Origin: Paenibacillus sp. DMB20
GTDB lineage: Bacteria; Bacillota; Bacilli; Paenibacillales; Paenibacillaceae
Assembly: GCF_000987955.1 (NCBI RefSeq)
Contig: NZ_LAZU01000051.1
Coordinates: 1-64,000 of the forward strand
Length of the DNA: 64,000 nucleotides
Direction: 5' to 3'
Position 1 is the stretch's first letter; each line of letters begins with the position of its first letter. Of this stretch, positions 1 through 64,000 are shown piece by piece. Below the pieces are notes generated by a model. It made no database searches, had not been told where the DNA came from, and worked only from the letters and a program-made list of their open reading frames with translations. The position numbers were made by a program, and so were the translations under genes.

Positions 1-657
1 CTAGAAATGTGTCTCTCGCCAAAAGGCATTGAGGAGCGAGACCATAATACTTGGGCTGCGGTCGTAAGAGAATCCACTAAAGCTGCTCGTTCTGAAGATT
101 GGATGAACCGTAAGATTGAGCATTTAAACGTAGCTATAAAGGATAATCCTGTTAGCATGTCCCATATGGATTAGAAATGGCTCTGCGCAGTATGCTAACG
201 GTTATCCGTGACTTGCAAAACCAACTAGCTGAACTAGAAAAAATCATATTAGAACTGTCTGAAACGATAGCAGAAGTTCAACTTTTAGAATCCATTCCAG
301 GAGTAGGTACAAAACTGGCAACCTCTATTGCTGCTGAAATTGGTGATGCTTCGCAGTTTCGGCATCCGAAGCAACTAGTAGCTTATGCTGGCCTTGATCC
401 CAGTGTCTTTAGTTCAGGCAAGTTTGTAGCAACGCAAAACCGAATAACAAAACGTGGCTCCAAACGATTAAGACGTGCAGTTTATTTAGCAGTAACCTGT
501 GGTCTACGAGGAGATCTAAATCTCCGTATTAGAGAGTACTATGACAAGAAAAAAAAGTGAAGGGAAGCCCCATAAAGTAGCTGTGATTGCTTGCGCCAAC
601 AAGTTATTACATCACATCTACGCTATGCTCAAAAAAAGGCAACCCTACACTTTATAG
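1..657 (+). mobile_element. IS110-family transposase, C-terminal part, frameshifted
   Basis: This is the C-terminal two thirds of an IS110/IS116/IS902-type transposase; its start lies left of the window. Residues around 297-400 carry the family's transposase_20 signature (SIPGVGTKLA, then AYAGLDPS, then RGSKRLRRAVY). The reading frame is broken twice. Frame 1 runs to a stop at 172-174 and continues in frame 3 from about 174 (LEMALRSML), as if one T were missing. At an A8 run (549-556) the frame returns to frame 1 and ends at TAG 655-657 with the usual tail (KPHKVAVIACANKLLHHIY). IS110 enzymes use a DEDD catalytic domain plus a C-terminal serine and recombine via a bridge RNA from a flanking non-coding end; the DEDD part is outside the window. 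It is either a decayed copy or an intact copy with sequencing errors. Confidence 0.85.
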
Positions 658-668
658 TCCCAAAATCC

Positions 669-696
669 ATAAACTTCCATTTATATGGAGGTTTAT
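669..696. terminator. hairpin just after the IS110 gene
   Basis: ATAAACTTCCAT and ATGGAGGTTTAT form a near-perfect stem with a 4-nt loop 11 bp after the transposase stop. It may terminate the transposase transcript or belong to the IS110 right end, where a structured non-coding segment is expected. Confidence 0.45.
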
Positions 697-754
697 TTCG
701 TATGCTTTCTTACAGTATAACAAATTTCTTTCGCTTCAAATAGCTTGACTTGAC

Positions 755-775
755 AAACCATTAGCTGGTTTTTTC
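755..775 (+). terminator. small intrinsic terminator
   Basis: AAACCA-TTAGC-TGGTTT followed by a T run gives a compact hairpin-plus-U-tract. The stretch 776-966 between it and the penicillin-binding protein shows no convincing gene. A tiny RBS-ATG pair near 840-850 runs into a stop after six codons. Confidence 0.5.
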
Positions 776-966
776 GTTGCGGGTCGGGCAGGGAACGGAT
801 TCTTCAACCGACTGCCAGTGAGCATGCCGGCCCTGATAACGGAGGATTTTATGATCTGCTTGTCACCCTGAGATTGCGAACAGGTTAGCTGGGGAAGGAT
901 GTTGATAGAGGTGCTGAAATCCGAATTTGTTGAATATTCACTTAAAGGTTTCGTTGGAGGGACGTC

Positions 967-2750
967 ATGAGGGTGAACCGTCACCGTCGCATTTTTTTTC
1001 GCCTGGATAGCACTTGCCACGCTGATCGGGCTGCTGGTCTGCAGGCTTGCTTGGGTGCAGCTGGTCATGAAAAATCAAAAACAGCCCGGGAGCCGCCATA
1101 CTTTGTTGGAAGCGTCGCTTCTACAGCGGGAACGCGGGCTCGTTCTGGATAGCGGGCGCGGGCATTTTACCGACCGGAACGGATATCCGCTGACAGGAAA
1201 GCTGGTTTGGGCTGCGGTCCTGTTCCCGGAATCCGGGGATCAAAGGATCTCCAAGGATGTACTTCGTCAAGCGGCTGAACTATTAAACACTCGACCGGAA
1301 CGATTAAAAAACGGTTTGGGAGGGATTAAAGGAACCCATGCTGTGGCATGCCGAAGGAAGCGCCATTCCGCTTGCCTTGAACGAGGCGCAAAAGGATGGC
1401 ATCGGACATCTGGATCTGCCGAATCTGCAGGTGCTTCCATTCGAGCAAAGATACGGAAACCGGGAATCCGGGATGCAGTGGCTGGGCTTTATTTCCGGCC
1501 AAAGGAAAGAGAAATTGTTTTACCGGGACTATGAAGGGGTGAAAGGAACAAGCGGGCTTGAAAGAACGCTGGATGCCCTGCTGCAGGGTACCGGTCCTAC
1601 CGTCGTTTATTTTCCCGTAGATGGCCGAAACCGGATCATCAACGAAATGAAGCCTATGGTCAAAGCTTCAACCAACCCCTATTATCCGCTTCGCTTTACG
1701 GCCACGGTGGATATCCGAATTCAGACGGGAATAGAAAAGCTGATGGAAAAGGCGGGAATCATGGAAGGGGCGGTGGTGGTACAGGATACATCAAACGGAG
1801 ATATCCTCGCCATGGTTTCCCGACCGTTTTACAATCCCGAGCAAATTCATCCGAAGGAGGGCCAGTGGGGAAATAAAGCGCTTCAGTCAGCCCCTCCCGG
1901 CTCGATATTCAAAATCGTAACGGCTGCTGCGGCTTTGGAAGCCGGGGTGACTTCAGGCAAGGAAAAGTTCCGCTGCAGCGGCGAATACGGAAAATACGGG
2001 TTATCCTGCTGGAAAACGGGAGGGCACGGCACAATCAATTTGCGTCAGGCTTTTGCGGAATCCTGCAACGTGGCATTCGCTGAACTCGCCGAACGTTTAA
2101 CCTCGGAGCAGATCCAGGATACGGCCAATAAGCTGGGGTTGGGAAGAAGCATAGGGTGGGAAGCGGATAACGTGCTGGGATTGCCGCTTCTCAAGCCGCT
2201 GGATCATGAGGAGAGCGGGACCGTATTTCTCCCATCAACAGACCCGAAGGACGCGGGTGCCCGGGTTCAGACCGCGATAGGGCAGAGGGACGCTTCCGTT
2301 ACGCCGCTGCAGGCGTCAAATCTGATGGTTACCTTACTGCATGACGGAAAGGTCATCAGACCCCGGATCGTCAGCAGCATCTCGTATGCTAACGGTCAAC
2401 AGCTCCAATCCTTTCAGCCGATGAGAGTCACGGAGGCAGGCGAGACCATTTCCCGCGAGACGTATCATACCCTGCGTAAATGGATGGAGGATGTTGTCCG
2501 TCAAGGGACAGGTCGATCCCTCGGGCGGTCCGTCTGGAAACTAGCCGGAAAATCGGGAACGGCGGAAACCGTGGTTAATGGCATCCCGCGAAACAATCAA
2601 TGGTTTGTCGGATACGGCCCTGTCCGACAGCCGCGTTACTCGGTGGCCGTTCTTGTGGAAAATGTAAAGCCGAACAGCCGTCATCTTGCAACCGAATTGT
2701 TCGGACAGGTTATGGATTTGTTGGCATTGGCAGACAACTCAAGCCGATAA
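967..2750 (+). CDS. class B penicillin-binding protein (transpeptidase), two frameshifts
   Basis: A D,D-transpeptidase of the FtsI/SpoVD/PBP2 group that would cross-link peptidoglycan outside the membrane. The three active-site motifs are clear: SIFK (after SAPPG), SCN (in ESCNVAF) and KSGTAE near the end. The start is ATG 967 behind GGAGGG. The first codons encode basic residues, and after removing one T from the T8 run (992-999) they continue as a hydrophobic anchor (AWIALATLIGLLVCRLAW). A second one-base insertion in the A6 run (1306-1311) joins the N-terminal dimerisation region to the catalytic domain (RLKTVWEGLKEPMLW). The rebuilt protein is about 590 residues with no PASTA domains. The nearest Bacillus relatives act in division or sporulation; which role applies cannot be told here. 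Confidence 0.85.
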
Positions 2751-2751
2751 G

Positions 2752-2803
2752 AAAAAACGGCCTTTCAACCGGATCTGCCGGGGAAAGGCCGCTAACGTTT
2801 TTC
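2752..2803. terminator. bidirectional terminator between PBP and AI-2E gene
   Basis: CGGCCTTTC and GAAAGGCCG form the stem. There are A residues upstream (T run on the minus strand) and a T run downstream, so it can serve both convergent genes. Confidence 0.7.
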
Positions 2804-2819
2804 AAAAAAGACATAAAGC

Positions 2820-4006
2820 TCATTCGGGTGACGATTTTGTTGCCGAGTTGTCAGCCTCCTTCGAGGTTTTGGAAGGATGCACCGTATCCTCGGCGGGTTT
2901 GGTTACCTCGAAAGGAGAAACAACGAATTCCTCTTGCGGCAGCCGAATCCACTGCTGCAAGTAACCCTGCTGAAGCAGCTCCTTCAAGAGGATCATCAAG
3001 ATCGGCGAAAGAATCAGTCCGGCTACCCCAAATACGGATAGCGAAATGATCATGAACGACAGCATAAGAAACGCCGAGGACACGCCGAGGGATTTGCCCA
3101 TAATTTTCGGTTCCGCAAGTTGGCGCGTCACCATGACAACGGCCAACAGTATAATGAGTGCGACGGCCATGCCGACATCGCCCGTCGCAAACAGATATAC
3201 GATCCAAGGAATAAAGATGACCGGGACGCCAAGCAGCGGCAGTAAATCAAACAGCGCGCAGATCAAGGCCAATGACAAGGCGTTGCCCGTCCCAAGGATG
3301 AGCAAGCCTATGTATACGAGCACGAAGGTTATGGATATCAGCTTGAGCTGTGCCTTCAAGTAGGAGCCGATCGCTTTGAACACATTGTCTTTCAAAAAAT
3401 GAAAGGCTGTTTTTAGCGTCTTAGGGGTCTTGTCATGGGCGATTTTTCGCCAGCTGCCGATTTCCGTGCTCAGGAAAAACGCGAGTACGATGGCGATGCC
3501 GAAGTGGGTGATAAAGGTAGTGAACGTACCCATAAAACCAACGACGGAAAATAAAACCGACTGAGCTGCTTTTGTGGCAAAGTTCGTAATATCCTGAAAA
3601 TACTCGTTCATGCGGGCCGTAATATCCGGTGGAAGAGCTTCAAGCTTTGCCTGCAGAAAGACGACCAAAGATGCGAATTGTTCTTGAATGATGCGCGTGT
3701 AAAAGGGAAGGGAGTCCTGGAGTTGGATAATCTGCGAGATGATGATTGCCCCTGCGCCGAACAATATTCCCAGTATAATCAGGAGAAACAGTAAGACGCA
3801 ATTGCCGATGCATAAATTTTGGGCATCCCCCGGCGGTGGAAAAAACGCGCGATCGGCTCGATCATCCAGAAAACGATAAATGACAAGAACACGGGGGCCG
3901 CGATCTGATACAGCTTGCTGAAAGCGAACATGACCAGAAAAACGGTCAACACGATCATGGCTATATCAAAGAAGGTCCTCCAATATTTTTTGTATAGGGG
4001 AAGCAT
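2820..4006 (-). CDS. AI-2E family (UPF0118) membrane transporter, frameshifted
   Basis: A polytopic membrane protein of the AI-2E/UPF0118 family, about 395 residues when rebuilt, with roughly seven to eight hydrophobic segments. The family includes putative exporters and Na+/H+ antiporters. The hallmark region is LSLALICALFDLLPLLGVP followed by the FYxAR-like C-terminal half. The start at 4006 follows AAGGAGAG. The N-terminal 75 codons (to about 3800) are in a different frame from the rest. Adding one T near 3793 restores a continuous helix (ASLLFLLIILGILFGAG). The C-terminal tail is hydrophilic and charged. It is divergent from the polysaccharide deacetylase, with AT-rich DNA between 4007 and 4150. 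The transported substrate is unknown. Confidence 0.8.
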
Positions 4007-4150
4007 AGATCGGTATTCTCTCCTTTATACTTTAATGATTGATTTCATTGTACACGATTTGTGAAAAAAAACGCCTATTTCTTTTAAGGTATGTTAAAAT
4101 ATTAGATAGTGTAATGCCAAAAAAAGATAAAGAAAAAGCGGGGAGTTGGC

Positions 4151-5543
4151 ATGCAGAATATACTGCTTGGGCTGTTTTACATTTCAACTTTTTATGCCTT
4201 TATTCCCGGGATTATCACCCGGATTTTTGGTTTCAGAGTATTCCGGAAAGGAACGGGGCGGCAGGAATTTGCCTTAACGTTTGACGACGGGCCGGACCCG
4301 ATCTTCACGCCCCGGCTGCTCGACTTATTGAAACGGTTTAACATGAAGGCAACATTTTTTTTTGGTAGGTTCCCATGCGGAGCGTCATCCGGATATCGTG
4401 AGGCGCATCCATGAAGAAGGACATTTAATCGGAATTCATAACTACACGCATAAGAGCAATTGGTTGATGCGGCCCAAAACCGTAAAAATGCAGCTGAAGC
4501 GGACGGATGACATCATATTTGAGGCTACGGGCGAGCGGCCAACCTTTTACCGACCTCCGTGGGGAATCGTCAATCTGTTCGATTTCGCCAAAAACAGCGG
4601 ATACCGGATCGTCTTGTGGTCGGCGATGTTTGGGGATTGGCGCAGTAAAACGGGCTCCGACAAGCTGGTCAAACGGATGCTCCGCAAGCTTAAGCCGGGT
4701 GAAGTGATGCTTCTGCATGACTGCGGAACCACAATGGGAGCCAACCCCGAAGCGCCCGAACAAATGCTGATCGCTCTGGAGCAGGTGTTGCAGGAAGCGG
4801 AACGCAAAGATCTGAAAAGCATTAGGGTAGACGATATGATCAACCTTGAAAATAAGGCTCAGAAAAAGAAGAACCTGTCCTTGATGAAACGTTTGTTCGT
4901 CTCCTTATGGCTACTTTGGGAAAAAGTCTTTCACGTCATGTTCCATCTGGAGACGGTTACGCCGAAGGACCCGATGCTTCACTTCCGTCGCCGCCCTTAT
5001 CAGGGCAGGACGCTGCAGCTGGAGGACGGAAGCAGCCTAGAAAAAGGGGACCAGGTGCTGGAGCTTCATTTTGACAATAAAAAGCTGTTTCATATCGGAA
5101 GCCGGTCGCGTTCCGAAGTACAGTTGGCCATTCAAATGATCCGGGCGGTTCAGAAGGACCTTCCGACGTTGGCCAATATGGTGGTTGAACGGCCGGAGTT
5201 CAGCGACATCAAAGGACTATATGCGGTAACGATGATCACGCGGGGGCCGGAGCAGTTCGGGTTTATCGTTCAGGATCTGCCTCCCGGAATCTTTGCAAGG
5301 ACAACCCGGATTTATCTGAAGCTGCTGTTGAGCGTGATTCATCCTAAAGGCCAAGCCCGGCTGAAGGAAGGCAGGCGCGTTATGGAGCCGAAAATACTCA
5401 TGATGCCGGTGGATGTGCTTATAGGCCGATATGCCGAAAAAGACAAACGGCCCTGCCGTTCCGTCAAGCATGAACCTGCGGAAGAAGAACAGGAGATCGG
5501 CGAACTGCCGATTTCAAGCGCGCCGCACGGGTTCTCATCTTAA
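4151..5543 (+). CDS. polysaccharide deacetylase with YkoP-like C-terminal domain, frameshifted
   Basis: A carbohydrate esterase 4 (NodB) enzyme predicted to remove N-acetyl groups from cell-wall or exopolysaccharide amino sugars. Visible motifs are TFDDGPDP (catalytic Asp and metal Asp), HNYTH (metal His pair), RPPWG and LLHDC. A hydrophobic N-terminus (about residues 3-27) suggests a membrane anchor. After the NodB domain (to about residue 235) comes a 200-residue region resembling Bacillus YkoP, here fused instead of encoded separately. The frame breaks in a T9 run (4355-4363); removing one T gives [14 protein letters not shown]. The start ATG 4151 is behind GGGGAG. It ends at a strong terminator. 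Confidence 0.85.
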
Positions 5544-5573
5544 AAACCCGCCTCGAAAAGAGGCGGGTTTTTA
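5543..5573. terminator. bidirectional intrinsic terminator
   Basis: AAAACCCGCCTC-GAAAA-GAGGCGGGTTTTT is a perfect hairpin with A and T tracts on the two sides, between the convergent deacetylase and ilvD genes. Confidence 0.9.
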
Positions 5574-5619
5574 AGTTTCGACATTGGAGTTATAAGTTAA
5601 AAATAAGCTCTTTCTTACC

Positions 5620-7309
5620 TTAGATTTTCATGACGCCGCCGTTGCTCGCGTTCGTAACGAGCTTGGAGTAACGGGCAAGGTAGCCGGTTTTGACCTTCGG
5701 CTCAAACTCTTTCCAGTTGCTCGCGCGTCTTCTCTCAAGCTCTTCATCGCTCACTTCGAGATGAATCCGGCGGTTGTTCAGATCCAGCTCGATGATGTCT
5801 CCGTTCTCCACGAAAGCGATGGGGCCGCCCTCAGCCGCTTCCGGCGAGATATGGCCGATGCTGATGCCGCGGGAAGCTCCGGAGAAGCGTCCGTCCGTGA
5901 TCAGGCCGACTTTGGCGCCAAGTCCCATGCCGGCGATCTGGGAGGTCGGGGCAAGCATTTCGGGCATGCCCGGTCCGCCTTTAGGGCCTTCGTAGCGGAT
6001 CACGACAACCATGCCTTCCTTCACTTTACCGTTCGCGATGCCTTCCAGCGCCTCATCCTGGGAATCGAAGCAGATGGCAGGTCCTTTATGGTAGCCGCCG
6101 ACGGATGGATCGACAGCGCCGACTTTGATGATGGAACCTTCGGGTGCGAGGTTGCCGTACAATACGGCCAGACCGCCGCGCTCGGAATATGGCTGGTCGA
6201 TCGGATGGATGACGTTGGTATCCTTAATCTCGCAGCCTGCCACGTTTTCAGCCAGCGTCTTGCCGGATACCGTGATGCAGTCGCCAAACAGGGCGCCCGG
6301 TTTCTTGAGCAGCTCGTTCAGAACCGCGCTGACGCCGCCGGCCGTATGAACGTCTTCGATGAAGTAATCGGAAGCCGGAGCCAGCTTGGAAATGTGCGGG
6401 ACGCGGTTCGCAACTTCGTTGATGCGTTCCAGCGGGTAGTCGACGCCGGCTTCATGCGCAAGCGCAAGGGTGTGAAGCACGGTATTCGTGGAGCCGCCCA
6501 TGGCCATATCGAGGGCGAACGCGTTATCGATTGCTTCGCGCGTTACGATATCGCGCGGCTTAAGATCCATTTTGATCAGCTCCATCAGCTGACGGGCGGA
6601 TTGTTTGACGAACTCTCTGCGTTCTTCCGCGACCGCAAGGATGGTGCCGTTGCCCGGAAGGGCAAGCCCCAGCGCTTCGGACAGGCAGTTCATGGAATTT
6701 GCCGTGAACATGCCGGAACAGGAGCCGCAGGTTGGACATCCGTATTGTTCAAGCTCCAGGAGCTCTTTGTCGTCGATCTTGCCGACCTGATGGGCGCCGA
6801 CGCCTTCAAATACCGAAGTCAGGGACAATCGGCGTCCTTTGCTGTCCACGCCGGCTTTCATCGGGCCGCCGCTGACGACGATGGTCGGAATGTTGACGCG
6901 GAGCGCGCCCATGAGCATTCCGGGAGTGATCTTGTCGCAGTTCGGGATACATACCATCCCGTCGAACCAGTGAGCGGATACGACGGTTTCGAGGGAATCG
7001 GCGATGATCTCGCGGCTTGGCAGCGAATAGCGCATGCCGATATGTCCCATGGCAATCCCGTCGTCCACGCCGATGGTATTAAACTCGAACGGTACCCCGC
7101 CCGCTTCACGGATGGCTTCTTTAACGATTTTGCCGAATTCCTGAAGATGGACATGGCCCGGGACGATGTCGATATAAGAGTTGCATACGGCGATAAACGG
7201 TTTATCGAAGTCTTCTTCCTTTACGCCGGCGGCACGCAGCAGACTGCGGTGCGGCGCCCGGTCAAAGCCCTTTTTAATCATGTCTGAACGCATTTTTTTT
7301 AGCTGCCAT
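5620..7309 (-). CDS. ilvD: dihydroxy-acid dehydratase
   Basis: IlvD dehydrates 2,3-dihydroxy acids to 2-keto acids in valine, isoleucine and pantothenate synthesis, using an Fe-S cluster. The cluster cysteines are visible in [10 protein letters not shown] and [16 protein letters not shown], and the C-terminal GRFSGASRG motif is present. The open frame from ATG 7293 gives 557 residues starting [10 protein letters not shown] favour ATG 7309, which sits at normal spacing from GGGGGG on the minus strand. It needs one fewer A in the A8 run (7293-7300) and gives [14 protein letters not shown], a usual N-terminus for the family. It is a lone biosynthetic gene with no other ilv or leu genes beside it. 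The leader contains two small hairpins (separate entry). Confidence 0.93.
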
Positions 7310-7350
7310 GATGTCGGTTTCCCCCCAGATCTCCCAAAATTGTCCTACAA

Positions 7351-7385
7351 CGCGCTTTAGCGCGGTTCACCGGCAAAGCAGCCGG
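7351..7385 (-). promoter_or_regulatory. two hairpins in the ilvD leader
   Basis: CGCGCTAAAGCGCG (7351-7364) and CCGGC/GCCGG (7370-7385) form adjacent short stems 40-75 nt upstream of ilvD. No T-box, leader peptide or U-tract is apparent, so a regulatory role is only possible. Confidence 0.3.
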
Positions 7386-7492
7386 GTAACTGTAATGACG
7401 AATCAGATTTTATATGAGTCTATCACAAACAGGCAGGTTTTTCTACTCGATTTTGGATAGGGAAGCAGGGAAGGAGAGCTTGGCTGTCCTAT

Positions 7493-7668
7493 AAGAAAAA
7501 ACGTCTATCGATGTACTTTCTTAGAAGACAGACCGCATATAGCAGAAGTTTTTCTTGCGAGATAAGGATGGCCAACCTCTGAAGTCTATACTCTCTTATC
7601 TCTTAAGAAAAACGTCTATCGATGTGCTTTCTTAGAAGACAGACCGCATATAGCGGAAGTTTTTTCTT
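7493..7668 (+). repeat. intergenic repeat family, locus 1 (A-B-A)
   Basis: Two 64-bp A units (7493-7556 and 7605-7668) flank one B unit (about 7558-7602). Each A unit is bounded by AAGAAAAAC and GTTTTTCTT, which pair with each other, and encloses CAGACCGCATATAGCGGAAG, whose CCGC/GCGG can form a hairpin. The B unit is bounded by GAGATAAG and CTTATCTC, also complementary. The same units recur near 31.4, 60.6 and 62.2 kb. No gene is visible between 7310 and 7773. Confidence 0.9.
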
Positions 7669-7721
7669 GCGATATAGAATTCCATCAGCTCCGCTGATAA
7701 CTTATGATTTCTACATCTATG

Positions 7722-7756
7722 AAAAAGAGGCCCTGCTCTTAGATAGAGCGGGCCTC
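7722..7756 (-). terminator. terminator of the KGG-protein gene
   Basis: On the minus strand GAGGCCCGCTCT pairs with AGAGCAGGGCCTC (one mismatch) and is followed by TTTTT. Confidence 0.85.
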
Positions 7757-7773
7757 CCTGAAAGCGGCAGAAA

Positions 7774-8020
7774 TTATTTCTTTCCGCCTTTGCGTCCAAT
7801 TTCCTGGTAAAATTCACGGTCGTGGTTGCGGGAAGTGGCTTCGCCGCCTTTTTGGCCGATTTCCTGGTAGAATTCGCGGCTATGATTCTTTGATGTAGCT
7901 TGCCCGCCTTTCTTGCCGATTTCCTGGTAAAATTCACGGTTATGCTTCTTGGCGGTAGCTTCGCCGCCCAGACGGCCGGCTTCTTCTCTTGACATTTTTT
8001 TCGCCTTTATTTCGTGCCAC
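7774..8020 (-). CDS. KGG-repeat general stress protein (GsiB-like)
   Basis: A small hydrophilic protein made of four copies of a 20-22 residue unit ending in (R/K)xGG: EAGRLGGEATAKK, then NREFYQEIGKKGGQATS and two more. This is the stress-induced KGG motif of Bacillus GsiB and plant LEA-like proteins, thought to protect against desiccation or glucose starvation. I place the start at GTG 8020, eight bases from AAGGAG. Removing one A from the A7 run (7994-8001) then gives MARNKGEKMSREEAGR, which matches the family; the uncorrected frame uses TTG 8022. It stands alone with its own SigB-like promoter and terminator. Confidence 0.85.
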
Positions 8021-8065
8021 AAGAATCACTCCTTCTCAGTCGTTTTTGCTGTGCGCAAGACTTAC

Positions 8066-8091
8066 TTACCACAGCTAACTTGTCATGAAAC
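8066..8091 (-). promoter_or_regulatory. SigB-like promoter of the KGG protein
   Basis: On the minus strand GTTTCA-N14-TGGTAA lies about 45 bp upstream of the start. The general stress sigma factor SigB reads GTTTAA-N13-15-GGGTAA; ten of twelve hexamer positions agree. Bacillus gsiB is a SigB gene, which supports the call. Confidence 0.6.
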
Positions 8092-8126
8092 AAAGAAAAC
8101 GACTAAAGATTGGAAGGAAAGTGGGT

Positions 8127-9167
8127 TTATCTTACAAAAAAGCGGCGTAAGGCCACGTTTTCCAAACGGAGGAGTCCATCCACCGGCGGTTCGATAACAT
8201 AATGGAAGAAACGCTTTAAACCCGGATGGGCAAGCAGTACGGCACACATAACCGCCGCAGTGATCAGCAGGATCGCGCCCCAAATGTTCGAGATCGATTC
8301 GTGAAGTCCCGAATAATCGGCGAATCGAATAATGAATCCATGGAGAAGGAACACGTACAGCGTGCGTCGCCCCAGGTCCGTTATTCGGCCTGATGCCATA
8401 GGGACCCAGGCCAGAAAAGCGGCGGATGCGATAAACTGCAGCCCGTAAACGGCGATCCGGAACAGACCGGCATACCAAACTTCGTGTCCAAGCTGCATAT
8501 AGGTCATGCTGCCATAGAGCCAGCCGGCCGGAAGCTCGCTGCCCCACAAGCCAAGCACGGTAAACAAAGCGATGGAGACGATGCCTGCGGCAGCTTTGAT
8601 CCATGTTCTAAAGCGCTGCCTGAAAGCTTCAAAAGAAAAATGATATCCCGCCACAAAAAACGGGAAGAAGACAAACGTACGGCTGATGCTGAGCCAGACC
8701 CCATCAACCGGAAGGTATCCCGCCAATATGCCAAGCGTTGCGGCAATGATCAGCTGACGGGCAGCCGTCAAGCGGCTCAGCGACAGGAACATCAGGCGCC
8801 AGCAGAAATGGCTGAACAGGAACCAGAGCAGGAGATAAGGAGCAAAGAACGAGCGGTGGACGTCATCCACATGGAAAACGGCGGCATCGAGCAGCGAGTA
8901 CAGGCTCTGGAATATGACGTATTGCATGCCGATCTGGAGCAGCGTTTTGCGGCCCGCCGGACCCGAGATCGATTTCTTGGCAAAATAACCTGTTACCAAG
9001 ACAAACAAGGGCATGTGAAACGTGAATATCCAAAGATATAGTGCGTGAATACTGCCCATGCGGTTAATTAACGGTTCGATGGCGTTGCCGACAAGCACGG
9101 TAACGATCAGCATAAATCGGAGATTCAGGAAAAACGTTTCCCCTTTTTCTTCAATGGTGCGGTTCAT
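8127..9167 (-). CDS. membrane acyltransferase (acyltransferase 3 / fucose-4-O-acetylase type)
   Basis: A 346-residue integral membrane protein with about ten hydrophobic segments, resembling the acyltransferase 3 family that O-acetylates sugars of cell wall or exopolysaccharide. Recognisable pieces are the first helix (LRFMLIVTVLVGNAIEP), a conserved FTFHMPLFVLVTGYF block with the family's HMPLF-type motif, and the late RTLYVFLLHGFIIR block. The start at 9167 follows GGAGGG. It is a single-gene unit whose promoter (9292-9320) is covered by a cre box and a GTGA-N6-TCAC palindrome, so it probably responds to carbon or oxygen status. The acceptor is unknown. Confidence 0.75.
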   Translation of the reverse strand: MNRTIEEKGETFFLNLRFMLIVTVLVGNAIEPLINRMGSIHALYLWIFTFHMPLFVLVTGYFAKKSISGPAGRKTLLQIGMQYVIFQSLYSLLDAAVFHVDDVHRSFFAPYLLLWFLFSHFCWRLMFLSLSRLTAARQLIIAATLGILAGYLPVDGVWLSISRTFVFFPFFVAGYHFSFEAFRQRFRTWIKAAAGIVSIALFTVLGLWGSELPAGWLYGSMTYMQLGHEVWYAGLFRIAVYGLQFIASAAFLAWVPMASGRITDLGRRTLYVFLLHGFIIRFADYSGLHESISNIWGAILLITAAVMCAVLLAHPGLKRFFHYVIEPPVDGLLRLENVALRRFFVR

Positions 9168-9288
9168 GGTTTCCCTCCACGGCCTTTTTTCTAAATAGCT
9201 GCAGGCCTCTATGTGATCCGTATGACAGGACTTTTGATCCTTTAATCCATTTACAATTTAAAATTACTCCTTTTAAGGAGAATGGTAG

Positions 9289-9328
9289 GTGATAAAAATC
9301 ACAAAGTATTCCGCTGTCAACGTTTTCA
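9289..9328 (-). promoter_or_regulatory. acyltransferase promoter with cre box and FNR/CRP-type palindrome
   Basis: On the minus strand TTGACA (9315-9320), 17 bp and TTTTAT (9292-9297) make a SigA promoter. The cre sequence TGAAAACGTTGACA (9315-9328) fits the CcpA consensus TGWNANCGNTNWCA at every fixed position and covers the -35. The palindrome GTGATTTTTATCAC (9289-9302), a GTGA-N6-TCAC site of the FNR/CRP family, covers the -10. Both positions predict repression. Confidence 0.65.
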
Positions 9329-9400
9329 AATGTGTCAAACCCTTGAAGACGGGGAGTTCTCGAACCTTCGTTCTGTTTTAAAAAGGAAAGGAAGAATAAG

Positions 9401-9429
9401 GAGACATTTCTAATTAGAAAGAGTATGAT
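9401..9429 (+). promoter_or_regulatory. HAD-gene promoter with operator palindrome in the spacer
   Basis: GAGACA (9401-9406), 17 bp and TATGAT (9424-9429) form a SigA-like promoter 24 bp before the TTG start. The perfect palindrome TTTCTAATTAGAAA (9407-9420) fills most of the spacer, the classic place for a repressor. The repressor is not known. Confidence 0.5.
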
Positions 9430-9452
9430 CGAATAAAAGGGAGGGATACGGC

Positions 9453-10221
9453 TTGCCGATACTGCAGGTAAATCAGTTTAAGGTGCCCTGCCGGGGGGTA
9501 CTGTTCGATAAGGATGGGACACTGCTTCATTTTATGTCTTTATGGGGCGGCTTTTCCGACTATGTTTTGCGTTTTTTTGGAAGAACGGCTTGAATTGATG
9601 GGCGCCGGTTTTACGGGTCCCAAGGAAAAAGTGCTGGGAACGTTTAACGGAGAGGACGGAAAAGCAACCTCCTATGATGTCCGGGGGCCGCTCGCCATGG
9701 GAACGGTGGAGGAAACGAACGGCATATTGGCTTGGCAGCTTTACGCTGCAGGCATGCCCTGGAATGAGGCAATCCTTCAAGTAAATCAAATTACGAAAAA
9801 TGCGATGTACGAGCTCCGCCAGAGCAAGCCGGCATTTCCGATGCCGGGATTGAACGGATTTTTGGAATCCTGCCGGAAAGCATCCATAAAAATGGCTGTC
9901 GTCACCTCGGATACGACGTCTGCTGCCCTAGAGCATTTGGAATGGATGGGGATAAGCAATTATTTCTCGGAGGTCATCGGACGCGATCAGGTCCGAAACG
10001 GCAAGCCCGATCCGGAAATGGCGGAAGTCGCCTGCCGTCGGCTTGGCATTGAACCCGGGGAAGCTGCCGTAATTGGCGACAGCAACGGGGATATGCAAAT
10101 GGCCAAACAGGCCGGGGCTGCCGTCGCGATCGGTCTCTATGAGAGGGACGGCGAAACGGAGCATCTCATAGATGCCGATACGGTCATCACCGATTATAAT
10201 GAAATTACGTTAGCCTATTAA
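9453..10221 (+). CDS. HAD-superfamily phosphatase (phosphoglycolate phosphatase-like), frameshifted
   Basis: A haloacid-dehalogenase hydrolase with the four HAD motifs: FDKDGTLL (nucleophile Asp), VTSDTT (Thr/Ser), the lysine in GKPDPEM, and IGDSNGDMQMAKQAG (metal Asp). The order and cap size fit the phosphoglycolate phosphatase/beta-phosphoglucomutase-like subfamily. The start is TTG 9453 behind GGGAGG. The first 40 codons carry motif I and are in a different frame from the rest; removing one T from the T7 run (9572-9578) gives VLRFLEERLELMG. It lies 24 bp before the sirtuin gene and is probably co-transcribed with it. The substrate is not predictable. Confidence 0.85.
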
Positions 10222-10245
10222 TCAGGATTATTTTTTGGCGCTGTT

Positions 10246-11020
10246 ATGGAGGTGTTTGGAGTGGAGAACAGGGAAAAGATCGAAAGATTGGCCACATGGA
10301 TCGAGGCAAGCGATTATATCGTATTTTTTGGAGGAGCAGGCACGTCGACGGAAAGCGGAATTCCCGATTTCAGATCGGCTGCGGGATTGTACCAAACGGA
10401 ACACCATTCCCCGTATCCTCCCGAGATTATGCTCAGCCATACGTTTTTTATGGAGCATCCGGAAGTTTTTTTTTGACTTTTACCGCAGCAAAATGCTGCA
10501 TCCCCATGCCGAGCCGAACGGCTGCCACAAGCTGCTGGCGAGATTGGAGCAAGAAGGGAAGCTGAAAGCGGTCATCACGCAAAATATCGACGGTCTCCAT
10601 CAAACGGCCGGAAGTACCGAAGTGCTGGAGCTCCACGGATCCATTCATCGAAACTACTGCATGGACTGTTCCCGTTTTTATTCGCTGCACGATATTCTGA
10701 GCATTCCGGAGACGGTTCCGCGCTGCCCGGCATGCGGGGGCGTTATCAAACCTGACGTTGTGTTGTACGAAGAGGAGCTGGACCAGCAAGTCCTGCTTCG
10801 CTCGGTGCAGGAAATATCGACTGCGGACCTGCTCATTATCGGCGGCACCTCGCTTACGGTTCATCCGGCGGCGGAGCTTGTCACTTATTTTCACGGCGGC
10901 AAAACAGCCCTTCTCAACAGGGACCCCACACCGTATGATCATCGTGCAGGGCTTTTAATCTCCGACCGCATTGGTCAGGTTATGATGCAGATCAGCGGCC
11001 TGCTGCGAAAAGACATTTAA
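10246..11020 (+). CDS. NAD-dependent protein deacylase (sirtuin, Sir2 family), frameshifted
   Basis: A bacterial Sir2 enzyme that removes acyl groups from lysines using NAD. Motifs in order are GAGTSTESGIPDFR (NAD loop), TQNIDGLH, LHGS with the catalytic His, a zinc ribbon (CMDC and CPAC), and GGTSLTVHPA. The start ATG 10246 follows GGAG-like DNA (TTATGGAGG overlaps it, so GTG 10261 is an alternative). The frame breaks in a T9 run (10466-10474); removing one T gives EVFFDFYRSKM and about 257 residues, normal for the family. After the stop, ATGCCGAAA and TTTCGGCAT (11028-11087) are inverted but lack a U-tract. Confidence 0.88.
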
Positions 11021-11149
11021 CGGCAGAATGCCGAAAATCGCCTTGGAATTGTAATCGTTTTCTAGTCGGAAGGTTCTTTCGGCATGCTGAGATTAGGTTA
11101 ATCATACTTATTGGACACTTAAGAGATGAAGAGAGGCAGGGGATAGCAG

Positions 11150-12154
11150 ATGACTTATGTGGCTAGCGAAGACCGCTATGAGGGTATGAAGTACAACCGG
11201 TGCGGCCGGTCGGGTTTAAAACTTCCGGCCATTTCCCTCGGGCTGTGGCATAATTTCGGCGGCATCGACACGTATGAAAACGGACGGAGCATGATTACGA
11301 GGGCGTTCGATTTGGGCATCACCCATTTTGATCTCGCGAATAACTACGGTCCTCCTGCCGGTTCGGCAGAAGAGACCTTCGGCAAAGTGCTGTCGCGGGA
11401 TTTGAAGCCGTACCGGGATGAGCTTATTATCTCGTCCAAAGCGGGATATTACATGTGGCCGGGGCCGTATGGGGATTGGGGCTCGCGCAAATATCTGGTA
11501 TCCAGCCTCGATCAGAGCCTGAAGCGGATGGGACTGGATTACGTGGATATTTTCTATCACCATCGCATGGATCCGGATACGCCGCTGGAAGAAACCATGA
11601 CGGCTCTCGATCACATTGTCCGCTCCGGCAAGGCGCTGTATGTAGGCATCTCCAATTATACGCCCGAGAAAACGCAGGAAGCGGCCGCGATTCTGAAAAG
11701 CCTGGGCACCCCGCTGCTCATTCACCAGCCTAGCTACTCCATGCTGAATCGCTGGGTGGAGAACGGGCTTCTGGATGTGCTGGATCAGAACGGGATCGGC
11801 AGCATCGCCTTTACCCCGCTGGCCCAAGGACTGCTGACCAACAAGTACCTGAACGGGATACCGAACGATTCCCGTGCGGCCAGCCCGTCGGTATTCCTGA
11901 ACGAAAACAATATTACGCCGGAAGTTTTGCGGAAGATCCGGGCGCTGAATCAGATGGCTGCCGCCCGCGGACAAAGCCTGGCCCAATTTGCCTTGGCGTG
12001 GGTTCTTCGCGGAGGCCGGGTGACTTCCGCCCTGATCGGGGCGAGCAAGGTCAGCCAAATCGAGGATAACGTGGCCGCATTGAATCATTTGGAGTTTACC
12101 AAGGAAGAGCTGGACCGCATCGAAACCATTTTGAAAACGGATAGCGAAGCCTAA
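11150..12154 (+). CDS. aldo/keto reductase (YghZ / L-glyceraldehyde-3-phosphate reductase type)
   Basis: A 334-residue NADPH-dependent reductase of the AKR14 (YghZ/GprA) type. The catalytic tetrad can be placed at Asp and Tyr in FDLANNYGPP, Lys in ISSKAGY and His in FYHHRMD. The C-terminal cofactor region has ALIGASKVSQIEDNV. The motif PPGSAE is represented by GPPAGSAEETFG. Members detoxify methylglyoxal or reduce L-glyceraldehyde 3-phosphate; the true substrate here is open. The start ATG 11150 is behind AGGGG. It is a monocistronic unit with a strong terminator at 12205-12242. Confidence 0.88.
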   Translation: MTYVASEDRYEGMKYNRCGRSGLKLPAISLGLWHNFGGIDTYENGRSMITRAFDLGITHFDLANNYGPPAGSAEETFGKVLSRDLKPYRDELIISSKAGYYMWPGPYGDWGSRKYLVSSLDQSLKRMGLDYVDIFYHHRMDPDTPLEETMTALDHIVRSGKALYVGISNYTPEKTQEAAAILKSLGTPLLIHQPSYSMLNRWVENGLLDVLDQNGIGSIAFTPLAQGLLTNKYLNGIPNDSRAASPSVFLNENNITPEVLRKIRALNQMAAARGQSLAQFALAWVLRGGRVTSALIGASKVSQIEDNVAALNHLEFTKEELDRIETILKTDSEA

Positions 12155-12204
12155 GCTTGCTACCGGAAACAAGACATGAATGAAACGAACAGCATACTGA
12201 ATCA

Positions 12205-12242
12205 AACAGCCCGCTTTTCGGCCTGAGAAAAGCGGGCTGTTT
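12205..12242. terminator. bidirectional terminator
   Basis: AACAGCCCGCTTTTC and GAAAAGCGGGCTGTT form a perfect stem between the convergent reductase and AraC genes, with A and T tracts at the two ends. Confidence 0.9.
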
Positions 12243-12254
12243 CGTTCGAAGGCG

Positions 12255-13112
12255 TCAGTTATCGGCAATGTCTTTGCGGTAACCGGTCGGGGACTGTCCG
12301 CAGAAGCGTTTGAACTGGCGCGAAAAGTAAAGGGGATCCGTCAAACCGACGGAGGCCGAAATTTGCTCGACGGAAAGTTCGGGCCGCTCGCGGAGGAGAC
12401 GTTTGGCCTGATCGATTCTCAACTTCAGAAGGTAGGTCACCGGCGATAGGCCGGTTTCCTTTTTGAAAATTCGGGACAAGTAGGCCCGGTTATAGCCCAG
12501 GCTTGCACACATTTGTTCGATCGAGACCGGATGGGCGTACTGGGATGCCATATAGCTGATCATCTGCTTGACGGTTCGCTGGACCTGGGGTTCTGCCATG
12601 GTTAAGGTAGACGGGCGGTCACTGCGGTTCATCATCTCGGCGAACAGCAGATGAAGATAACCGACGGCGGCCGTATGCGCGCTTTCCTGTTTGCCGTGGA
12701 AGCTCTCCTGGATATGACGAATATAAACCGGAACCTGGCTTTGTCCGGCATTGTGAAGCACCGGATAGTCCGGGACGAGTGCCGAAGCTTCGGTCAAGGA
12801 CAGGGCGGATTCCCCGGAAAAAGCAATCCAACGGTACCGCCAAGGTTGGGAGGAATCCGAAACGTAGCTGACCAGCTGGCCCGGATGGATGAGGAAACAA
12901 TCTCCGGCTCCCAGCTCGTAAACTTCGGTTTCCGTCCGGAAAATGCCTTTCCCGGATTCGATGGCATGAAGCAGGTAATAGTCATAAATTTTCGGGCCGA
13001 GCGCATGCCCGGGCTTGGTTTGGCTTTCGCCGGCGAAGAGCACATGCAGCTTGTCGCCACGAAGCGGAGCAACAGGGTTGGAATCGACGGAATAACTTTC
13101 TTTTCCAATCAT
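12255..13112 (-). CDS. AraC-family regulator with cupin sensor domain
   Basis: A 285-residue regulator. Residues 20-165 form an AraC-binding cupin (HAIESGKGIF, LGAGDCFLIHPGQ), and residues 185-285 hold two helix-turn-helix motifs (SIEQMCASLGYNRAYLSRIFKK and LSVEQISASVGLTDPLYFSRQFK are both visible in part) ending in SPTGYRK. It is divergent from galK with 181 bp between the starts, so it is the obvious candidate regulator of the galactose operon, with galactose or a galactoside as ligand. This is inference from position. The alternative is a distant alpha-galactoside target. Confidence 0.88.
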   Translation of the reverse strand: MIGKESYSVDSNPVAPLRGDKLHVLFAGESQTKPGHALGPKIYDYYLLHAIESGKGIFRTETEVYELGAGDCFLIHPGQLVSYVSDSSQPWRYRWIAFSGESALSLTEASALVPDYPVLHNAGQSQVPVYIRHIQESFHGKQESAHTAAVGYLHLLFAEMMNRSDRPSTLTMAEPQVQRTVKQMISYMASQYAHPVSIEQMCASLGYNRAYLSRIFKKETGLSPVTYLLKLRIDQAKRLLRERPELSVEQISASVGLTDPLYFSRQFKRFCGQSPTGYRKDIADN

Positions 13113-13218
13113 GGCGGGTTCTCCTTCTTATATAGTCAATGCCGGTTCATTGGATTTTAATTACTTGCATTGTACTATGCGAGGTCACATTTATCCATAT
13201 GTAACACACAAGACTGCA

Positions 13219-13247
13219 TTACCGTGCCAGGAAGATTCTTTTATACT
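13219..13247 (+). promoter_or_regulatory. probable galKET promoter
   Basis: TTACCG (13219-13224), 17 bp and TATACT (13242-13247) lie 46 bp before galK. The -35 is poor, as expected for a promoter that needs an activator such as the divergent AraC protein. Confidence 0.45.
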
Positions 13248-13293
13248 GGGAGTATCAGTACTACCATACCTACAGGATGGAGTGATTCATCGG

Positions 13294-14472
13294 ATGAATA
13301 AGCAGCAGTTGGTACAACAATTTGAAGAAAAATACGGGGACAGCAAGCGGCAGCTTCGGGTCTTCAATGCTCCGGGACGGGTCAATCTGATCGGAGAGCA
13401 TCTGGACTATAACGGCGGTTACGTGCTTCCGGCGGCGCTGGAATTCGGCACGACGCTTGTGATCCGGGAGCGGGACGACGATGTGATTTCTTTGGCGTCG
13501 ACCAATCTGCCGCATGAAGCCGATGTGCGCATCAGCGAGAACTTTGGCGGAAAAAGCGGGCAATGGACCGACTATCCGGTTGGCGTCATGGTCGAACTGG
13601 ACAAACTCGGCTGCAGGCTGACAAAAGGTTATGATCTGCTGTACCACGGCGATATTCCGAACGGCGCCGGCTTATCTTCATCGGCTTCCATCGAGGTGGT
13701 AACGGCTTATGCCTTGCTGTCCATGGAAGGACGCGACACCGATACGGTAGAAATCGCCAAGCTGTCCCAACGGGCGGAAAACCAATTCGTCGGCGTCAAT
13801 TCAGGGATCATGGATCAGTTTGCGGTTGCGAACGGGCGCAAGGATCATGCGATTTTGCTCATGTGCGACACGCTCCGATATGAACTGGTGCCTTTTCAGA
13901 CGGGGCGTTACAAAATCGTGATCGCCAATACGAACAAACGCCGCGGGCTGGTCGATTCCAAGTACAACGAACGCCGCGGCGAATGCGACCGGGCGCTTGA
14001 AATGCTGCAGAAGGAACTTCCGGCCCTTCAGTTTTTGGCTCAGCTGACCCCGGAGCAGTTCGCGACGCTCCAGGACAGTATTACGGATGAAACGGTAAGG
14101 CGGCGCGCCCGGCATGTCGTGGAAGAAAACCAGCGCGTGCTCGATTCGGTTGAAGCGCTGAAAAACAATGACCTGGACGCCTTCGGACGGTATATGAACC
14201 AGTCCCACGACTCCTTGCGTTATCTTTACGAAGTAACCGGAGACGAGCTGGACGCGATGGTCGAGGAATTCCAGCGCGAACCGGGCACCTTGGGCGCCAG
14301 GATGACCGGAGCCGGCTTCGGCGGCTGTACGGTGGCTTTGGTCCATGAGGATCATGTGGAGAAGGTCACCCAGGAAGTCGGGAAGCATTATGAGGCAAGA
14401 ACGGGGCTGAAGCCGGACTTTTATGTATGCGGCGTAGGCCAGGGCGTGCATGAAGTAAAGGAGGCGTTGTAA
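13294..14472 (+). CDS. galK: galactokinase
   Basis: GalK phosphorylates galactose to galactose 1-phosphate, the first Leloir step. It is a GHMP kinase of 392 residues. The galactokinase signature [15 protein letters not shown] is near residue 28, the ATP loop is [10 protein letters not shown], and the C-terminal motif is [12 protein letters not shown]. The open frame extends upstream, but ATG 13294 starts the conserved protein ([11 protein letters not shown]) and has a purine-rich GGATGGAG upstream. galE follows after one base, so the two are translationally coupled. It is intact. Confidence 0.96.
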
Positions 14473-14473
14473 A

Positions 14474-15463
14474 ATGGCGATTTTGGTAACCGGAGGAGCA
14501 GGATATATCGGATCGCATACCGTGGCTGAATTGCTGGAACGCGGGGAAGAGGTCGTGGTCGTCGACAGCCTGGAGACAGGACACCGCGAAGCCCTGTTGG
14601 GCGGCAAGCTCTATGAGGGGGATTTGCGCGACAAAGCGCTGCTGAAATGTCTGTTTGCCGAAAACGAAATCGATGCCGTCATTCATTTCGCGGCCAATTC
14701 CCTCGTGGGAGAAAGCATGAAAAATCCTGTCAAATACTATGACAACAACGTATACGGCACGCTCTGCCTGCTGGAAGCGATGAATGAAGCGGGGGTCCGC
14801 AAAATCGTGTTCTCCTCGACAGCCGCAACGTACGGCGAGCCGGAAAAGGTGCCGATTGAGGAGAAGGACCGCACGCAGCCGACGAATGTGTACGGCGAAA
14901 CCAAGCTCATGATGGAAAGAATGATGTCCTGGTTCGATCAGGTGCTGGGCATCAAATACGTTTCCTTGCGGTATTTCAATGCGGCCGGTTCCCATGCCAG
15001 CGGAGCCATCGGCGAGGATCACCGTCCCGAAAGCCATCTGATTCCGCTCGTGCTTCAGACGGCCCTGAAACAGCGCGATTTTATTTCCGTCTTTGGAGAC
15101 GACTATCCGACGCCGGACGGTACCTGCATCCGCGACTACATTCACGTAAGCGATCTGGCGGATGCCCATCTCCGGGCGGTCGAATATCTCCGCCGCGGCG
15201 AGGAGAGCAACGTGTTCAACCTCGGCAACGGCCTCGGTTTCTCCGTCAAGGAAGTCATCGAGACCTCGAAGAAAGTCACGGGGCGCGACATTCCGGTCGT
15301 GATGGAGGCGCGCCGTGCGGGAGATCCTGCCGTGCTGGTCGCCTCCTCCGAGAAAGCGCGCCGTATCCTGGGCTGGAAGCCTACCCGGGTCAAACTTGAG
15401 GATATCATCGCAAGCGCCTGGAAATGGCACGACAGCCGTCCCAACGGTTACGGCGACAACTAA
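14474..15463 (+). CDS. galE: UDP-glucose 4-epimerase
   Basis: GalE interconverts UDP-galactose and UDP-glucose. It is a 329-residue short-chain dehydrogenase with the N-terminal NAD loop GGAGYIGS, catalytic Ser/Thr in FSSTAATYG, YxxxK as YGETK, and the substrate-binding NVFNLGNG region. It lies between galK and galT with gaps of 1 and 12 bases. Besides galactose catabolism it can supply UDP-galactose for wall or exopolysaccharide. Confidence 0.96.
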
Positions 15464-15475
15464 GGGGGACAGACC

Positions 15476-17059
15476 ATGGACAACCAGACAGCAAGAACTC
15501 CCGAGCCTGCTCAAGCTAAACGTGCCATCGAGAATCTGGTTCGGTTCGCGCTCCGGCACGGATTAATTCAAGAGGCGGACCATGATTACAGCCGCAACCT
15601 GCTGCTTGAAGATTTCGGCTTCAGCGAGCCTTACGAGGGACGGCCGGATCACGAGACGCCGGAGAGTCCTCAGCCGATGTTGGACGTGCTGATCGATTAC
15701 GCGGCCGCTAAAGGTCTTATCCCCGATAATAGCGACACGTACCGTGATCTCTTGGACGCAAAAATCATGGGGCGCCTTTTGGCCCGTCCTTCGGAAGTGG
15801 TTTCCGAATTTCTTCGTTTGGAACGGGAGTCGGGAATCGAAGCGGCTACGGATTATTTTTACAAGCTGTGCATCGACAGCAACTACATCCGCATGGACCG
15901 GGTAGCGAGGAACGAATACTGGAAGCATCACAGCGAGTACGGGGAAATCGAAATTACGATCAACCTGTCCAAGCCGGAAAAAAACCCGAAGGAAATCGCC
16001 ATGGCGAAACTTCTCCCGCCGCCGGTTTATCCGAAATGCCAGCTGTGCCGGGAAAATGTCGGTTATGCCGGACGGATCAATCACCCGGCCCGCCAAAACC
16101 TGCGAATCATCCCCTTGAAGCTGAACGGCGAAAACTGGTTTTTCCAATACTCGCCTTATGTGTATTACAACGAGCACTGCATCGTGTTCCATCATGACCA
16201 TGTCCCGATGAAGCTCACGAAAGACACGTTGGCCCGTCTGCTCGGATTCGTGGAGGATTATCCGCACTATTTCCTGGGCTCCAATGCGGATTTGCCGATC
16301 GTCGGCGGGTCGATTCTGACCCATGACCATTTTCAGGGGGGGCGGCACACCTTCCCGATTCAAAAAGCGGCAAGGCTGGCTTCGTTCGAACATAAATCGT
16401 ACGCCGGCGTATCCGTCGGCATCGTCCATTGGCCGATGTCGGTGATCCGGCTGACTTCGCAGGACCGTTCGGCCCTGCTGGAATGCGCAAACGACATTTA
16501 TGAGGCATGGAAGGGGTACAGCGACGCCTCCGTGGATATCCAAGCCCGGAGCGAAACGGACGGGGAGAAGGTCCGCCATAATACGGTAACGCCGATTGCG
16601 CGACGAAGCGCAGACGGAGGTTACGAGATGGACCTCGTGCTTCGCAACAACCGTACGAGCGAGCAGTATCCCGAAGGGATTTTCCACCCGCACCGCGAAA
16701 TGTTTCATATCAAGAAGGAAAACATCGGCCTGATCGAGGTTATGGGCCTGGCGATTCTGCCGGGCAGACTGAAGACGGAGCTGGATCAAATCGCCGCCAT
16801 TCTGGCCGGCGACGACGAGCTGGATAAAGCTTCCAGGGCCGAAGAACACCCGCTTGCCGTGCACAGGGACTGGGTTGAACGGCTTAAAGCGGCAGCGGGG
16901 ACGACCTTGGCCAAGGATCAGGCCGCGGATTTGATCCGCCGCGAGGTGGGCGGCATTTTTACGGCCATTCTTGAGCAGGCAGGCGTATACAAACACACGC
17001 CGGAAGGCCGGGACGCCTTCGTCCGCTTTCTTGAAAGCATGGGGTTTGTTTCCTTGTAA
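15476..17059 (+). CDS. galT: galactose-1-phosphate uridylyltransferase (type 2)
   Basis: GalT swaps UMP between UDP-glucose and galactose 1-phosphate. This is the 527-residue Firmicute type (GalT class II), not the zinc-type E. coli form. The uridylylated His region is visible as GGSILTHDHFQGG. Four cysteine/histidine positions occur around CQLCRENVGYAGRINHPAR. RBS AGGGGG precedes ATG 15476. It is the last gene of galKET and is followed by a perfect terminator. Confidence 0.95.
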   Translation: MDNQTARTPEPAQAKRAIENLVRFALRHGLIQEADHDYSRNLLLEDFGFSEPYEGRPDHETPESPQPMLDVLIDYAAAKGLIPDNSDTYRDLLDAKIMGRLLARPSEVVSEFLRLERESGIEAATDYFYKLCIDSNYIRMDRVARNEYWKHHSEYGEIEITINLSKPEKNPKEIAMAKLLPPPVYPKCQLCRENVGYAGRINHPARQNLRIIPLKLNGENWFFQYSPYVYYNEHCIVFHHDHVPMKLTKDTLARLLGFVEDYPHYFLGSNADLPIVGGSILTHDHFQGGRHTFPIQKAARLASFEHKSYAGVSVGIVHWPMSVIRLTSQDRSALLECANDIYEAWKGYSDASVDIQARSETDGEKVRHNTVTPIARRSADGGYEMDLVLRNNRTSEQYPEGIFHPHREMFHIKKENIGLIEVMGLAILPGRLKTELDQIAAILAGDDELDKASRAEEHPLAVHRDWVERLKAAAGTTLAKDQAADLIRREVGGIFTAILEQAGVYKHTPEGRDAFVRFLESMGFVSL

Positions 17060-17082
17060 ACCCGATCAGCAACATATTTGTT

Positions 17083-17120
17083 CAGCCGCAGCTTCCGGTC
17101 CGCAAGCTGCGGCTGATTTT
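17083..17120 (+). terminator. galKET terminator
   Basis: CAGCCGCAGCTT and AAGCTGCGGCTG form a 12-bp perfect stem followed by ATTTTG. Confidence 0.88.
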
Positions 17121-17205
17121 GTATTGCCGTGGTGAAAGATAGTATAATGGGAAAGCTGAAAACGTATAGACAACCATACAATACTGTTGATGGAGGTTGA
17201 AACGA

Positions 17206-18368
17206 ATGGGACCTTTTGAATTTCATAATCCGACCCGGCTGATCTTCGGCAAAGGCAAGCTGAGCGCACTGACAGCCGAAGTTCCGAGATACGGCAAGAA
17301 AGTGCTTTTGGTATACGGCGGCGGCAGCATCAAGCGCAGCGGGTTATATGACCGCGTCATCTCCCTCCTGGCCGAAGCCGGAGCGGAAGTGACGGAGCTG
17401 AGCGGCGTGGAGCCGAATCCCCGTCTGTCCACGGTACACCGCGGAGTGGAACTCTGCCGGGAACACGGCATCGAGCTTATATTGGCCGTCGGCGGCGGCA
17501 GCGTGCTGGACTGCTCGAAGGCCATCGCCGTCGGTGCGAAGTATGAAGGGGATATGTGGGATTTCGTCGAGCGCAAAGCGGTTCCTAAGGACGCCCTCCC
17601 GCTGGGAACGGTGCTGACGATGGCGGCTACCGGCTCGGAGATGAACGGCGGCTCCGTGATTACCAACGAGGCTACCCAAGAAAAGATGGGTTGGGGCAGC
17701 GAGCATGCGTATCCCGCTTTTTCGATCCTGGATCCGGAGCATACCTACTCCCTGCCGAAGGACCAAACGGTCTACGGCATGGTCGACATGATGTCGCACG
17801 TGCTGGAGCATTACTTCCATCCGGAGACCAATACGCCGGTGCAGGACGGCTTTTGCGAAACGATTTTGCGAACGGTGATCGAAACGGCGCCGAAGCTGAT
17901 CGGGATCTCGAAAACTTCGAGCTCCGCGAAACGATCATGTACTGCGGCACGATGGCGCTGAACGGCATGATCAGCATGGGGCTGAGGGGGGATTGGGCAA
18001 CCCATAACATCGAGCATGCCGTGTCGGCTGTTCATGACATCCCGCACGGCGGGGGGCTGGCCATTCTGTTCCCGAACTGGATGAAATACAACCTTGACGT
18101 GAATCCGGAGCGCTTCAAGCGGCTGGCCGTCCATGTGTTCGGCATTGATCCCGCCGGCAAGACGGACAAGGAGGCCGGTCTGGAAGGCATCCAAGCACTG
18201 CGCGATTTCTGGAAGTCGATCGGGGCCCCAAGCCGTTTGGCGGACTACGGCATTGATGAAAAAGACATCGATCTTATGGCTGAGAAGACGGTGCGCTTTG
18301 GGCCGTTCGGCAACTTCCGCAAGCTGCAGCGCGAGGATGTCGTTGAAATCTATAAGATGTCGCTATAA
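17206..18368 (+). CDS. iron-containing alcohol dehydrogenase (butanol dehydrogenase type), frameshifted
   Basis: A group III metal-dependent alcohol dehydrogenase, NAD(P)H-linked, like Bacillus YugJ/YugK and clostridial BdhA. Motifs are [12 protein letters not shown] (nucleotide loop), [11 protein letters not shown], and the metal ligands in [11 protein letters not shown] and [19 protein letters not shown] 17206 lies nine bases from GGAGG; the in-frame TTG 17197 touches the RBS and is unlikely. The frame is lost at 17902-17904 (GGG); adding one G gives [15 protein letters not shown] and a normal protein of about 387 residues. It is monocistronic, between two terminators. Physiological substrates are probably aldehydes from mixed fermentation. 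Confidence 0.87.
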
Positions 18369-18405
18369 TCTCTTTAGAATAAACATGCTGCCTTGAACTA
18401 TGGGT

Positions 18406-18450
18406 AGGCTGTGCCTGATCAGAACATTCTGAAAGGGCACAGCCTTTTTT
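18406..18450 (+). terminator. alcohol dehydrogenase terminator
   Basis: AGGCTGTGCC and GGCACAGCCT form the stem, followed directly by TTTTTT. Confidence 0.88.
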
Positions 18451-18567
18451 GGCTGTATCGGGGAAAAGCTATCGTCCCTGGAAGGACAACGAAGTCGTTT
18501 CTACTTGCGCAAAACCAGTCAAGGCTTGATTTTCCCGAGAGAGAACCACGGATTTCAGGCAAATATT

Positions 18568-18593
18568 TGAAACGAAGCCAACTTTATTACGTA
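18568..18593 (+). promoter_or_regulatory. SigW promoter of nfeD-floT
   Basis: TGAAAC (18568-18573), exactly 16 bp, then CGTA (18590-18593) matches the extracytoplasmic sigma factor SigW consensus perfectly, 44 bp before the nfeD ATG. Bacillus subtilis yuaF-floT is a known SigW operon. Confidence 0.82.
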
Positions 18594-18637
18594 TGAATTG
18601 TTATATACAGTAAGGAAACTTCGGGGAGGCAGTCAAA

Positions 18638-19173
18638 ATGGAGGCGCTTTTTTGGGGATGTCTGATCGGCGGGGTTTTGTTCGCGGTCGTAACGGTGCTG
18701 CTGGGGGACGTATTGAGCGGAGCGCTCGACGGCATGCTCGATTTTTTATCGGTTGATTTTTTTTAAACCGGTCGTGCTTGCCGCGGGAGTGACGGTTTTC
18801 GGAGGCACCGGAGTCATGCTTGCAAAGTACACGGAGCTAACCGCTCTGCCGCAGATTCTGATATCCGTATTGGTTGCGGTCCTGATCTCGATTGCGGTGT
18901 ATTTCGGTTATGTGCGGCCGATGGAGAACAGCGAGAATTCCACGGGCTTTTCCATCCTTGAAATGGCCGGAAAAATCGGGGAGATTACGGTGCCGGTGCC
19001 TGAACAGGGGTATGGCGAAGTCATGGTGAGGGTCGGCGCGGGAAATACGCTACATATCGCCTCCAGTTTTGACAAAAAAACCGCTGGCCGCCGGGGTTCG
19101 GGTCGTCGTGGTGGAAGTGTCCGACGGCGTCCTCCGTGTATCCGAGCTGGAAGAACGAAAGGGAGAGATGTAA
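18638..19173 (+). CDS. NfeD-family membrane protein (YuaF-like), two frameshifts
   Basis: A short NfeD protein, partner of flotillin in membrane domain organisation. It has about four hydrophobic segments (residues 3-25, 45-60, 70-95) and a C-terminal OB-fold (IGEITVPVPEQGYGEVMVRV then GVRVVVVEVSDGVLRVSELE). ATG 18638 follows GGGGAGG. The frame breaks at a T8 run (18757-18764) and an A7 run (19074-19080), each by one extra base. Rebuilt length is about 178 residues, normal for YuaF. It lies 3 bp before floT and shares the SigW promoter, which fits a role in membrane stress. Confidence 0.85.
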
Positions 19174-19176
19174 AAC

Positions 19177-20708
19177 ATGCCTGAATTTTTGGTCATACCG
19201 TCCATTGTCGTTGGCGTTATTATCGTACTGGGGCTGGCATTCTGGGCCCGCTACAAAACGGTTAGTCCGGATGAAGCCATGATCGTAACGGGTTCGTTTC
19301 TCGGCAGCAAAAACATTTCCGAGGATGAATCCGGCCGCAAAATCAAAATCGTCCGAGGCGGCGGCGCGTTTATCTTGCCGGTATTCCAGAAGTCGGAGTT
19401 CGTGTCGCTCTTGTCCCACAAGCTGGATGTCATGACGCCGGAGGTTTATACGGAGCAGGGCGTTCCGGTGATGGCGGACGGCGTGGCGATCATCAAGGTG
19501 GGAAGCTCGATCGAAGACGTGGCGACGGCCGCCGAGCAGTTCATGGGCAAGCCGATCGAGGCACTGAAGGGAGAAGCGCAGGAGGTTCTGGAAGGTCATT
19601 TGCGTGCGATTCTGGGATCGATGACCGTTGAGGAAGTGTACCGGAACCGGGACAAATTCGCGCAGGAAGTACAAGGCGTGGCTGCACGGGATCTAAAAAA
19701 AAATGGGTCTGCAGATCGTATCCTTTACCATCAAAGACGTCCGCGACAAGCACGGTTATCTGGAAGCCCTTGGTAAGCCCCGCATTGCGACGGTAAAACG
19801 GGATGCCGAGATCGCCGAAGCCGAAGCGGTCCGGGACGCGCGGATCCAGAAGGCACGCGCCGAAGAGGATGGACAGAAGGCCGAACTGCTGCGTGATACG
19901 AATATTGCGGAAGCGGCTAAGGAAAAGGAACTGAAAGTTGCATCTTTTAAGAAGGAACAGGATACGGCGAAAGCGGAAGCCGACCAGGCCTACCATATCC
20001 AGGAGGCGCGTGCCAAGCAGACGATGGTCGAGGAGCAAATGAAGGTGGAACTCGTCCGGAAAGAACGCGAAATCGATCTACAGGAAAAGGAAATTATGGT
20101 TCGTCAGAAGCAGTATGACGCTGAAGTGAAGAAAAAAGCGGACGCCGACCGTTATGCGGTTGAGCAGGCGGCCGAAGCCGATAAAGCCCGCAAGATGCGC
20201 GAAGCAGACGCGCTTCAATATTCCATTGAAACGCAAGCTAAAGCTTCGGCAGAGCAGAAACGCCTCGAAGGACAGGCGATAGCCGATGCGGAACGCGCCA
20301 AAGGTACGGCGGAGGCCGAGGTCATCCGGCTGCGCGGTTTGGCCGAAGCGGAGGCCAAGGAGAAGCTGGCCGAGGCGTTCCAAAAGTTCGGGGAAGCCGC
20401 CGTGCTGGATATCATCGTCAAAATGCTGCCTGAGCTGGCAGGGAAAATCGCTCAACCGATTTCGTCCATCGATAAACTGACCGTCGTGGATACCGGCAAA
20501 GGCGAGGGCGCTGCGCGCGTCAGCAACTACGTGACCGAGCTGATGTCCACCGCGCCGGAAATGTTGAAAAGCGTATCGGGGATCGATGTGGAGCAGCTGA
20601 TCCAAGGCCTGACGAAGCGGCCTGCCCCGGCTGCCGGTTCAGAAGCCGGCCGTCATCGAGCCGGAGCCTGCGGTCATGGAGGTCGGCGCAGCCAAAGAAA
20701 GCGAATAA
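19177..20708 (+). CDS. floT: flotillin
   Basis: A flotillin-like scaffold of functional membrane microdomains. It has an N-terminal hydrophobic hairpin (residues 5-25), an SPFH/PHB domain (about 30-190), then a long Glu-Ala-rich coiled coil (about 200-420) and a C-terminal oligomerisation tail. Removing one A from the A9 run (19695-19703) joins the SPFH halves as DLKKMGLQIVSFTIKD. A further one-base insertion near the CCCC at 20625-20628 sends the tail to PVQKPAVIEPEPAVMEVG and TAA 20706-20708. The apparent longer C-terminus beyond that is frameshifted read-through of the terminator. About 510 residues, normal for the family. Confidence 0.9.
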
Positions 20709-20716
20709 AACCAAAG

Positions 20717-20757
20717 AATCGGGCAGCTCTGGACACAGAACAGGGCTGCCCGATTTA
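20717..20757 (+). terminator. nfeD-floT terminator
   Basis: AATCGGGCAGC and GCTGCCCGATT pair perfectly nine bases after the corrected floT stop. Confidence 0.82.
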
Positions 20758-20879
20758 CGATAAACGGTTACGTCTAGGGCACTGCAGCTTAAGGATGAAA
20801 AGCCAAAATGCCCTTTTGCCCAGCAGCGCGATTTCTGTTAAGATTGCGGGTATAGGGTTATCTAAAAAGAGGTGCGGAC

Positions 20880-21733
20880 GTGAGCAGTTTACAAGTCGCT
20901 AAAGTATTGAACAATAATGTCATTATCGCGAAACATCCCCGGCACGATGAGGTGGTTGTCATCGGTAAAGGCATAGGATTTAACCGTAAAGCCAAAGATT
21001 TGATACCGCTGTCAGCCGTTGAAAAAAATGTTCATCCTGACGAAGCCCGAGGAGCAGGAACAATATAAACAGCTCGTGCCGCAGGTCGATGAGCAGCTCA
21101 TTGAAGCCGTCAATGAAATCATTCTTCACGCTTCCAAAACCGGCTCCGGGCCGATGAACGAGCATATCCATATCGCTTTGACCGACCATATCGCTTTTGC
21201 CGTCAAACGCCATGCCCAGGGACTTTATATCCATAATCCCTTTTTGTTTGAAACCAAAGAGCTTTATCCCGAAGAGTATGAGATGGCGGAATATGCGGTC
21301 GAGACGATCAAACATCGTCTTGGCGTGGATCTTGGGGAGAAAGAGGCCGGATTTATCGCTCTGCATTTTCATGGGGCGTTGACGAACCAGCATATTTCGG
21401 AGGTCAGAAAATATTCGGAGCTGGTGTCGGACCTTGTGCAGACCGTCGAGGATAAGCTGGAATACAACATTCCTAGAGATTCGCTGGATTATTCAAGACT
21501 CATCACCCATCTGCGGTTTGCGCTTGAGAGAATCAGGCGGGGAGAGGCCGTCGAAGAAACGGATTCGCTGGACGGCTTGCTTAAGCGGGAGTATCCGGAA
21601 ATGTACGCTTTGGCCTGGAAGCTCACAAAAATCATGGAGGTCCGGTTAAAAAAAACCGGTTTATCCGGCGGAAGTGGGATACCTTACGATTCATCTCCAG
21701 CGGCTGGCCCAGCGGAAAGAACAAGGTGAATAA
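20880..21733 (+). CDS. glcT: GlcT, PTS-controlled transcription antiterminator
   Basis: A BglG/SacY-family RNA-binding antiterminator that lets transcription through the ptsG leader when glucose is present. Residues 1-60 form the CAT RNA-binding domain (VAKVLNNNVIIA), followed by PRD1 (about 65-170, with HASKTGSG and HIALTDHIAF) and PRD2 (about 175-280, with GFIALHFHGAL). GTG 20880 follows AGAGGTG. One extra A in each of two runs (21022-21028 and 21648-21655) breaks the frame. Removing them gives AVEKMFILTKP and RLKKPVYPAEVGYLTIHLQR, about 284 residues. The PRDs would be phosphorylated by HPr and EIIGlc from the genes directly downstream. Confidence 0.92.
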
Positions 21734-21767
21734 TTCGTGAAGATTGGCGAATGAGGGCATAAATCCC

Positions 21768-21796
21768 TTGCAGCCCGACGGGCAGGATGATACAAT
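21768..21796 (+). promoter_or_regulatory. probable ptsGHI promoter
   Basis: TTGCAG (21768-21773), 17 bp and TACAAT (21791-21796) lie 35 bp upstream of the RAT site and 215 bp before ptsG, leaving a long untranslated leader. Confidence 0.55.
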
Positions 21797-21830
21797 ACGG
21801 ACAGTAATTCAACAAAACTCCAAATCAAAA

Positions 21831-21860
21831 ACGTGTAACTGATTCGATCAGGCATGAGTA
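21831..21860 (+). promoter_or_regulatory. RAT (ribonucleic antiterminator) site for GlcT
   Basis: ACGTGTAACTGATTCGATCA and the following GGCATGAGTA match the ptsG RAT known from Bacillus subtilis, including the CTGAT-TCG-ATCAG helix. GlcT binding here should prevent a terminator. The overlapping terminator itself is not obvious; imperfect pairing GTTGTTTCTATCCCT with AGGGTAAGAAAACAA (21879-21921) is the best candidate. Confidence 0.8.
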
Positions 21861-21924
21861 TATGACAGAAATTTTTGGTTGTTTCTATCCCTTTCCGGGT
21901 AACCTAGGGTAAGAAAACAAACAG

Positions 21925-21984
21925 GATTCTGGTGTATGCTTGTGCCTTTTTTTGGTTTGAAGTTTTACCATTACACCCAGAATC
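21925..21984 (+). promoter_or_regulatory. second leader hairpin before ptsG
   Basis: GATTCTGGTGTA (21925-21936) pairs with TACACCCAGAATC (21972-21984, one bulged C). The loop contains a T7 run. It ends 10-15 bases before the ptsG RBS and might act on read-through or on translation. Confidence 0.4.
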
Positions 21985-22010
21985 GACCACATGATGGAAG
22001 GAGAAATACC

Positions 22011-24076
22011 ATGTTTAAACGGCTCTTTGGCGTTTTGCAGAGAGTAGGTAAAGCTCTCATGCTACCCGTTGCCATTTTGCCAGCAGCCGGGCTTCTGCTC
22101 GGGATAGGCAATATGCTGGTGAATCCCGACTTCCTGCAATATGCACCTTGGCTGGATACCGCTTGGGTTCAATCGGCCGCTACCGTTATGATGAATGCGG
22201 GTCAAATCGTCTTTACGAACCTGTCACTCCTGTTTGCCGTCGGCGTGGCCGTTGGTCTGGCAGGGGGGGAAGGCGTTGCGGGACTGGCAGCAATCATCGG
22301 TTTCCTGGTCATGAACGTGACCATGGGCTCGGTCATCGGCGTTACGCCTGCGATGATCGGTACGGATCAGGCTTACGCCAGCGTGCTCGGAATCCCGACG
22401 CTGGCCACCGGGGTGTTTGGGGGCATTATCGTCGGCGTGCTTGCAGCAAGCATGTACCGCAGATTTTTCAAAATCGAGCTTCCGCCCTACTTAGGTTTTT
22501 TTGCAGGAAAACGGTTCGTCCCGATCATGACGGCGGCTGCCTCGGTACTGCTCGGCTTGCTCATGACGGTCGTCTGGCCGCCGATCCAATCAGGCCTGAA
22601 CGCAGCTTCGCACTTCATGCTGGAGCAGAACCTGACCCTGTCCGCGTTTGTATTCGGCGTGGTGGAACGGGGATTGATTCCTTTCGGGTTGCACCATATC
22701 TTCTACTCGCCTTTCTGGTTTGAATTCGGCGAGTACGTTAACCACGCAGGACAATTGGTGCGCGGCGACCAGAACATCTTCATGGCGCAGCTTCGCGACG
22801 GCGTGGAATTTACGGCAGGCACGTTCATGACAGGCAAGTTCCCGTTCATGATGTTTGGTCTTCCGGCCGCAGCGCTGGCGATTTACCATGAAGCGAGACC
22901 CGAGCATAAGAAATATGTCGCGGGCATTATGGGATCCGCAGCGCTGACATCCTTCCTGACGGGAATCACGGAACCGCTCGAGTTCTCCTTCCTTTTCGTG
23001 GCGCCTTTGCTGTTTGCGGTTCACGCGGTGTTCGCGGGTCTGTCTTTTATGACCATGCATATCCTCGGAACGAAAATCGGCATGACGTTCTCGGGCGGTT
23101 TGATCGACTACCTGATCTTCGGCGTGATCCCGAACCGGACGCTTGGTGGAACGTCATTATCGTCGGCTTGATCATGGCGGTGATCTATTACTTCGGTTTC
23201 CGGTTTGTTATCCGCAAGTTTAACCTTCGGACACCCGGAAGGGAAGAAGCCGCGGCAAGCGATGAGAGTGCAGGCACCGGAGGCGGGGGCAAAGACGAAT
23301 TGCCTTATAACATTCTGACGGCGCTTGGCGGTCAGCGTAACATCGCCCATCTCGATGCATGCATTACGCGCCTTCGCGTTGAAGTGAAGGACAAGGCGGA
23401 AGTGGACAAAGAACGCCTGAAAAAGCTCGGCGCTTCCGGGGTTCTGGAAGTAGGCAACAATGTGCAGGCCATATTCGGTACCCGATCGGATACGATCAAG
23501 TCCCAAATTCAGGACATTATGTCCGGAATTGCGCCGGCACCGGCACCGGCCGCACCTGCCTCCGAGGAGGGCAAACCGGCCGTTGTAGAGCAGCAGGCTG
23601 CGCAGGACGGAGACGCCGTGATCATGGAGGACATTGTCTCTCCGGTCAACGGCGAGTTGATGGACATCTCGAATGTGCCGGACCCTGTATTCTCCGAACG
23701 GATGACGGGCGACGGATTTGCTGTTCTTCCGCATGACGGGACGATTTCTTCGCCTGTTTTCGGTAAAGTGTTCAATGTTTTTCCGAGCAAGCATGCCGTC
23801 GGCATTATGTCGGACGGAGGCAAGGAAGTACTCGTCCATATTGGCGTAAATACGGTAAAATTGAAAGGACAGGGCTTCAAAGTCCTCGTTCAGGAAGGCG
23901 ACCTTGTATCGGCCGGACAGCCGATCATGGAGGTAGACCTGGAGTATGTGAAAGAACATGCGCCTTCCATCATTTCGCCCGTTATTTTCTCCAACCTTCC
24001 GGAGGGTGTGTCGGTGACACTGAATAAGACGGGCGTCGTCAAAACCGGGGAACCCAATATCATTACAATAAAATAA
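22011..24076 (+). CDS. ptsG: glucose-specific PTS permease EIICBA, frameshifted
   Basis: PtsG imports and phosphorylates glucose. The order is EIIC (residues 1-390, ten or so membrane segments, [18 protein letters not shown]), EIIB (about 420-510, phospho-Cys in [13 protein letters not shown]), an Ala-Pro linker, then EIIA (about 540-688, phospho-His in [14 protein letters not shown]). The start is ATG 22011 behind GGAAGGAG; upstream in-frame codons lie in the RAT leader. One base is missing near 23140-23146; adding it gives [20 protein letters not shown] across the EIIC-EIIB junction. It is first in ptsG-ptsH-ptsI and controlled by GlcT. Confidence 0.94.
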
Positions 24077-24118
24077 TTATTTTGGGTAATTAAAAACAAG
24101 AAAGAGGGATGATGAACA

Positions 24119-24394
24119 ATGCAAAAAACATTCAGAATTATCGATGAGGATGGAATCCACGCACGTCCGGCTACAGCTCTGGTGAACACGGCCAACAAAT
24201 TTAAAGATACGGAATCCTTTGCGGAAGCCAACGGCAAAAAAGTAACGTTGAAATCGATCCTGGGCGTTCTTTCCCTCGGATTGGAGCAAGGAGATACCTT
24301 GACATTGATTTCGGAAGGACCAAGCGAGAATGACGCATTGTCCGCTCTTTCCGAGGTGATGATTAACGAAGGGCTGGGAGAGCTCAATGAATAA
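24119..24394 (+). CDS. ptsH: phosphocarrier protein HPr
   Basis: HPr carries phosphate from enzyme I to the sugar permeases. It has 91 residues with the active His-15 in GIHARPAT and the regulatory Ser-46 in [10 protein letters not shown], the HPr kinase target that makes HPr a CcpA co-repressor in Firmicutes. RBS GAGGG precedes ATG 24119. Its last eight bases overlap ptsI. Confidence 0.97.
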
Positions 24395-26102
24395 CATTAA
24401 GGGGATCGCGGCATCGGCGGGAATCGCCATCGCTAAAGCGTTCATCCTGGAACATCCGGATTATTCCGTGTCCTACCAAAAAGCGGAGGACGTAAACGGG
24501 GAGATCGTCAAACTTGATGCCGCGCTGGATAAGTCCAGATCGGAGCTCGAAGCCATTAAAGAGCGCACGCTTCGGGAGCTTGGAGAGAAGAAGGCCGAGA
24601 TTTTCGAATCTCATCTTCTGATTCTTGACGATCCGGAGCTGATCAGTCCGGTGAAGGACAAGATCGCTGCCGAATCGGTTACGGCCGAATATGCGCTTAA
24701 CGAAACGGCGGGGCAATTCATCGAAATGTTCCTGAACATGAAAAGCGCCTATTTGCAGGAACGCGCGGCCGATATGCGGGACGTGACCAAACGAATCCTT
24801 AAGCATCTGCTTGGCCTTACCTATGTAAGTCCGTCGGAAATCAGCGAGGAAGTCATTGTCGTTGCGGAAGACCTGACGCCTTCGGATACGGCCCAGTTGA
24901 ACCGGAATTTTGTCAAAGGTTTCACGACCAATATCGGAGGCCGAACTTCCCACTCCGCCATTATGGCCCGCTCGCTTGAAATTCCGGCCGTGGTCGGAAC
25001 CAAGAACGTTCTTTCCCATGTAAAGAGCGGCGACCTGGTTATCGTGGACGGTTTGGAGGGCCATGTGCTGATCAATCCGTCAGAGGCAACCGTTTCCGAA
25101 TACCGCGGCAAGCAGGAGGCCTATGCCAAGCAGGTCGAGGAATGGAGAAAGCTTCGTACCGAGCGGACCGTCTCCAAGGATGGGGTCCATGTGGAACTGG
25201 CCGCAAACATCGGCACGCCGAATGACGTTGCAGGCGTCTTGGATAACGGCGGCGAAGGCGTTGGCTTGTATCGCACGGAGTTCCTATACATGGGAAGAGA
25301 TAAGCTTCCTTCCGAGGAAATCCAGTACAATGCCTACAAAACGGTGTTGGAAAAAATGGAGGGAAAGCCGGTCGTCGTCCGCACGCTTGATATCGGCGGC
25401 GATAAAGAGCTTCCTTACATGGATCTGCCGAAGGAGATGAATCCGTTTCTTGGATTCCGGGCGATTCGTCTTTGCCTGGAACGCCAGGATATTTTCAGAA
25501 CCCAGCTTCGGGCACTGCTGCGGGCGAGCGTTCACGGCGACCTTCGCATCATGTTCCCGATGATCGCAACCTTGGGCGAATTCCGTCAAGCAAAGGCACT
25601 GCTCGAAGAAGAAAAAGCAAAGCTGCTGTCCGAAGGGATCGCCGTTTCGGAGCATATCCAACTGGGCATTATGGTTGAGATTCCTTCGACTGCCGTAATG
25701 GCGGATCAGTTTGCGAAGGAAGTGGATTTTTTCAGTATCGGCACCAACGATCTGATTCAATACACCATGGCTGCGGACCGGATGAACGAGCAGGTTTCCT
25801 ACCTGTATCAGCCATACAACCCGGCCATCCTGCGCCTGGTGAAAATGGTCATCGATGCGGCACATCGTGAAGGCCGCTGGGCCGGCATGTGCGGAGAGAT
25901 GGCGGGAGACGCAACGGCCATTCCGCTCCTGCTCGGATTGGGCCTGGATGAATTCAGCATGAGCGCAACTTCAATCCTGCCGGCCCGCAGCCAAATTTCA
26001 CGGCTGTCGAAGGCCGAAATGGAGGACTTGGCCGCCAAAGCGCTGCAAATGCGAACGGCTGAGGAAGTCGTCGAGCTGGTCAATCAATTTGCGGCCAACT
26101 AG
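24387..26102 (+). CDS. ptsI: phosphoenolpyruvate-protein phosphotransferase (enzyme I)
   Basis: Enzyme I takes phosphate from PEP and passes it to HPr. At 571 residues it is full length and intact. The phospho-His is in [12 protein letters not shown], the PEP-binding barrel has [14 protein letters not shown] and [17 protein letters not shown], and the C-terminal catalytic Cys is in [11 protein letters not shown]. The start ATG overlaps the end of ptsH, so translation is coupled. It is last of the pts operon, before two terminators. Confidence 0.97.
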
Positions 26103-26162
26103 TTTGGGCTGTAAAATTTAATCGGATGACGAATCCGGATTTTTCAGGGGCATCTTTTATTA

Positions 26163-26197
26163 GCATTCGTTCTTTGTGGACGGATGCTTCTTTTTTA
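26163..26197 (+). terminator. ptsGHI terminator
   Basis: GCATTCGT and ACGGATGC form the stem with a wobble pair, followed by TTCTTTTTT. Confidence 0.65.
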
Positions 26198-26210
26198 GGA
26201 TAGGAAAGAC

Positions 26211-26269
26211 GAAGGGACTGCCTCCGAAATCCCGTTTGAATTGGCCGCGGATTCCGGGGCAGTCCCTTC
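26211..26269. terminator. second hairpin between ptsI and chitinase
   Basis: GAAGGGACTGCC and GGCAGTCCCTTC are perfectly complementary with a 35-nt loop. It lies at the 3' end of the convergent chitinase gene. Confidence 0.55.
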
Positions 26270-26276
26270 CATCGAT

Positions 26277-28355
26277 CTAGGATTGAAGCTGGAATAAAGC
26301 CGGCACGTTAGGCGGCTCCCAACCTGCGATAGAGGTATGGGACTGAATAACTTTATAGGTCTTACCGTTATAGGTCACCAATTGGTTGACGGTGTAAGGC
26401 GTATTCGGCTGCCAGGCGGCGGTTCCCGGCCCGGTTTCGGCCTCGGTCGCAACCGTAAGTTCCGGGCTTGCCGCCGAAACATTGCCCGCCGCGTCCTTTG
26501 CCTTGACGGAGAAGGTATAGGAGGTTGCGGCATTCAAACCACTAATCGTAGCGGTTGGTTCCGTTACTGTGGCGGCTAATGAATTCCCCCGGTATACCTC
26601 GTATGAAGCAACGCCAACATTGTCGCTGGAGGCGTTCCAGCTAAGCGAAACGCTGGAGCTGGTCTTGCCGGTGGAGATCAGCCCGGAAGGGGCGCTTGGC
26701 GGCTGCGTATCTCCCGGATGGGTCCCACCCGTGTCCGTTACGACCGTAACCGGATTGCTTGCAGCGGAAATATTTCCGGCCGCGTCCATGGCTTTGACCG
26801 TAAAGGTATAGCTTGTGGCAGCCGTTAGACCGGAGATCGTGGCGGTCGTTCCGGTCACCGTCGCTGCTTTGCCCGTACCGTTGTACACTTCATAACCGGT
26901 AACCCCGACATTATCCGTGGACGGGCTCCAGCTGAGCGTGACGCTGTCCGAGGTTTTGCCGGTGCTGGTCAGGCTGCCGGGGGCCGTGGGAGGTTGAGTG
27001 TCGGGAACCGGCCCGCTGTTGTTCAAATCCGAGTTGAGCTTATTCAGGAGCGTTTTGTTCCGATCGCCGCTGAGCTCCCAGAACATCGCGCCTCCAAGGC
27101 CCTTCTGTTTAATATAATCGGTCTTATGTCCGAGGGATGACGCGTCATCATAACTTATAAACCGTTTCAGGCTCGGGTTGTACAGGTAAGGAACTTTCGA
27201 GGCGTCGTTCCAGTACCGGGTATACCCGTTTTTGTTGATATAGTTGGCTTCCAGATCATTGAAGTCAAACGAGCCGTTTTCCCATGTTCCCGCTTGGGAT
27301 GGCCCTGTTCCGGTCTGGTATTGCCCGTTGCCGACCGAAGGGACGCCATCCCATCCACGGCCGTAGAAGGCCACGCCGAGCACGATTTTCGAGGAGGGAA
27401 CCCCTGCGCTTAAATGCCCCTGGACCCCGGCGTCGACGTTGAAAGCGGATGCATGGGGAACCTTGGCAGTCTCAGCGGCCGGATCAAAGTACAGCGGGGC
27501 ATTGTGGGCGCTGATCTTTTGCCAGCCTCCATTAAAATCGTAGGTCATAATATTGATCCAGTCCACGACGGCGCCGATGTTTCCAAGCTCGGTATTGTTC
27601 TTGTAGTTTTCCGAAGCCCCGGAGGCGATGGTGAGCAAATAATCCTTGCCGTCTGTTTTCTCGGCGGCGTCCAGTTTATTGCGGATTTCCTGCAGAAGCA
27701 GGGTGTAATTCTGTTTGTCTTCCGGACGGGCGCTGTTGCCCGCAAGCCCTCCGCCGACCGGGTATTCCCAGTCCAGATCGACGCCGTCGAAGTTGTACTT
27801 CCGCAGGAAGTCGACCGCGGAGTTGGCGAACGTTTCGCGCGTAACCTGGCTTGCGGCCACATCGGAGAAGCGGTTCGACCAGGACCAGCCGCCGACCGAT
27901 ATGATCGTTTTCAGATTCGGGTTGATCTTTTTCAGCTTGTTCAGCTGGTTAATATTCCCGGCATAGGGTTGATCCCAAGCGTCGCCGGGAAATCGTTTTC
28001 CGGTATCGATCCAGGGGTCCCCGAGCACGATGGTGCCGTTAGGTACATTGATCGTTTGGCTGTTCTCATCCTGGCACGTCCAGGTCGACGGGTTCGGGCT
28101 TGCCGGATCGGGATTGCCGTGCCTTCCGTTCCAGCAGATGTCCGCAAAGGCATAGTTGATGTGGGTCATTTTGCCGGGATCGATATCGGATACATTATAA
28201 TTGCGTCCATATGCCGCCCATGACGGATAGTATCCTACCATTTTGTAGCTTTCCGCAGCCGAAGCCTGGCCCGGCCCGGTGAAGCAAGCGGGCGCCAGCA
28301 GCGCGAACATGAGGCCGAATAGCGCAAATCGGGACCATTTGTTTCGGTTTGACAT
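26277..28355 (-). CDS. secreted GH18 chitinase with two FnIII and a chitin-binding domain
   Basis: An exported endo-chitinase similar in layout to Bacillus circulans ChiA1/ChiD. Residues 1-34 are a signal peptide ending ASA. The GH18 barrel spans about 36-425, with SVGGWSWS at 153-160 and the catalytic DGVDLDWEYP at 190-199 (Glu-197 as acid). Two fibronectin III modules follow (about 460-550 and 558-645), very alike (both with YTF-VKA-DAAGN), then a C-terminal CBM5/12 chitin-binding module (AWQPNTPYTVNQLVTYNGK). ATG 28355 lies behind GGAAGGAGG; the in-frame TTG seven codons earlier overlaps the RBS. It is intact, 692 residues, and monocistronic. A cre-like site lies upstream. Confidence 0.95.
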   Translation of the reverse strand: MSNRNKWSRFALFGLMFALLAPACFTGPGQASAAESYKMVGYYPSWAAYGRNYNVSDIDPGKMTHINYAFADICWNGRHGNPDPASPNPSTWTCQDENSQTINVPNGTIVLGDPWIDTGKRFPGDAWDQPYAGNINQLNKLKKINPNLKTIISVGGWSWSNRFSDVAASQVTRETFANSAVDFLRKYNFDGVDLDWEYPVGGGLAGNSARPEDKQNYTLLLQEIRNKLDAAEKTDGKDYLLTIASGASENYKNNTELGNIGAVVDWINIMTYDFNGGWQKISAHNAPLYFDPAAETAKVPHASAFNVDAGVQGHLSAGVPSSKIVLGVAFYGRGWDGVPSVGNGQYQTGTGPSQAGTWENGSFDFNDLEANYINKNGYTRYWNDASKVPYLYNPSLKRFISYDDASSLGHKTDYIKQKGLGGAMFWELSGDRNKTLLNKLNSDLNNSGPVPDTQPPTAPGSLTSTGKTSDSVTLSWSPSTDNVGVTGYEVYNGTGKAATVTGTTATISGLTAATSYTFTVKAMDAAGNISAASNPVTVVTDTGGTHPGDTQPPSAPSGLISTGKTSSSVSLSWNASSDNVGVASYEVYRGNSLAATVTEPTATISGLNAATSYTFSVKAKDAAGNVSAASPELTVATEAETGPGTAAWQPNTPYTVNQLVTYNGKTYKVIQSHTSIAGWEPPNVPALFQLQS

Positions 28356-28491
28356 GACACGATTTCCTCCTTCCAATGATCAAAACAAGGTTCAGGGGAG
28401 ACAAGGATCTCTCGTTTTTTTGTTTCCGGCATCGCCACCTTTCCGAAAGAGATCGAAGAATGCGCTTTCAACAGCGCCCGACGGTGATACG

Positions 28492-28505
28492 ATAAAACGT
28501 TGTCA
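28492..28505 (-). promoter_or_regulatory. cre-like site upstream of chitinase
   Basis: ATAAAACGTTGTCA matches the CcpA consensus TGWNANCGNTNWCA except for the first two bases. It lies about 140 bp before the chitinase start. The rest of 28356-28816 is AT-rich and shows no gene. Confidence 0.35.
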
Positions 28506-28816
28506 TGCGTGCTTTTCGACCATAAGAGCATACAAGCTGGTATAGTAAAAATACAAAGAGATTCAGCGGCCGACGAATTAGTTAAATATTTACAAAAGAG
28601 GATTTTATGTATTTTTATTAAAGCACAGGAAACACGAAATAAAAGGGATAACATATTCCATCTTCGGGATAAAATTTTACTTAAACCATGAGAAGGACAG
28701 GCCTTTGGGATCTGCATGATATGATTTATTTTCCGCACCGTTCGACATGTTCGTAGTTCCATAGACTTACATATCCGCCCAAAACAGCCGATAATAGAGA
28801 CATAGACCCAAACTTT

Positions 28817-28892
28817 TTGGCGCCACCGGCATAAGCTATATCTTGAAAGCGATTTTTTGCCCGATAGGTCTGTCTTATGAATCAGGCGCCAA
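28817..28892. promoter_or_regulatory. inverted GGCGCC repeats around a cre-like core, upstream of pulA
   Basis: TTGGCGCC (28817-28824) and GGCGCCAA (28885-28892) are inverted and about 60 bp apart. Between them TGAAAGCGATTTTT (28844-28857) matches a cre at 12 of 14 positions. A looped operator is possible. It ends 26 bp before the first pullulanase codon. Confidence 0.35.
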
Positions 28893-28918
28893 TACTATTA
28901 AAATGATTCTTTTTAAAA

Positions 28919-31301
28919 GTGACGGTGATTATGATGAGTATGGACATGATCAGTAATATAACGGATATAAAACTTGGGGTAACCTATAGCAAGGCGGGAA
29001 GCCGGTTCAGCTTGTGGTCGCCGTCCGCCCGGGCCGTATCACTGATGTTATATGAAGACGCGGGAGTTTATAACGAAGCAGGCGTGGCCGCGGATCATAA
29101 AGACGGGACCGAGTACCCGATGGAGCGGGACGAGGATGGCGTATGGACGGCGAGGATTGAAGGAGAAACCGCCGGTTTGTTCTATATGTACAAAGTTTTT
29201 CATGAAAACGGAGAATGCCGTTATGCGGTGGATCCTTATGCGACGGCGGTTTCCGCCAATGGGTGCCGGGGCGCCGTTGTCGACCCCGAGGTCTGCAACC
29301 CGGAGGGCTGGGAACAGGATAAACGCCCGCCGTTCGTTCAGCCCGCCGATGCGGTGCTCTATGAGCTGCATGTCAGGGATTTCTCGATATCCCCTGACTC
29401 CGGCATGAAATATAAGGGGAAATTTAAAGCTTTTACGGAGACGGGATTGAAGGATGCACACGGAAACCGTCTCGGGATCGATCATTTAGCCGAGCTTGGG
29501 GTGACCCATGTTCACCTGCTGCCGATCTTCGATTTCAAAACGGTGAATGAGCTCAAATCCATGCCGTTTTATGAACCGGAAGGAGAATACAACTGGGGAT
29601 ACGACCCTCAGCATTACAATGTTCCGGAGGGATCCTACGCGACCGATCCAACCAGGCCGGAGGTGCGTATCCGCGAATGCAAGGAAATGATTCAAGCGCT
29701 TCACCAAAAGGGCATGAGAGTGATTATGGACGTTGTCTACAATCACACGTACACGGTGGATGACGGGCCGTTTGAGCCTGTAGTGCCAGGGTACTTTTAC
29801 AGGAAAAACGCGGATGGCGGGTTATCCAACGGCTCGGGCGTCGGCAACGAACTGGCGACCGAGAAACCGATGGTACGGAAATTTATCAAAGATTCCCTGC
29901 GTTATTGGGCGGAGGAATATCATGTTGACGGGTTCCGGTTTGATCTGATGGCTCTGATCGATACGGCGACCCTTTGCGAAATCGTGGAAGAACTGCGCCG
30001 CGAGGTGGATCCCGGCATTCTGGTTTACGGAGAGCCCTGGACCGGCGGAGAAAGTCCGCTTCGGGACAAAACCGTAAAGGGAAGCCAGCGGGGCAAGCGC
30101 TTTGCCGTGTTTAACGATCATTTCCGTCAGGCCATCAAAGGCGATAATGACGGCGGAGGCAGGGGATTTGCCACCGGGGAAGCCTGGTGCGAAGGCGCCA
30201 TAGCGGAAGGCATGATGGGCTCCATTCATGATTTTGCGTATGAAGCATCGGAAACCGTTAATTATGTTACGGTTCACGACAACCTGAATCTGTGGGACAA
30301 AGTTCTCGCATCCCAGAACAAATGGGAGGAATCCGGCCTGATCCACATGAACGACGGCCGACCTGCAGACGGAAGCTCGCTTCAGGAGAAGCTGGCGGCT
30401 TCCAACCCTTACGCCTCCGTATCGGTTATGGACGTGATGGCCTCCGATCCGGTGAGGCGATGCCTCTTGGCTAACGGCATTGTGCTTCTGTCTCAGGGAA
30501 TTCCGCTGATTCACGCAGGCGACGAACTTCTCAGAACCAAGTTCGGCGATCATAACAGCTACCGGAGCGGCGATGGAATCAATGCGATGCGATGGAGCTG
30601 CAAGGAACGGTTTTTACCGGTTTACGACTATTACCGGGGGTTGATCGCGCTGCGACGGAAGCATCCTGCGTTCAGAATGAGCTGCAGGGAGCAGATTGAA
30701 AAGCATATGGAAATCATCCGCTGCAGCGACCAGATCGTGGCTTACAGGTTAAAAGACCACGCTGGAGGCGATGCCTGGAAGCAGATCGTCGTGATCGTGA
30801 ACGGGAATCCTAAAGCCTTGGACGTTGAGCTGCCGGCAACCCCGTACAGCTGGAATATCGTCGCGGATGAACGCAGGGCAGGGGTGGAAACCCTGTCCCA
30901 AGTGGATGAATCCTCGGTTTCCGTGCCCGGACTCTCCATCATGGTACTGTATGAGGACGAACGGCGGCCGAAGAAACACAAGGTTAAAGTTGAAGTGGAA
31001 TACGAGCGCCAGGATGGCTGCTATGAAGGCTGGAACCTTTGGGTGTGGGGCACCGGGGTTGAGGACGGACGGATCGATTTCATGGAGGAAGACCATGGCA
31101 GGGTAAAGGCTGTTTTTTTATGCGGCTTCCGGGGTGAAGCGGATTGGATGTTTAGTCCGGCTGAACGATTGGGAAGCGAGAGAATGGGAGAATGACCTAT
31201 TCATCGAGGTGCCATCCGGCAAAAGAGAAATCAAGGTTAGGGTAGCCAGCGGAAAAGAGGGCTTTCACGGTCCGGATTCGGTATCCGATATGGCAAGCTG
31301 A
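28919..31301 (+). CDS. pulA: type I pullulanase with C-terminal CBM41-like domain, frameshifted at the end
   Basis: A GH13_14 enzyme that hydrolyses alpha-1,6 links in pullulan and branched glucans. An N-terminal CBM48 (about 15-110) precedes the barrel. YNWGYDP is the type I pullulanase signature. The catalytic residues are Asp in GFRFDLMAL, Glu in LVYGEPWTGG and Asp in VTVHDNLN. Residues from about 685 resemble CBM41 (YEGWNLWVWGTG), unusual at the C-terminus. There is no signal peptide, so it may act on internal or imported maltodextrin. The start is uncertain (GTG 28919 or ATG 28931; weak RBS). One inserted base near 31145-31152 hides the real tail (RLNDWEAREWENDLFIEVP), which ends at TGA 31299-31301. 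Confidence 0.9.
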
Positions 31302-31310
31302 CATGCAAAT

Positions 31311-31340
31311 GGAGCCTTCCGGTTTTAACCGGAAGGCTCC
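31311..31340 (+). terminator. pulA terminator
   Basis: GGAGCCTTCCGG-TTTT-(AA)CCGGAAGGCTCC is a perfect hairpin right after the corrected pulA stop, followed by ATTTC. Confidence 0.8.
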
Positions 31341-31406
31341 ATTTCATATTTAAGAGAGGGGTAATTATCATTACCCTCAATTTCGGTGGTTAAACCGCGA
31401 GAAAAT

Positions 31407-31640
31407 AAGAAAAACGCATATCGACGTACTTTCTCAGAAGACAGACCGCATATAGCGGAAGTTTTTTCTTGCGAGATAAGGGAAGCCGCGTCTCCGAAGC
31501 TTATACTTTCTTATCAAATAAAGAAAAAACGCATATCGACGTACTTTCTCAGAAGACAGACCGCATATAGCGGAAGTTTTTCTTGCGAGATAAGGGAGCT
31601 GCGTCTCCGAAGCTTATACCTTCTTATCTCTTAAGAAAAA
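31407..31640 (+). repeat. intergenic repeat family, locus 2 (A-B-A-B)
   Basis: A units at 31407-31470 and 31521-31584, B units at about 31472-31515 and 31586-31630. The outer AAGAAAAAC/GTTTTTCTT and inner CCGC/GCGG pairs are kept, while the left arm reads GCATATCGACG instead of GTCTATCGATG. The array ends one base before the ctc promoter. Open reading frames across it only translate the repeat. Confidence 0.92.
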
Positions 31641-31641
31641 T

Positions 31642-31667
31642 GTTTAGCAACCAAGGAAAGCGGGTAA
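31642..31667 (+). promoter_or_regulatory. SigB-like promoter of ctc
   Basis: GTTTAG (31642-31647), 14 bp and GGGTAA (31662-31667) match the SigB consensus GTTTAA-N13-15-GGGTAA at eleven of twelve positions. Bacillus subtilis ctc has a SigB promoter of the same form. Confidence 0.7.
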
Positions 31668-31708
31668 AGGATAGATAGACTTGTTTTCGTATAAGGAGGA
31701 TGTTAATC

Positions 31709-32338
31709 ATGACGTCAAAAGGAAACAATGTTCAACTTCAAGCGAAAGTCAGAAACGAATTTACCCGGGCTTCCCGCCGCAAAATACGGCAGAACGGCGG
31801 CGTTCCGGGCGTCGTATACGGATCCGGTACCGAAAGCATTCCGGTGTCCGTCAACCTGAAGGAAGCGGCAAAACTGTTTTATACCGGCCGCTCCGAAGTA
31901 TTCAATCTAAACATTGAGGGCTCGGATTCCGTCCCCGTGCTGGTTAAGGATATTCAACAGCGGGGCGGTAAAGTCATACATGTCGATTTTCTCCATATTT
32001 CGATGAACAAACCTGTCCGCGTCAGCATTCCCGTAGAATACCAGGGAACCGCCGCAGGCACGAAAACAGGCGGCATTTTGCAGACGCAAGTCACGGAGCT
32101 GGAGGTGGAAGGGCTTCCTGCCGATCTTCCGAGCGCCATTGAGGCGGACGTGTCCGGACTGGAGGTTGGGGATAAGATCACCGCTGGCGATCTGAAGCTG
32201 CCGAAGGGAGTAACCTTGCACGCTTCCGAAGAGGAAGTGCTGGCCTCCGTCATTATTCCGCGGGCCGTGGAAGCTGCCGAGGCTGAGGCGGCGGCGGGGG
32301 AAGAAGCGCCGGCTGAAGGTCAGGATAAAGAAGACTAA
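31709..32338 (+). CDS. ctc: 50S ribosomal protein L25 / general stress protein Ctc
   Basis: The long (209-residue) bacterial L25 that binds 5S rRNA. The N-terminal half (residues 1-95) is the L25 beta barrel (GGVPGVVYGSG and VLVKDIQQRGGKVIHVDFLHI), the C-terminal half is the TL5/Ctc beta domain, and the tail is Glu-Ala-rich and acidic. AGGAGG sits nine bases from ATG 31709; the upstream in-frame ATG 31700 overlaps the RBS. It is intact. It is separated here from the pth and mfd genes that often accompany it, and has its own stress-type promoter. Confidence 0.95.
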   Translation: MTSKGNNVQLQAKVRNEFTRASRRKIRQNGGVPGVVYGSGTESIPVSVNLKEAAKLFYTGRSEVFNLNIEGSDSVPVLVKDIQQRGGKVIHVDFLHISMNKPVRVSIPVEYQGTAAGTKTGGILQTQVTELEVEGLPADLPSAIEADVSGLEVGDKITAGDLKLPKGVTLHASEEEVLASVIIPRAVEAAEAEAAAGEEAPAEGQDKED

Positions 32339-32430
32339 TAAGGAACATCGGAAGATCGAGGCTCCCAATTTATAGGCACAATGCTAATGCGTTGGGATAA
32401 CCTTCTGCTTGAAAACAATAGATTCGATAG

Positions 32431-32473
32431 AAACAGCAGCAGCCGGGATTTCTTCTCGGCTGCTGCTGTTTTT
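32431..32473. terminator. bidirectional terminator between ctc and binding-protein gene
   Basis: AAACAGCAGCAGCCG and CGGCTGCTGCTGTTT pair perfectly, with A and T tracts for both convergent genes. Confidence 0.92.
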
Positions 32474-32543
32474 AACTCTCTTAAGACGACGAACGTTGCT
32501 GCTTGGCTCATTGCTTTTTTCCCGATCCCAATGATGGATTCCC

Positions 32544-33407
32544 TTACAGGGCGTTAACTCCCAGGGAGGGAGCGCCATCCCCGAAATATTTGCTCCAAAT
32601 CGCCAGGTAAGTCCCGTCCTGCTGCATCGTGCGGAGCGCGTTGTTAACAGCTGCCAACAGATCGGGGTTTCCATTCGCAACGGCTGCGCATACGTTATAG
32701 GTTTCATCCAGGGAATCGGCCGTCTTGACAGCCAGATCGGGCCTGGTCTGTTTCATGTTCAGCACGGACAGGCTGTCCGTTATTACGGCATCGACCGTTC
32801 GACGGAGGAGCAGATCGGTCGCATCCGAATAATTTCGGGCCTGAATGGTATTCGACCGATGCCGGGAAGCGATGCTCCGATATTCTCCGACGGCTTCTAC
32901 GGCGACATTTTTTCCCTTGATGTCCCGAAAGGAACGAATGTCGCGTTCGTCCGGTCTCACGACGAGAACCGGCGTGGCAGACATATATGCATCGGAGAAA
33001 TCGTACAAGCCTCTTCTCTTGGCCGTGTCCGCGACTTGATTAAAGACGGCATCGTAGGCTCCGCCAGTCAGGCCGGGCAGAAGGTCTTTCCACTGCTTTT
33101 CAACAAACACCGCCTTCATTTCCATATGTCTTGCGACTTCTTCCGCCAGCTCGACATCAAAACCTTTCAGGCTCCCATCGGCTCCGCGATAGCTGAAGGG
33201 CGGGTAATTGCCCTCCGTGCCAATCCTCAGCGTTCCGCGCAAAGAAGCATCCTGAAGAAGCCTTCCCGTATCCACCCGGTAGGGAGCTACCCCCATATTG
33301 GGTGTCGGAACCCTGTCGCGGGCCTGGTTATTGCCGCATCCGGATAAGAAGCCCAGAGCCAATGCGGCCGTCAACAGCAGTTTGCAAACCGTGGATATCC
33401 CGAACAT
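32544..33407 (-). CDS. amino-acid-type ABC substrate-binding lipoprotein (SBP family 3), orphan
   Basis: A periplasmic-binding-protein-like lipoprotein with the lipobox LGFLSGC (Cys near residue 25). The mature part is family 3: GTLRIGTEGNYPPFSYRGA, FDVELAEEVARHM, then DAVITDSLSVL, ending IWSKYFGDG. The family binds polar amino acids or related compounds. I use ATG 33407 (MFGISTVCKLLL), which has an upstream AAGGG; an in-frame ATG at 33428 lacks an RBS. No permease or ATPase genes adjoin it, so it must pair with a transporter elsewhere or serve as a sensor. The LysR gene lies just upstream on the same strand. Confidence 0.85.
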   Translation of the reverse strand: MFGISTVCKLLLTAALALGFLSGCGNNQARDRVPTPNMGVAPYRVDTGRLLQDASLRGTLRIGTEGNYPPFSYRGADGSLKGFDVELAEEVARHMEMKAVFVEKQWKDLLPGLTGGAYDAVFNQVADTAKRRGLYDFSDAYMSATPVLVVRPDERDIRSFRDIKGKNVAVEAVGEYRSIASRHRSNTIQARNYSDATDLLLRRTVDAVITDSLSVLNMKQTRPDLAVKTADSLDETYNVCAAVANGNPDLLAAVNNALRTMQQDGTYLAIWSKYFGDGAPSLGVNAL

Positions 33408-33492
33408 CTCAAAACCGTCCCTTCCCATAACGATGAATGATTGATGTAAAAGTTAGGATATCCCAAACCCGAGCATGTATTCGGAAGCGGGT

Positions 33493-34407
33493 TTATTTTT
33501 GAACGGAGCCAAGGTTGGCTGGTGTGCCGTTCTGCTGCAAATCATGAAAATAACCCGCAAGGTAATCCCTGAATTCCATGGCTGCCCTGGAAAGATATCG
33601 AGTCTCAAGCCAGGCGATATGGAAGGTTCGTTCGCATACGGGCTGTTCGATTTCCAGCTTTACCAGGGATAATTCCTCGCTGCTTTTGCATTCTCCCATA
33701 AAGGCCACGCCAAAGCCGGACCGGACCAAATCGGCGATGCTTGCGGGGTCCTCCACCTCGCAGACGACATTCGGCTCGAAGCCTGCCTGACGGCAAAACT
33801 CGTCGTTCATGATTCGTAAAGGATAGCTTTCCTTGTAGCCGACAAATGCCTCGTTTGCGGCCTCCTTCAAGTGAATGCGGGTCCGGTCGGCGAGTCTGTG
33901 CGATGGAGGGACGGCCAGATAGACCTTCTCCCGCAGCAACGGAAGCTGACGGATGCCTGGATGTTTGATCGTAATCGCGGTCAGTAAGAAATCGACCTCG
34001 TTTTCCTCGATCATCTGCTCCATTTCTTCCATCGAAGACTGAACGATATGAAAATTTACGTCCGGGTGCTGTTTAAGGAAATGCTGCAGAGGCTCCTTGA
34101 GCGATTCCAGGTTGGACAGCGCCAAGTGGATGCGTCCGTGCTCCAGCCCCGCAAGGTCGGCCAGCTCACGACGCCCCTCCTCCAGCAGCCGCAGAGCCGC
34201 CGAAGCCTTTTTCAGAAACGCTCTTCCGAACGGATTAAGCTTTATTTGCCTGGCTTGCCTGTCGAACAAAGGCACTCCCAAGTTCTCTTCCAGTCTGGCG
34301 ATGGTTTTGCTGAGTGCCGGCTGGGCGATTCGCAATTCCTCCGCGGCCTTGGTCATATGCTCAAGTCTGGCTACGGTTAGAAAATATTTAAGCTGTAGCA
34401 GTTCCAT
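33493..34407 (-). CDS. LysR-family transcriptional regulator
   Basis: A 304-residue LysR protein. The N-terminal winged helix reads LLQLKYFLTVARLEHMTKAA then ELRIAQPALSKTIARLEENLG; the effector domain follows from about residue 90. ATG 34407 follows GGGAG; the frame is open far upstream but without conserved sequence. It is divergent from the FMN-reductase remnant and the quinone oxidoreductase, and a perfect palindrome lies in between, so it probably controls them and itself. The effector is unknown. Confidence 0.9.
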   Translation of the reverse strand: MELLQLKYFLTVARLEHMTKAAEELRIAQPALSKTIARLEENLGVPLFDRQARQIKLNPFGRAFLKKASAALRLLEEGRRELADLAGLEHGRIHLALSNLESLKEPLQHFLKQHPDVNFHIVQSSMEEMEQMIEENEVDFLLTAITIKHPGIRQLPLLREKVYLAVPPSHRLADRTRIHLKEAANEAFVGYKESYPLRIMNDEFCRQAGFEPNVVCEVEDPASIADLVRSGFGVAFMGECKSSEELSLVKLEIEQPVCERTFHIAWLETRYLSRAAMEFRDYLAGYFHDLQQNGTPANLGSVQK

Positions 34408-34428
34408 TCCGATCTCCCTTCTTCTTTT

Positions 34429-34446
34429 CATATACTTAAGTATATG
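34429..34446. promoter_or_regulatory. 18-bp perfect palindrome, likely LysR operator
   Basis: CATATACTTAAGTATATG lies 22 bp upstream of the LysR start and 128 bp before the divergent reductase remnant. It contains ATAC-N4-GTAT, compatible with a LysR-type T-N11-A site. Confidence 0.5.
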
Positions 34447-34573
34447 CATATATGTCCATTTTTGTATTTTTTTATTATCTTTCTGTGATTTTAAAATGGA
34501 AGTGTGGAAAGAACAATACCTATCTCCATGTTTAACGATGAACATTCGGATTAGAAGATTACGGAGGGGTGAT

Positions 34574-34842
34574 ATGAAATTGTTGGTCATCAGCGGTAGC
34601 GCGAGAAGCCATTCCAATACGGGCGCCGTTTCGGAAATGGTCCGCCGCATGCTGGATAAGATAGGGGAAACGGTCGGAATTGACTTGGCTGCTTGAACGC
34701 TGTGGTTCAGCCGGGTCAGGTAGCGGTTGACGTGGAGCGTATAAACCGAATCAAGGGATCGATCGAGGACGCTTGTCTTCAGAGAATTGAGTCCATGCTC
34801 CGGGAGTTTGCACAGATGGCGGAGCAGCGGTCGGCAGAATAA
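34574..34842 (+). pseudogene. NADPH-dependent FMN reductase remnant with internal deletion
   Basis: ATG 34574, behind GGAGGGG, opens with the flavodoxin-like N-terminus of this family (KLLVISGSARSHSNTG) and stops at 34694-34696 after 40 codons. Immediately on, in another frame from TTG 34693, come the family's last residues (LNAVVQPGQVAVD, then RIKGSIEDACLQRIESMLRE) ending TAA 34840-34842. The middle, about 90 residues with the FMN phosphate/isoalloxazine loops (GSxPGxLKNxxDW region), is absent. This is an internal deletion, not a single-base error, so the gene should be dead. A misassembly collapse is the alternative. Confidence 0.7.
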
Positions 34843-34884
34843 CGGCAATAAGTGAGAGCCTTTACCAGAAAGGGGATGGATGTT

Positions 34885-35799
34885 ATGAAAGCTGCGGCGA
34901 TTAACGCATTTGGACCGCCGGACGTGTTGAAAATCATGGAGTTGGATCGCCCCGAGGCCGGTCCCGGTCAGGTTCGGGTAAAAGTAAAAGCGGCCGGGGT
35001 CCAGCCGTTCGACTGCGCGGTCAGGTCCAGCGGCTGGGTGCCGCCGGGATTAAAGATCCGGTTTCCGCAGATTCTGGGAAACGAATTTGCCGGCATTGTG
35101 GATCAGGTCGGTGAAGGAGTCGCGGATTTCTCAATCGGCAGCGAGGTTATGGGCTGGGCCATGTTGGCCTGTTATGCGGAATACGTGGTGGTCGGTACGG
35201 ATCAACTGGTCCGTAAACCCCAAGGGATGCCTTGGGAGGAGGCGGGGGTGCTTACGGCTTCCGGCCAGACGGCCCATACGGCACTTGAAGAGCTGGGCGT
35301 CGGTCAAGGAGATACGGTGCTGATTCATGCGGCGTCGGGCGGCGTCGGCACGATGGCCGTTCAGCTTGGGAGAGCCTGGGGGGCGACGGTGATCGGTACA
35401 GCCAGCGAATCCAATCATGAGTATCTGCGTTCCTTGGGGGCTATTCCGGTCACCTACGGGGAGGGGCTTGTCGAGAGGGTCCGCTTGCTGGCGGCTAACG
35501 GCGTGGATGCCGCCTTCGACGCTGCTGGCGATGAGGCGCTGCGCGCATCGCTCCAACTGGTCGAGAACCGGGATCGCATCGGCACCATCGTATCCTTTGA
35601 GCTGGCTTCACAGTCGGGCGTCAAATCCATCCGCAGCCAGCGCTCCGTAAGGCGCCTGAACGAGCTTGCCGAATTGTACGCAGAGGGAAAGCTGAAAATT
35701 CATGTACGGCGGACATTTCCTCTCGAACAGGCTGCGGAAGCGCATCGGGCTGTCGAAAAGGGTCATGGACGCGGAAAAATCGCTTTGGTAACCGAGTAA
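34885..35799 (+). CDS. zinc-independent quinone oxidoreductase-like MDR protein
   Basis: A medium-chain dehydrogenase/reductase of the NADPH:quinone oxidoreductase (Qor) type, 304 residues. The GroES-like half reads VLKIMELDRPEAGPGQVRVK and LGNEFAGIVDQVG, and the nucleotide fold has HAASGGVGTMAVQLGRAWG. The zinc ligands of alcohol dehydrogenases are missing, as usual for quinone reductases. I chose ATG 34885, nine bases from AAGGGG; GTG 34852 and ATG 34876 are in frame upstream. It follows the reductase remnant and may share a LysR-controlled promoter. Probable role: reduction of quinones or reactive enones. Confidence 0.87.
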   Translation: MKAAAINAFGPPDVLKIMELDRPEAGPGQVRVKVKAAGVQPFDCAVRSSGWVPPGLKIRFPQILGNEFAGIVDQVGEGVADFSIGSEVMGWAMLACYAEYVVVGTDQLVRKPQGMPWEEAGVLTASGQTAHTALEELGVGQGDTVLIHAASGGVGTMAVQLGRAWGATVIGTASESNHEYLRSLGAIPVTYGEGLVERVRLLAANGVDAAFDAAGDEALRASLQLVENRDRIGTIVSFELASQSGVKSIRSQRSVRRLNELAELYAEGKLKIHVRRTFPLEQAAEAHRAVEKGHGRGKIALVTE

Positions 35800-35855
35800 T
35801 CACTTGGAACATGCGTGCGTGGCCTTCCGCTTATCTAGTAAGCATAGTGCCATTT

Positions 35856-35887
35856 ACCGTCGGTCTTTTTGCCGGCGGTTTTTTTTA
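35856..35887 (+). terminator. terminator after quinone oxidoreductase
   Basis: ACCGTCGG and CCGGCGGT (one G-T pair) with a T8 run. The remaining 35888-36022 shows nothing clear. Confidence 0.75.
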
Positions 35888-36022
35888 TTGTACGGGGCAA
35901 GCTGATTAAGAGGAGAGGACGACTAAGGAACCCGGGCTTCCGGTTATCCCGGTTTACCGCAAGATTAATGCTCGGTAGTTATCTTGCAGACGGGAGTTCC
36001 ATCCTTTATGATTACAAGGAAA

Positions 36023-36051
36023 TTGATCTCTATCGCGATTTCCAATGTATT
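36023..36051 (+). promoter_or_regulatory. possible promoter of the DUF2905-GT2 pair
   Basis: TTGATC, 17 bp and TGTATT lie 24 bp before the DUF2905 start. Confidence 0.35.
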
Positions 36052-36074
36052 TTTTCATTTGAGGTGATAAATGA

Positions 36075-36290
36075 ATGCATCCGGTAACCAAAACACTGCT
36101 CATTCTCGGCGGCGCCCTGATCGTTATCGGCCTGTTGTGGCCGCTGATCGGCCGGTGGATCGGCAGGCTGCCCGGCGACATTGCGGTGGAACGGCCGGGC
36201 TTCCGGTTTTATTTTCCGATCGTGACGTGCATCGTGATCAGTGCGGCCGGATCCTTGATTATGTACCTGATCCAGCTGTTCCGGAAATAG
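36075..36290 (+). CDS. DUF2905 small membrane protein
   Basis: A 71-residue protein with two hydrophobic segments (residues 5-25 and 45-66) separated by a short polar loop with the family motif GRLPGDIAVERPGFRFYFP. DUF2905 proteins are common and uncharacterised. GAGGTGA lies eight bases from ATG 36075; ATG 36071 is in another frame. It sits 22 bp before the glycosyltransferase start, so the two are probably co-transcribed. Confidence 0.85.
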   Translation: MHPVTKTLLILGGALIVIGLLWPLIGRWIGRLPGDIAVERPGFRFYFPIVTCIVISAAGSLIMYLIQLFRK

Positions 36291-36312
36291 GTTGCAACGA
36301 CAGGAGAAGAAC

Positions 36313-37678
36313 ATGAACAACACGAATTTGAACAATACCAACTTGACGTCAAAGGCTGAGGGATCCAGGGGCCGGAAAAAGCATTACATCCCGGTAAAAC
36401 GAAAGTTTTACGCCAGCCATCTGTTTGCATTGGCCTGGATGGCCATGTCCATTGTCTTTTCCATACCGTGGGTAAGGGATTTCGGAGAATTGGTTACCCT
36501 TCCGGTCAGTCTTATAGTCATTGGAGGCATCTCTTATCTGCCTGGCTATATGAACGCGTTTATGGTCTCCAGTCTGCTGTTTGACCGGCAGCCTTCCTTC
36601 AAAGTCACCAATTCGAAGGCGCCGGTATCCATTCTCATTGCCTGTCATAATGAAGAGGAAAACATTAAGGATACGCTCCGTTATATTTCTGTTCAGGATT
36701 ATAACGGCCCCCTGCATATCTGCGTCATAGATAACAACTCCAGCGACAACACCCCGGAGGCGGCCCGATTGGGCGCGAAGGAACTGGGGCTTGAGATTAC
36801 CGTGCTGTCCGAAACGGTGCCGGGCAAGCACCATGCCTTGAACCGAGCGATTGAGAATGTAGAGACCGAGTTGGTTATTACCCTGGATGCCGATACGGTA
36901 TTGCATCCGTCAGCAATCAGGTATCTTATTTCACGGCTAGTTTCGTCCCCGGATGATGTATGTGCCGTTGCGGGTACCGTGCTGGTACGCAACAGCCGGG
37001 GGCGATTTTTGGCAAGGGTTCAGGAGTGGGATTATTTCTTAGGGATTGCAAGCGTCAAGCGTCTGCAGGGTCTATTTCAAGGAACGCTTGTTGCCCAAGG
37101 CGCTTTTTCCGTCTATAAGACAAAAGCGGTTAAGGAGGTTGGAGGGTGGCCTGACGCCATTGGAGAGGATATCGTGTTGACCTGGGGGTTTCTCAGCCGA
37201 AACTGGAGGGTCTATTATGAACCGCTTGCGGTTGCCTTTACCGATGTGCCGGAGGGCCTGCGGCATTTTATAAGACAGAGAAGCAGATGGGCCAGAGGGA
37301 TGATTGAAGCCCTCAGAATCACGAAGCCGTGGAAACAGCCTATACCCTATGTAAAATATATGACGGGCGTTAATCTGGTCATGCCATACCTGGATTTCGT
37401 ATACACCTTTTGCTGGCTCCCCGGTCTGGTGTTTGCCATGTTCGGGCATTACTGGATTGTCGGTCCGGCCACGCTGTTTGTGCTTCCCCTCGCCCTGTTG
37501 CAGAACTATATATTGTACCGTTACCAGCGGGGGATTTTTTCGTCGGCTCGACCTTAAAATCAGGCAGAATCGCTTCGGCTTTATAGCCTTCGTGCTGTTC
37601 TATCAAATGCTGATGAGCCCTATATCGGTCTGGGGGTATCTGCAGGAAATGTTCAGGCTGCGGAGGGTGTGGAAATAA
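36313..37678 (+). CDS. membrane family-2 glycosyltransferase (poly-GlcNAc/hyaluronan synthase-like), frameshifted
   Basis: A processive-type GT2 enzyme: two N-terminal membrane helices (about residues 30-75), a GT-A domain (SILIACHNEEENI, VIDNNSSDNT, LDADTVLH as DxD, GEDIVLTWGF as the acceptor ED, and RQRSRWARG as QxxRW) and C-terminal helices. This pattern fits IcaA/PgaC, NodC and chitin/hyaluronan synthases. AGGAG precedes ATG 36313. One extra G in the G5 run (37529-37533) truncates the open frame; corrected, it reads YRYQRGFFRRLDLKIRQNRFGF and ends at 37678. No icaB/icaC partners adjoin it, so the product polysaccharide is unknown. Confidence 0.85.
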
Positions 37679-37706
37679 CCGATGATACAGGCATGTTGAG
37701 GGAAAA

Positions 37707-37742
37707 GGGGTATCCGGAAGGGGAGAATCTTCCGGATACCCC
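37707..37742. terminator. bidirectional terminator
   Basis: GGGGTATCCGGAAG and CTTCCGGATACCCC form a 14-bp perfect stem between the convergent glycosyltransferase and khtU genes. Confidence 0.85.
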
Positions 37743-37835
37743 TATTTCAATCGCCTGGCTTCCGATGGTTGTTTGGAACGATGTTCCGGGTCAAGATCCA
37801 AGCCATCGGCACCCATTGTGTATGGAGGATGAAAA

Positions 37836-39078
37836 TTAACTGCTGCCATCCTCTTTCAAAATCATGGAATCAGCCTTTTTCTTGTGCTGATCCTTAAACT
37901 TGAACAACCGGTTCATCAAATTGTAAACCAGCTTGGATTCTTTCGTTAATAATGGACCAAGAATAGCCAGGATCAGCACGTACAGCGCGGCAAAGGGTTG
38001 GATGATGCCCATCAGGCCGCCGGCTTTACCGAGATTGGCAAGGATGATCGAAAATTCTCCACGGGAAACAATCGTCAGTCCGATATTCGAAGAGGCCTTG
38101 GAGGACAAACCCGCGCTCCGGCCTGCCAGCATACCGGCAGTATAATTGCCGATCAGCGTGACGATAACCGCTGCCAGGGAGAGCCAGACGGCTCCGCCAA
38201 GCGCGCGCGGGTCTATGGTCAACCCGAAGCTGAAAAAGAATATGGCGCCAAAGAAATCGCGAAACGGCAAAATGAGATGCTCGATCCGATCAGCGTGCTC
38301 GGTTTCGGCCAGAACCAGTCCAAGGAGCAGCGCTCCGATCGCCTCGGCCACATGAATCGTTTCGGAGAAGCCCGCCAGCAGGAACAGTGACGCAAAAAAT
38401 AACCAGAGAGAACAACTCGTTGGAGCGGATGTTCAGCAGACGGTTGAGCAGGGGGGTAGCCTTGCGTCCCGCCAGGAGCACCAGAAGCATAAATCCCAGC
38501 GCGACAACGGCTGACAGCAGTACGCCTCCAATCGAGGAGGAGCCGCTCAGTATGAGTCCTGAAAGAATGGATATATACACGGCCAGGAATACGTCCTCGA
38601 ACATGATGATGCCAAGAATCATTTCGGTTTCCGGATTGGCCGTCCGCTTTAGATCCACCAGCACTTTCGCGACGATCGCGCTGGAAGAAACGGTGGTAAT
38701 GCCCGCGATGATAAGGGTTTCCGCTAACGGGAAGCCGGACACCAACCCGATCAACAGACCGAGCGTAAAGTTAATGCCGATATAAATGGTTCCGCCGACA
38801 GCGATAGAGCGTCCCGATTTAATGAGCCGTCCGACGGAAAATTCAAGACCAAGATAAAACAATAGAAACAATACGCCGATGCGTCCCATAAATTCGATGA
38901 ACGGAGCGCTTTCGATAAAACGGAAATCAAAGTGCCACCATTGCATGGCATGGGGACCGACAGCCATTCCGATCAAAATGTAAAAAGGAACGACGGAAAA
39001 ACGGAGTTTTGCGGATAATAACCCCGATAAGGCGATTAAGGCAATCGCCAAACCCACTTCAAAAACGAGATGATCCAT
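37836..39078 (-). CDS. khtU: K+/H+ antiporter subunit (CPA2 family), frameshifted
   Basis: A CPA2 cation/proton antiporter like Bacillus KhtU, extruding potassium, with about twelve helices. Recognisable blocks are LFYLGLEFSV, IIAGITTVSSSAIVAKVL and IFFFSFGLTIDP. A charged tail (DQHKKKADSMILKEDGSS) ends the protein. In the A6 run at 38394-38399 (plus strand) one base is missing; adding it gives FSLVIFFASLFLLAGFSETIHVAEA and about 414 residues. It starts four bases after khtT, forming a khtT-khtU operon. Regulation through KhtT by nucleotides and pH is known from Bacillus. Confidence 0.88.
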
Positions 39079-39082
39079 CTAT

Positions 39083-39578
39083 TCAACCACTTCCATTCAG
39101 TAGAATTTGTTTAAACAGCCGCTGCTGGGGGCGTTCTCCCACCACAACGAGCATGGAATCGGCATTTAAAATGGTGTCCGGTCCGGGATTGATCCGCTTT
39201 CCTCGGGTTTTGTCCACGACAGCGATAATCGTTGCTCCCGACGCCTGCCGGACCTGAAGCTCGCCGATGGTTTTGCCAACCCCATCGTAATGCGGCTCCA
39301 TCCGGTACCATTCAATGATCAGTTCGTCGAGCGCCATATCAATGGTTTCGAGGGCTTTCGGCTTATACGTGAGCCCGCCCACAATCGCGGCAAGCTGACG
39401 CGCTTCATCATCATCCATTGAGATCATCGAAATGCTATCGTCCGGATCGTCATAACTGAAATGGTAGATTTCACGTCGTCCGTCATCGTGCAAGATGACG
39501 ACGGCTTTATCTCCTCCGCGGGTCTCCACGACAAATTTTTTTTCCGATACCCGGCAGATCACTTTCACGCACATGCAT
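39083..39578 (-). CDS. khtT: K+/H+ antiporter regulatory subunit with RCK_C domain, frameshifted
   Basis: A soluble regulator of KhtU. Residues 1-70 are the KhtT-specific N-terminal domain and residues 80-164 are a TrkA-C/RCK_C domain (IGELQVRQASGATIIAVVD, DTILNADSMLVVVG). ATG 39578 follows AGGAGG and gives MHVRESDLPGIGKKFVVETR once one A is removed from the A8 run (39536-39543). Without correction the apparent N-terminus is nonsense. RCK_C domains bind c-di-AMP or nucleotides in relatives. Confidence 0.88.
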
Positions 39579-39629
39579 GTATTTAATCCTCCTAGGGAAG
39601 TTTTTTTGTTGAAAAACGGCACACTTAAA

Positions 39630-39657
39630 TAAGCCTTCGCTAGTTCGGCTTTTTTTT
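39630..39657. terminator. hairpin between khtT and the upstream minus-strand gene
   Basis: AAGCC and GGCTT with an 11-nt loop and T8 on the plus strand; AAGCC...GGCTTATTT on the minus strand may end the small membrane-protein transcript. Confidence 0.4.
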
Positions 39658-39718
39658 AGACATCGATTTTAAACACTTGAATTAGGATGAAAGGAGAAAT
39701 CAAAGAAAGCGCGATTCG

Positions 39719-40091
39719 TCAGATCAATCGGCAGGTAACTACGCTCACAAATGTGGAAGTGAATTTGATGGGGAAAAGCATTAGAAGGCGCAGCCGAAGA
39801 AGGATAACGGGTCGGTATGTGAGCCGGTATCCCGGGACAGGAAGCGTCATAACGGCCGCGGTGCAGAACAGCACGATGATGATTTTGCTTGCGGATAAAT
39901 GCTTGGATGCCGAATGGGATGTTTTTTGTACGGCGGATGCTTTCACGCGATGATGGGGATCATGGACTGATTTTCCCGAACCGTTCTGATTGGCGTATGG
40001 ATCCTCGACCGGAATGGAAAAGGGAAATACCAGCAAAAACAGGATTCCCAACATGGCAATTTTTTTTGAAAATATTGTAATGGCCTTTCAT
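39719..40091 (-). CDS. small exported/membrane protein, frameshifted, function unknown
   Basis: I do not recognise this protein. ATG 40091 stands behind AAAGGGGGTG. Correcting one extra A in the A8 run (40060-40067) gives a 123-residue protein: MKGHYNIFKKIAMLGILFLL (a signal or anchor helix at about 10-25), a polar His-Ser-rich stretch with many charged residues, and a second hydrophobic segment (SKIIIVLFCTAAVMTL). The last 40 residues are basic with hydrophobic patches. The RBS and signal-like start argue for this strand over the plus-strand frame at 39687. Confidence 0.5.
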
Positions 40092-40221
40092 GTTGTCCCA
40101 CCCCCTTTCGAGTCAACCATTCTCAATTCATCATAACACATAAATGAATCGATCTCAAAAAGAGATTGATGAAGATGCGAACGCGCATTCAGAAATGAGT
40201 AAAAAACATGAATCAAAACAA

Positions 40222-40250
40222 AACCTGAGACGAAATTCGCCTCAGGTTTC
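40222..40250 (-). terminator. intrinsic terminator
   Basis: On the minus strand AACCTGAGGCG and CGTCTCAGGTT (one wobble pair) are followed by TTGTTTT. Confidence 0.8.
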
Positions 40251-40280
40251 GGGATGTTCCATTCGGGCAACTGCATTTTC

Positions 40281-40482
40281 TTACGGGTTGATACCAGGAA
40301 CGGACCGGGTTTTCTGCTTGTTTTTGTAATCCTTTTTTTATCTCGTCTTCATCTTTATTCTCAAGTATGCCGGTAACCACCTCGTCCAGCATGTCCGTGG
40401 CTGCATGATCCGGGCGGTCCGGCTCGGGGATCGGTTCTACCCCTGGGAATCGTCCTTCGTAATCGGTTTTATTGTCGGTCAT
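40281..40482 (-). CDS. small hydrophilic protein, function unknown
   Basis: A small acidic protein starting MTDNKTDYEGRFPGVEPIPE behind GGAAGGAG, with a Pro/Asp-rich N-terminus and a helix (MLDEVVTGILENKDEDEIKK). I do not recognise it. In the raw frame it continues to 40213 through the terminator hairpin. If one base in the A7 run after DEDEI is an error, the protein ends SVPGINP at TAA 40281, just before the terminator, which I prefer. Confidence 0.5.
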
Positions 40483-40646
40483 GTCTGCTCCTTCCTTTCC
40501 ACACTATATTTTGGCATTATGGGTCCGGATATATGTAACGAATAAACATGACAAGAGCGTTTGAACCAAAAAAGAGAAGGAGGGAATGCCGATCTTTGCC
40601 CAAAAACCAATCCGACGAATCCGAAAGCGAAAGTTCAAAATGCTTC

Positions 40647-41378
40647 TTACCGTCTGAACATTTTCTTGAAGGCAAGCTGCGCCAAAACAAACGTCAATAC
40701 GGCATATCCGATCGTCCACCAAAAATGCTCGTTAAAGGTGGCGTAATTGCCGGCTATTACGTCGCGGGCCAACTCAATCCCGTGGACGAAAGGCAAAGCA
40801 TGGCTGATCTTTTCAAACGTTTCTCCAAGCAAAGAGATATCCATCCAGGCACCGCCTAAAAACGATACCAACGTAATGTAAATGGTTCCTATGCCGGAAA
40901 TTTGTTTTTCGGTGAACAATGCTCCCAAAAATAAGCCCAGGAACGTGGACATCATCGCAAGCGGCAGAAGAAGGACCGTGCTGGCCAATATATCCAGGAT
41001 ATCTGCCGTCAGCCCCAAAAACATCGCAATGATATAACAAATGAGCGTTTGAAAAATGGACAGGGGCAGCATTGGCAAAGCATAGCCAATCACATAATCC
41101 ACGGTTCTTAAAGGGGAAGCCGATAAGCGTTTCAGCAAAGCGCTTTGTTTATCTTTGGCAATAAGCAGGGCAGAGAACATGGTTAAAAAAGCGAAACTAA
41201 AAACGATGAGTCCAGGCGTCAAATTGATGGCCTTGAATGTATCGAGAGGCGCGTTCTTTTCAATCGTCGTGAAAACAACCAACAAAACAATGGGCAATGC
41301 GATTCCGAGAAAAACGGACAAAGGATCGCGGAATATCTCTTTTCGGTTGCGTACCGCAAAATTAAGCACTGCTCTCAA
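40647..41378 (-). CDS. ABC-2 type transporter permease
   Basis: A 243-residue ABC-2 permease with six hydrophobic segments, starting FAVRNRKEIFRDPLSVFLGI and carrying the usual central KDKQSALLKRLSASP loop. It is the last gene of an AbrB-ATPase-permease operon and its start overlaps the ATPase gene by 17 bases. Such two-gene exporters handle drugs, lipids or peptides; there is no adjacent peptide or biosynthetic gene to name the cargo. Confidence 0.85.
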   Translation of the reverse strand: MRAVLNFAVRNRKEIFRDPLSVFLGIALPIVLLVVFTTIEKNAPLDTFKAINLTPGLIVFSFAFLTMFSALLIAKDKQSALLKRLSASPLRTVDYVIGYALPMLPLSIFQTLICYIIAMFLGLTADILDILASTVLLLPLAMMSTFLGLFLGALFTEKQISGIGTIYITLVSFLGGAWMDISLLGETFEKISHALPFVHGIELARDVIAGNYATFNEHFWWTIGYAVLTFVLAQLAFKKMFRR

Positions 41379-42099
41379 CCTCCCCGTCGCATATAGCGAG
41401 AAAGGCGTCTTCGAATGATGCTGCGTTGGTTTCCTGTTTAAGTTGTTCGGCGGTTCCCAACGCCTTCAATATGCCTTTTTGCAAAATGCAAATGCGGTCG
41501 GCCAACGCTTCCGCTTCTTCCAAGTAGTGGGTTGTCAGGATAATCGTCATCTTGCCTTTCAGCTTGGAAAGATTGCTCCATAACTCGCGCCGGGAACGTA
41601 CGTCAAGCCCTAACGTCGGTTCATCGAGAAAGAAAATTCGAGGATTCGTAATGAGCCCCATGGCAATGCTTAATCTTCTTTGCATACCGCCCGATAATGT
41701 TTTAGCTTTAGCTTTTTCTTTCTCTGTCAGGTTAAACAAATCGATCATTTCGGCAGCTTTAGCTTTGGCCTCTTTCTTGGAGCTCCCATAGGTACCTGCA
41801 ATGAACTCGAGATTTTCGCGTACGGTCAGATTGGGCGCCACGGCTGTTTCTTGAGGGGAGAGATTCATTTTGCGCTTTATTTTGTCCACGTTTGTCAAAA
41901 TGCTGTCCCCGAAGACAAGAGCATCCCCTCCCGTCGGCGCCAAAAGTCCGCATAACATGCTGATCAAAGTGGTTTTCCCGGCCCCATTTTCCCCAAGCAG
42001 CGCGAAAAATTCACCTTCTTCCACGGAAAACGAAAGCCCGTTGACAACGGCCGTTTCCTTATATCTTTTCGTTAAATTTTTTAATTGTATGGCTGTCAT
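41362..42099 (-). CDS. ABC transporter ATP-binding protein
   Basis: A 245-residue ATPase with Walker A GENGAGKTT, Q-loop SPQET, signature LSGGMQRRLSIAMGL, Walker B IFFLDEPTLGLD and a switch His in LTTHYLEEAE. The subfamily resembles DrrA/BcrA-like exporters (multidrug or self-immunity). Its ATG directly follows the stop of the AbrB-like gene, so translation is coupled. Confidence 0.92.
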   Translation of the reverse strand: MTAIQLKNLTKRYKETAVVNGLSFSVEEGEFFALLGENGAGKTTLISMLCGLLAPTGGDALVFGDSILTNVDKIKRKMNLSPQETAVAPNLTVRENLEFIAGTYGSSKKEAKAKAAEMIDLFNLTEKEKAKAKTLSGGMQRRLSIAMGLITNPRIFFLDEPTLGLDVRSRRELWSNLSKLKGKMTIILTTHYLEEAEALADRICILQKGILKALGTAEQLKQETNAASFEDAFLAICDGEVESSA

Positions 42100-42321
42100 C
42101 TAATCCTCCTCATCGATCTTTTTTGCGTTTAAAATATCGTTCGCAAATTCCAGGAAGAGCTCTTGCTTCACAAGGGCAATTCCTTGATCCTCATCACCCA
42201 GCATCAATAAAGAATCCCCGGGCTTAATATCAAAAATCTCCCTTGCTTCTTTGGGGATGACGATCTGTCCTTTTGCCCCGACTTTTACGCTTCCAAAAAT
42301 ATGCTTGCCTTTAGGTGCCAT
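42100..42321 (-). CDS. AbrB/SpoVT-type DNA-binding protein
   Basis: A 73-residue swapped-hairpin AbrB protein: VKVGAKGQIVIPKEAREIFD, then KPGDSLLMLGDE, the standard fold. ATG 42321 lies ten bases from AGGAGG. As first gene of an ABC exporter operon it is the likely autoregulator. The promoter just upstream carries three 9-bp repeats that could be its binding sites. An antitoxin role (MazE-like) is unlikely because no toxin gene adjoins it. Confidence 0.88.
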   Translation of the reverse strand: MAPKGKHIFGSVKVGAKGQIVIPKEAREIFDIKPGDSLLMLGDEDQGIALVKQELFLEFANDILNAKKIDEED

Positions 42322-42352
42322 TAAGTGAATCCTCCTTAAAGTCCGTATAGTC

Positions 42353-42396
42353 ATACTTTTCATACTTAGTATACTTAGTTGGAAAAGTAATTTCAA
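42353..42396 (-). promoter_or_regulatory. AbrB-ABC promoter with three 9-bp operator repeats
   Basis: On the minus strand TTGAAA (42391-42396), 17 bp and TATACT (42368-42373) form a strong promoter. AAGTAT occurs three times at exact 9-bp steps (42371-42376, 42362-42367, 42353-42358), from the -10 into the transcript. Confidence 0.7.
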
Positions 42397-42575
42397 GTGG
42401 TACTCCAATTATTGGATGTTCATCATTCTGCCCAGAAGCTGTACGCTTCAGAGCATAGTTGCACAGGAAGCTTTTGTCATGAAGCGTGACAGTCATTATA
42501 ATGAGAGGAACGGATATATCCGTCCGGATTGCCATAAGTTTGGCAAAAAACGGATCGGGAAAAGGGGGAGTTTCC

Positions 42576-42983
42576 ATGAGTTTCATGGATAAATTCAAAG
42601 CCGGCGTAGCCGAGGCCGGAAGCAAAGCGAAAACGATGGTCGAAATTAACAAGCTCAAGCTGCAGAACAGCGGCAAGAAAAATGAAATGAACGAGCAGTT
42701 TCAGGAAATCGGGAAGGTTGTTTTCGAAGCGGTGGAGTCGGGGATGTGGCCGCCGGAAAGGGAGCGGCTGGAAACCTACATCGAGCAGCTCTCCCGCCTA
42801 AAATGGGAGATTGAACAAAATGAACTGCAGATCAAAAACCTGACGGATGTAAAAACCTGCAAATCGTGCGGCCAGCAGGCAGCGATACAGGACCGTTACT
42901 GTTCCGTCTGCGGTTACACGTTTGAGATTGTTCAGGAGCCCGAAGTTCGCGCGATTGAGCTAGGGGAGGGAAGTCCGGACTAG
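42576..42983 (+). CDS. zinc-ribbon protein, function unknown
   Basis: A 135-residue protein: an N-terminal helical region with a coiled-coil tendency (MDKFKAGVAEAGSKAKTMVE, then ERLETYIEQLSRLKWEIEQN) and a C-terminal zinc ribbon with CKSCG and CSVCG. Proteins like this occur across Bacilli without an assigned role. ATG 42576 follows GGGGGAG; the open frame upstream (from 42486) lacks conservation signs. Confidence 0.75.
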   Translation: MSFMDKFKAGVAEAGSKAKTMVEINKLKLQNSGKKNEMNEQFQEIGKVVFEAVESGMWPPERERLETYIEQLSRLKWEIEQNELQIKNLTDVKTCKSCGQQAAIQDRYCSVCGYTFEIVQEPEVRAIELGEGSPD

Positions 42984-43016
42984 GAAATAGACACTATTAG
43001 AAGCACGAAAGGATGC

Positions 43017-43598
43017 GTGCCCTTCATGATTATATTATTAGGCGGAAACAGCTGCACCGGTAAAACATTAATGTCCCAAAAACTGTTAGAGAAATATAAC
43101 ATGCCGTACCTCTCGATGGATCACTTAAAGATGGGATTGTACAGAGGAGACGAGAATTGCGGATTTACGCCTCTCGATAGCAACGAAGTCATTGGCGAAA
43201 AATTATGGCCCATGATTAAAGGAATCATTATGACTAATATCGAGAATGATCAAAACCTGATTATTGAGGGTTGTTATCTGCTGCCGCAATATGTCAAGGA
43301 TATTGAAATCGCTTATCCGGATCAGGTTATTTCGGTTTTTCTTGGCTTCTCTTCAAAATATATAAAAGAAAACTTCACTAAAATAATTGAACATAGAAAT
43401 GCCATAGAAAACCGCAAGTATCCGGAAGAAAGAACAATAAATGATCATATCCAGGCTCATGACGAGTTTAGAACGAAGTGCTTGGAATGGGATGCCAATT
43501 ATTTTGAGATCGACCAAAATTACGAAGAAGAGATTCAGAAGGCATATCGCTATATAGATGCTCGGATGAGCATGCTAAATGCTGTCAAACAGTTATGA
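43017..43598 (+). CDS. P-loop kinase-like protein
   Basis: A 193-residue P-loop NTPase with Walker A GGNSCTGKT at the N-terminus and a lid-like region (HRNAIENRKYPEER). It resembles small nucleoside or 2-phosphoglycerate kinases and zeta-type kinases; the substrate is unknown. GTG 43017 follows AAAGGA closely; ATG 43026 is an alternative. The DNA is visibly more AT-rich than the neighbouring carbohydrate genes, suggesting acquisition. No antitoxin gene sits before it, so a zeta-toxin role is not supported. Confidence 0.7.
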   Translation: MPFMIILLGGNSCTGKTLMSQKLLEKYNMPYLSMDHLKMGLYRGDENCGFTPLDSNEVIGEKLWPMIKGIIMTNIENDQNLIIEGCYLLPQYVKDIEIAYPDQVISVFLGFSSKYIKENFTKIIEHRNAIENRKYPEERTINDHIQAHDEFRTKCLEWDANYFEIDQNYEEEIQKAYRYIDARMSMLNAVKQL

Positions 43599-43666
43599 GG
43601 AATCCATTAAAAAAAACGCTTGAAAATCGGATATGCCACGAGAGCTTTAGGAGGTTGGACGAGACG

Positions 43667-44324
43667 ATGGATAAGTATACAAAGCCCGACTTCACCCGAT
43701 GCGCCGTCCTAACGATTGATACCCAAAATGACTTTAGTTTGCCGGGGGCTGCCGCCGAAATTCAAGGAACGCACGAGGTCATTCCGCGAATGAATTGCAT
43801 CTTGGAGGTTTGCAGGAGCCGGCAAATCCCGATCCTGCATGTTATCCGCATCTACAAGGAAGATGGATCGAATGCGGACCTTTGCCGAAGGGAACGGATT
43901 GAATCCGGAGCGGGTATCGTCAAGCCCGGATCCGTTGGGGCGGATCTTGTTGCTTCCATTAAACCTTTGGATGCCGAGGAATTAAATTATGAAGACCTGT
44001 TAAATGGAACGATTCAACGAATAGCCAATTTGGAATGGGTTCTATATAAGCCTAGATGGGGGGCATTTTACCAAACCCGGCTGGAGTCTTTTTTTAAGAG
44101 AGAAGGAAATCGACACGGTAATCATCATAGGGTGCAACTTTCCGAATTGTCCAAGAACAACCATATATGAGGCGAGTGAGCGGGACTTTAAAGTTGTCAT
44201 GGTCGAAGATGCTGTTTCAGGCGTCTATGGCAAGGGCATTGACGAGATCAAGAATATTGGCGTGAAGGTTTGCGCAACGAACGAGTTCATGCAAGTGTTG
44301 GGAAACATGCCGCCCAAAGGCTGA
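43667..44324 (+). CDS. isochorismatase-family cysteine hydrolase, frameshifted
   Basis: A cysteine hydrolase of the isochorismatase/nicotinamidase fold, about 218 residues. The triad is visible: Asp in TIDTQNDF, Lys in YKPRWGAF and Cys in GCNFPNCPR. One extra T in the T7 run (44089-44095) interrupts the gene; corrected, it reads LESFLREKEIDTVIIIGC and runs to TGA 44322-44324. I prefer ATG 43667, after TAGGAGG (12 bases), to ATG 43595, which overlaps the kinase stop. The substrate could be an N-carbamoyl or amide compound. Confidence 0.83.
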
Positions 44325-44444
44325 ATTTAATGAATTGATCATTGAATTTCCCTCTTTTAAATGCTAGAAATAAAATGTGAATCAAAGAAGGCAATGGCAT
44401 CATCTCACGTTTTGCGAAAGAACAATTTTTGGAAGAGGGATAAA

Positions 44445-44903
44445 ATGATACAGGACAACCGAACGCAAAAGTATCACGTGCTGACCCGAGGAGTCATATT
44501 AGCCGATAACCATCTTTTAGTTGCCCATTGCATAGGAATGGATAATACGTTTTTACCAGGAGGACATGTTGAGTTCCGTGAAAGCATTAGAACTTCTTTG
44601 CGGCGAGAGATCAATGAGGAACTTGGTTTAAAATGTGAGGTGGGACCGTACATAGGAGCAGTAGAAGCGGAATACGAGGATGAAGGAATATACCATCAGG
44701 AAATAAATCACGTTTTCGCTGCTAAGTTGGAAGGAGCGGAATATAGAAAGAATCCGCCATCCCAAGAGAGCCATTTGGAGTTTTATTGGATACCCGTAAA
44801 CGAAATGGATCGACATAACCTTCTTCCGCAACCCATGAGAAGGATTGTTGAAAATTATATAAATGAAGCCGAAGGGCCTTTTTTCGAAAGCACATTCGAA
44901 TAG
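44445..44903 (+). CDS. Nudix hydrolase
   Basis: A 152-residue Nudix protein with the box GGHVEFRESIRTSLRREINE followed by ELG, which matches GX5EX7REUXEEXGU. It hydrolyses a nucleoside diphosphate linked to another group; which one cannot be told. ATG 44445 follows AGAGGG; upstream in-frame codons from 44361 are not family-like. It ends the AT-richer block 43.0-44.9 kb and is followed by a small terminator. Confidence 0.85.
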   Translation: MIQDNRTQKYHVLTRGVILADNHLLVAHCIGMDNTFLPGGHVEFRESIRTSLRREINEELGLKCEVGPYIGAVEAEYEDEGIYHQEINHVFAAKLEGAEYRKNPPSQESHLEFYWIPVNEMDRHNLLPQPMRRIVENYINEAEGPFFESTFE

Positions 44904-44924
44904 GGAGCTTTCCAAAAAAAGCAT

Positions 44925-44950
44925 TCCTCAACCCCGAGGATTGTTTTTTT
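44925..44950 (+). terminator. terminator after Nudix gene
   Basis: TCCTC-AACCCC-GAGGA followed by TTG and a T7 run. Confidence 0.7.
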
Positions 44951-45056
44951 GCATGCTTGCATGAAAAAAAACATGAGAAATGAATCATCGATCCTGCCAA
45001 ACGATAACCAAATTATAGTATGATGTTGTCTAGCACCGAGGGAGGGATTGGAGAGC

Positions 45057-46580
45057 ATGAGGAGAAAATTACGATTCGTTTCGACAATTTTTGTAACCGC
45101 TTTCTTGATAAGCTCGGGATGTGACGTCCCGGGAAGCCTTAAAAACCGGCAGGAGCATCCCAAGTCGGAGGCGAGGTCCATCAGCATCGTCATTTCCAAT
45201 CTGGGGATGACGTTTCCTTCCGGGATGGACGAAAATGACAACCGCTACCTGAACTACATCGAGGGGCAGACGGGACTCGATATTCAGATTACGACGCCGC
45301 CAACCGAGGTGTACGACGAGAAGCTCGACGTGATCATGTCCTCCGGGAATTTGCCCGACATGCTCCATGCGTACGAACCGGTCTGGTTTGGCAACTACGC
45401 GAAGCAGGGGGCTTTTCAGCCGCTGGACGATCTTATTGATCAATACGGACCCCATCTGAAAGAAAAAATTCCTGCCGAGGCGTGGGACCGGGTAAGATAT
45501 GGCGGAAAAATATACGCCGTTCCCAGCTTGAACGAGGTTAGCGGCGTTGAGCTGATGTACGGCAGAAAGGACTGGCTTGACCGGCTCGGCCTGCAGCCGC
45601 CTAAGACGCTGAAGGAATACCGTGAAGTCATTCGCGCGTTTACCCGGGACGACCCCGACGGCAACGGCATCGATGATACGATCGGTCTAACCTTGATGAT
45701 CGATCTTGGCCGGTCGTCCCCGTTTTTCGGCGCTTTCGGAACGCAGCTGAATACGTGGTTTGAACGGGACGGAAAGTTGGTGAACGGCAGCATTTTGCCG
45801 GAGACGAAGGAAGCGTTGGCCTACCTGAACGGATTGTATGAGGAAGGTTTGCTGGACCGCGAATTTCCGCTGAATTTGCAAAATAACCTGTTTGAAAAAA
45901 TAGAGGACGGCAAGGTGGGGCTTTTTTCGGCCACCTGGTACGACACACGCGGCCCCATCGCGGCCAACAAGCTGAAGGACCCTCAAGCCGAATGGATTGC
46001 CCTACCGTATCCCACAGGACCTGAAGGGCAAAAGGGGGTATACGAAAAAGATCTGATCCGAGGTTATAACGTGATCCCGGCCGGTTCCTCCAAGGCGAAA
46101 GAGGTCATACAGTTCCTCGATTTTATCGTGAGCGATTATAAAAACTTAAAGCTTGGCTTCGAGAACGAAATATGGCGTCTTGAGAATGGAAGGATGATCA
46201 CGGATTTCAAGAAGCACGACGAGCATCTGTACAGGGGGATTTATCAAGCCCTGGTGGATGTTCCGGATCCCGTCTTATCCAAAAAACGACTGGATTCCCT
46301 GGGGGATTTTCATTTATACGACAATCTGGAAATGATCCGCCAAAACGTGATCAAGAACGGGTTCTACGGTATTCCCACGCCAGCCATGAGCAAATACGAC
46401 AAAAGGCTGGGCGAGCTTCAGGGCATTTTTACGAGCATCATCTTGGGCATTGAGCCGATCGAGTCCTTTGACCGTTTTGTGGAGCAGTGGAAGCGGGAAG
46501 GCGGCGAGGAAATAACCAAAGAGGTGAATCTGTGGTTTGAGAACGGGGGGCGGGAAGAGTTAGAGGGGGAGGAAGGATGA
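45057..46580 (+). CDS. sugar-type solute-binding lipoprotein heading a two-component operon
   Basis: An extracellular binding protein of the family 1 (LplA/YtcQ) type, about 507 residues. A short signal with lipobox LISSGC (Cys near residue 22) anchors it to the membrane. The mature part reads YLNYIEGQTGLDIQITTPPT, RKDWLDRLGLQPPKTLKEY and FFGAFGTQLNTWF. ATG 45057 lies ten bases from GAGGGAGGG; TTG 45048 is too close. Its last four bases overlap the start of the kinase gene (ATGA), so it is translationally tied to the sensor and may present the ligand to it. It could also serve the permeases downstream. Confidence 0.88.
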   Translation: MRRKLRFVSTIFVTAFLISSGCDVPGSLKNRQEHPKSEARSISIVISNLGMTFPSGMDENDNRYLNYIEGQTGLDIQITTPPTEVYDEKLDVIMSSGNLPDMLHAYEPVWFGNYAKQGAFQPLDDLIDQYGPHLKEKIPAEAWDRVRYGGKIYAVPSLNEVSGVELMYGRKDWLDRLGLQPPKTLKEYREVIRAFTRDDPDGNGIDDTIGLTLMIDLGRSSPFFGAFGTQLNTWFERDGKLVNGSILPETKEALAYLNGLYEEGLLDREFPLNLQNNLFEKIEDGKVGLFSATWYDTRGPIAANKLKDPQAEWIALPYPTGPEGQKGVYEKDLIRGYNVIPAGSSKAKEVIQFLDFIVSDYKNLKLGFENEIWRLENGRMITDFKKHDEHLYRGIYQALVDVPDPVLSKKRLDSLGDFHLYDNLEMIRQNVIKNGFYGIPTPAMSKYDKRLGELQGIFTSIILGIEPIESFDRFVEQWKREGGEEITKEVNLWFENGGREELEGEEG

Positions 46581-48409
46581 ATAACGTATTTCGCAAAATT
46601 GCAGACCGTTTTTCCCGAAACATCCAGACCAGGCTGACCGGATATATCCTGCTCATTCTTCTGCCGCTTGTCGTCATCAACCTCTTTGCCGTCGAACGGT
46701 CAAGGGACATTCTATACGAGCAGGCCGTGAAAAGAACGGAGATGGCCTTGTCTTCGGCGATGAACCACTTTGATCTGGCGCTGCAAAACGTGGAAGAAAT
46801 CTCCACGCTGATCGCGGCGGATCCGAGCCTGAACGAGCTGTTGAACAAAAACGGAGCGGATTTTTCGCCGAGGTCCATCGTTGATTTTTCCAACGTGCTT
46901 CAGCAGCTGTCCAATTCGGTGTCGGTCAACCGGTTTGTTTCGCAAATTTCCGTGTATCACCAAGCCTCCCACATGTTCATCTCGACCCATTTCGGCGGGC
47001 GGAAGCTGACATCGGAGCCTGAACAGGAATGGCTTGTGGAATCGGCCCGGAATAACGGGACGGGGATTTCGTACGTCATGGCCGATTATCCGGTGTCTGA
47101 CGCGCGGACGTTCGGCAAGCTGACGGGAACGGACAGCGTTTCCTTGATCCGTTCCATGGATTTATACAATATGGACCGCCAGTCCAATCTGCTTGTGGTC
47201 ACCTTTAACCGCAGCAAGCTGCTGAACATTCTGAAAACGCTGCTTCCGTCGGAGAACAGCCGGGTTTCTCTGTTGAATGAAAGAGGGGAGGTCATCGTCG
47301 AAACGGGGAAGGCTGCGGCAAGCGGTACCCCGTCCGCCGATGAAATGGAAGTAACGATGAACTCGGATTATTCCTCATGGAGGCTTGCGCTCGTTCAGCC
47401 GAAAAGCGAGCTTTACCGGGAGACCGACCAACTCCGCATGTTCACGTTTACGATTATCGGGATCAGCATCCTGCTCGCTTTCATTATATCGTGGGTCGTT
47501 TACAGCGGAATCGCTTCTCCCGTGCTTAAGCTTTCCCGCGGGATGAAACGTCTGAGCAGCGGCGAAATGAACGTGCGCGTAGAGACCAAAAGAAGGGATG
47601 AGTTCGGCTTCCTGATCCAGTCCTTTAACCGGATGGCATCCGTGCAAAAGCATTTGATCGAGGACCATTACGAGCAGCAGCTCAGGCTGGCAACGACGGA
47701 GCTGAAATTTTTGCAGTCCCAGATCAATCCGCATTTCTTGTACAACACCCTGGATTCCATCTATTGGACGGCCAAAAATTACGAGGCGGACGAGATCAGC
47801 GAGATGGTGATGAACCTGTCGAAGTTTTTCCGTCTCAGTCTGGATAAGGGAAGGCAGGTATTTACGATCGAAGAGAGCATCACCCACCTGCATTATTACA
47901 TTCGGATTCAACAGCTCCGCTTTCTGGACAGCTTTGAAGTCGAGTACCGGATTGCCGAAGAAACGAAGGAAATTCCGATATTGAAGCTGCTGCTTCAGCC
48001 TTTGGTGGAAAACGCGATTTTGCACGGGATGGAGGGAAAAGCGAGCGGCGGAAGCCTTATCCTATCCAGCCGGATCGAAGGAGAGCTGATCAAAATCAGC
48101 GTGGAGGACAACGGGCCCGGGATCGGGGAGGAGCGCCTGTCTTATATCCGGAACGAACTCGAACGGATGGGGTTCCGCAGTTTTCCGTCCCTGTCACAGG
48201 ACGAGGAGAACATCAAGGATTTGTTCGGCCTGCGGAATGTGATCACCCGAATGAGGCTGTACTACGGGGAAGAGGCCCGATTGACGGTGGACAGCCTGCC
48301 CGGCATGGGAACCACCGTATCCATATATATACCGCTTCATCATGCCGGACGGGATACCGGGCGCATGACACCGGTTTCGGCTTTATACGAAGGAGGACGG
48401 GGAGCATGA
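46577..48409 (+). CDS. YesM-type sensor histidine kinase
   Basis: A membrane histidine kinase of 610 residues. Helix 1 is at about 21-41, an extracellular dCache-like sensor follows, helix 2 is at about 289-311, then HAMP (312-365). The LytS/YesM-type kinase core has QSQINPHFLYNTLDS (phospho-His near 384), VENAILHGM and DNGPGIGEE. This class pairs with AraC-type regulators and sugar ABC operons in Bacillus and Paenibacillus. It overlaps the regulator gene by four bases. Confidence 0.94.
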   Translation: MNNVFRKIADRFSRNIQTRLTGYILLILLPLVVINLFAVERSRDILYEQAVKRTEMALSSAMNHFDLALQNVEEISTLIAADPSLNELLNKNGADFSPRSIVDFSNVLQQLSNSVSVNRFVSQISVYHQASHMFISTHFGGRKLTSEPEQEWLVESARNNGTGISYVMADYPVSDARTFGKLTGTDSVSLIRSMDLYNMDRQSNLLVVTFNRSKLLNILKTLLPSENSRVSLLNERGEVIVETGKAAASGTPSADEMEVTMNSDYSSWRLALVQPKSELYRETDQLRMFTFTIIGISILLAFIISWVVYSGIASPVLKLSRGMKRLSSGEMNVRVETKRRDEFGFLIQSFNRMASVQKHLIEDHYEQQLRLATTELKFLQSQINPHFLYNTLDSIYWTAKNYEADEISEMVMNLSKFFRLSLDKGRQVFTIEESITHLHYYIRIQQLRFLDSFEVEYRIAEETKEIPILKLLLQPLVENAILHGMEGKASGGSLILSSRIEGELIKISVEDNGPGIGEERLSYIRNELERMGFRSFPSLSQDEENIKDLFGLRNVITRMRLYYGEEARLTVDSLPGMGTTVSIYIPLHHAGRDTGRMTPVSALYEGGRGA

Positions 48410-50016
48410 ATTTGATCATCGTGGAAGACGAACCCAGACTGCGGAATTCGCTGGCCTACAATATACCGTGGGAAGACCATGGGATCGAGGTCGTCGGATT
48501 GGCGGCGAACGGGGTGGAGGCGCTTCGGATGGCGGAGCGAAAAATGCCCGATTTGATGCTGATCGACGTACAGATGCCGGAAATGGACGGCTTGACCCTG
48601 ATTGCCCGGTTAAAGGAAAAACAGGGCGGTAAGCGGTTTATGAAGATGATTATTTTAAGCGGCCATGACAATTTCGCCTTTGCCCAGCAAGCGATGGAGC
48701 ACGGGGTATCCCGATATTTGCTAAAGCCCGCCGGCGAGGAAGAGATCCTGAAAGCGGTGCTTGAGGCACGGGACGGGCTCCGGGAGGATTTGGAGCAGTG
48801 GAGACTTACGGCGGAGCTTGAAAGGAAGTGGAGGGACCATGTGCCGAGCCTTCAAAACCACTTCATTCTGAATTGGGTGAGCGGCAAATACGGCGAACGG
48901 GAGATCCTAAACCGGAGCAGGGAGCTGTATATGGGCCTGGAAAAGGATACGCTGCTGGCCGCAGCCGTCGTGGACTTGGATCCTCTTCCGGAACATGACG
49001 CCAGGTTTGGCCCGAACGACCGTGAACTGCTGCGGTTTACGATCCGTTGCCTGGCCGGGGAGTTGCTGTCTCACTCTTCCTGTTCGGTGTGCACGGACCC
49101 GGATTCGGACGTGCTTCTTGTGTTTCGGGCCGAGCCCGAACGAAATCCGAAGGAATTCATGCTGCATATCAATGCGTCCGTCGTCAAGCTGCTCTCCCAT
49201 GCCAAGGAAATTTTGAAGCTGACGGCAAGCGCCGGCATTTGCGGAAGGGCGGGAAGGATTGAGGAGCTGCCGCAGCTATATGCGGAAGCCTGCAGAGCCC
49301 TCCAGGAAAGAGTCGTGTACGGACAGGATATCGCCATTCCCTACCGGGAAGAAGAGAGAAGGGACAGGCCGGAAATCTCCGGGCAGCAGCACCTGGAAAA
49401 AATGCTGGAAATTGCGCTGGAGACGGCGGATGAAGCCAAAGCGGCGGAAGCCGTGGAGGGCTTATGGCAGGAGCTCTTCACCCGTACCGGGACATCGCAG
49501 CAGTTTCAGGAGGCCGTGCTGTACATGAACAGCCTGTTTATCCGGATCATGGTCAAGCAGGGCTGGAGTATTCCGGAGGTGATGGGGGAGGACTGGGCTT
49601 TTTTGCAGAACATCCATCTCCTCAACACGAAATCGCAAACGCGCTCCTGGCTGGCAAGAACCGTGAACCGTATCACGGAATATATGAAGGGACAGCGAAA
49701 AAGCAGCAGCCATCAGATCGTTCAAAAAATAGCGAGCCTCATTGAGCAGGAAATCGACCAGGATATTACGCTGCATACCATGGCCGACCGGCTGTACGTC
49801 AATTCCTCGTACCTGAGCCGGCTGTTCAAACAGGAGATGGGGATGGCTTTTTCGGCTTACGTGTTGGAACAGAAGATGGAGAGGGCTAAGCGCATCCTTC
49901 AGGAGGGGCAAAAGGTGTATGATGCCGCAAGGCAGACGGGCTACCGGGATGTCAGTTATTTTACGAAGGTGTTCCGCAAGTACTGGGGCGTCAATCCGGG
50001 GGAGTTTAAACCGTAA
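48406..50016 (+). CDS. YesN-type response regulator with AraC DNA-binding domain
   Basis: A 536-residue regulator. The receiver (residues 1-120) has acidic EDE and phospho-Asp near 54 in LIDVQMPEMDG, with Lys in YLLKPAG. A middle region of unknown fold leads to two AraC helix-turn-helix motifs (about 435-535: MADRLYVNSSYLSRLFKQEM, then AARQTGYRDVSYFTKVFRK). It should activate the ABC and SLH-glycosidase genes downstream on ligand sensing; this is inferred from family and position. Confidence 0.94.
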   Translation: MNLIIVEDEPRLRNSLAYNIPWEDHGIEVVGLAANGVEALRMAERKMPDLMLIDVQMPEMDGLTLIARLKEKQGGKRFMKMIILSGHDNFAFAQQAMEHGVSRYLLKPAGEEEILKAVLEARDGLREDLEQWRLTAELERKWRDHVPSLQNHFILNWVSGKYGEREILNRSRELYMGLEKDTLLAAAVVDLDPLPEHDARFGPNDRELLRFTIRCLAGELLSHSSCSVCTDPDSDVLLVFRAEPERNPKEFMLHINASVVKLLSHAKEILKLTASAGICGRAGRIEELPQLYAEACRALQERVVYGQDIAIPYREEERRDRPEISGQQHLEKMLEIALETADEAKAAEAVEGLWQELFTRTGTSQQFQEAVLYMNSLFIRIMVKQGWSIPEVMGEDWAFLQNIHLLNTKSQTRSWLARTVNRITEYMKGQRKSSSHQIVQKIASLIEQEIDQDITLHTMADRLYVNSSYLSRLFKQEMGMAFSAYVLEQKMERAKRILQEGQKVYDAARQTGYRDVSYFTKVFRKYWGVNPGEFKP

Positions 50017-50115
50017 GGAAGGCTCATCCCAGCGGCCGCTTGAAGAAATAAGAGAGGCATACGAAACAGATCAGACATTACATAGCAATTCTGCACCATC
50101 GAATAAGACGTAGTT

Positions 50116-50158
50116 AAGGCATCCTCCGGTTGTTCGCAAACCGGAAGCGATGCCTTCT
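50116..50158 (+). terminator. terminator of the sensor operon
   Basis: AAGGCATC...CTCCGGTT pairs with AACCGGA...GATGCCTT, a two-part stem with an internal loop, followed by CTTAG. It separates lipoprotein-kinase-regulator from the permease operon. Confidence 0.7.
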
Positions 50159-50286
50159 TAGCATGCGCCAAAGGAGCATCAAATTACCACAAACAGTAAT
50201 GATTGTCGTCTACCGGGCTTTTAAGTCCCGCTTTACAATTTTAGGTATCGAAGTAACGGTTCTCATTCATCAGAGGGGGGAATTGC

Positions 50287-51246
50287 ATGAAGCCAGGATC
50301 GAAGAAACTGCCCGTACCCGGACTGAGCCGCCGCGGATATTTTCCGTCGCTGTGGAGCGATATACGGAAGGAATGGGATTTGTATTTGCTGCTGGTCCCG
50401 GGAATTTTGTTTATTCTGCTGTTTAAGTATACGCCCATGTACGGCATTACGATCGCGTTTAAGGATTTCAACATCTTTACCGGCTTTGCGGATAGCCCAT
50501 GGGTCGGATGGAAGCATTTTGAGAAGCTGTTTACCTCCCCGGACTTCGCGCTGGTATTTCAAAATACCGTCATCATCAGCCTGCTGAAAATCATCATCCT
50601 GTTCCCGCTGCCGATCATCGTGGCATTGATGCTGAACGAGATGAAAAACATGATTTTCAAGCGCTCGGTGCAGACTGTCATTTACCTGCCGCATTTTCTG
50701 TCCTGGGTCATCGTGAGCGGCTTGTTCATTGATCTGTTGTCGACGAACGGCGGTTTGGTGAACAAGCTGCTGGTATCGCTCAACCTGGAGCCGATCGCTT
50801 TCTTTCTGGATAACAGCGTGTTCCGGAGCGTCCTCGTCACCTCGGCCGGATGGAAGGAAACCGGGTGGAGCACGATCGTGTACCTTGCCGCTTTCAGCAT
50901 GATCGATCCGACGCTGTACGAAGCGGCTAAAATCGACGGTGCAGGCAAATGGAAACAGCTGTGGCATATTACGCTTCCCGGTATCGCGCCGATTATCATT
51001 CTGATGTTTATCCTGCGTCTCGGGAGCATTTTGGAAGCGGGAACGGAGCAAATCCTGGTCATGTACAACCCGGTGGTGTACAAAGTTTCGGATGTCATCG
51101 GCACGTACGTGTACAGGCAGGGCCTCGGCAACCAGGATTACAGCTTCACGACAGCGGTAGGTCTTTTCGAAGCCGTGATTTCGTTTACGCTCGTGATCGT
51201 CGGCAACTCGCTCAGCAAAAAATACCTGCAGCGGGGAATCTGGTAA
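50287..51246 (+). CDS. sugar ABC transporter permease (LplB type)
   Basis: A 319-residue permease with six hydrophobic segments and the EAA loop EAAKIDGAGKWKQLWHITLP. The N-terminus (WDLYLLLVPGILFILLFKYTP) is typical of the LplB/YtcP carbohydrate subfamily. RBS GGGGGG precedes ATG 50287. With the next two genes it forms a permease-permease-lipoprotein unit lacking an ATPase gene, which in this family is supplied by a shared MsmX-type ATPase. Confidence 0.94.
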   Translation: MKPGSKKLPVPGLSRRGYFPSLWSDIRKEWDLYLLLVPGILFILLFKYTPMYGITIAFKDFNIFTGFADSPWVGWKHFEKLFTSPDFALVFQNTVIISLLKIIILFPLPIIVALMLNEMKNMIFKRSVQTVIYLPHFLSWVIVSGLFIDLLSTNGGLVNKLLVSLNLEPIAFFLDNSVFRSVLVTSAGWKETGWSTIVYLAAFSMIDPTLYEAAKIDGAGKWKQLWHITLPGIAPIIILMFILRLGSILEAGTEQILVMYNPVVYKVSDVIGTYVYRQGLGNQDYSFTTAVGLFEAVISFTLVIVGNSLSKKYLQRGIW

Positions 51247-51261
51247 AGGAGGGAGAGCGCC

Positions 51262-52186
51262 ATGAAACAGGATCTTGATTTAAAAAACCATTTCCGCCGG
51301 CGTAGGCGTGAACTCCATCAAACCTTCCGCAGGAGAGAAAGTTTTTGCGGCATTCAATTACTGCGTTTTCATCCTGATCGGGATTACGACATTGGTTCCT
51401 TTCATTAATTTATTGGCAAAATCCCTCAGCAGCGAGGAGGCGGTTGTATCCGGACGCGTCGGCCTTTTCCCGGTCGGCGTTCAATTTGAAACCTACAAAT
51501 ACGTGCTGCAGGACTCGATGTTTCTGACTTCCCTGAAGACGTCCGTGCTGCTGACGGTGATCGGAACGGGGCTCAGCCTGATCATGACCACGATGACCGC
51601 TTATCCGCTTTCTAAAATTCGGCTGCGCGGGAGAAAATGGCTGCTGCTCATGTTTGTGTTCACGATGTTGTTCAGCGGCGGCTTGATCCCGACGTATCTG
51701 CTTATGCACAATCTGAATCTGGTCAACACGCTGCCGGTTTTGTTTTTGCCCGCCATGGTAAACGTTTTCAATATGCTGATCATCAAAAACTACTTCGAGG
51801 GGCTACCGGATTCGCTGGAGGAATCCGCCAAGCTGGACGGCGCAGGCAACATCCGGATTTTGATCCATATCATGCTCCCGCTTTCCCTGCCGGTCCTTGC
51901 CACGATCGCATTGTTTTTTGCGGTAGCTTTCTGGAACGATTATTTTGCCGCCATGATTTACATTACCGATCCGGAGCTTAAGCCGCTCCAATTGTACCTG
52001 AAGGAGCTGATCGTTTCTTCCAGCGGGGATTTTTTGAAAAACAACGTGGATGCGGCCATCAATATGACTCCGCAGTCGATTCAAGCGTCCTCCATTCTGC
52101 TCGCGACCATTCCGATTTTGCTGGTGTACCCCTTCCTGCAGAAATATTTCGTCAAAGGCGTGCTGGTCGGCTCGGTCAAGGGCTGA
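51262..52186 (+). CDS. sugar ABC transporter permease (LplC type), frameshift near start
   Basis: The partner permease, about 307 residues with six helices and the loop EESAKLDGAGNIRILIHIML. ATG 51262 follows AAAGGAGGG. One extra A in the A6 run (51282-51287) throws the first codons out of frame; corrected, the N-terminus is MKQDLDLKTISAGVGVNSIK. Without correction the first usable ATG is 51308, which has no RBS. It starts 15 bases after the LplB-type gene. Confidence 0.92.
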
Positions 52187-52277
52187 AGAAGGGGAAAGAT
52201 CATTCCACAAAGGCGGTGATGCCCCGCTTATACAAGGGTTCGGTTTAAAGGTTATCCCATTCCAAGGAGGTTATCGT

Positions 52278-53787
52278 ATGAGAAAAAAATCGGCAATGCT
52301 TGCCGCGTTTCTGGGTCTGAGCCTGGCGGTGTCCGGCTGCGGCGGGGGAGCTTCGAAGCCGGAGTCGCCGGGAGCGGCTCCTTCAGAGGGACCGAAGGGA
52401 GGAGACGCCAACAAGGAGATCCGCATGATCATGCAGTACGGGCTGTTTGATCCGGCCAAGGAATACACGAGCCAGTACATTAACGAGAAGACGGGATACA
52501 ACGTCGAGTACGAAATGCTCCCGGCGGAAAAAGCGAATGAAAAGCTGAATCTGCTCGTGGCCAACAAGGAAAGCTTTGACGTGATGAAGCTGAATTCCGA
52601 GCAATTCTACAATCTCGCGACATCGGGCGCGCTGGAGCCGATCGACGATCTGCTCGCCGCCCACGGCAATCACATCAACCAGGCGATCAAACCGGAATCG
52701 TGGGGCAGCGCGACCATCGACGGCAAAAAGTACGCCATTCCGGAAACGGGGGCGGGCGTGAGCGTCGGCGAGGAACTGGTCGTCCGACAGGATTGGCTGG
52801 ATGAACTGGGGTTATCCATTCCGACAACGACGGATGAGCTGTACAACGTGCTGAAAACGATCAAGGAAAAGAAAAACATCATTCCGCTTACTGGTAGCAA
52901 AGACTCCGTCTACGGCGATATTGCGTACGGTGACATAGCGGCAACGTTCGGAATACTTACAGACTGGAAAGAAGTTGACGGCAAGCTGGTGCATAAGGCC
53001 GAGCAGCCGGAAATGAAAGAATTCCTGGCCTTTATGAACAAACTGTATAAGGAAGGGCTGCTGGATACGGAGATGCCGATCAACACGGCGCAAAAAGCGA
53101 TCGAGAAATTCGCAAGCGGCAAGGCAGCCGTTTACAAGCTGGCCTGGTGGAACGCGGGCAGCACGATTTCGGCGCTGAATCAAAACTTCCCGGATGCCAA
53201 GGTATCTGTGATCCCATATCTGAAAGGGAAGGATGGGAAAGCCGTCGTTGGAGCCGACACGAAAACCAGCTGGTTCATTGCCATCCCGAAGTCATCCAAA
53301 AATAAAGAGGAGGCGATGAAATTTTTGAACGCGAAGCTGGAGCCAGAGACGTTCAAAGGCCTGGCCATCGGTACGGAAGGTGTTCACCATGAGGTGAAGG
53401 ACGGCAAATATTATCCGATTCTTCCGAAATTCAATGATGATTTGGGCAATGCCAGCGCCTTTGTAACCGGTGTTGACGAGGAGAAATATCCGATTTATTG
53501 GCAGGCACGTGTACGGAAGGATCCGATTGTTCAGAATTATTTTGAGACGTTCCAGAAAAATGCCGAGGGCATTATCGTCATTGATCCGATGTCCAAGGCA
53601 CCCCCGATCAATGCCGTTTCGAAAAATACGCTGAAGCTCAGAACGCTGCTTAACGATAACATGCTGAAATTCATCAGCGGTTCCGAGCCGTTGGAAAACT
53701 ACGATAAATTCCTGGAGCAGTGGCGTGCGGAAGGCGGAGCCGATATGGTAAAGGCCGCAAACGAGTGGTATCAGACGAAAAAAATAA
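52278..53787 (+). CDS. sugar-binding lipoprotein (LplA type)
   Basis: The second family 1 binding protein of the locus, about 502 residues, with lipobox LAVSGC (Cys near residue 21) and a Gly/Ser/Pro-rich linker. Mature features are QYGLFDPAKEYTSQYINEKT, VRQDWLDELGLSIPTTTDEL and FLEQWRAEGGADMVKAANEW near the end. RBS AAGGAGG precedes ATG 52278. The open frame runs on to 53849 only because the A7 run at 53778-53784 has one extra A; with six As the protein ends QTKK at TAA 53785-53787, just before a terminator. Confidence 0.92.
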
Positions 53788-53800
53788 TAGGAGGTTTTAC

Positions 53801-53830
53801 GAGCAGCTTGCGTTCGCGGCTGCTTTTTTT
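53801..53830 (+). terminator. terminator after the LplA-type gene
   Basis: GAGCAGC and GCTGCTT form a stem closed by TTGCGTTCGCG, followed by a T7 run. It lies inside the uncorrected reading frame, evidence that the frame there is false. Confidence 0.75.
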
Positions 53831-53863
53831 CCAAAAAAAATTCCGATGAAAGGTGGTTATGTG

Positions 53864-56800
53864 ATGAAGCTGAATCTCCGAAGACGTATGGCTGCTTTGC
53901 TGAGCGTTGCCCTGATCATCTCTTCGGTGACCCTGGGGACGCCGGCGGCAGTAGCCGGCGATCCCGATACGGGAGGCCAGGGAAGTCCCTCGGCTGCTGC
54001 TGCCGACCCTGTAACCTTGGTTTCCCAAGATGAGCATACCGTTCTGGAATTTACGGATATCAACCCCGGGGAGGAAGCGTTGTCCCAAAAATCCGGTTAT
54101 CTGGCTTTGTTCACGCACGGAGCCCGAGTAACGGCTGACGTGTACGATAACGACGTGCTTATCCGGGAGCAGACCGTGGCTCTCGTGGTGGATGCCGCCG
54201 GCGTGGTGCAGAAAAAACACGGGCCCGACGGCGATCCGCCCAATGCGTGGGATACGGAGGAAAATGCCGCGATTCCGGAAGGCGGCTATATCGTTCTTGC
54301 CGGCGACGGCTCGTGGGACGATTCCGGATACCGGAAGCCGCTGTTCCTGCATTATGAAGCCGGGGACCGGATCAAGTTGAAACGCGGCGGCGTCGAGGTG
54401 ACCGCGGCGGATTTTCTGACGCAGACGCCGGGGCCGAATCCGGATCCCGAACCCGAGCCTGAGCCTGGGGAGAAACCAGAACTCGTGCTGAATACCCCGC
54501 CCGACACGACGGTAACCATCCCGCTGGTGGAGGTATCCGGCTACGTGAAAAACTACATGGAGGATAAAGCAATGCGAGTTACGGTCAATGACAAGGAGGC
54601 ACCCCTTACGGCCAGCGGAAGCTTCAAGCTGAATGTTTACCTGCATCCGGGGCCGAATGCGGTGACGGTCCGGCTGTGGGAGGGCGAAGCCGAGCAGGCT
54701 TCCGTTACCCTGAATGCCGTCTATGATACGGCGGGCCAGATCGAGGATTATATCGAGGTGGAGGCCGCGCCGGCCGATATCACGATCGGCATTGAAGGAC
54801 CGCGCAAAAAGCTGGACTTTATCGACAAGGACGTCACCGGAATCGAAAATATTATAGCCCTATACACCCGCGATTATGGTCCTTCGCTGCTTGTGCCCAA
54901 GTATAACGTGGCGGTTCTGGTAGACGGAAACAACCGGGTCGTCCAGGTGGTCAATCCGTCCGTGGGCGGAAAGCCGCCGGTCTGGACGGGACCGACCGAG
55001 CTTACGATCCCCGAGGACGGGTATGTGCTCATGGCCCAGGATAACAGCTATGCGGGCAATGACATCAAGCGTTTCCTGGCCGAAAAATTCAAGGTCGGCG
55101 ACATGATCAAGCTGCGCAAGAACGGGGAAGTCGTCGCTATAAGGGATTTGAGAAGCGGCTTTATTGCCAGGCTGAAGCTCGAAAATCCGCCGATGTACAC
55201 GGTTACCGATTCCCAAACGGATATCAAGGGGATGATTGAAAATATCGACGATCCGTCGGCCATCGAACTGACGGTAAATGACGCGGAGGTCCCTTTTGCT
55301 CCCGACGGCTCCTTTTCCTATTCGTATCCGCTGCAAACAGGAACGAATTATGTGGATGTTAAGGTGCTGAAGCGCGGCAAGGAGCAGGACGCGAGGAGTC
55401 TTGCGATATTCAACCGTCCCGGATTTTCAACGCAGAAGGATGTTATTTTGTGGGTGGACCAGGCGGCCAACGCGAGAAAGTTCCAAACCAGCGACCATGT
55501 GCGGGATTTTCTGGAGCAGGCGAAAAAAAGCGGGAGTCACCTCCATCGTGCTCGACGTCAAGGGAGTGGAAGGCTTCGTCTCCTACAAAAAGAACGATTT
55601 GACCGGACGTCCGTACGTGAGCGAGATCAAAGCGCCGCAAAAAGCCGGAGCCAATCCCGATCTGGATCTGCTGCAGGAATTCATTACGCACGGCCACTCG
55701 CTGGGTCTAAAAATCCATGCGGCGATCAATGATTTTGCGGAAGGGTCCATCGCTCACCAGGAATTCGCCGTCCTGAACGATCATCTGGATTGGGAAGAGC
55801 GGGTTCATTTTGCGGAAAACAACGGGGAGATCAAGCGCCTCCGGGAAAGCGCCAAGCAGGGGTTGGTCGCCTTCGTCAACCCTTCGAACGATGAAGTCCG
55901 GCAGTATCAGCTCAAAACGTTTGAAGAAATCATTAAAAACTATCAGGTCGACGGCGTCGTCCACGACAGGGGACGGTATGACAACGAGGGCGCCGATTTC
56001 AGCGACGAAACGAGGGCCAAGTTCGAGCAGTTTCTTCAGGCGAGAGGCAAGCAGCTGGTCAATTGGCCGAACGACGTTTTTTACTACGATCAGTCGGTTC
56101 GCGTGTATGGACCGCTGATTCAGGACTGGTGGGAGTTCCGTTCGGCTACGATCCAGAGCTTTTTCGGGGAAGTGAAAAGCCTCGTCGACGCTTATGAAGC
56201 CTCTACCGGAAGATCCATACAGGTATCATCTTATGTCGGCTCCTGGTATGAAACGTATTATTTGAACGGCGTGAACTGGGGCAGCAAAAACTTCCGTTTC
56301 GATCCCCGGCTGGGGATGCCGGATGAATCGGTTTATACGCCGGCGTATTACGATACGGGGTACATTGAATATTTGGATTTTCTGATGATCGGTGCCTATC
56401 AAACCACAAGCAGCGAGGTCAAAAAGTACATTACCCTCGGAAATATCGTGACCAACGGGGAAATTCCGCTGTATGCGGGCATCGCCTTGAATAACGTGCA
56501 GGAACCGGCCATGCAGCGCGAGGTGTTTCAGGCCGGCCTCAGCAGCACGAATGGCCTGATGCTGTTTGACGCCTCGCAGGTGAACTGGCCCGTCATCACG
56601 GCATCGCTTCAGGATAAGGAATGGGTCAAGGACTACCAGCTCGGCATGAGCCTTCCGGGAAATCCGAACGGCTTCCTGGAAGGAGACTTCTATAACGTCA
56701 ACCGCGTAGAGGGCAACATCAACGTCATGACGGACGCCTTCGGATATTCCACGGGGACGAACCGTTTCGGCGTGGAGGTGGTCGTGAACGCCTCCGGCGA

Positions 56801-58577
56801 AGTTGAGCATGTGGCTAACCGGGAGCAGGCGATCCGGTGGAACTGGGGATCGCCGGAGGAGAATAACAGCGTGATCCCGCAGGGCGGTTTTGTCATTTCC
56901 ACGGTGGATCCTTCCGGCGTGCGCACCAAACGCCAGCTTGTGGCGAATGCCTACAACAAGGGAGACCAGGTTCGATCGGCCGTCCTCGGCGGGCTGCTGG
57001 ACGATGATGGGAAGAAGGTTGCGGATAACCGGGTCAAGGTAGAGGGACGCGCTGAAGCGCTCGGTCCCGGAAAGGTTGAAGTGCGGTTTAACGGCCAGAA
57101 GGCCGACGTGAAGACGAACGGGGAATTTTCCGCCGTTATCCCGCTTTCTCCGGGAGCCAATACGGTCGCGTTCGAGGTGTACGTGGATGGGCTGAAAACC
57201 AACGGCAAAACGATCGAGATGACGCGGACGACGGGAGGGGATAACGGAGGCGAACCAGGCAATCCGGGCGGCCCCGGCAATCCCGGGAATCCGGGCAGTC
57301 CCGGTAATCCTGGGAATCCTGGGAACCCTGGAAAGCCGTCCGCTCCCGAACGGATCAAGCTGGCCAAAGAAACTGGTCCGGATGGGCGTACCCTTGTCCG
57401 TGCCGATGTCCAGCTTGAACCGATGCTGCAGGAGCTGGAGAGGTTAGCGAAAGAAAACGCGAAGACGCCCGAGCTGGTTTATGCGGTAAAAGAAGCTTCG
57501 GACACGGTGGAGTTGAGCCTGCCGACCGGCGGATTGCGTACGGCGCTGCAGAAAGTTCCAACCGGGACGCTTGTCTTGGAGACCCTGTCCGGCCGTCTGG
57601 ATTTGCCGCTTGCTTCCTTGAAGGCGGAATTATCGAAGAAACCGGATGCCGAGCTGCTCGTGGTCAGCATCGGCAGGCTTACCGAAGCCGAGGCGTCAGG
57701 TTTGAAGGCCCGGTTGTCCAAGGAGGGCACGGCAAAGCTGCTAGCCTCCGTCAAGGTTCGTTTTGCGCTGAGCAAAGGGCAGAAATCGGAGGAGCTGTCC
57801 CGTTTCAAACAGGGATATGCCGTGCTGACGCTGCCGGTTAACGGAACGGATGAGCCGGGGCATGCCGGGGCCTTCGGATATAGGCTCCCTCAGGATCAGC
57901 TTTCCTTTATTCCGGCTGTCATGTCCGGATCCAAAGAGGGAAGTCTTGCCAAGTTGAGACTGTCCGTCGGCGGAATACTGGCGATTGCGCAGAGGGAGAA
58001 GATTTTTCAGGATCTGAAGGGACACTGGGCCGTCCGGGAGATCGAAGAACTTGCCTCCAAGGGATTGGTCCAAGGGGTAAGTGGAGACGTATTCGCCCCG
58101 AACCGGCCGGTGACCCGGGCGGAGTTTACGTCCCTGCTCGTTCGGGCACTAGGGCTCGACGAAACGGCGTCGAATGAATCCGGGTTCAGCGACGTGCACG
58201 GGGACGACTGGTTTGCCGGAGCGGTCACGGCCGCCGCGGCCTCAGGGCTCATTGACGGCTACCGGAACGGAGAGTTCCGTCCGGACGAAAGCATTACGCG
58301 GGAGCAGATAAGTCTTCTGCTGGCCCGCGGCATGGAATTTGCGGGAGGCAAGCTGGAAACGGGCGGGGCGGCCGCGGAAATTCTGGACCGGTTTAAAGAT
58401 GCCGAAGCCATCGCTTCCTGGTCCGGGCCGGCCGTCGCTGCGGCAGTGCAATCCGGGCTGATGCAGGGGCGCTCTTCCGGTCATTTTGCCCCGGACGCCC
58501 CTTCGACACGCGCCGAAGCAGCTGTCGTGCTGAAGCGATTGTTGCAGCTTGCCGGATATACAAACAACCAGGAATAA
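53864..58577 (+). CDS. S-layer-anchored GHL10-domain protein with triplicated flanking modules, frameshifted
   Basis: A giant exported protein, about 1570 residues. A signal peptide (1-32, ending AVAG) is followed by module X1 (about 55-185), an Ig-like unit (205-290), X2 (300-430), a second Ig-like unit (445-515), a glycosyl-hydrolase-like 10 domain (about 520-930: ILWVDQAANARKF, IVLDVKGVEGFVSYKK, GLKIHAAINDF, VVHDRGRYDNEGADF), X3 (940-1045), a third Ig-like unit (1055-1115), a Gly-Asn-Pro collagen-like linker (1127-1160), a 200-residue domain of unknown type, and three SLH repeats (about 1380-1570: FQDLKGHWAVREIEELASKG). ATG 53864 follows AAAGGTGG. One extra A in the A7 run (55523-55529) breaks it; corrected, AKKAGVTSIVLDV. 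It probably degrades or holds a surface polysaccharide imported by the ABC genes upstream. Confidence 0.9.
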
Positions 58578-58640
58578 GTAAGCCCATTCATCCAATCCTG
58601 TAGGTGCTGAACATCCGGCTTTTGAACACGTACTTAAAAA

Positions 58641-58675
58641 GGCATTCCCCGGATCTTTTCGGACCAGGGAATGCC
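58641..58675. terminator. terminator after the SLH protein
   Basis: GGCATTCCC and GGGAATGCC with A5 before and CTCTTTCTTTT after. Confidence 0.8.
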
Positions 58676-58710
58676 TCTTTCTTTTGGCGGCGGGGATGCG
58701 GCATTAGGGA

Positions 58711-58750
58711 CGGCCGTGCCGACTCATGTATAGGAAGCGACGGCCTTTTT
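58711..58750 (+). terminator. second hairpin with T run
   Basis: GGCCGT and ACGGCC (24-nt loop) followed by TTTTT, 40 bp after the first terminator in the convergent gap. Confidence 0.45.
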
Positions 58751-58830
58751 GAGTCTTTCCCGTCTTTGGTTGCCCTAGGGATCAGCTCCCGGTAGCAGAT
58801 GGCTTCTATCCGCCAGCTGTCTTGCTGCCG

Positions 58831-60405
58831 TCATACCGCGTGAATGGACGGCCACGCGAGCTCGATGCCCTCTTGGCTAAGCCGCCGCTGAAAATCGGTC
58901 ATCTCGGCCTCGTCGTTCCGCACGGCGGAAGGAACAAGACCGCGGTCGAGGCAGTAGCTCGCGCAGTATCCCGCGGACTCCCCGATATTCCACTCTACGG
59001 GATGGAGACGGTAACAGCCGTTCGTGATATGGGTGACCCCGATATTTTTGCAGGCGGCAAGCATATTGGTGACCCGTTTCGGAATGAGGCTGCCGAGCGG
59101 AATTTGAAAGGGCACGGAGGAGATGTCGATGTACGGCTGACCGCCGGTGCTCGGGTGCAGATCGATACGGTAACAACCGATGCCAACCGAATCGCGGAAC
59201 GTCTCCGCCCGCCCGTCCGGACGGCATTCGGCGGCTACGTGCTGTTCAAGCACCGTAAATTCCGCCTGAATCCGTCTGGATTCGCGTATGTACGGATACA
59301 TCGCCAGGCCGTCGCCCGTGCCGACGACATCCGGGCGGAGGCGCAGGCCGGGATAGCCCTGTCCCCCGTCCGGGCGGGGAGCCTCGGTCTGAAGCCAGTA
59401 CAGCAGGGAGAGGCTCAGCTGCTTTGCCCCATGCAAATGGCGGTTTCGTTCCTCATCGCCCACGTCGATGACCGGTCCGAGCCAGTAATCGTTTTGCGGC
59501 CAGTTCACGAGCGTGACGGGGCTGGCGAATAGCCCGTCCCGAAACAGGGAGGGATTCAAAATTTGCCGGTATTCGTACAGCGAAAATTTCCCGAAGCCCG
59601 GGAACAGCTCATAGGAGACGGGCTCCATCGTGGAAGGCTTCACGCCGGTCAGGCTGAGCAGACGATCCGGCCAGAATTCCGGCTTGTAAGCGCGCCAGAA
59701 GGGATACTGCTCCGGTTTGTCGATCGTATGGTCTTCGCCTTCGGCATAATCCAGCGCATAACACCAGGTGAAGCCCTGCATATCCATCGGTTGCGCCTCG
59801 CCATCCACGGCATGAGGCTCGCCCGTTTGGCTTTTGGATTCCGCTCCGGTCACATATTCGATGCCGGCGGCGGGTAGAAGGTCGCCGCACTCTGTGGCGT
59901 CCAGATAAAAGGGCGCGATGAGCTCGGTCAAATCGCCGGTTGCGCTGCATTGAACGATGACGTTCTCGATCCGGTCGCCGGACGTTTCGGCCCTCAGCAA
60001 TTTATGCCGGTACAAAATCATCAATCGTCCGCTGTGGATGTATGGCGCCAGCATTTGCTCCAGCACGGCCAGCGCCGCTCGGGGCTCATGGCAAAGCCTG
60101 CTGACGGTGCCGCCGCCGGGATTCAGCGGAACGCCTCCTCGCCCGTCATCCTTTAAAGGAAAGAAGGTTCTGTAGTACCGGCGCACTCCGTCCCTGAATT
60201 CTCGATAGCTTGACGTGCAGCCGAACGATTCGATCCATGGATGCTCGTCGGGCGGTACCGCCTGGCTGGTCAGCTGGCCGCCGATCCATCCGGTTTCTTC
60301 GGTCATAATGACTCTTTTTCCGGATTTGGCCGCTGCGAGCGCCGCCGCCGTACCGCCGGTTCCGCCCCCGACAATGACGATATCGGCATGCATTTCTTTA
60401 CTCAT
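58831..60405 (-). CDS. FAD-dependent oxidoreductase (xanthan lyase-associated type)
   Basis: A 524-residue flavoprotein of the FAD_oxidored family. The N-terminal Rossmann loop is ADIVIVGGGTGGTAAALAAA, followed by EETGWIGGQLTSQ. A second block, FYLDATECGDLLPAAG, completes FAD binding, and the C-terminus has LLAACKNIGVTHITNGCYRL. No signal peptide is visible, so it is cytoplasmic. Relatives are often annotated beside polysaccharide-use genes, with unknown substrates. RBS AAAGGAGG precedes the start. It is convergent with the SLH protein; a role in oxidising an imported sugar is inference. Confidence 0.87.
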   Translation of the reverse strand: MSKEMHADIVIVGGGTGGTAAALAAAKSGKRVIMTEETGWIGGQLTSQAVPPDEHPWIESFGCTSSYREFRDGVRRYYRTFFPLKDDGRGGVPLNPGGGTVSRLCHEPRAALAVLEQMLAPYIHSGRLMILYRHKLLRAETSGDRIENVIVQCSATGDLTELIAPFYLDATECGDLLPAAGIEYVTGAESKSQTGEPHAVDGEAQPMDMQGFTWCYALDYAEGEDHTIDKPEQYPFWRAYKPEFWPDRLLSLTGVKPSTMEPVSYELFPGFGKFSLYEYRQILNPSLFRDGLFASPVTLVNWPQNDYWLGPVIDVGDEERNRHLHGAKQLSLSLLYWLQTEAPRPDGGQGYPGLRLRPDVVGTGDGLAMYPYIRESRRIQAEFTVLEQHVAAECRPDGRAETFRDSVGIGCYRIDLHPSTGGQPYIDISSVPFQIPLGSLIPKRVTNMLAACKNIGVTHITNGCYRLHPVEWNIGESAGYCASYCLDRGLVPSAVRNDEAEMTDFQRRLSQEGIELAWPSIHAV

Positions 60406-60555
60406 CCGAAAACCTCCTTTTTACCGCTGCGTTCTTAGTCATTGGCAGTGATGGCAGCCGGATTGCAGCCACCAACTCTAGTGTAAAAGGCAAAGCGGTG
60501 GAACAGTACGGCCCGGCGGTGACCTTTTATGGTAATTTGATGCGGAGTTGAGCAT

Positions 60556-60662
60556 AAGAAAACGTCTATCGACGTACTTATCAGAAGACAGACCGCATAT
60601 AGCGGAAGTTTTTCTAGCGAGATATGGAGGAAAACCTCTGGAGTTTATGCTTTCTTATCTCT
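60556..60662 (+). repeat. intergenic repeat family, locus 3 (A-B)
   Basis: One A unit (60556-60615) and one B unit (about 60617-60662) in plus orientation. A is slightly shortened (AAGAAAACG at the left). The rest of 60406-60877, the divergent gap before sstT, shows no gene; TTGACG at 60775-60780 might be part of an sstT promoter but a good -10 is lacking. Confidence 0.88.
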
Positions 60663-60877
60663 TAAAAAACCTCCCGTCCAGGGAAAAAGCTCCGAATGGG
60701 AGACGAGAAGGTCCGTGGTCAGGCCCGGCCGCGAATCTCCTGACGCAAAAACAGCATTAAGGCCATGGTGTTCATTGACGGAATTAAAGGCTGAACCAAT
60801 GTTAGATATTTCCGCTCGTTCACTTCTAATATTCATGATAAACTACTGATGAAAATTCGAAACCAGGGGGAGTATTC

Positions 60878-62110
60878 GTGAAGAGTTTAGTGTTCAAATG
60901 GAATCAAGTCAGCCTGGTCAAGCGCATATTCTTCGGTATCGTCATGGGGATTGTTTTGGCTTTAACGATTCCGGATGCCGCGAAATGGGTCTCGATATTC
61001 GGCACTTTATTCGTAGGCGCTTTAAAGTCGGTTGCCCCCGTATTGGTCTTGCTGATCGTTATGTCTGCCATCTCCATGCATAAACACGGTCATCAAACGA
61101 ATATGAAATCCATTATTGCCTTGTATGGCGTAGGCACATTTATGGCCGGGGTTGTAGGCGTTACGGCAAGTTTTATATTTCCAGTCGACTTATCGCTTGC
61201 AGCCGGCGCCAAAGATTTGACTCCTCCCTCCGGCATTGTGGAAGTACTTAAAACACTATTGTTTAACTTTGTCGACAATCCGGTAAGCGCTCTCATGAAC
61301 GCCAACTATATCGGCATCCTAACTTGGGCTATCCTGCTAGGGATTGCGTTAAGAAAAGCGTCCGATTCCACCAAAACCATGATTTCCAATTTTTCGGATG
61401 CCGTATCGCAAATCGTGAAATGGGTCATCAATTTGGCGCCGTTTGGCATCATGGGCCTTGTTTTTGATTCCATTACAACCAATGGCCTTTCCTCCTTGCT
61501 CGATTACGGAAAATTGCTGCTCATTCTGGTCGGATGCATGTTAGTCGTAGCTTTTATCGTGAATCCTATTATCGTTTTCCTGAATATTCGCAAAAATCCT
61601 TATCCGCTTGTTTTTAAATGCTTAAAGGAAAGTGCGATTACCGCCTTCTTTACCCGCAGTTCAGCGGCAAACATTCCAATCAATATGAACTTGTGCAATA
61701 AACTGGGCTTGGACGCGAATACGTATTCCGTTTCGATCCCCTTAGGCGCTACCATCAATATGGCTGGCGCAGCGGTTACGATTTCTGTATTGACTCTTGC
61801 TGCGGTTCATACCCTCGGCATTCAAGTGGATTTCGGTACGGCGGTGATTCTCACCATCCTATCCGCTATATCTGCTGCAGGTGCCTCGGGTGTTGCCGGA
61901 GGATCGCTCTTGCTCATTCCTCTGGCGTGCAGCTTATTCGGGATTTCCAATGACATTGCGATACAGGTCGTTGCTGTCGGTTTCATTATAGGTGTTTTGC
62001 AGGATTCTTGCGAAACTGCCCTCAATTCATCCTCCGACGTGCTTTTTACGGCAACGGCTGAATATGCTAAGCTGCGCAAGCAGGGCAAGGATTTTTCAAT
62101 TCATTCTTAA
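60878..62110 (+). CDS. sstT: Na+/serine-threonine symporter
   Basis: SstT takes up serine and threonine with sodium. It is a 410-residue dicarboxylate/amino acid:cation symporter family protein with about eight helices and two re-entrant loops: [20 protein letters not shown] is the first substrate-binding block and [20 protein letters not shown] the second. GTG 60878 follows GGGGGA. It is intact. The gene looks more AT-rich than the carbohydrate genes to its left, and inverted copies of the intergenic repeat flank it. Confidence 0.93.
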
Positions 62111-62140
62111 TAAAACATTTTAAAAACCATCTCTTAAACT

Positions 62141-62190
62141 GCATCCCCGTTGTTAGGCATGACTAACATTGGAGGTGCGGTTTTTTTTTT
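62141..62190 (+). terminator. sstT terminator
   Basis: GCATCCCCGTTGTTAG pairs with CTAACATTGGAGGTGC (few mismatches), followed by GG and a T10 run. Confidence 0.88.
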
Positions 62191-62306
62191 AGAGATAAGA
62201 ATAGTATAAGCTTCGAAAGACACGGCTTTCCTTATATCGCAAGAAAAAACTTCCGCTAAATGCGGTCTGTCTTCTGAGCAAGTGCGTCGATAGACGTTTT
62301 TTTTTT
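62191..62306 (-). repeat. intergenic repeat family, locus 4 (inverted A-B)
   Basis: A full B-A unit reading on the minus strand: A at 62241-62306 and B at 62191-62240. The hairpin stem CCGC/GCGG is kept while its loop reads ATTTA instead of ATATA. It directly abuts the T run of the sstT terminator. Confidence 0.9.
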
Positions 62307-62737
62307 ATGGCTAAATTTCATTGTAGGCTTGAAAAACGGAAGCAGAATCGGTTATCGGTCAGTTGAGGGAAACAAAAGCTTAAGTGTATATCCCAGGCTC
62401 CAAATCCCAAAAATTTGGTTTATCCTCAAACTTTAAGGGAACAGCCGTCTCCTTACAAAAGACCATGTACTTTTCTTTACATGGATATACAATTCTTTAT
62501 TTCCAAACCATTTTCCGCACACAAATACGTCTTATATAGAGTGCGAAAATATTGCGCAGCTCATCAAATTATGTTGCTTGCCATCCTTTGAGATCCCCCA
62601 TTATCATGAATCCATGCGGAAGCAAGGGCCCGAAAATGCCGCAAACGATGCATATTTTTTATATTCAGCTATATTCCGATGTACGGATCGTGATCGCTTT
62701 TTTAGAATTATTACCCGGGAAAACCTTTCTTCACTTT

Positions 62738-62751
62738 TGAAAGCGCTAGCT
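62738..62751 (+). promoter_or_regulatory. cre-like site 1
   Basis: TGAAAGCGCTAGCT matches the CcpA consensus except for the last base and one W position. Confidence 0.4.
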
Positions 62752-62851
62752 GGGTTGATCTGCGGCATTTCATCGATTTTTTTTAGAGGTCCATATTTCG
62801 GGAGGCTGATGCGCAACACGTTTTTACTCAGCTTCTACGCGACGCTTATCT

Positions 62852-62867
62852 TTGAAAGTGCTTTCAA
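62852..62867 (+). promoter_or_regulatory. cre-like/LacI-type palindrome 2
   Basis: TTGAAAGTGCTTTCAA is a 16-bp near-perfect palindrome, one base from the ideal TGAAAGCGCTTTCA cre, 122 bp before the DUF4855 start. Confidence 0.55.
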
Positions 62868-62988
62868 AATGGTTTGGGCCAGATTTCGTGAAAGGGGGGA
62901 TCAATCAAGCGTTCACCCGAAACAGAAAATAGGTTTACAGGTTTCAGGTATTTCTGTATTCGAGAATAAAAAAAAAGGAGCTGGCTTG

Positions 62989-64000
62989 ATGAATTCGAAT
63001 ATAAAATGGGGATCCGTCCTGATAGCGGCAGTATTGTTGATGGCCCCGGTTTCTGCGGTCCAGGCGAAATCGCCTGTTCCGACCATGACTATCGCGCAGG
63101 AGGGAGATGCAGTGCAGCCGGAAGGGAATGATGCGGGAAAAAATCCACAGGCCGTACCGGATCAACCGACGGATGCTGGTGAACCGTCAGCGGAACAGGC
63201 GCCACAAGCAAGAGACGCAAATCAAGCGGCAGCATCTTCTGCAGTGGAGGAGACGCAATTCCGCAATCTTGCGGCAGGCCTTTCCTATGAATGGTCCGAA
63301 ACTCCGGAAGCATCGCATCCTGACGACGGGCATAAGCTTACGGATGGAAAATACGGTAATTTGGATATGAATGACCCGGCATGGGTAGGGCATCTGCGCG
63401 GAAAAACGCGCGAAGTCGTGTTCGATTTAGGCGAGGAAAAGTCGATCGGAAAGATTACGGCTCATTTTTTCCAGGATTATCCTGAGAACTCGATCCTCGT
63501 GCCGCTGACGGTATCGATGTATGTCTCCGACGATAAGGAGAATTGGGGACTGCTTTCCCATAACGCCACCCAACTGCTCTGGGGGGAAGGTCCGCCTAGA
63601 CAGGAGACCTTTGAATGGGACGGCAACCGGGACGGAATCAAAGGCGGGAATACGGATGGCAAGCTGGCTTATGCCCGTTATGTTAAGGTGACCTTTACGA
63701 TGCATCATTCGCAGTGGGAATACATTGACGAAATCGAAATCATGGGTACGGACGGCAAGGCCGACGGGGCCGTAAAGGTTCCTGCCGAGCAGCCCCATTT
63801 TTTGGAGCCGGGGGAAGCTACAGGCGGTATCCGCAATCTGAATCTGCTGTATAACGGACAGTATGAAAATGGTTTGGGTGATTGGAATAAGGAACGGATT
63901 ATTCCTAACATCAGTTATGTGAATAAAGATGGCGAGCCTACCGATTGGCTTTTTTGACGGCGTTTTTATATCTCGGGCTGGCTTCGCCTGCCGGCCGGGA
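62989..64000 (+). CDS. exported DUF4855-domain protein, N-terminal part
   Basis: The gene runs off the right edge. ATG 62989 follows AAAAGGAG. Residues 1-26 are a signal peptide (ending VQAKS), then a Pro/Gln/Glu-rich linker, then a galactose-binding-like domain (about 85-250: HKLTDGKYGNLD and WVGHLRGKTREVVFDLG and YARYVKVTFTMHHSQWEYIDEIEI), then the start of DUF4855 (IRNLNLLYNGQYE). One extra T in the T6 run (63950-63955) and one extra G at 63959-63960 break the frame; corrected, it reads DWLFDAFLYLGLASPAGR, the DUF4855 hallmark. Likely a cell-surface carbohydrate-active protein under CcpA-like control. Confidence 0.82.

What the first reader, a model, noticed from the sequence alone, without database searches (positions are those of the whole stretch)
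53864..58577. GHL10 surface protein with a triplicated, unrecognised module
A module of about 100-130 residues recurs three times (near 54030-54410, 54770-55160, 56690-56990). Each copy has a beta-rich body, an IPEGGY/IPEDGY/IPQGGF motif and a GDxI/GDQV end, and each is followed by an Ig-like unit with a VNDKEAP/VNDAEVP/FNGQKAD core and a PGxN or TGTN turn. The order is X-Ig-X-Ig-GHL10-X-Ig-linker-SLH. The X module may bind the polysaccharide that GHL10 acts on. I do not recognise it as a named domain.
Basis: partly seen in the sequence, partly recalled or inferred. Interest (0 to 1): 0.55.

Follow-up and report, generated by a model that had tools for sequence, protein, structure and literature searches.

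The report
Glycosidase with borrowed phosphodiesterase insert module
A cell-surface sugar-cutting enzyme of Paenibacillus carries three copies of a module that is not new: the same fold sits inside another class of bacterial sugar-phosphate-cutting enzymes and is visible in two published crystal structures, although the domain databases searched do not name it and its job is unknown.

Summary
Observation confirmed. The gene at 53864-58577 has three X-Ig pairs in the order stated (X1 54092-54415, X2 54845-55141, X3 56709-56981). A profile of X2-Ig2 copies alone finds the window's X1-Ig1 at E 8e-31 and X3 at 9e-8. The 'Ig' is a named domain, Glucodextran_B (PF09136). X matched no Pfam or NCBIfam family, but it is recognisable: it is the domain inserted in bacterial NAGPA-type phosphodiester glycosidases. 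Profile-profile probability is 99.2%. The AlphaFold model of X2 matches the corresponding stretches of 5H3K (Z 11.8) and 6OZD (Z 10.1). Of 40 other X-bearing proteins that I picked, 30 carry NAGPA, 9 GHL10 and 1 is a false hit. X may be a glycan-positioning domain; that is inferred, not shown. The GHL10 barrel of an intact relative matches Cwp19 (Z 31) and PgaB (Z 28), both amino-sugar-polymer enzymes. ABC-transporter genes lie near the gene in 47 of 78 relatives, which hints at uptake of the products.

The parts
53864..55732 (+). first open frame from the likely start ATG: signal peptide, X1, Ig1, X2, Ig2 and the first part of the GHL10 barrel, then out of frame
55401..58577 (+). second open frame: GHL10 barrel (in frame after the A7 run), X3, Ig3, linker, SLH
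53864..53959 (+). probable signal peptide (by eye from the translation, not tested)
54092..54415 (+). X1
   Evidence: profile match E 4.3e-25; found by the X2-only profile at iE 2e-11
54476..54694 (+). Ig1 = Glucodextran_B PF09136
   Evidence: best of two stretches, E 1.8e-15 for the first-frame protein
54746..55141 (+). X2 (profile part 54845-55141; the modelled domain starts about 54746)
55196..55399 (+). Ig2 = Glucodextran_B
   Evidence: E 1e-6, 29 bits against cut-off 27; model matches 1UG9 690-774, Z 11.4
55436..56618 (+). GHL10 TIM barrel (ends transferred by me from the model of the relative L130)
   Evidence: PF02638; L130 model residues 232-624 match Cwp19, Z 31.0
55523..55529 (+). 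run of seven A at which the reading frame changes; X2 and barrel core are in one open frame in 78 of 78 relatives
56709..56981 (+). X3
   Evidence: E 1.4e-28; found by the X2-only profile at iE 2e-4 and by the X2-Ig2-only profile at 9.1e-8
57006..57227 (+). Ig3 = Glucodextran_B (just under the cut-off in the window; the relative L130 has three matched stretches)
57249..57338 (+). Gly/Pro/Asn-rich linker
   Evidence: weak Collagen match only, E 0.05
57996..58532 (+). three SLH repeats
   Evidence: E 8.6e-41; match to S-layer protein Sap 6BT4, E 7.4e-13
50287..53849 (+). neighbouring ABC transporter: two permeases and a solute-binding protein, 14 bases between its stop and the start codon
46577..50016 (+). 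sensor kinase and AraC-type response regulator upstream

Best explanation
The gene encodes (or encoded; the frame is broken in this assembly) a secreted, SLH-anchored GHL10 glycoside hydrolase whose barrel is flanked by X-Ig cassettes. SHOWN by sequence and predicted structure: X is homologous to the roughly 100-residue beta domain inserted in the catalytic domain of bacterial NAGPA phosphodiester glycosidases, seen in 5H3K (Synechocystis Slr0280) and 6OZD (Burkholderia); the Ig is Glucodextran_B; the barrel is closest to Cwp19 and PgaB. INFERRED: the SLH repeats hold the enzyme at the cell wall; the barrel cuts an amino-sugar-containing wall or matrix glycan; the X domains help hold or position that glycan beside the catalytic groove, and the Ig domains act as spacers; released oligosaccharides may be taken up by the ABC transporter encoded next door. 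X would do for the barrel what the insert does inside NAGPA enzymes (itself unknown), that is extend the substrate-binding surface.
For: Homology of X to the NAGPA insert: hhalign of A1 (20 X copies, all from GHL10-type proteins; L047 was judged by its likeness to L048, not scanned) against A5 (24 of the 30 NAGPA proteins) gives probability 99.2, E 2.2e-19 over 75 columns; the X2-Ig2/X3-Ig3 family A3 gives 98.3, E 2.4e-14. phmmer of the NAGPA protein L097 against the PDB aligns the insert with 5H3K and, in part, 6OZD, while 3OHG, 6U11 and animal NAGPA (6PKU) have only 6-9 residues between the flanking pieces, the first of which score near zero bits, so that gap is indicative. Structure: X2-Ig2 model pLDDT 93.1; residues 1-127 match 5H3K 386-487, Z 11.8, rmsd 2.7, 99 aligned, and 6OZD 283-414, Z 10.1, rmsd 2.5, 101 aligned; the other listed rows fall on the Ig part or on ranges that end in it. 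Context: 30 of 40 picked X-bearing proteins carry NAGPA and 9 carry GHL10. X is inserted in the GHL10 barrel itself in L050 and L095, between HPEW and F/YVNP, which by the L130 model and the Cwp19 alignment is between beta3 and alpha3; in PgaB that loop carries the important Tyr432 (PMC5765458, passages). Barrel: Cwp19 Z 31.0, PgaB Z 27.9 (on L130); GHL10 of Cwp19 degrades peptidoglycan (PMC6016235, passages). Both permeases and the solute-binding protein in 47 of 78 relatives (my identity and length thresholds). A tryptophan in a loop absent from the NAGPA copies is kept in X2 (65 of 68) and X3 (63 of 63 without gap) and in 27 of 37 X1 copies.
Against: No tool tested binding or catalysis. The most conserved X residues (P, G, GD) look structural. 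The Trp loop is also absent from the X copies of other GHL10 proteins (L025, L047, L048), so it cannot be a general feature of X. The Asp196 that the Cwp19 authors favour as catalytic aligns with an Arg in 68 of 68 relatives (the neighbouring Asp195 is conserved), so activity like Cwp19's cannot be assumed. 31 of 78 relatives lack at least one of the three transporter genes within the flanks held. The frame break makes the window copy itself possibly non-functional. Foldseek's top row for the X2-Ig2 model was a fibronectin pair (3PDD) with rmsd 13.5, not 5H3K. A direct profile search of the PDB ranked 6OZD only third at E 0.4 and did not list 5H3K.
Confidence: 0.6

Rival explanations
1. X is a rigid structural spacer or folding platform without a ligand: it packs on the catalytic domain and sets its distance from the wall, and conservation reflects the fold only.
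For: Near-invariant X residues are Pro/Gly, an Ile and the G of a GD turn; in the window family X comes with a spacer-like Ig; the 828-residue model of X2-Ig2-barrel-X3-Ig3 has pTM 0.79, compatible with a fixed arrangement.
Against: The family-specific loop Trp is kept in X2 and X3 and mostly in X1; X is inserted in catalytic domains of two different folds, which would be unusual for a mere spacer.
Confidence: 0.25
2. X binds the cell's own wall polymer and anchors or positions the enzyme, as an addition to the SLH repeats, rather than feeding substrate to the barrel.
For: SLH repeats point to surface anchoring; X copies occur in other proteins with SLH beside NAGPA (L104, L105, L115, L127).
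Against: X also occurs inside catalytic domains, and in proteins for which the Pfam scans listed only NAGPA (L097, L100-L103); proteins with SLH hardly need a second anchor.
Confidence: 0.2
3. X is a separately evolved Ig/lamin-tail-like beta domain (LTD, PF00932) that only resembles the NAGPA insert.
For: 10 of 119 members match LTD weakly, best E 0.0057; the IPxGGY motif resembles one of LTD (recalled).
Against: Profile match to the NAGPA insert is E 2.2e-19 and the fold match covers most of X.
Confidence: 0.05
4. The window copy is a pseudogene or carries a sequencing error, so a full-length product may not be made from it (not exclusive of the other readings, which concern the family).
For: Frame change at an A7 run; 78 of 78 relatives keep X2 and barrel core in one open frame; genome contamination 9.32%.
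Against: Both halves are otherwise open, and the barrel is 95% identical to that of two intact relatives (one of them again), so any break is recent or technical.
Confidence: 0.5

Closest known systems
Insert domain of bacterial NAGPA phosphodiester glycosidases (5H3K Slr0280 residues 386-487; 6OZD BPSS2145 residues 283-414)
   Same: profile-profile homology to the NAGPA insert and same fold over about 100 residues
   Different: in the window X stands outside a NAGPA domain, is paired with Glucodextran_B, and has a longer loop with a conserved Trp before IPxGGY
GHL10 (PF02638), solved in Cwp19 (5OQ2/5OQ3)
   Same: barrel fold (Z 31.0 on the relative L130), gathering score passed, Cwp19 also wall-anchored
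   Different: Asp196 of Cwp19 is Arg here; anchoring by SLH instead of CWB2; flanked by X-Ig cassettes
PgaB C-terminal domain (GH153)
   Same: next-best barrel match after Cwp19, Z 27.9; acts on a GlcN/GlcNAc polymer (PMC5933820, passages)
   Different: 12% identity over the aligned residues; export enzyme of Gram-negatives; X was not looked for in it
Glucodextran_B (PF09136; 1UG9 domain)
   Same: Pfam match in 116 of 119 X-Ig segments at E 0.1 or better and fold match Z 11.4
   Different: here directly behind an X
Tandem-X GHL10 proteins (for example the 1117-aa protein of the same genome, L090:1774-5124)
   Same: X copies plus GHL10
   Different: four X in tandem before the barrel, no Glucodextran_B listed, Cadherin-like end, no SLH listed

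Membership tests
NAGPA insert (X) module | sequence-profile homology to the insert of NAGPA proteins | tested here: met
   hhalign 99.2%, 98.3%
NAGPA insert (X) module | fold of the insert in 5H3K/6OZD | tested here: met
   Z 11.8 and 10.1 over 99 and 101 residues, predicted model
NAGPA insert (X) module | location inside a NAGPA catalytic domain | tested here: not met
   no PF09992 match listed for the window protein at E 1
NAGPA phosphodiester glycosidase (PF09992) | catalytic core domain present | tested here: not met
   the protein is therefore not filed as NAGPA
GHL10 (PF02638) | gathering score | tested here: met
   38.3 bits against 27.9
GHL10 (PF02638) | TIM-barrel fold as in Cwp19 | tested here: met
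   Z 31.0, 303 aligned, on the relative L130
GHL10 (PF02638) | Asp196 of Cwp19 (proposed catalytic residue, not necessarily a family-wide feature) | tested here: not met
   Arg in 68 of 68 relatives aligned (68 of 80 candidate regions were given to the alignment); Asp195 equivalent kept in 68 of 68
GHL10 (PF02638) | glycan cleavage | not testable with these tools
   needs an assay
Glucodextran_B (PF09136) | gathering score for the three Ig units | tested here: met
   copies 1 and 2 pass; copy 3 has 26.5 against 27 in the window, while the relative L130 has three matched stretches
SLH surface proteins | three SLH repeats | tested here: met
   three stretches, E 8.6e-41
Known carbohydrate-binding module (CBM) | match of X to a CBM family | tested here: inconclusive
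   no CBM among the Pfam families listed (one search shows 25 of 48); CAZy itself not available
Lamin tail domain (PF00932) | significant match | tested here: inconclusive
   10 of 119 members, best E 0.0057

The most novel reading that the evidence does not exclude
X is a portable substrate-gripping domain that has been inserted into or attached beside two unrelated catalytic folds (NAGPA and GHL10 TIM barrel), and its presence marks enzymes that act on the same class of glycan, probably a phosphate- or amino-sugar-containing wall or matrix polymer; the GHL10-X proteins would then be a new type of wall-polymer scavenging system with a dedicated ABC importer.
Probability: 0.25. Interest if true: 0.55.

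Novelty: new variant of a known kind. Interest (0 to 1): 0.36.

Why it matters
A domain found in 99 of 299 sampled genomes of the phylum and in two solved structures has no match of its own in Pfam or NCBIfam. Linking it across two enzyme classes gives a testable hint that both act on related glycans, and would let annotators stop calling it unknown. For this locus the finding is otherwise ordinary: a surface glycosidase with relatives in dozens of Paenibacillus genomes.

Tried and rejected
Programmed frameshifting at 55523-55529: rejected, because 78 of 78 relatives have X2 and barrel core in one open frame, and the 15 closest relatives of the family search (L003-L017) have single open frames of 1337-1590 aa around the barrel. 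X as a named domain: no match in Pfam or NCBIfam; PHROGs and PADLOC were not searched. X as a lamin-tail domain: weak only. An X-like hit in the M23 peptidase L093 (genome E 0.057) lies on the M23 domain and is counted as false; the hit in L092 is also weak (genome E 0.032) but lies in a NAGPA protein (where only its first 616 residues were scanned). A direct PDB search with the X profile gave three hits at E 0.27-0.4; one (6OZD) was later supported by fold, the other two (2DB8, 9P4U) were not followed. The small E-values were set aside because its profile probably contained X1 and X3 copies; one search repeats the test with X2-Ig2 segments only. Whether contig C37 is foreign: window 28919-35799 has its longest matches in genus g1 genomes at 66-69% identity and only short ones in one of three g9 genomes, while 45.0-60.6 kb is 84-90% identical to two g9 genomes and has only short, weaker matches in two g1 genomes; a stretch of another contig, C19, matches one g9 genome at 73% and three g1 genomes by short pieces; left unresolved. 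Literature: searches for Slr0280, the PDB codes, BPSS2145, SLH with Glucodextran_B and GHL10, NAGPA or phosphodiester glycosidase terms, Cwp19/PgaB, and NAGPA with GHL10/DUF2233/DUF187/YngK listed no paper whose title or abstract start deals with this module; only open-licence papers are held, so this does not show that nothing is in print. Papers were seen as passages (with abstract parts), none in full: PMC6016235, PMC5765458, PMC5933820, PMC12288456, PMC11188070, PMC12786226, PMC12341915 (the last only for a reference-list title on Slr0280). The 40 X-bearing proteins were picked by me from the lists (best hits plus some weaker ones), not at random.
Full report
The observation. The gene at 53864-58577 really holds three copies of a module X, each followed by an Ig-like domain, in the order X1-Ig1-X2-Ig2-GHL10-X3-Ig3-linker-SLH. 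Profile A1 places the copies at 54092-54415, 54845-55141 and 56709-56981, but it contains them. As an independent test, a profile made only of the X2 copies of the window gene and 12 relatives found X1 at 4.7e-15 to 4.5e-9 and X3 at 2.4e-7 to 5.6e-4 in 15 relatives, against 160 ORFs. With 78 loci from named genomes, a profile of 81 X2-Ig2 segments alone found the window's X1-Ig1 at 8.3e-31, X3 at 9.1e-8 and Ig3 at 2.1e-4, and in 80 ORFs of relatives 25 full-length X1-Ig1 pairs (2.8e-40 to 3.6e-23) and 20 full-length X3-Ig3 pairs (7.3e-18 to 8.5e-12). With the broader profile, which probably contained such copies and is used here only to find them, 28 of 80 ORFs hold three full-length pairs, 47 two and 5 one. 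So the X-Ig pair is the unit of duplication, and X2-Ig2-GHL10-X3-Ig3 is the usual core.

The coordinates contain two overlapping open frames, 53720-55732 and 55401-58577. The frame changes at a run of seven A, 55523-55529. All 78 fetched relatives have X2 and the barrel core in one open frame, and the 15 closest relatives in a search of 197 genomes of the family (L003-L017) show single open frames of 1337-1590 aa around the barrel. This is a recent lesion or a sequencing error, not a conserved frameshift signal.

The named parts. The Ig unit is Glucodextran_B, PF09136: E 1.8e-15 for the first-frame protein, 116 of 119 X-Ig segments match at E 0.1 or better, and the model matches glucodextranase 1UG9 690-774 with Z 11.4. 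X itself has no Pfam or NCBIfam match, apart from weak ones such as LTD in 10 of 119 members.

What X is. An iterated profile first showed X in tandem before the GHL10 barrel of other proteins (L047-L049), and once inside a barrel (L025, the same gene as in L050). Used on 299 genomes of the phylum, the 20-row profile A1 hit 99 at E 1e-3 or better. I fetched 40 of the places by choice, 4 of them from the window's own genome, and scanned all 40 proteins: 30 carry the phosphodiester glycosidase domain NAGPA (PF09992), 9 carry GHL10, and one is an M23 peptidase where the hit is false. In the NAGPA proteins X sits inside the catalytic domain. When the NAGPA protein L097 is compared with solved chains, 5H3K (Slr0280) aligns through X and 6OZD over part of it, while 3OHG, 6U11 and animal NAGPA (6PKU) have only 6-9 residues between the two matched pieces; the first of these pieces scores near zero bits, so the gap is indicative. 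The Pfam matches to NAGPA usually begin inside X (for example L096: X 297-366; NAGPA 318-491), so part of X seems to be folded into that Pfam model.

Two independent tests agree. Profile against profile, X copies taken only from GHL10-type proteins match 24 of the 30 NAGPA proteins with probability 99.2 and E 2.2e-19 over 75 columns; the X-Ig segments of the window family alone give 98.3. By structure, the AlphaFold2 model of window X2-Ig2 (119 sequences, pLDDT 93.1, pTM 0.74) matches 5H3K 386-487 with Z 11.8 (rmsd 2.7, 99 aligned) and 6OZD 283-414 with Z 10.1 (rmsd 2.5, 101 aligned) over model residues 1-127. Allowing for different residue numbering, these are the stretches that the sequence comparison calls X. 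Foldseek alone put 5H3K second, behind a two-domain fibronectin match with rmsd 13.5, and the A1 profile against PDB sequences gave 6OZD only at E 0.4, third of three hits.

The enzyme. The model of the intact relative L130 (X2 to Ig3, 828 residues, pLDDT 90.1, pTM 0.79) has its barrel closest to Cwp19 (Z 31.0) and PgaB (Z 27.9). Cwp19's GHL10 domain degrades peptidoglycan (PMC6016235, passages), PgaB's cuts deacetylated PNAG (PMC5933820, passages), and the E. coli hydrolase DigH (recalled to be a GHL10 protein; the passages do not name the family) is specific for denuded glycans (PMC12288456, abstract and passages). This points to an amino-sugar polymer as substrate. Against a simple transfer: Asp196, favoured as catalytic in Cwp19 (PMC5765458, passages), aligns with Arg in 68 of 68 relatives, while the neighbouring Asp is invariant (residue numbers of Cwp19 were mapped by me with an offset of 5, which fits Asp195-Asp196-Tyr197).

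How X may work. Its places are telling: inserted in NAGPA catalytic domains, inserted in the GHL10 barrel of L050 and L095 between HPEW and F/YVNP, in tandem before barrels, and on both sides of the barrel here. By the strands of the L130 model and the Cwp19 alignment the insertion point lies between beta3 and alpha3, the loop that carries a residue important in PgaB. I infer that X extends the substrate-binding surface. In this family a longer loop, absent from the NAGPA copies and from the X copies of L025, L047 and L048, holds a Trp kept in X2 (65 of 68) and X3 (63 of 63 without gap) and in 27 of 37 X1 copies; 8 of the other 10 lacked the motif used to place it. This is the best candidate contact, but it is untested, and X could be only a spacer.

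Surroundings. Upstream lie a sensor kinase, an AraC-type regulator, two permeases and a solute-binding protein whose stop is 14 bases before the start codon; downstream on the other strand is an FAD oxidoreductase. All three transporter genes pass my identity and length thresholds within the fetched flanks in 47 of 78 relatives; the solute-binding protein gene passes in 49, in 29 of them on the same strand and with both permeases, and the FAD gene in 39. Flanks are 6 kb at most, so these are lower bounds. The arrangement hints at uptake of released oligosaccharides.

Verdict. The repeat is real. The module is not unknown: it is the unnamed insert domain of NAGPA phosphodiester glycosidases, here joined to Glucodextran_B and carried by a wall-anchored GHL10 enzyme with many relatives in Paenibacillus. 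Its role in substrate binding is plausible but unproven.

Noticed in passing
55523-55529: Reading frame of the surface glycosidase gene changes at a run of seven A; none of 78 relatives shows a break between X2 and barrel core.
   Followed up: yes
   Followed up: partly
L090:1774-5124 (G000:C19:328273-331623): Same genome has a 1117-aa GHL10 protein with four tandem X copies and a Cadherin-like end.
   Followed up: partly
46577-53849: Two-component system and ABC transporter lie upstream of the glycosidase gene; the transporter is near it in 47 of 78 relatives.
   Followed up: partly
57340-57990: Stretch between the Gly/Pro linker and SLH has no significant Pfam match.
   Followed up: no
NAGPA proteins among L091-L129: Pfam NAGPA (PF09992) matches usually begin inside X, so the Pfam model seems to include the second half of an insert that animal NAGPA lacks.
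   Followed up: partly
55151-55177: Just behind X2 the window protein lacks two residues that the 12 relatives aligned have.
   Followed up: no
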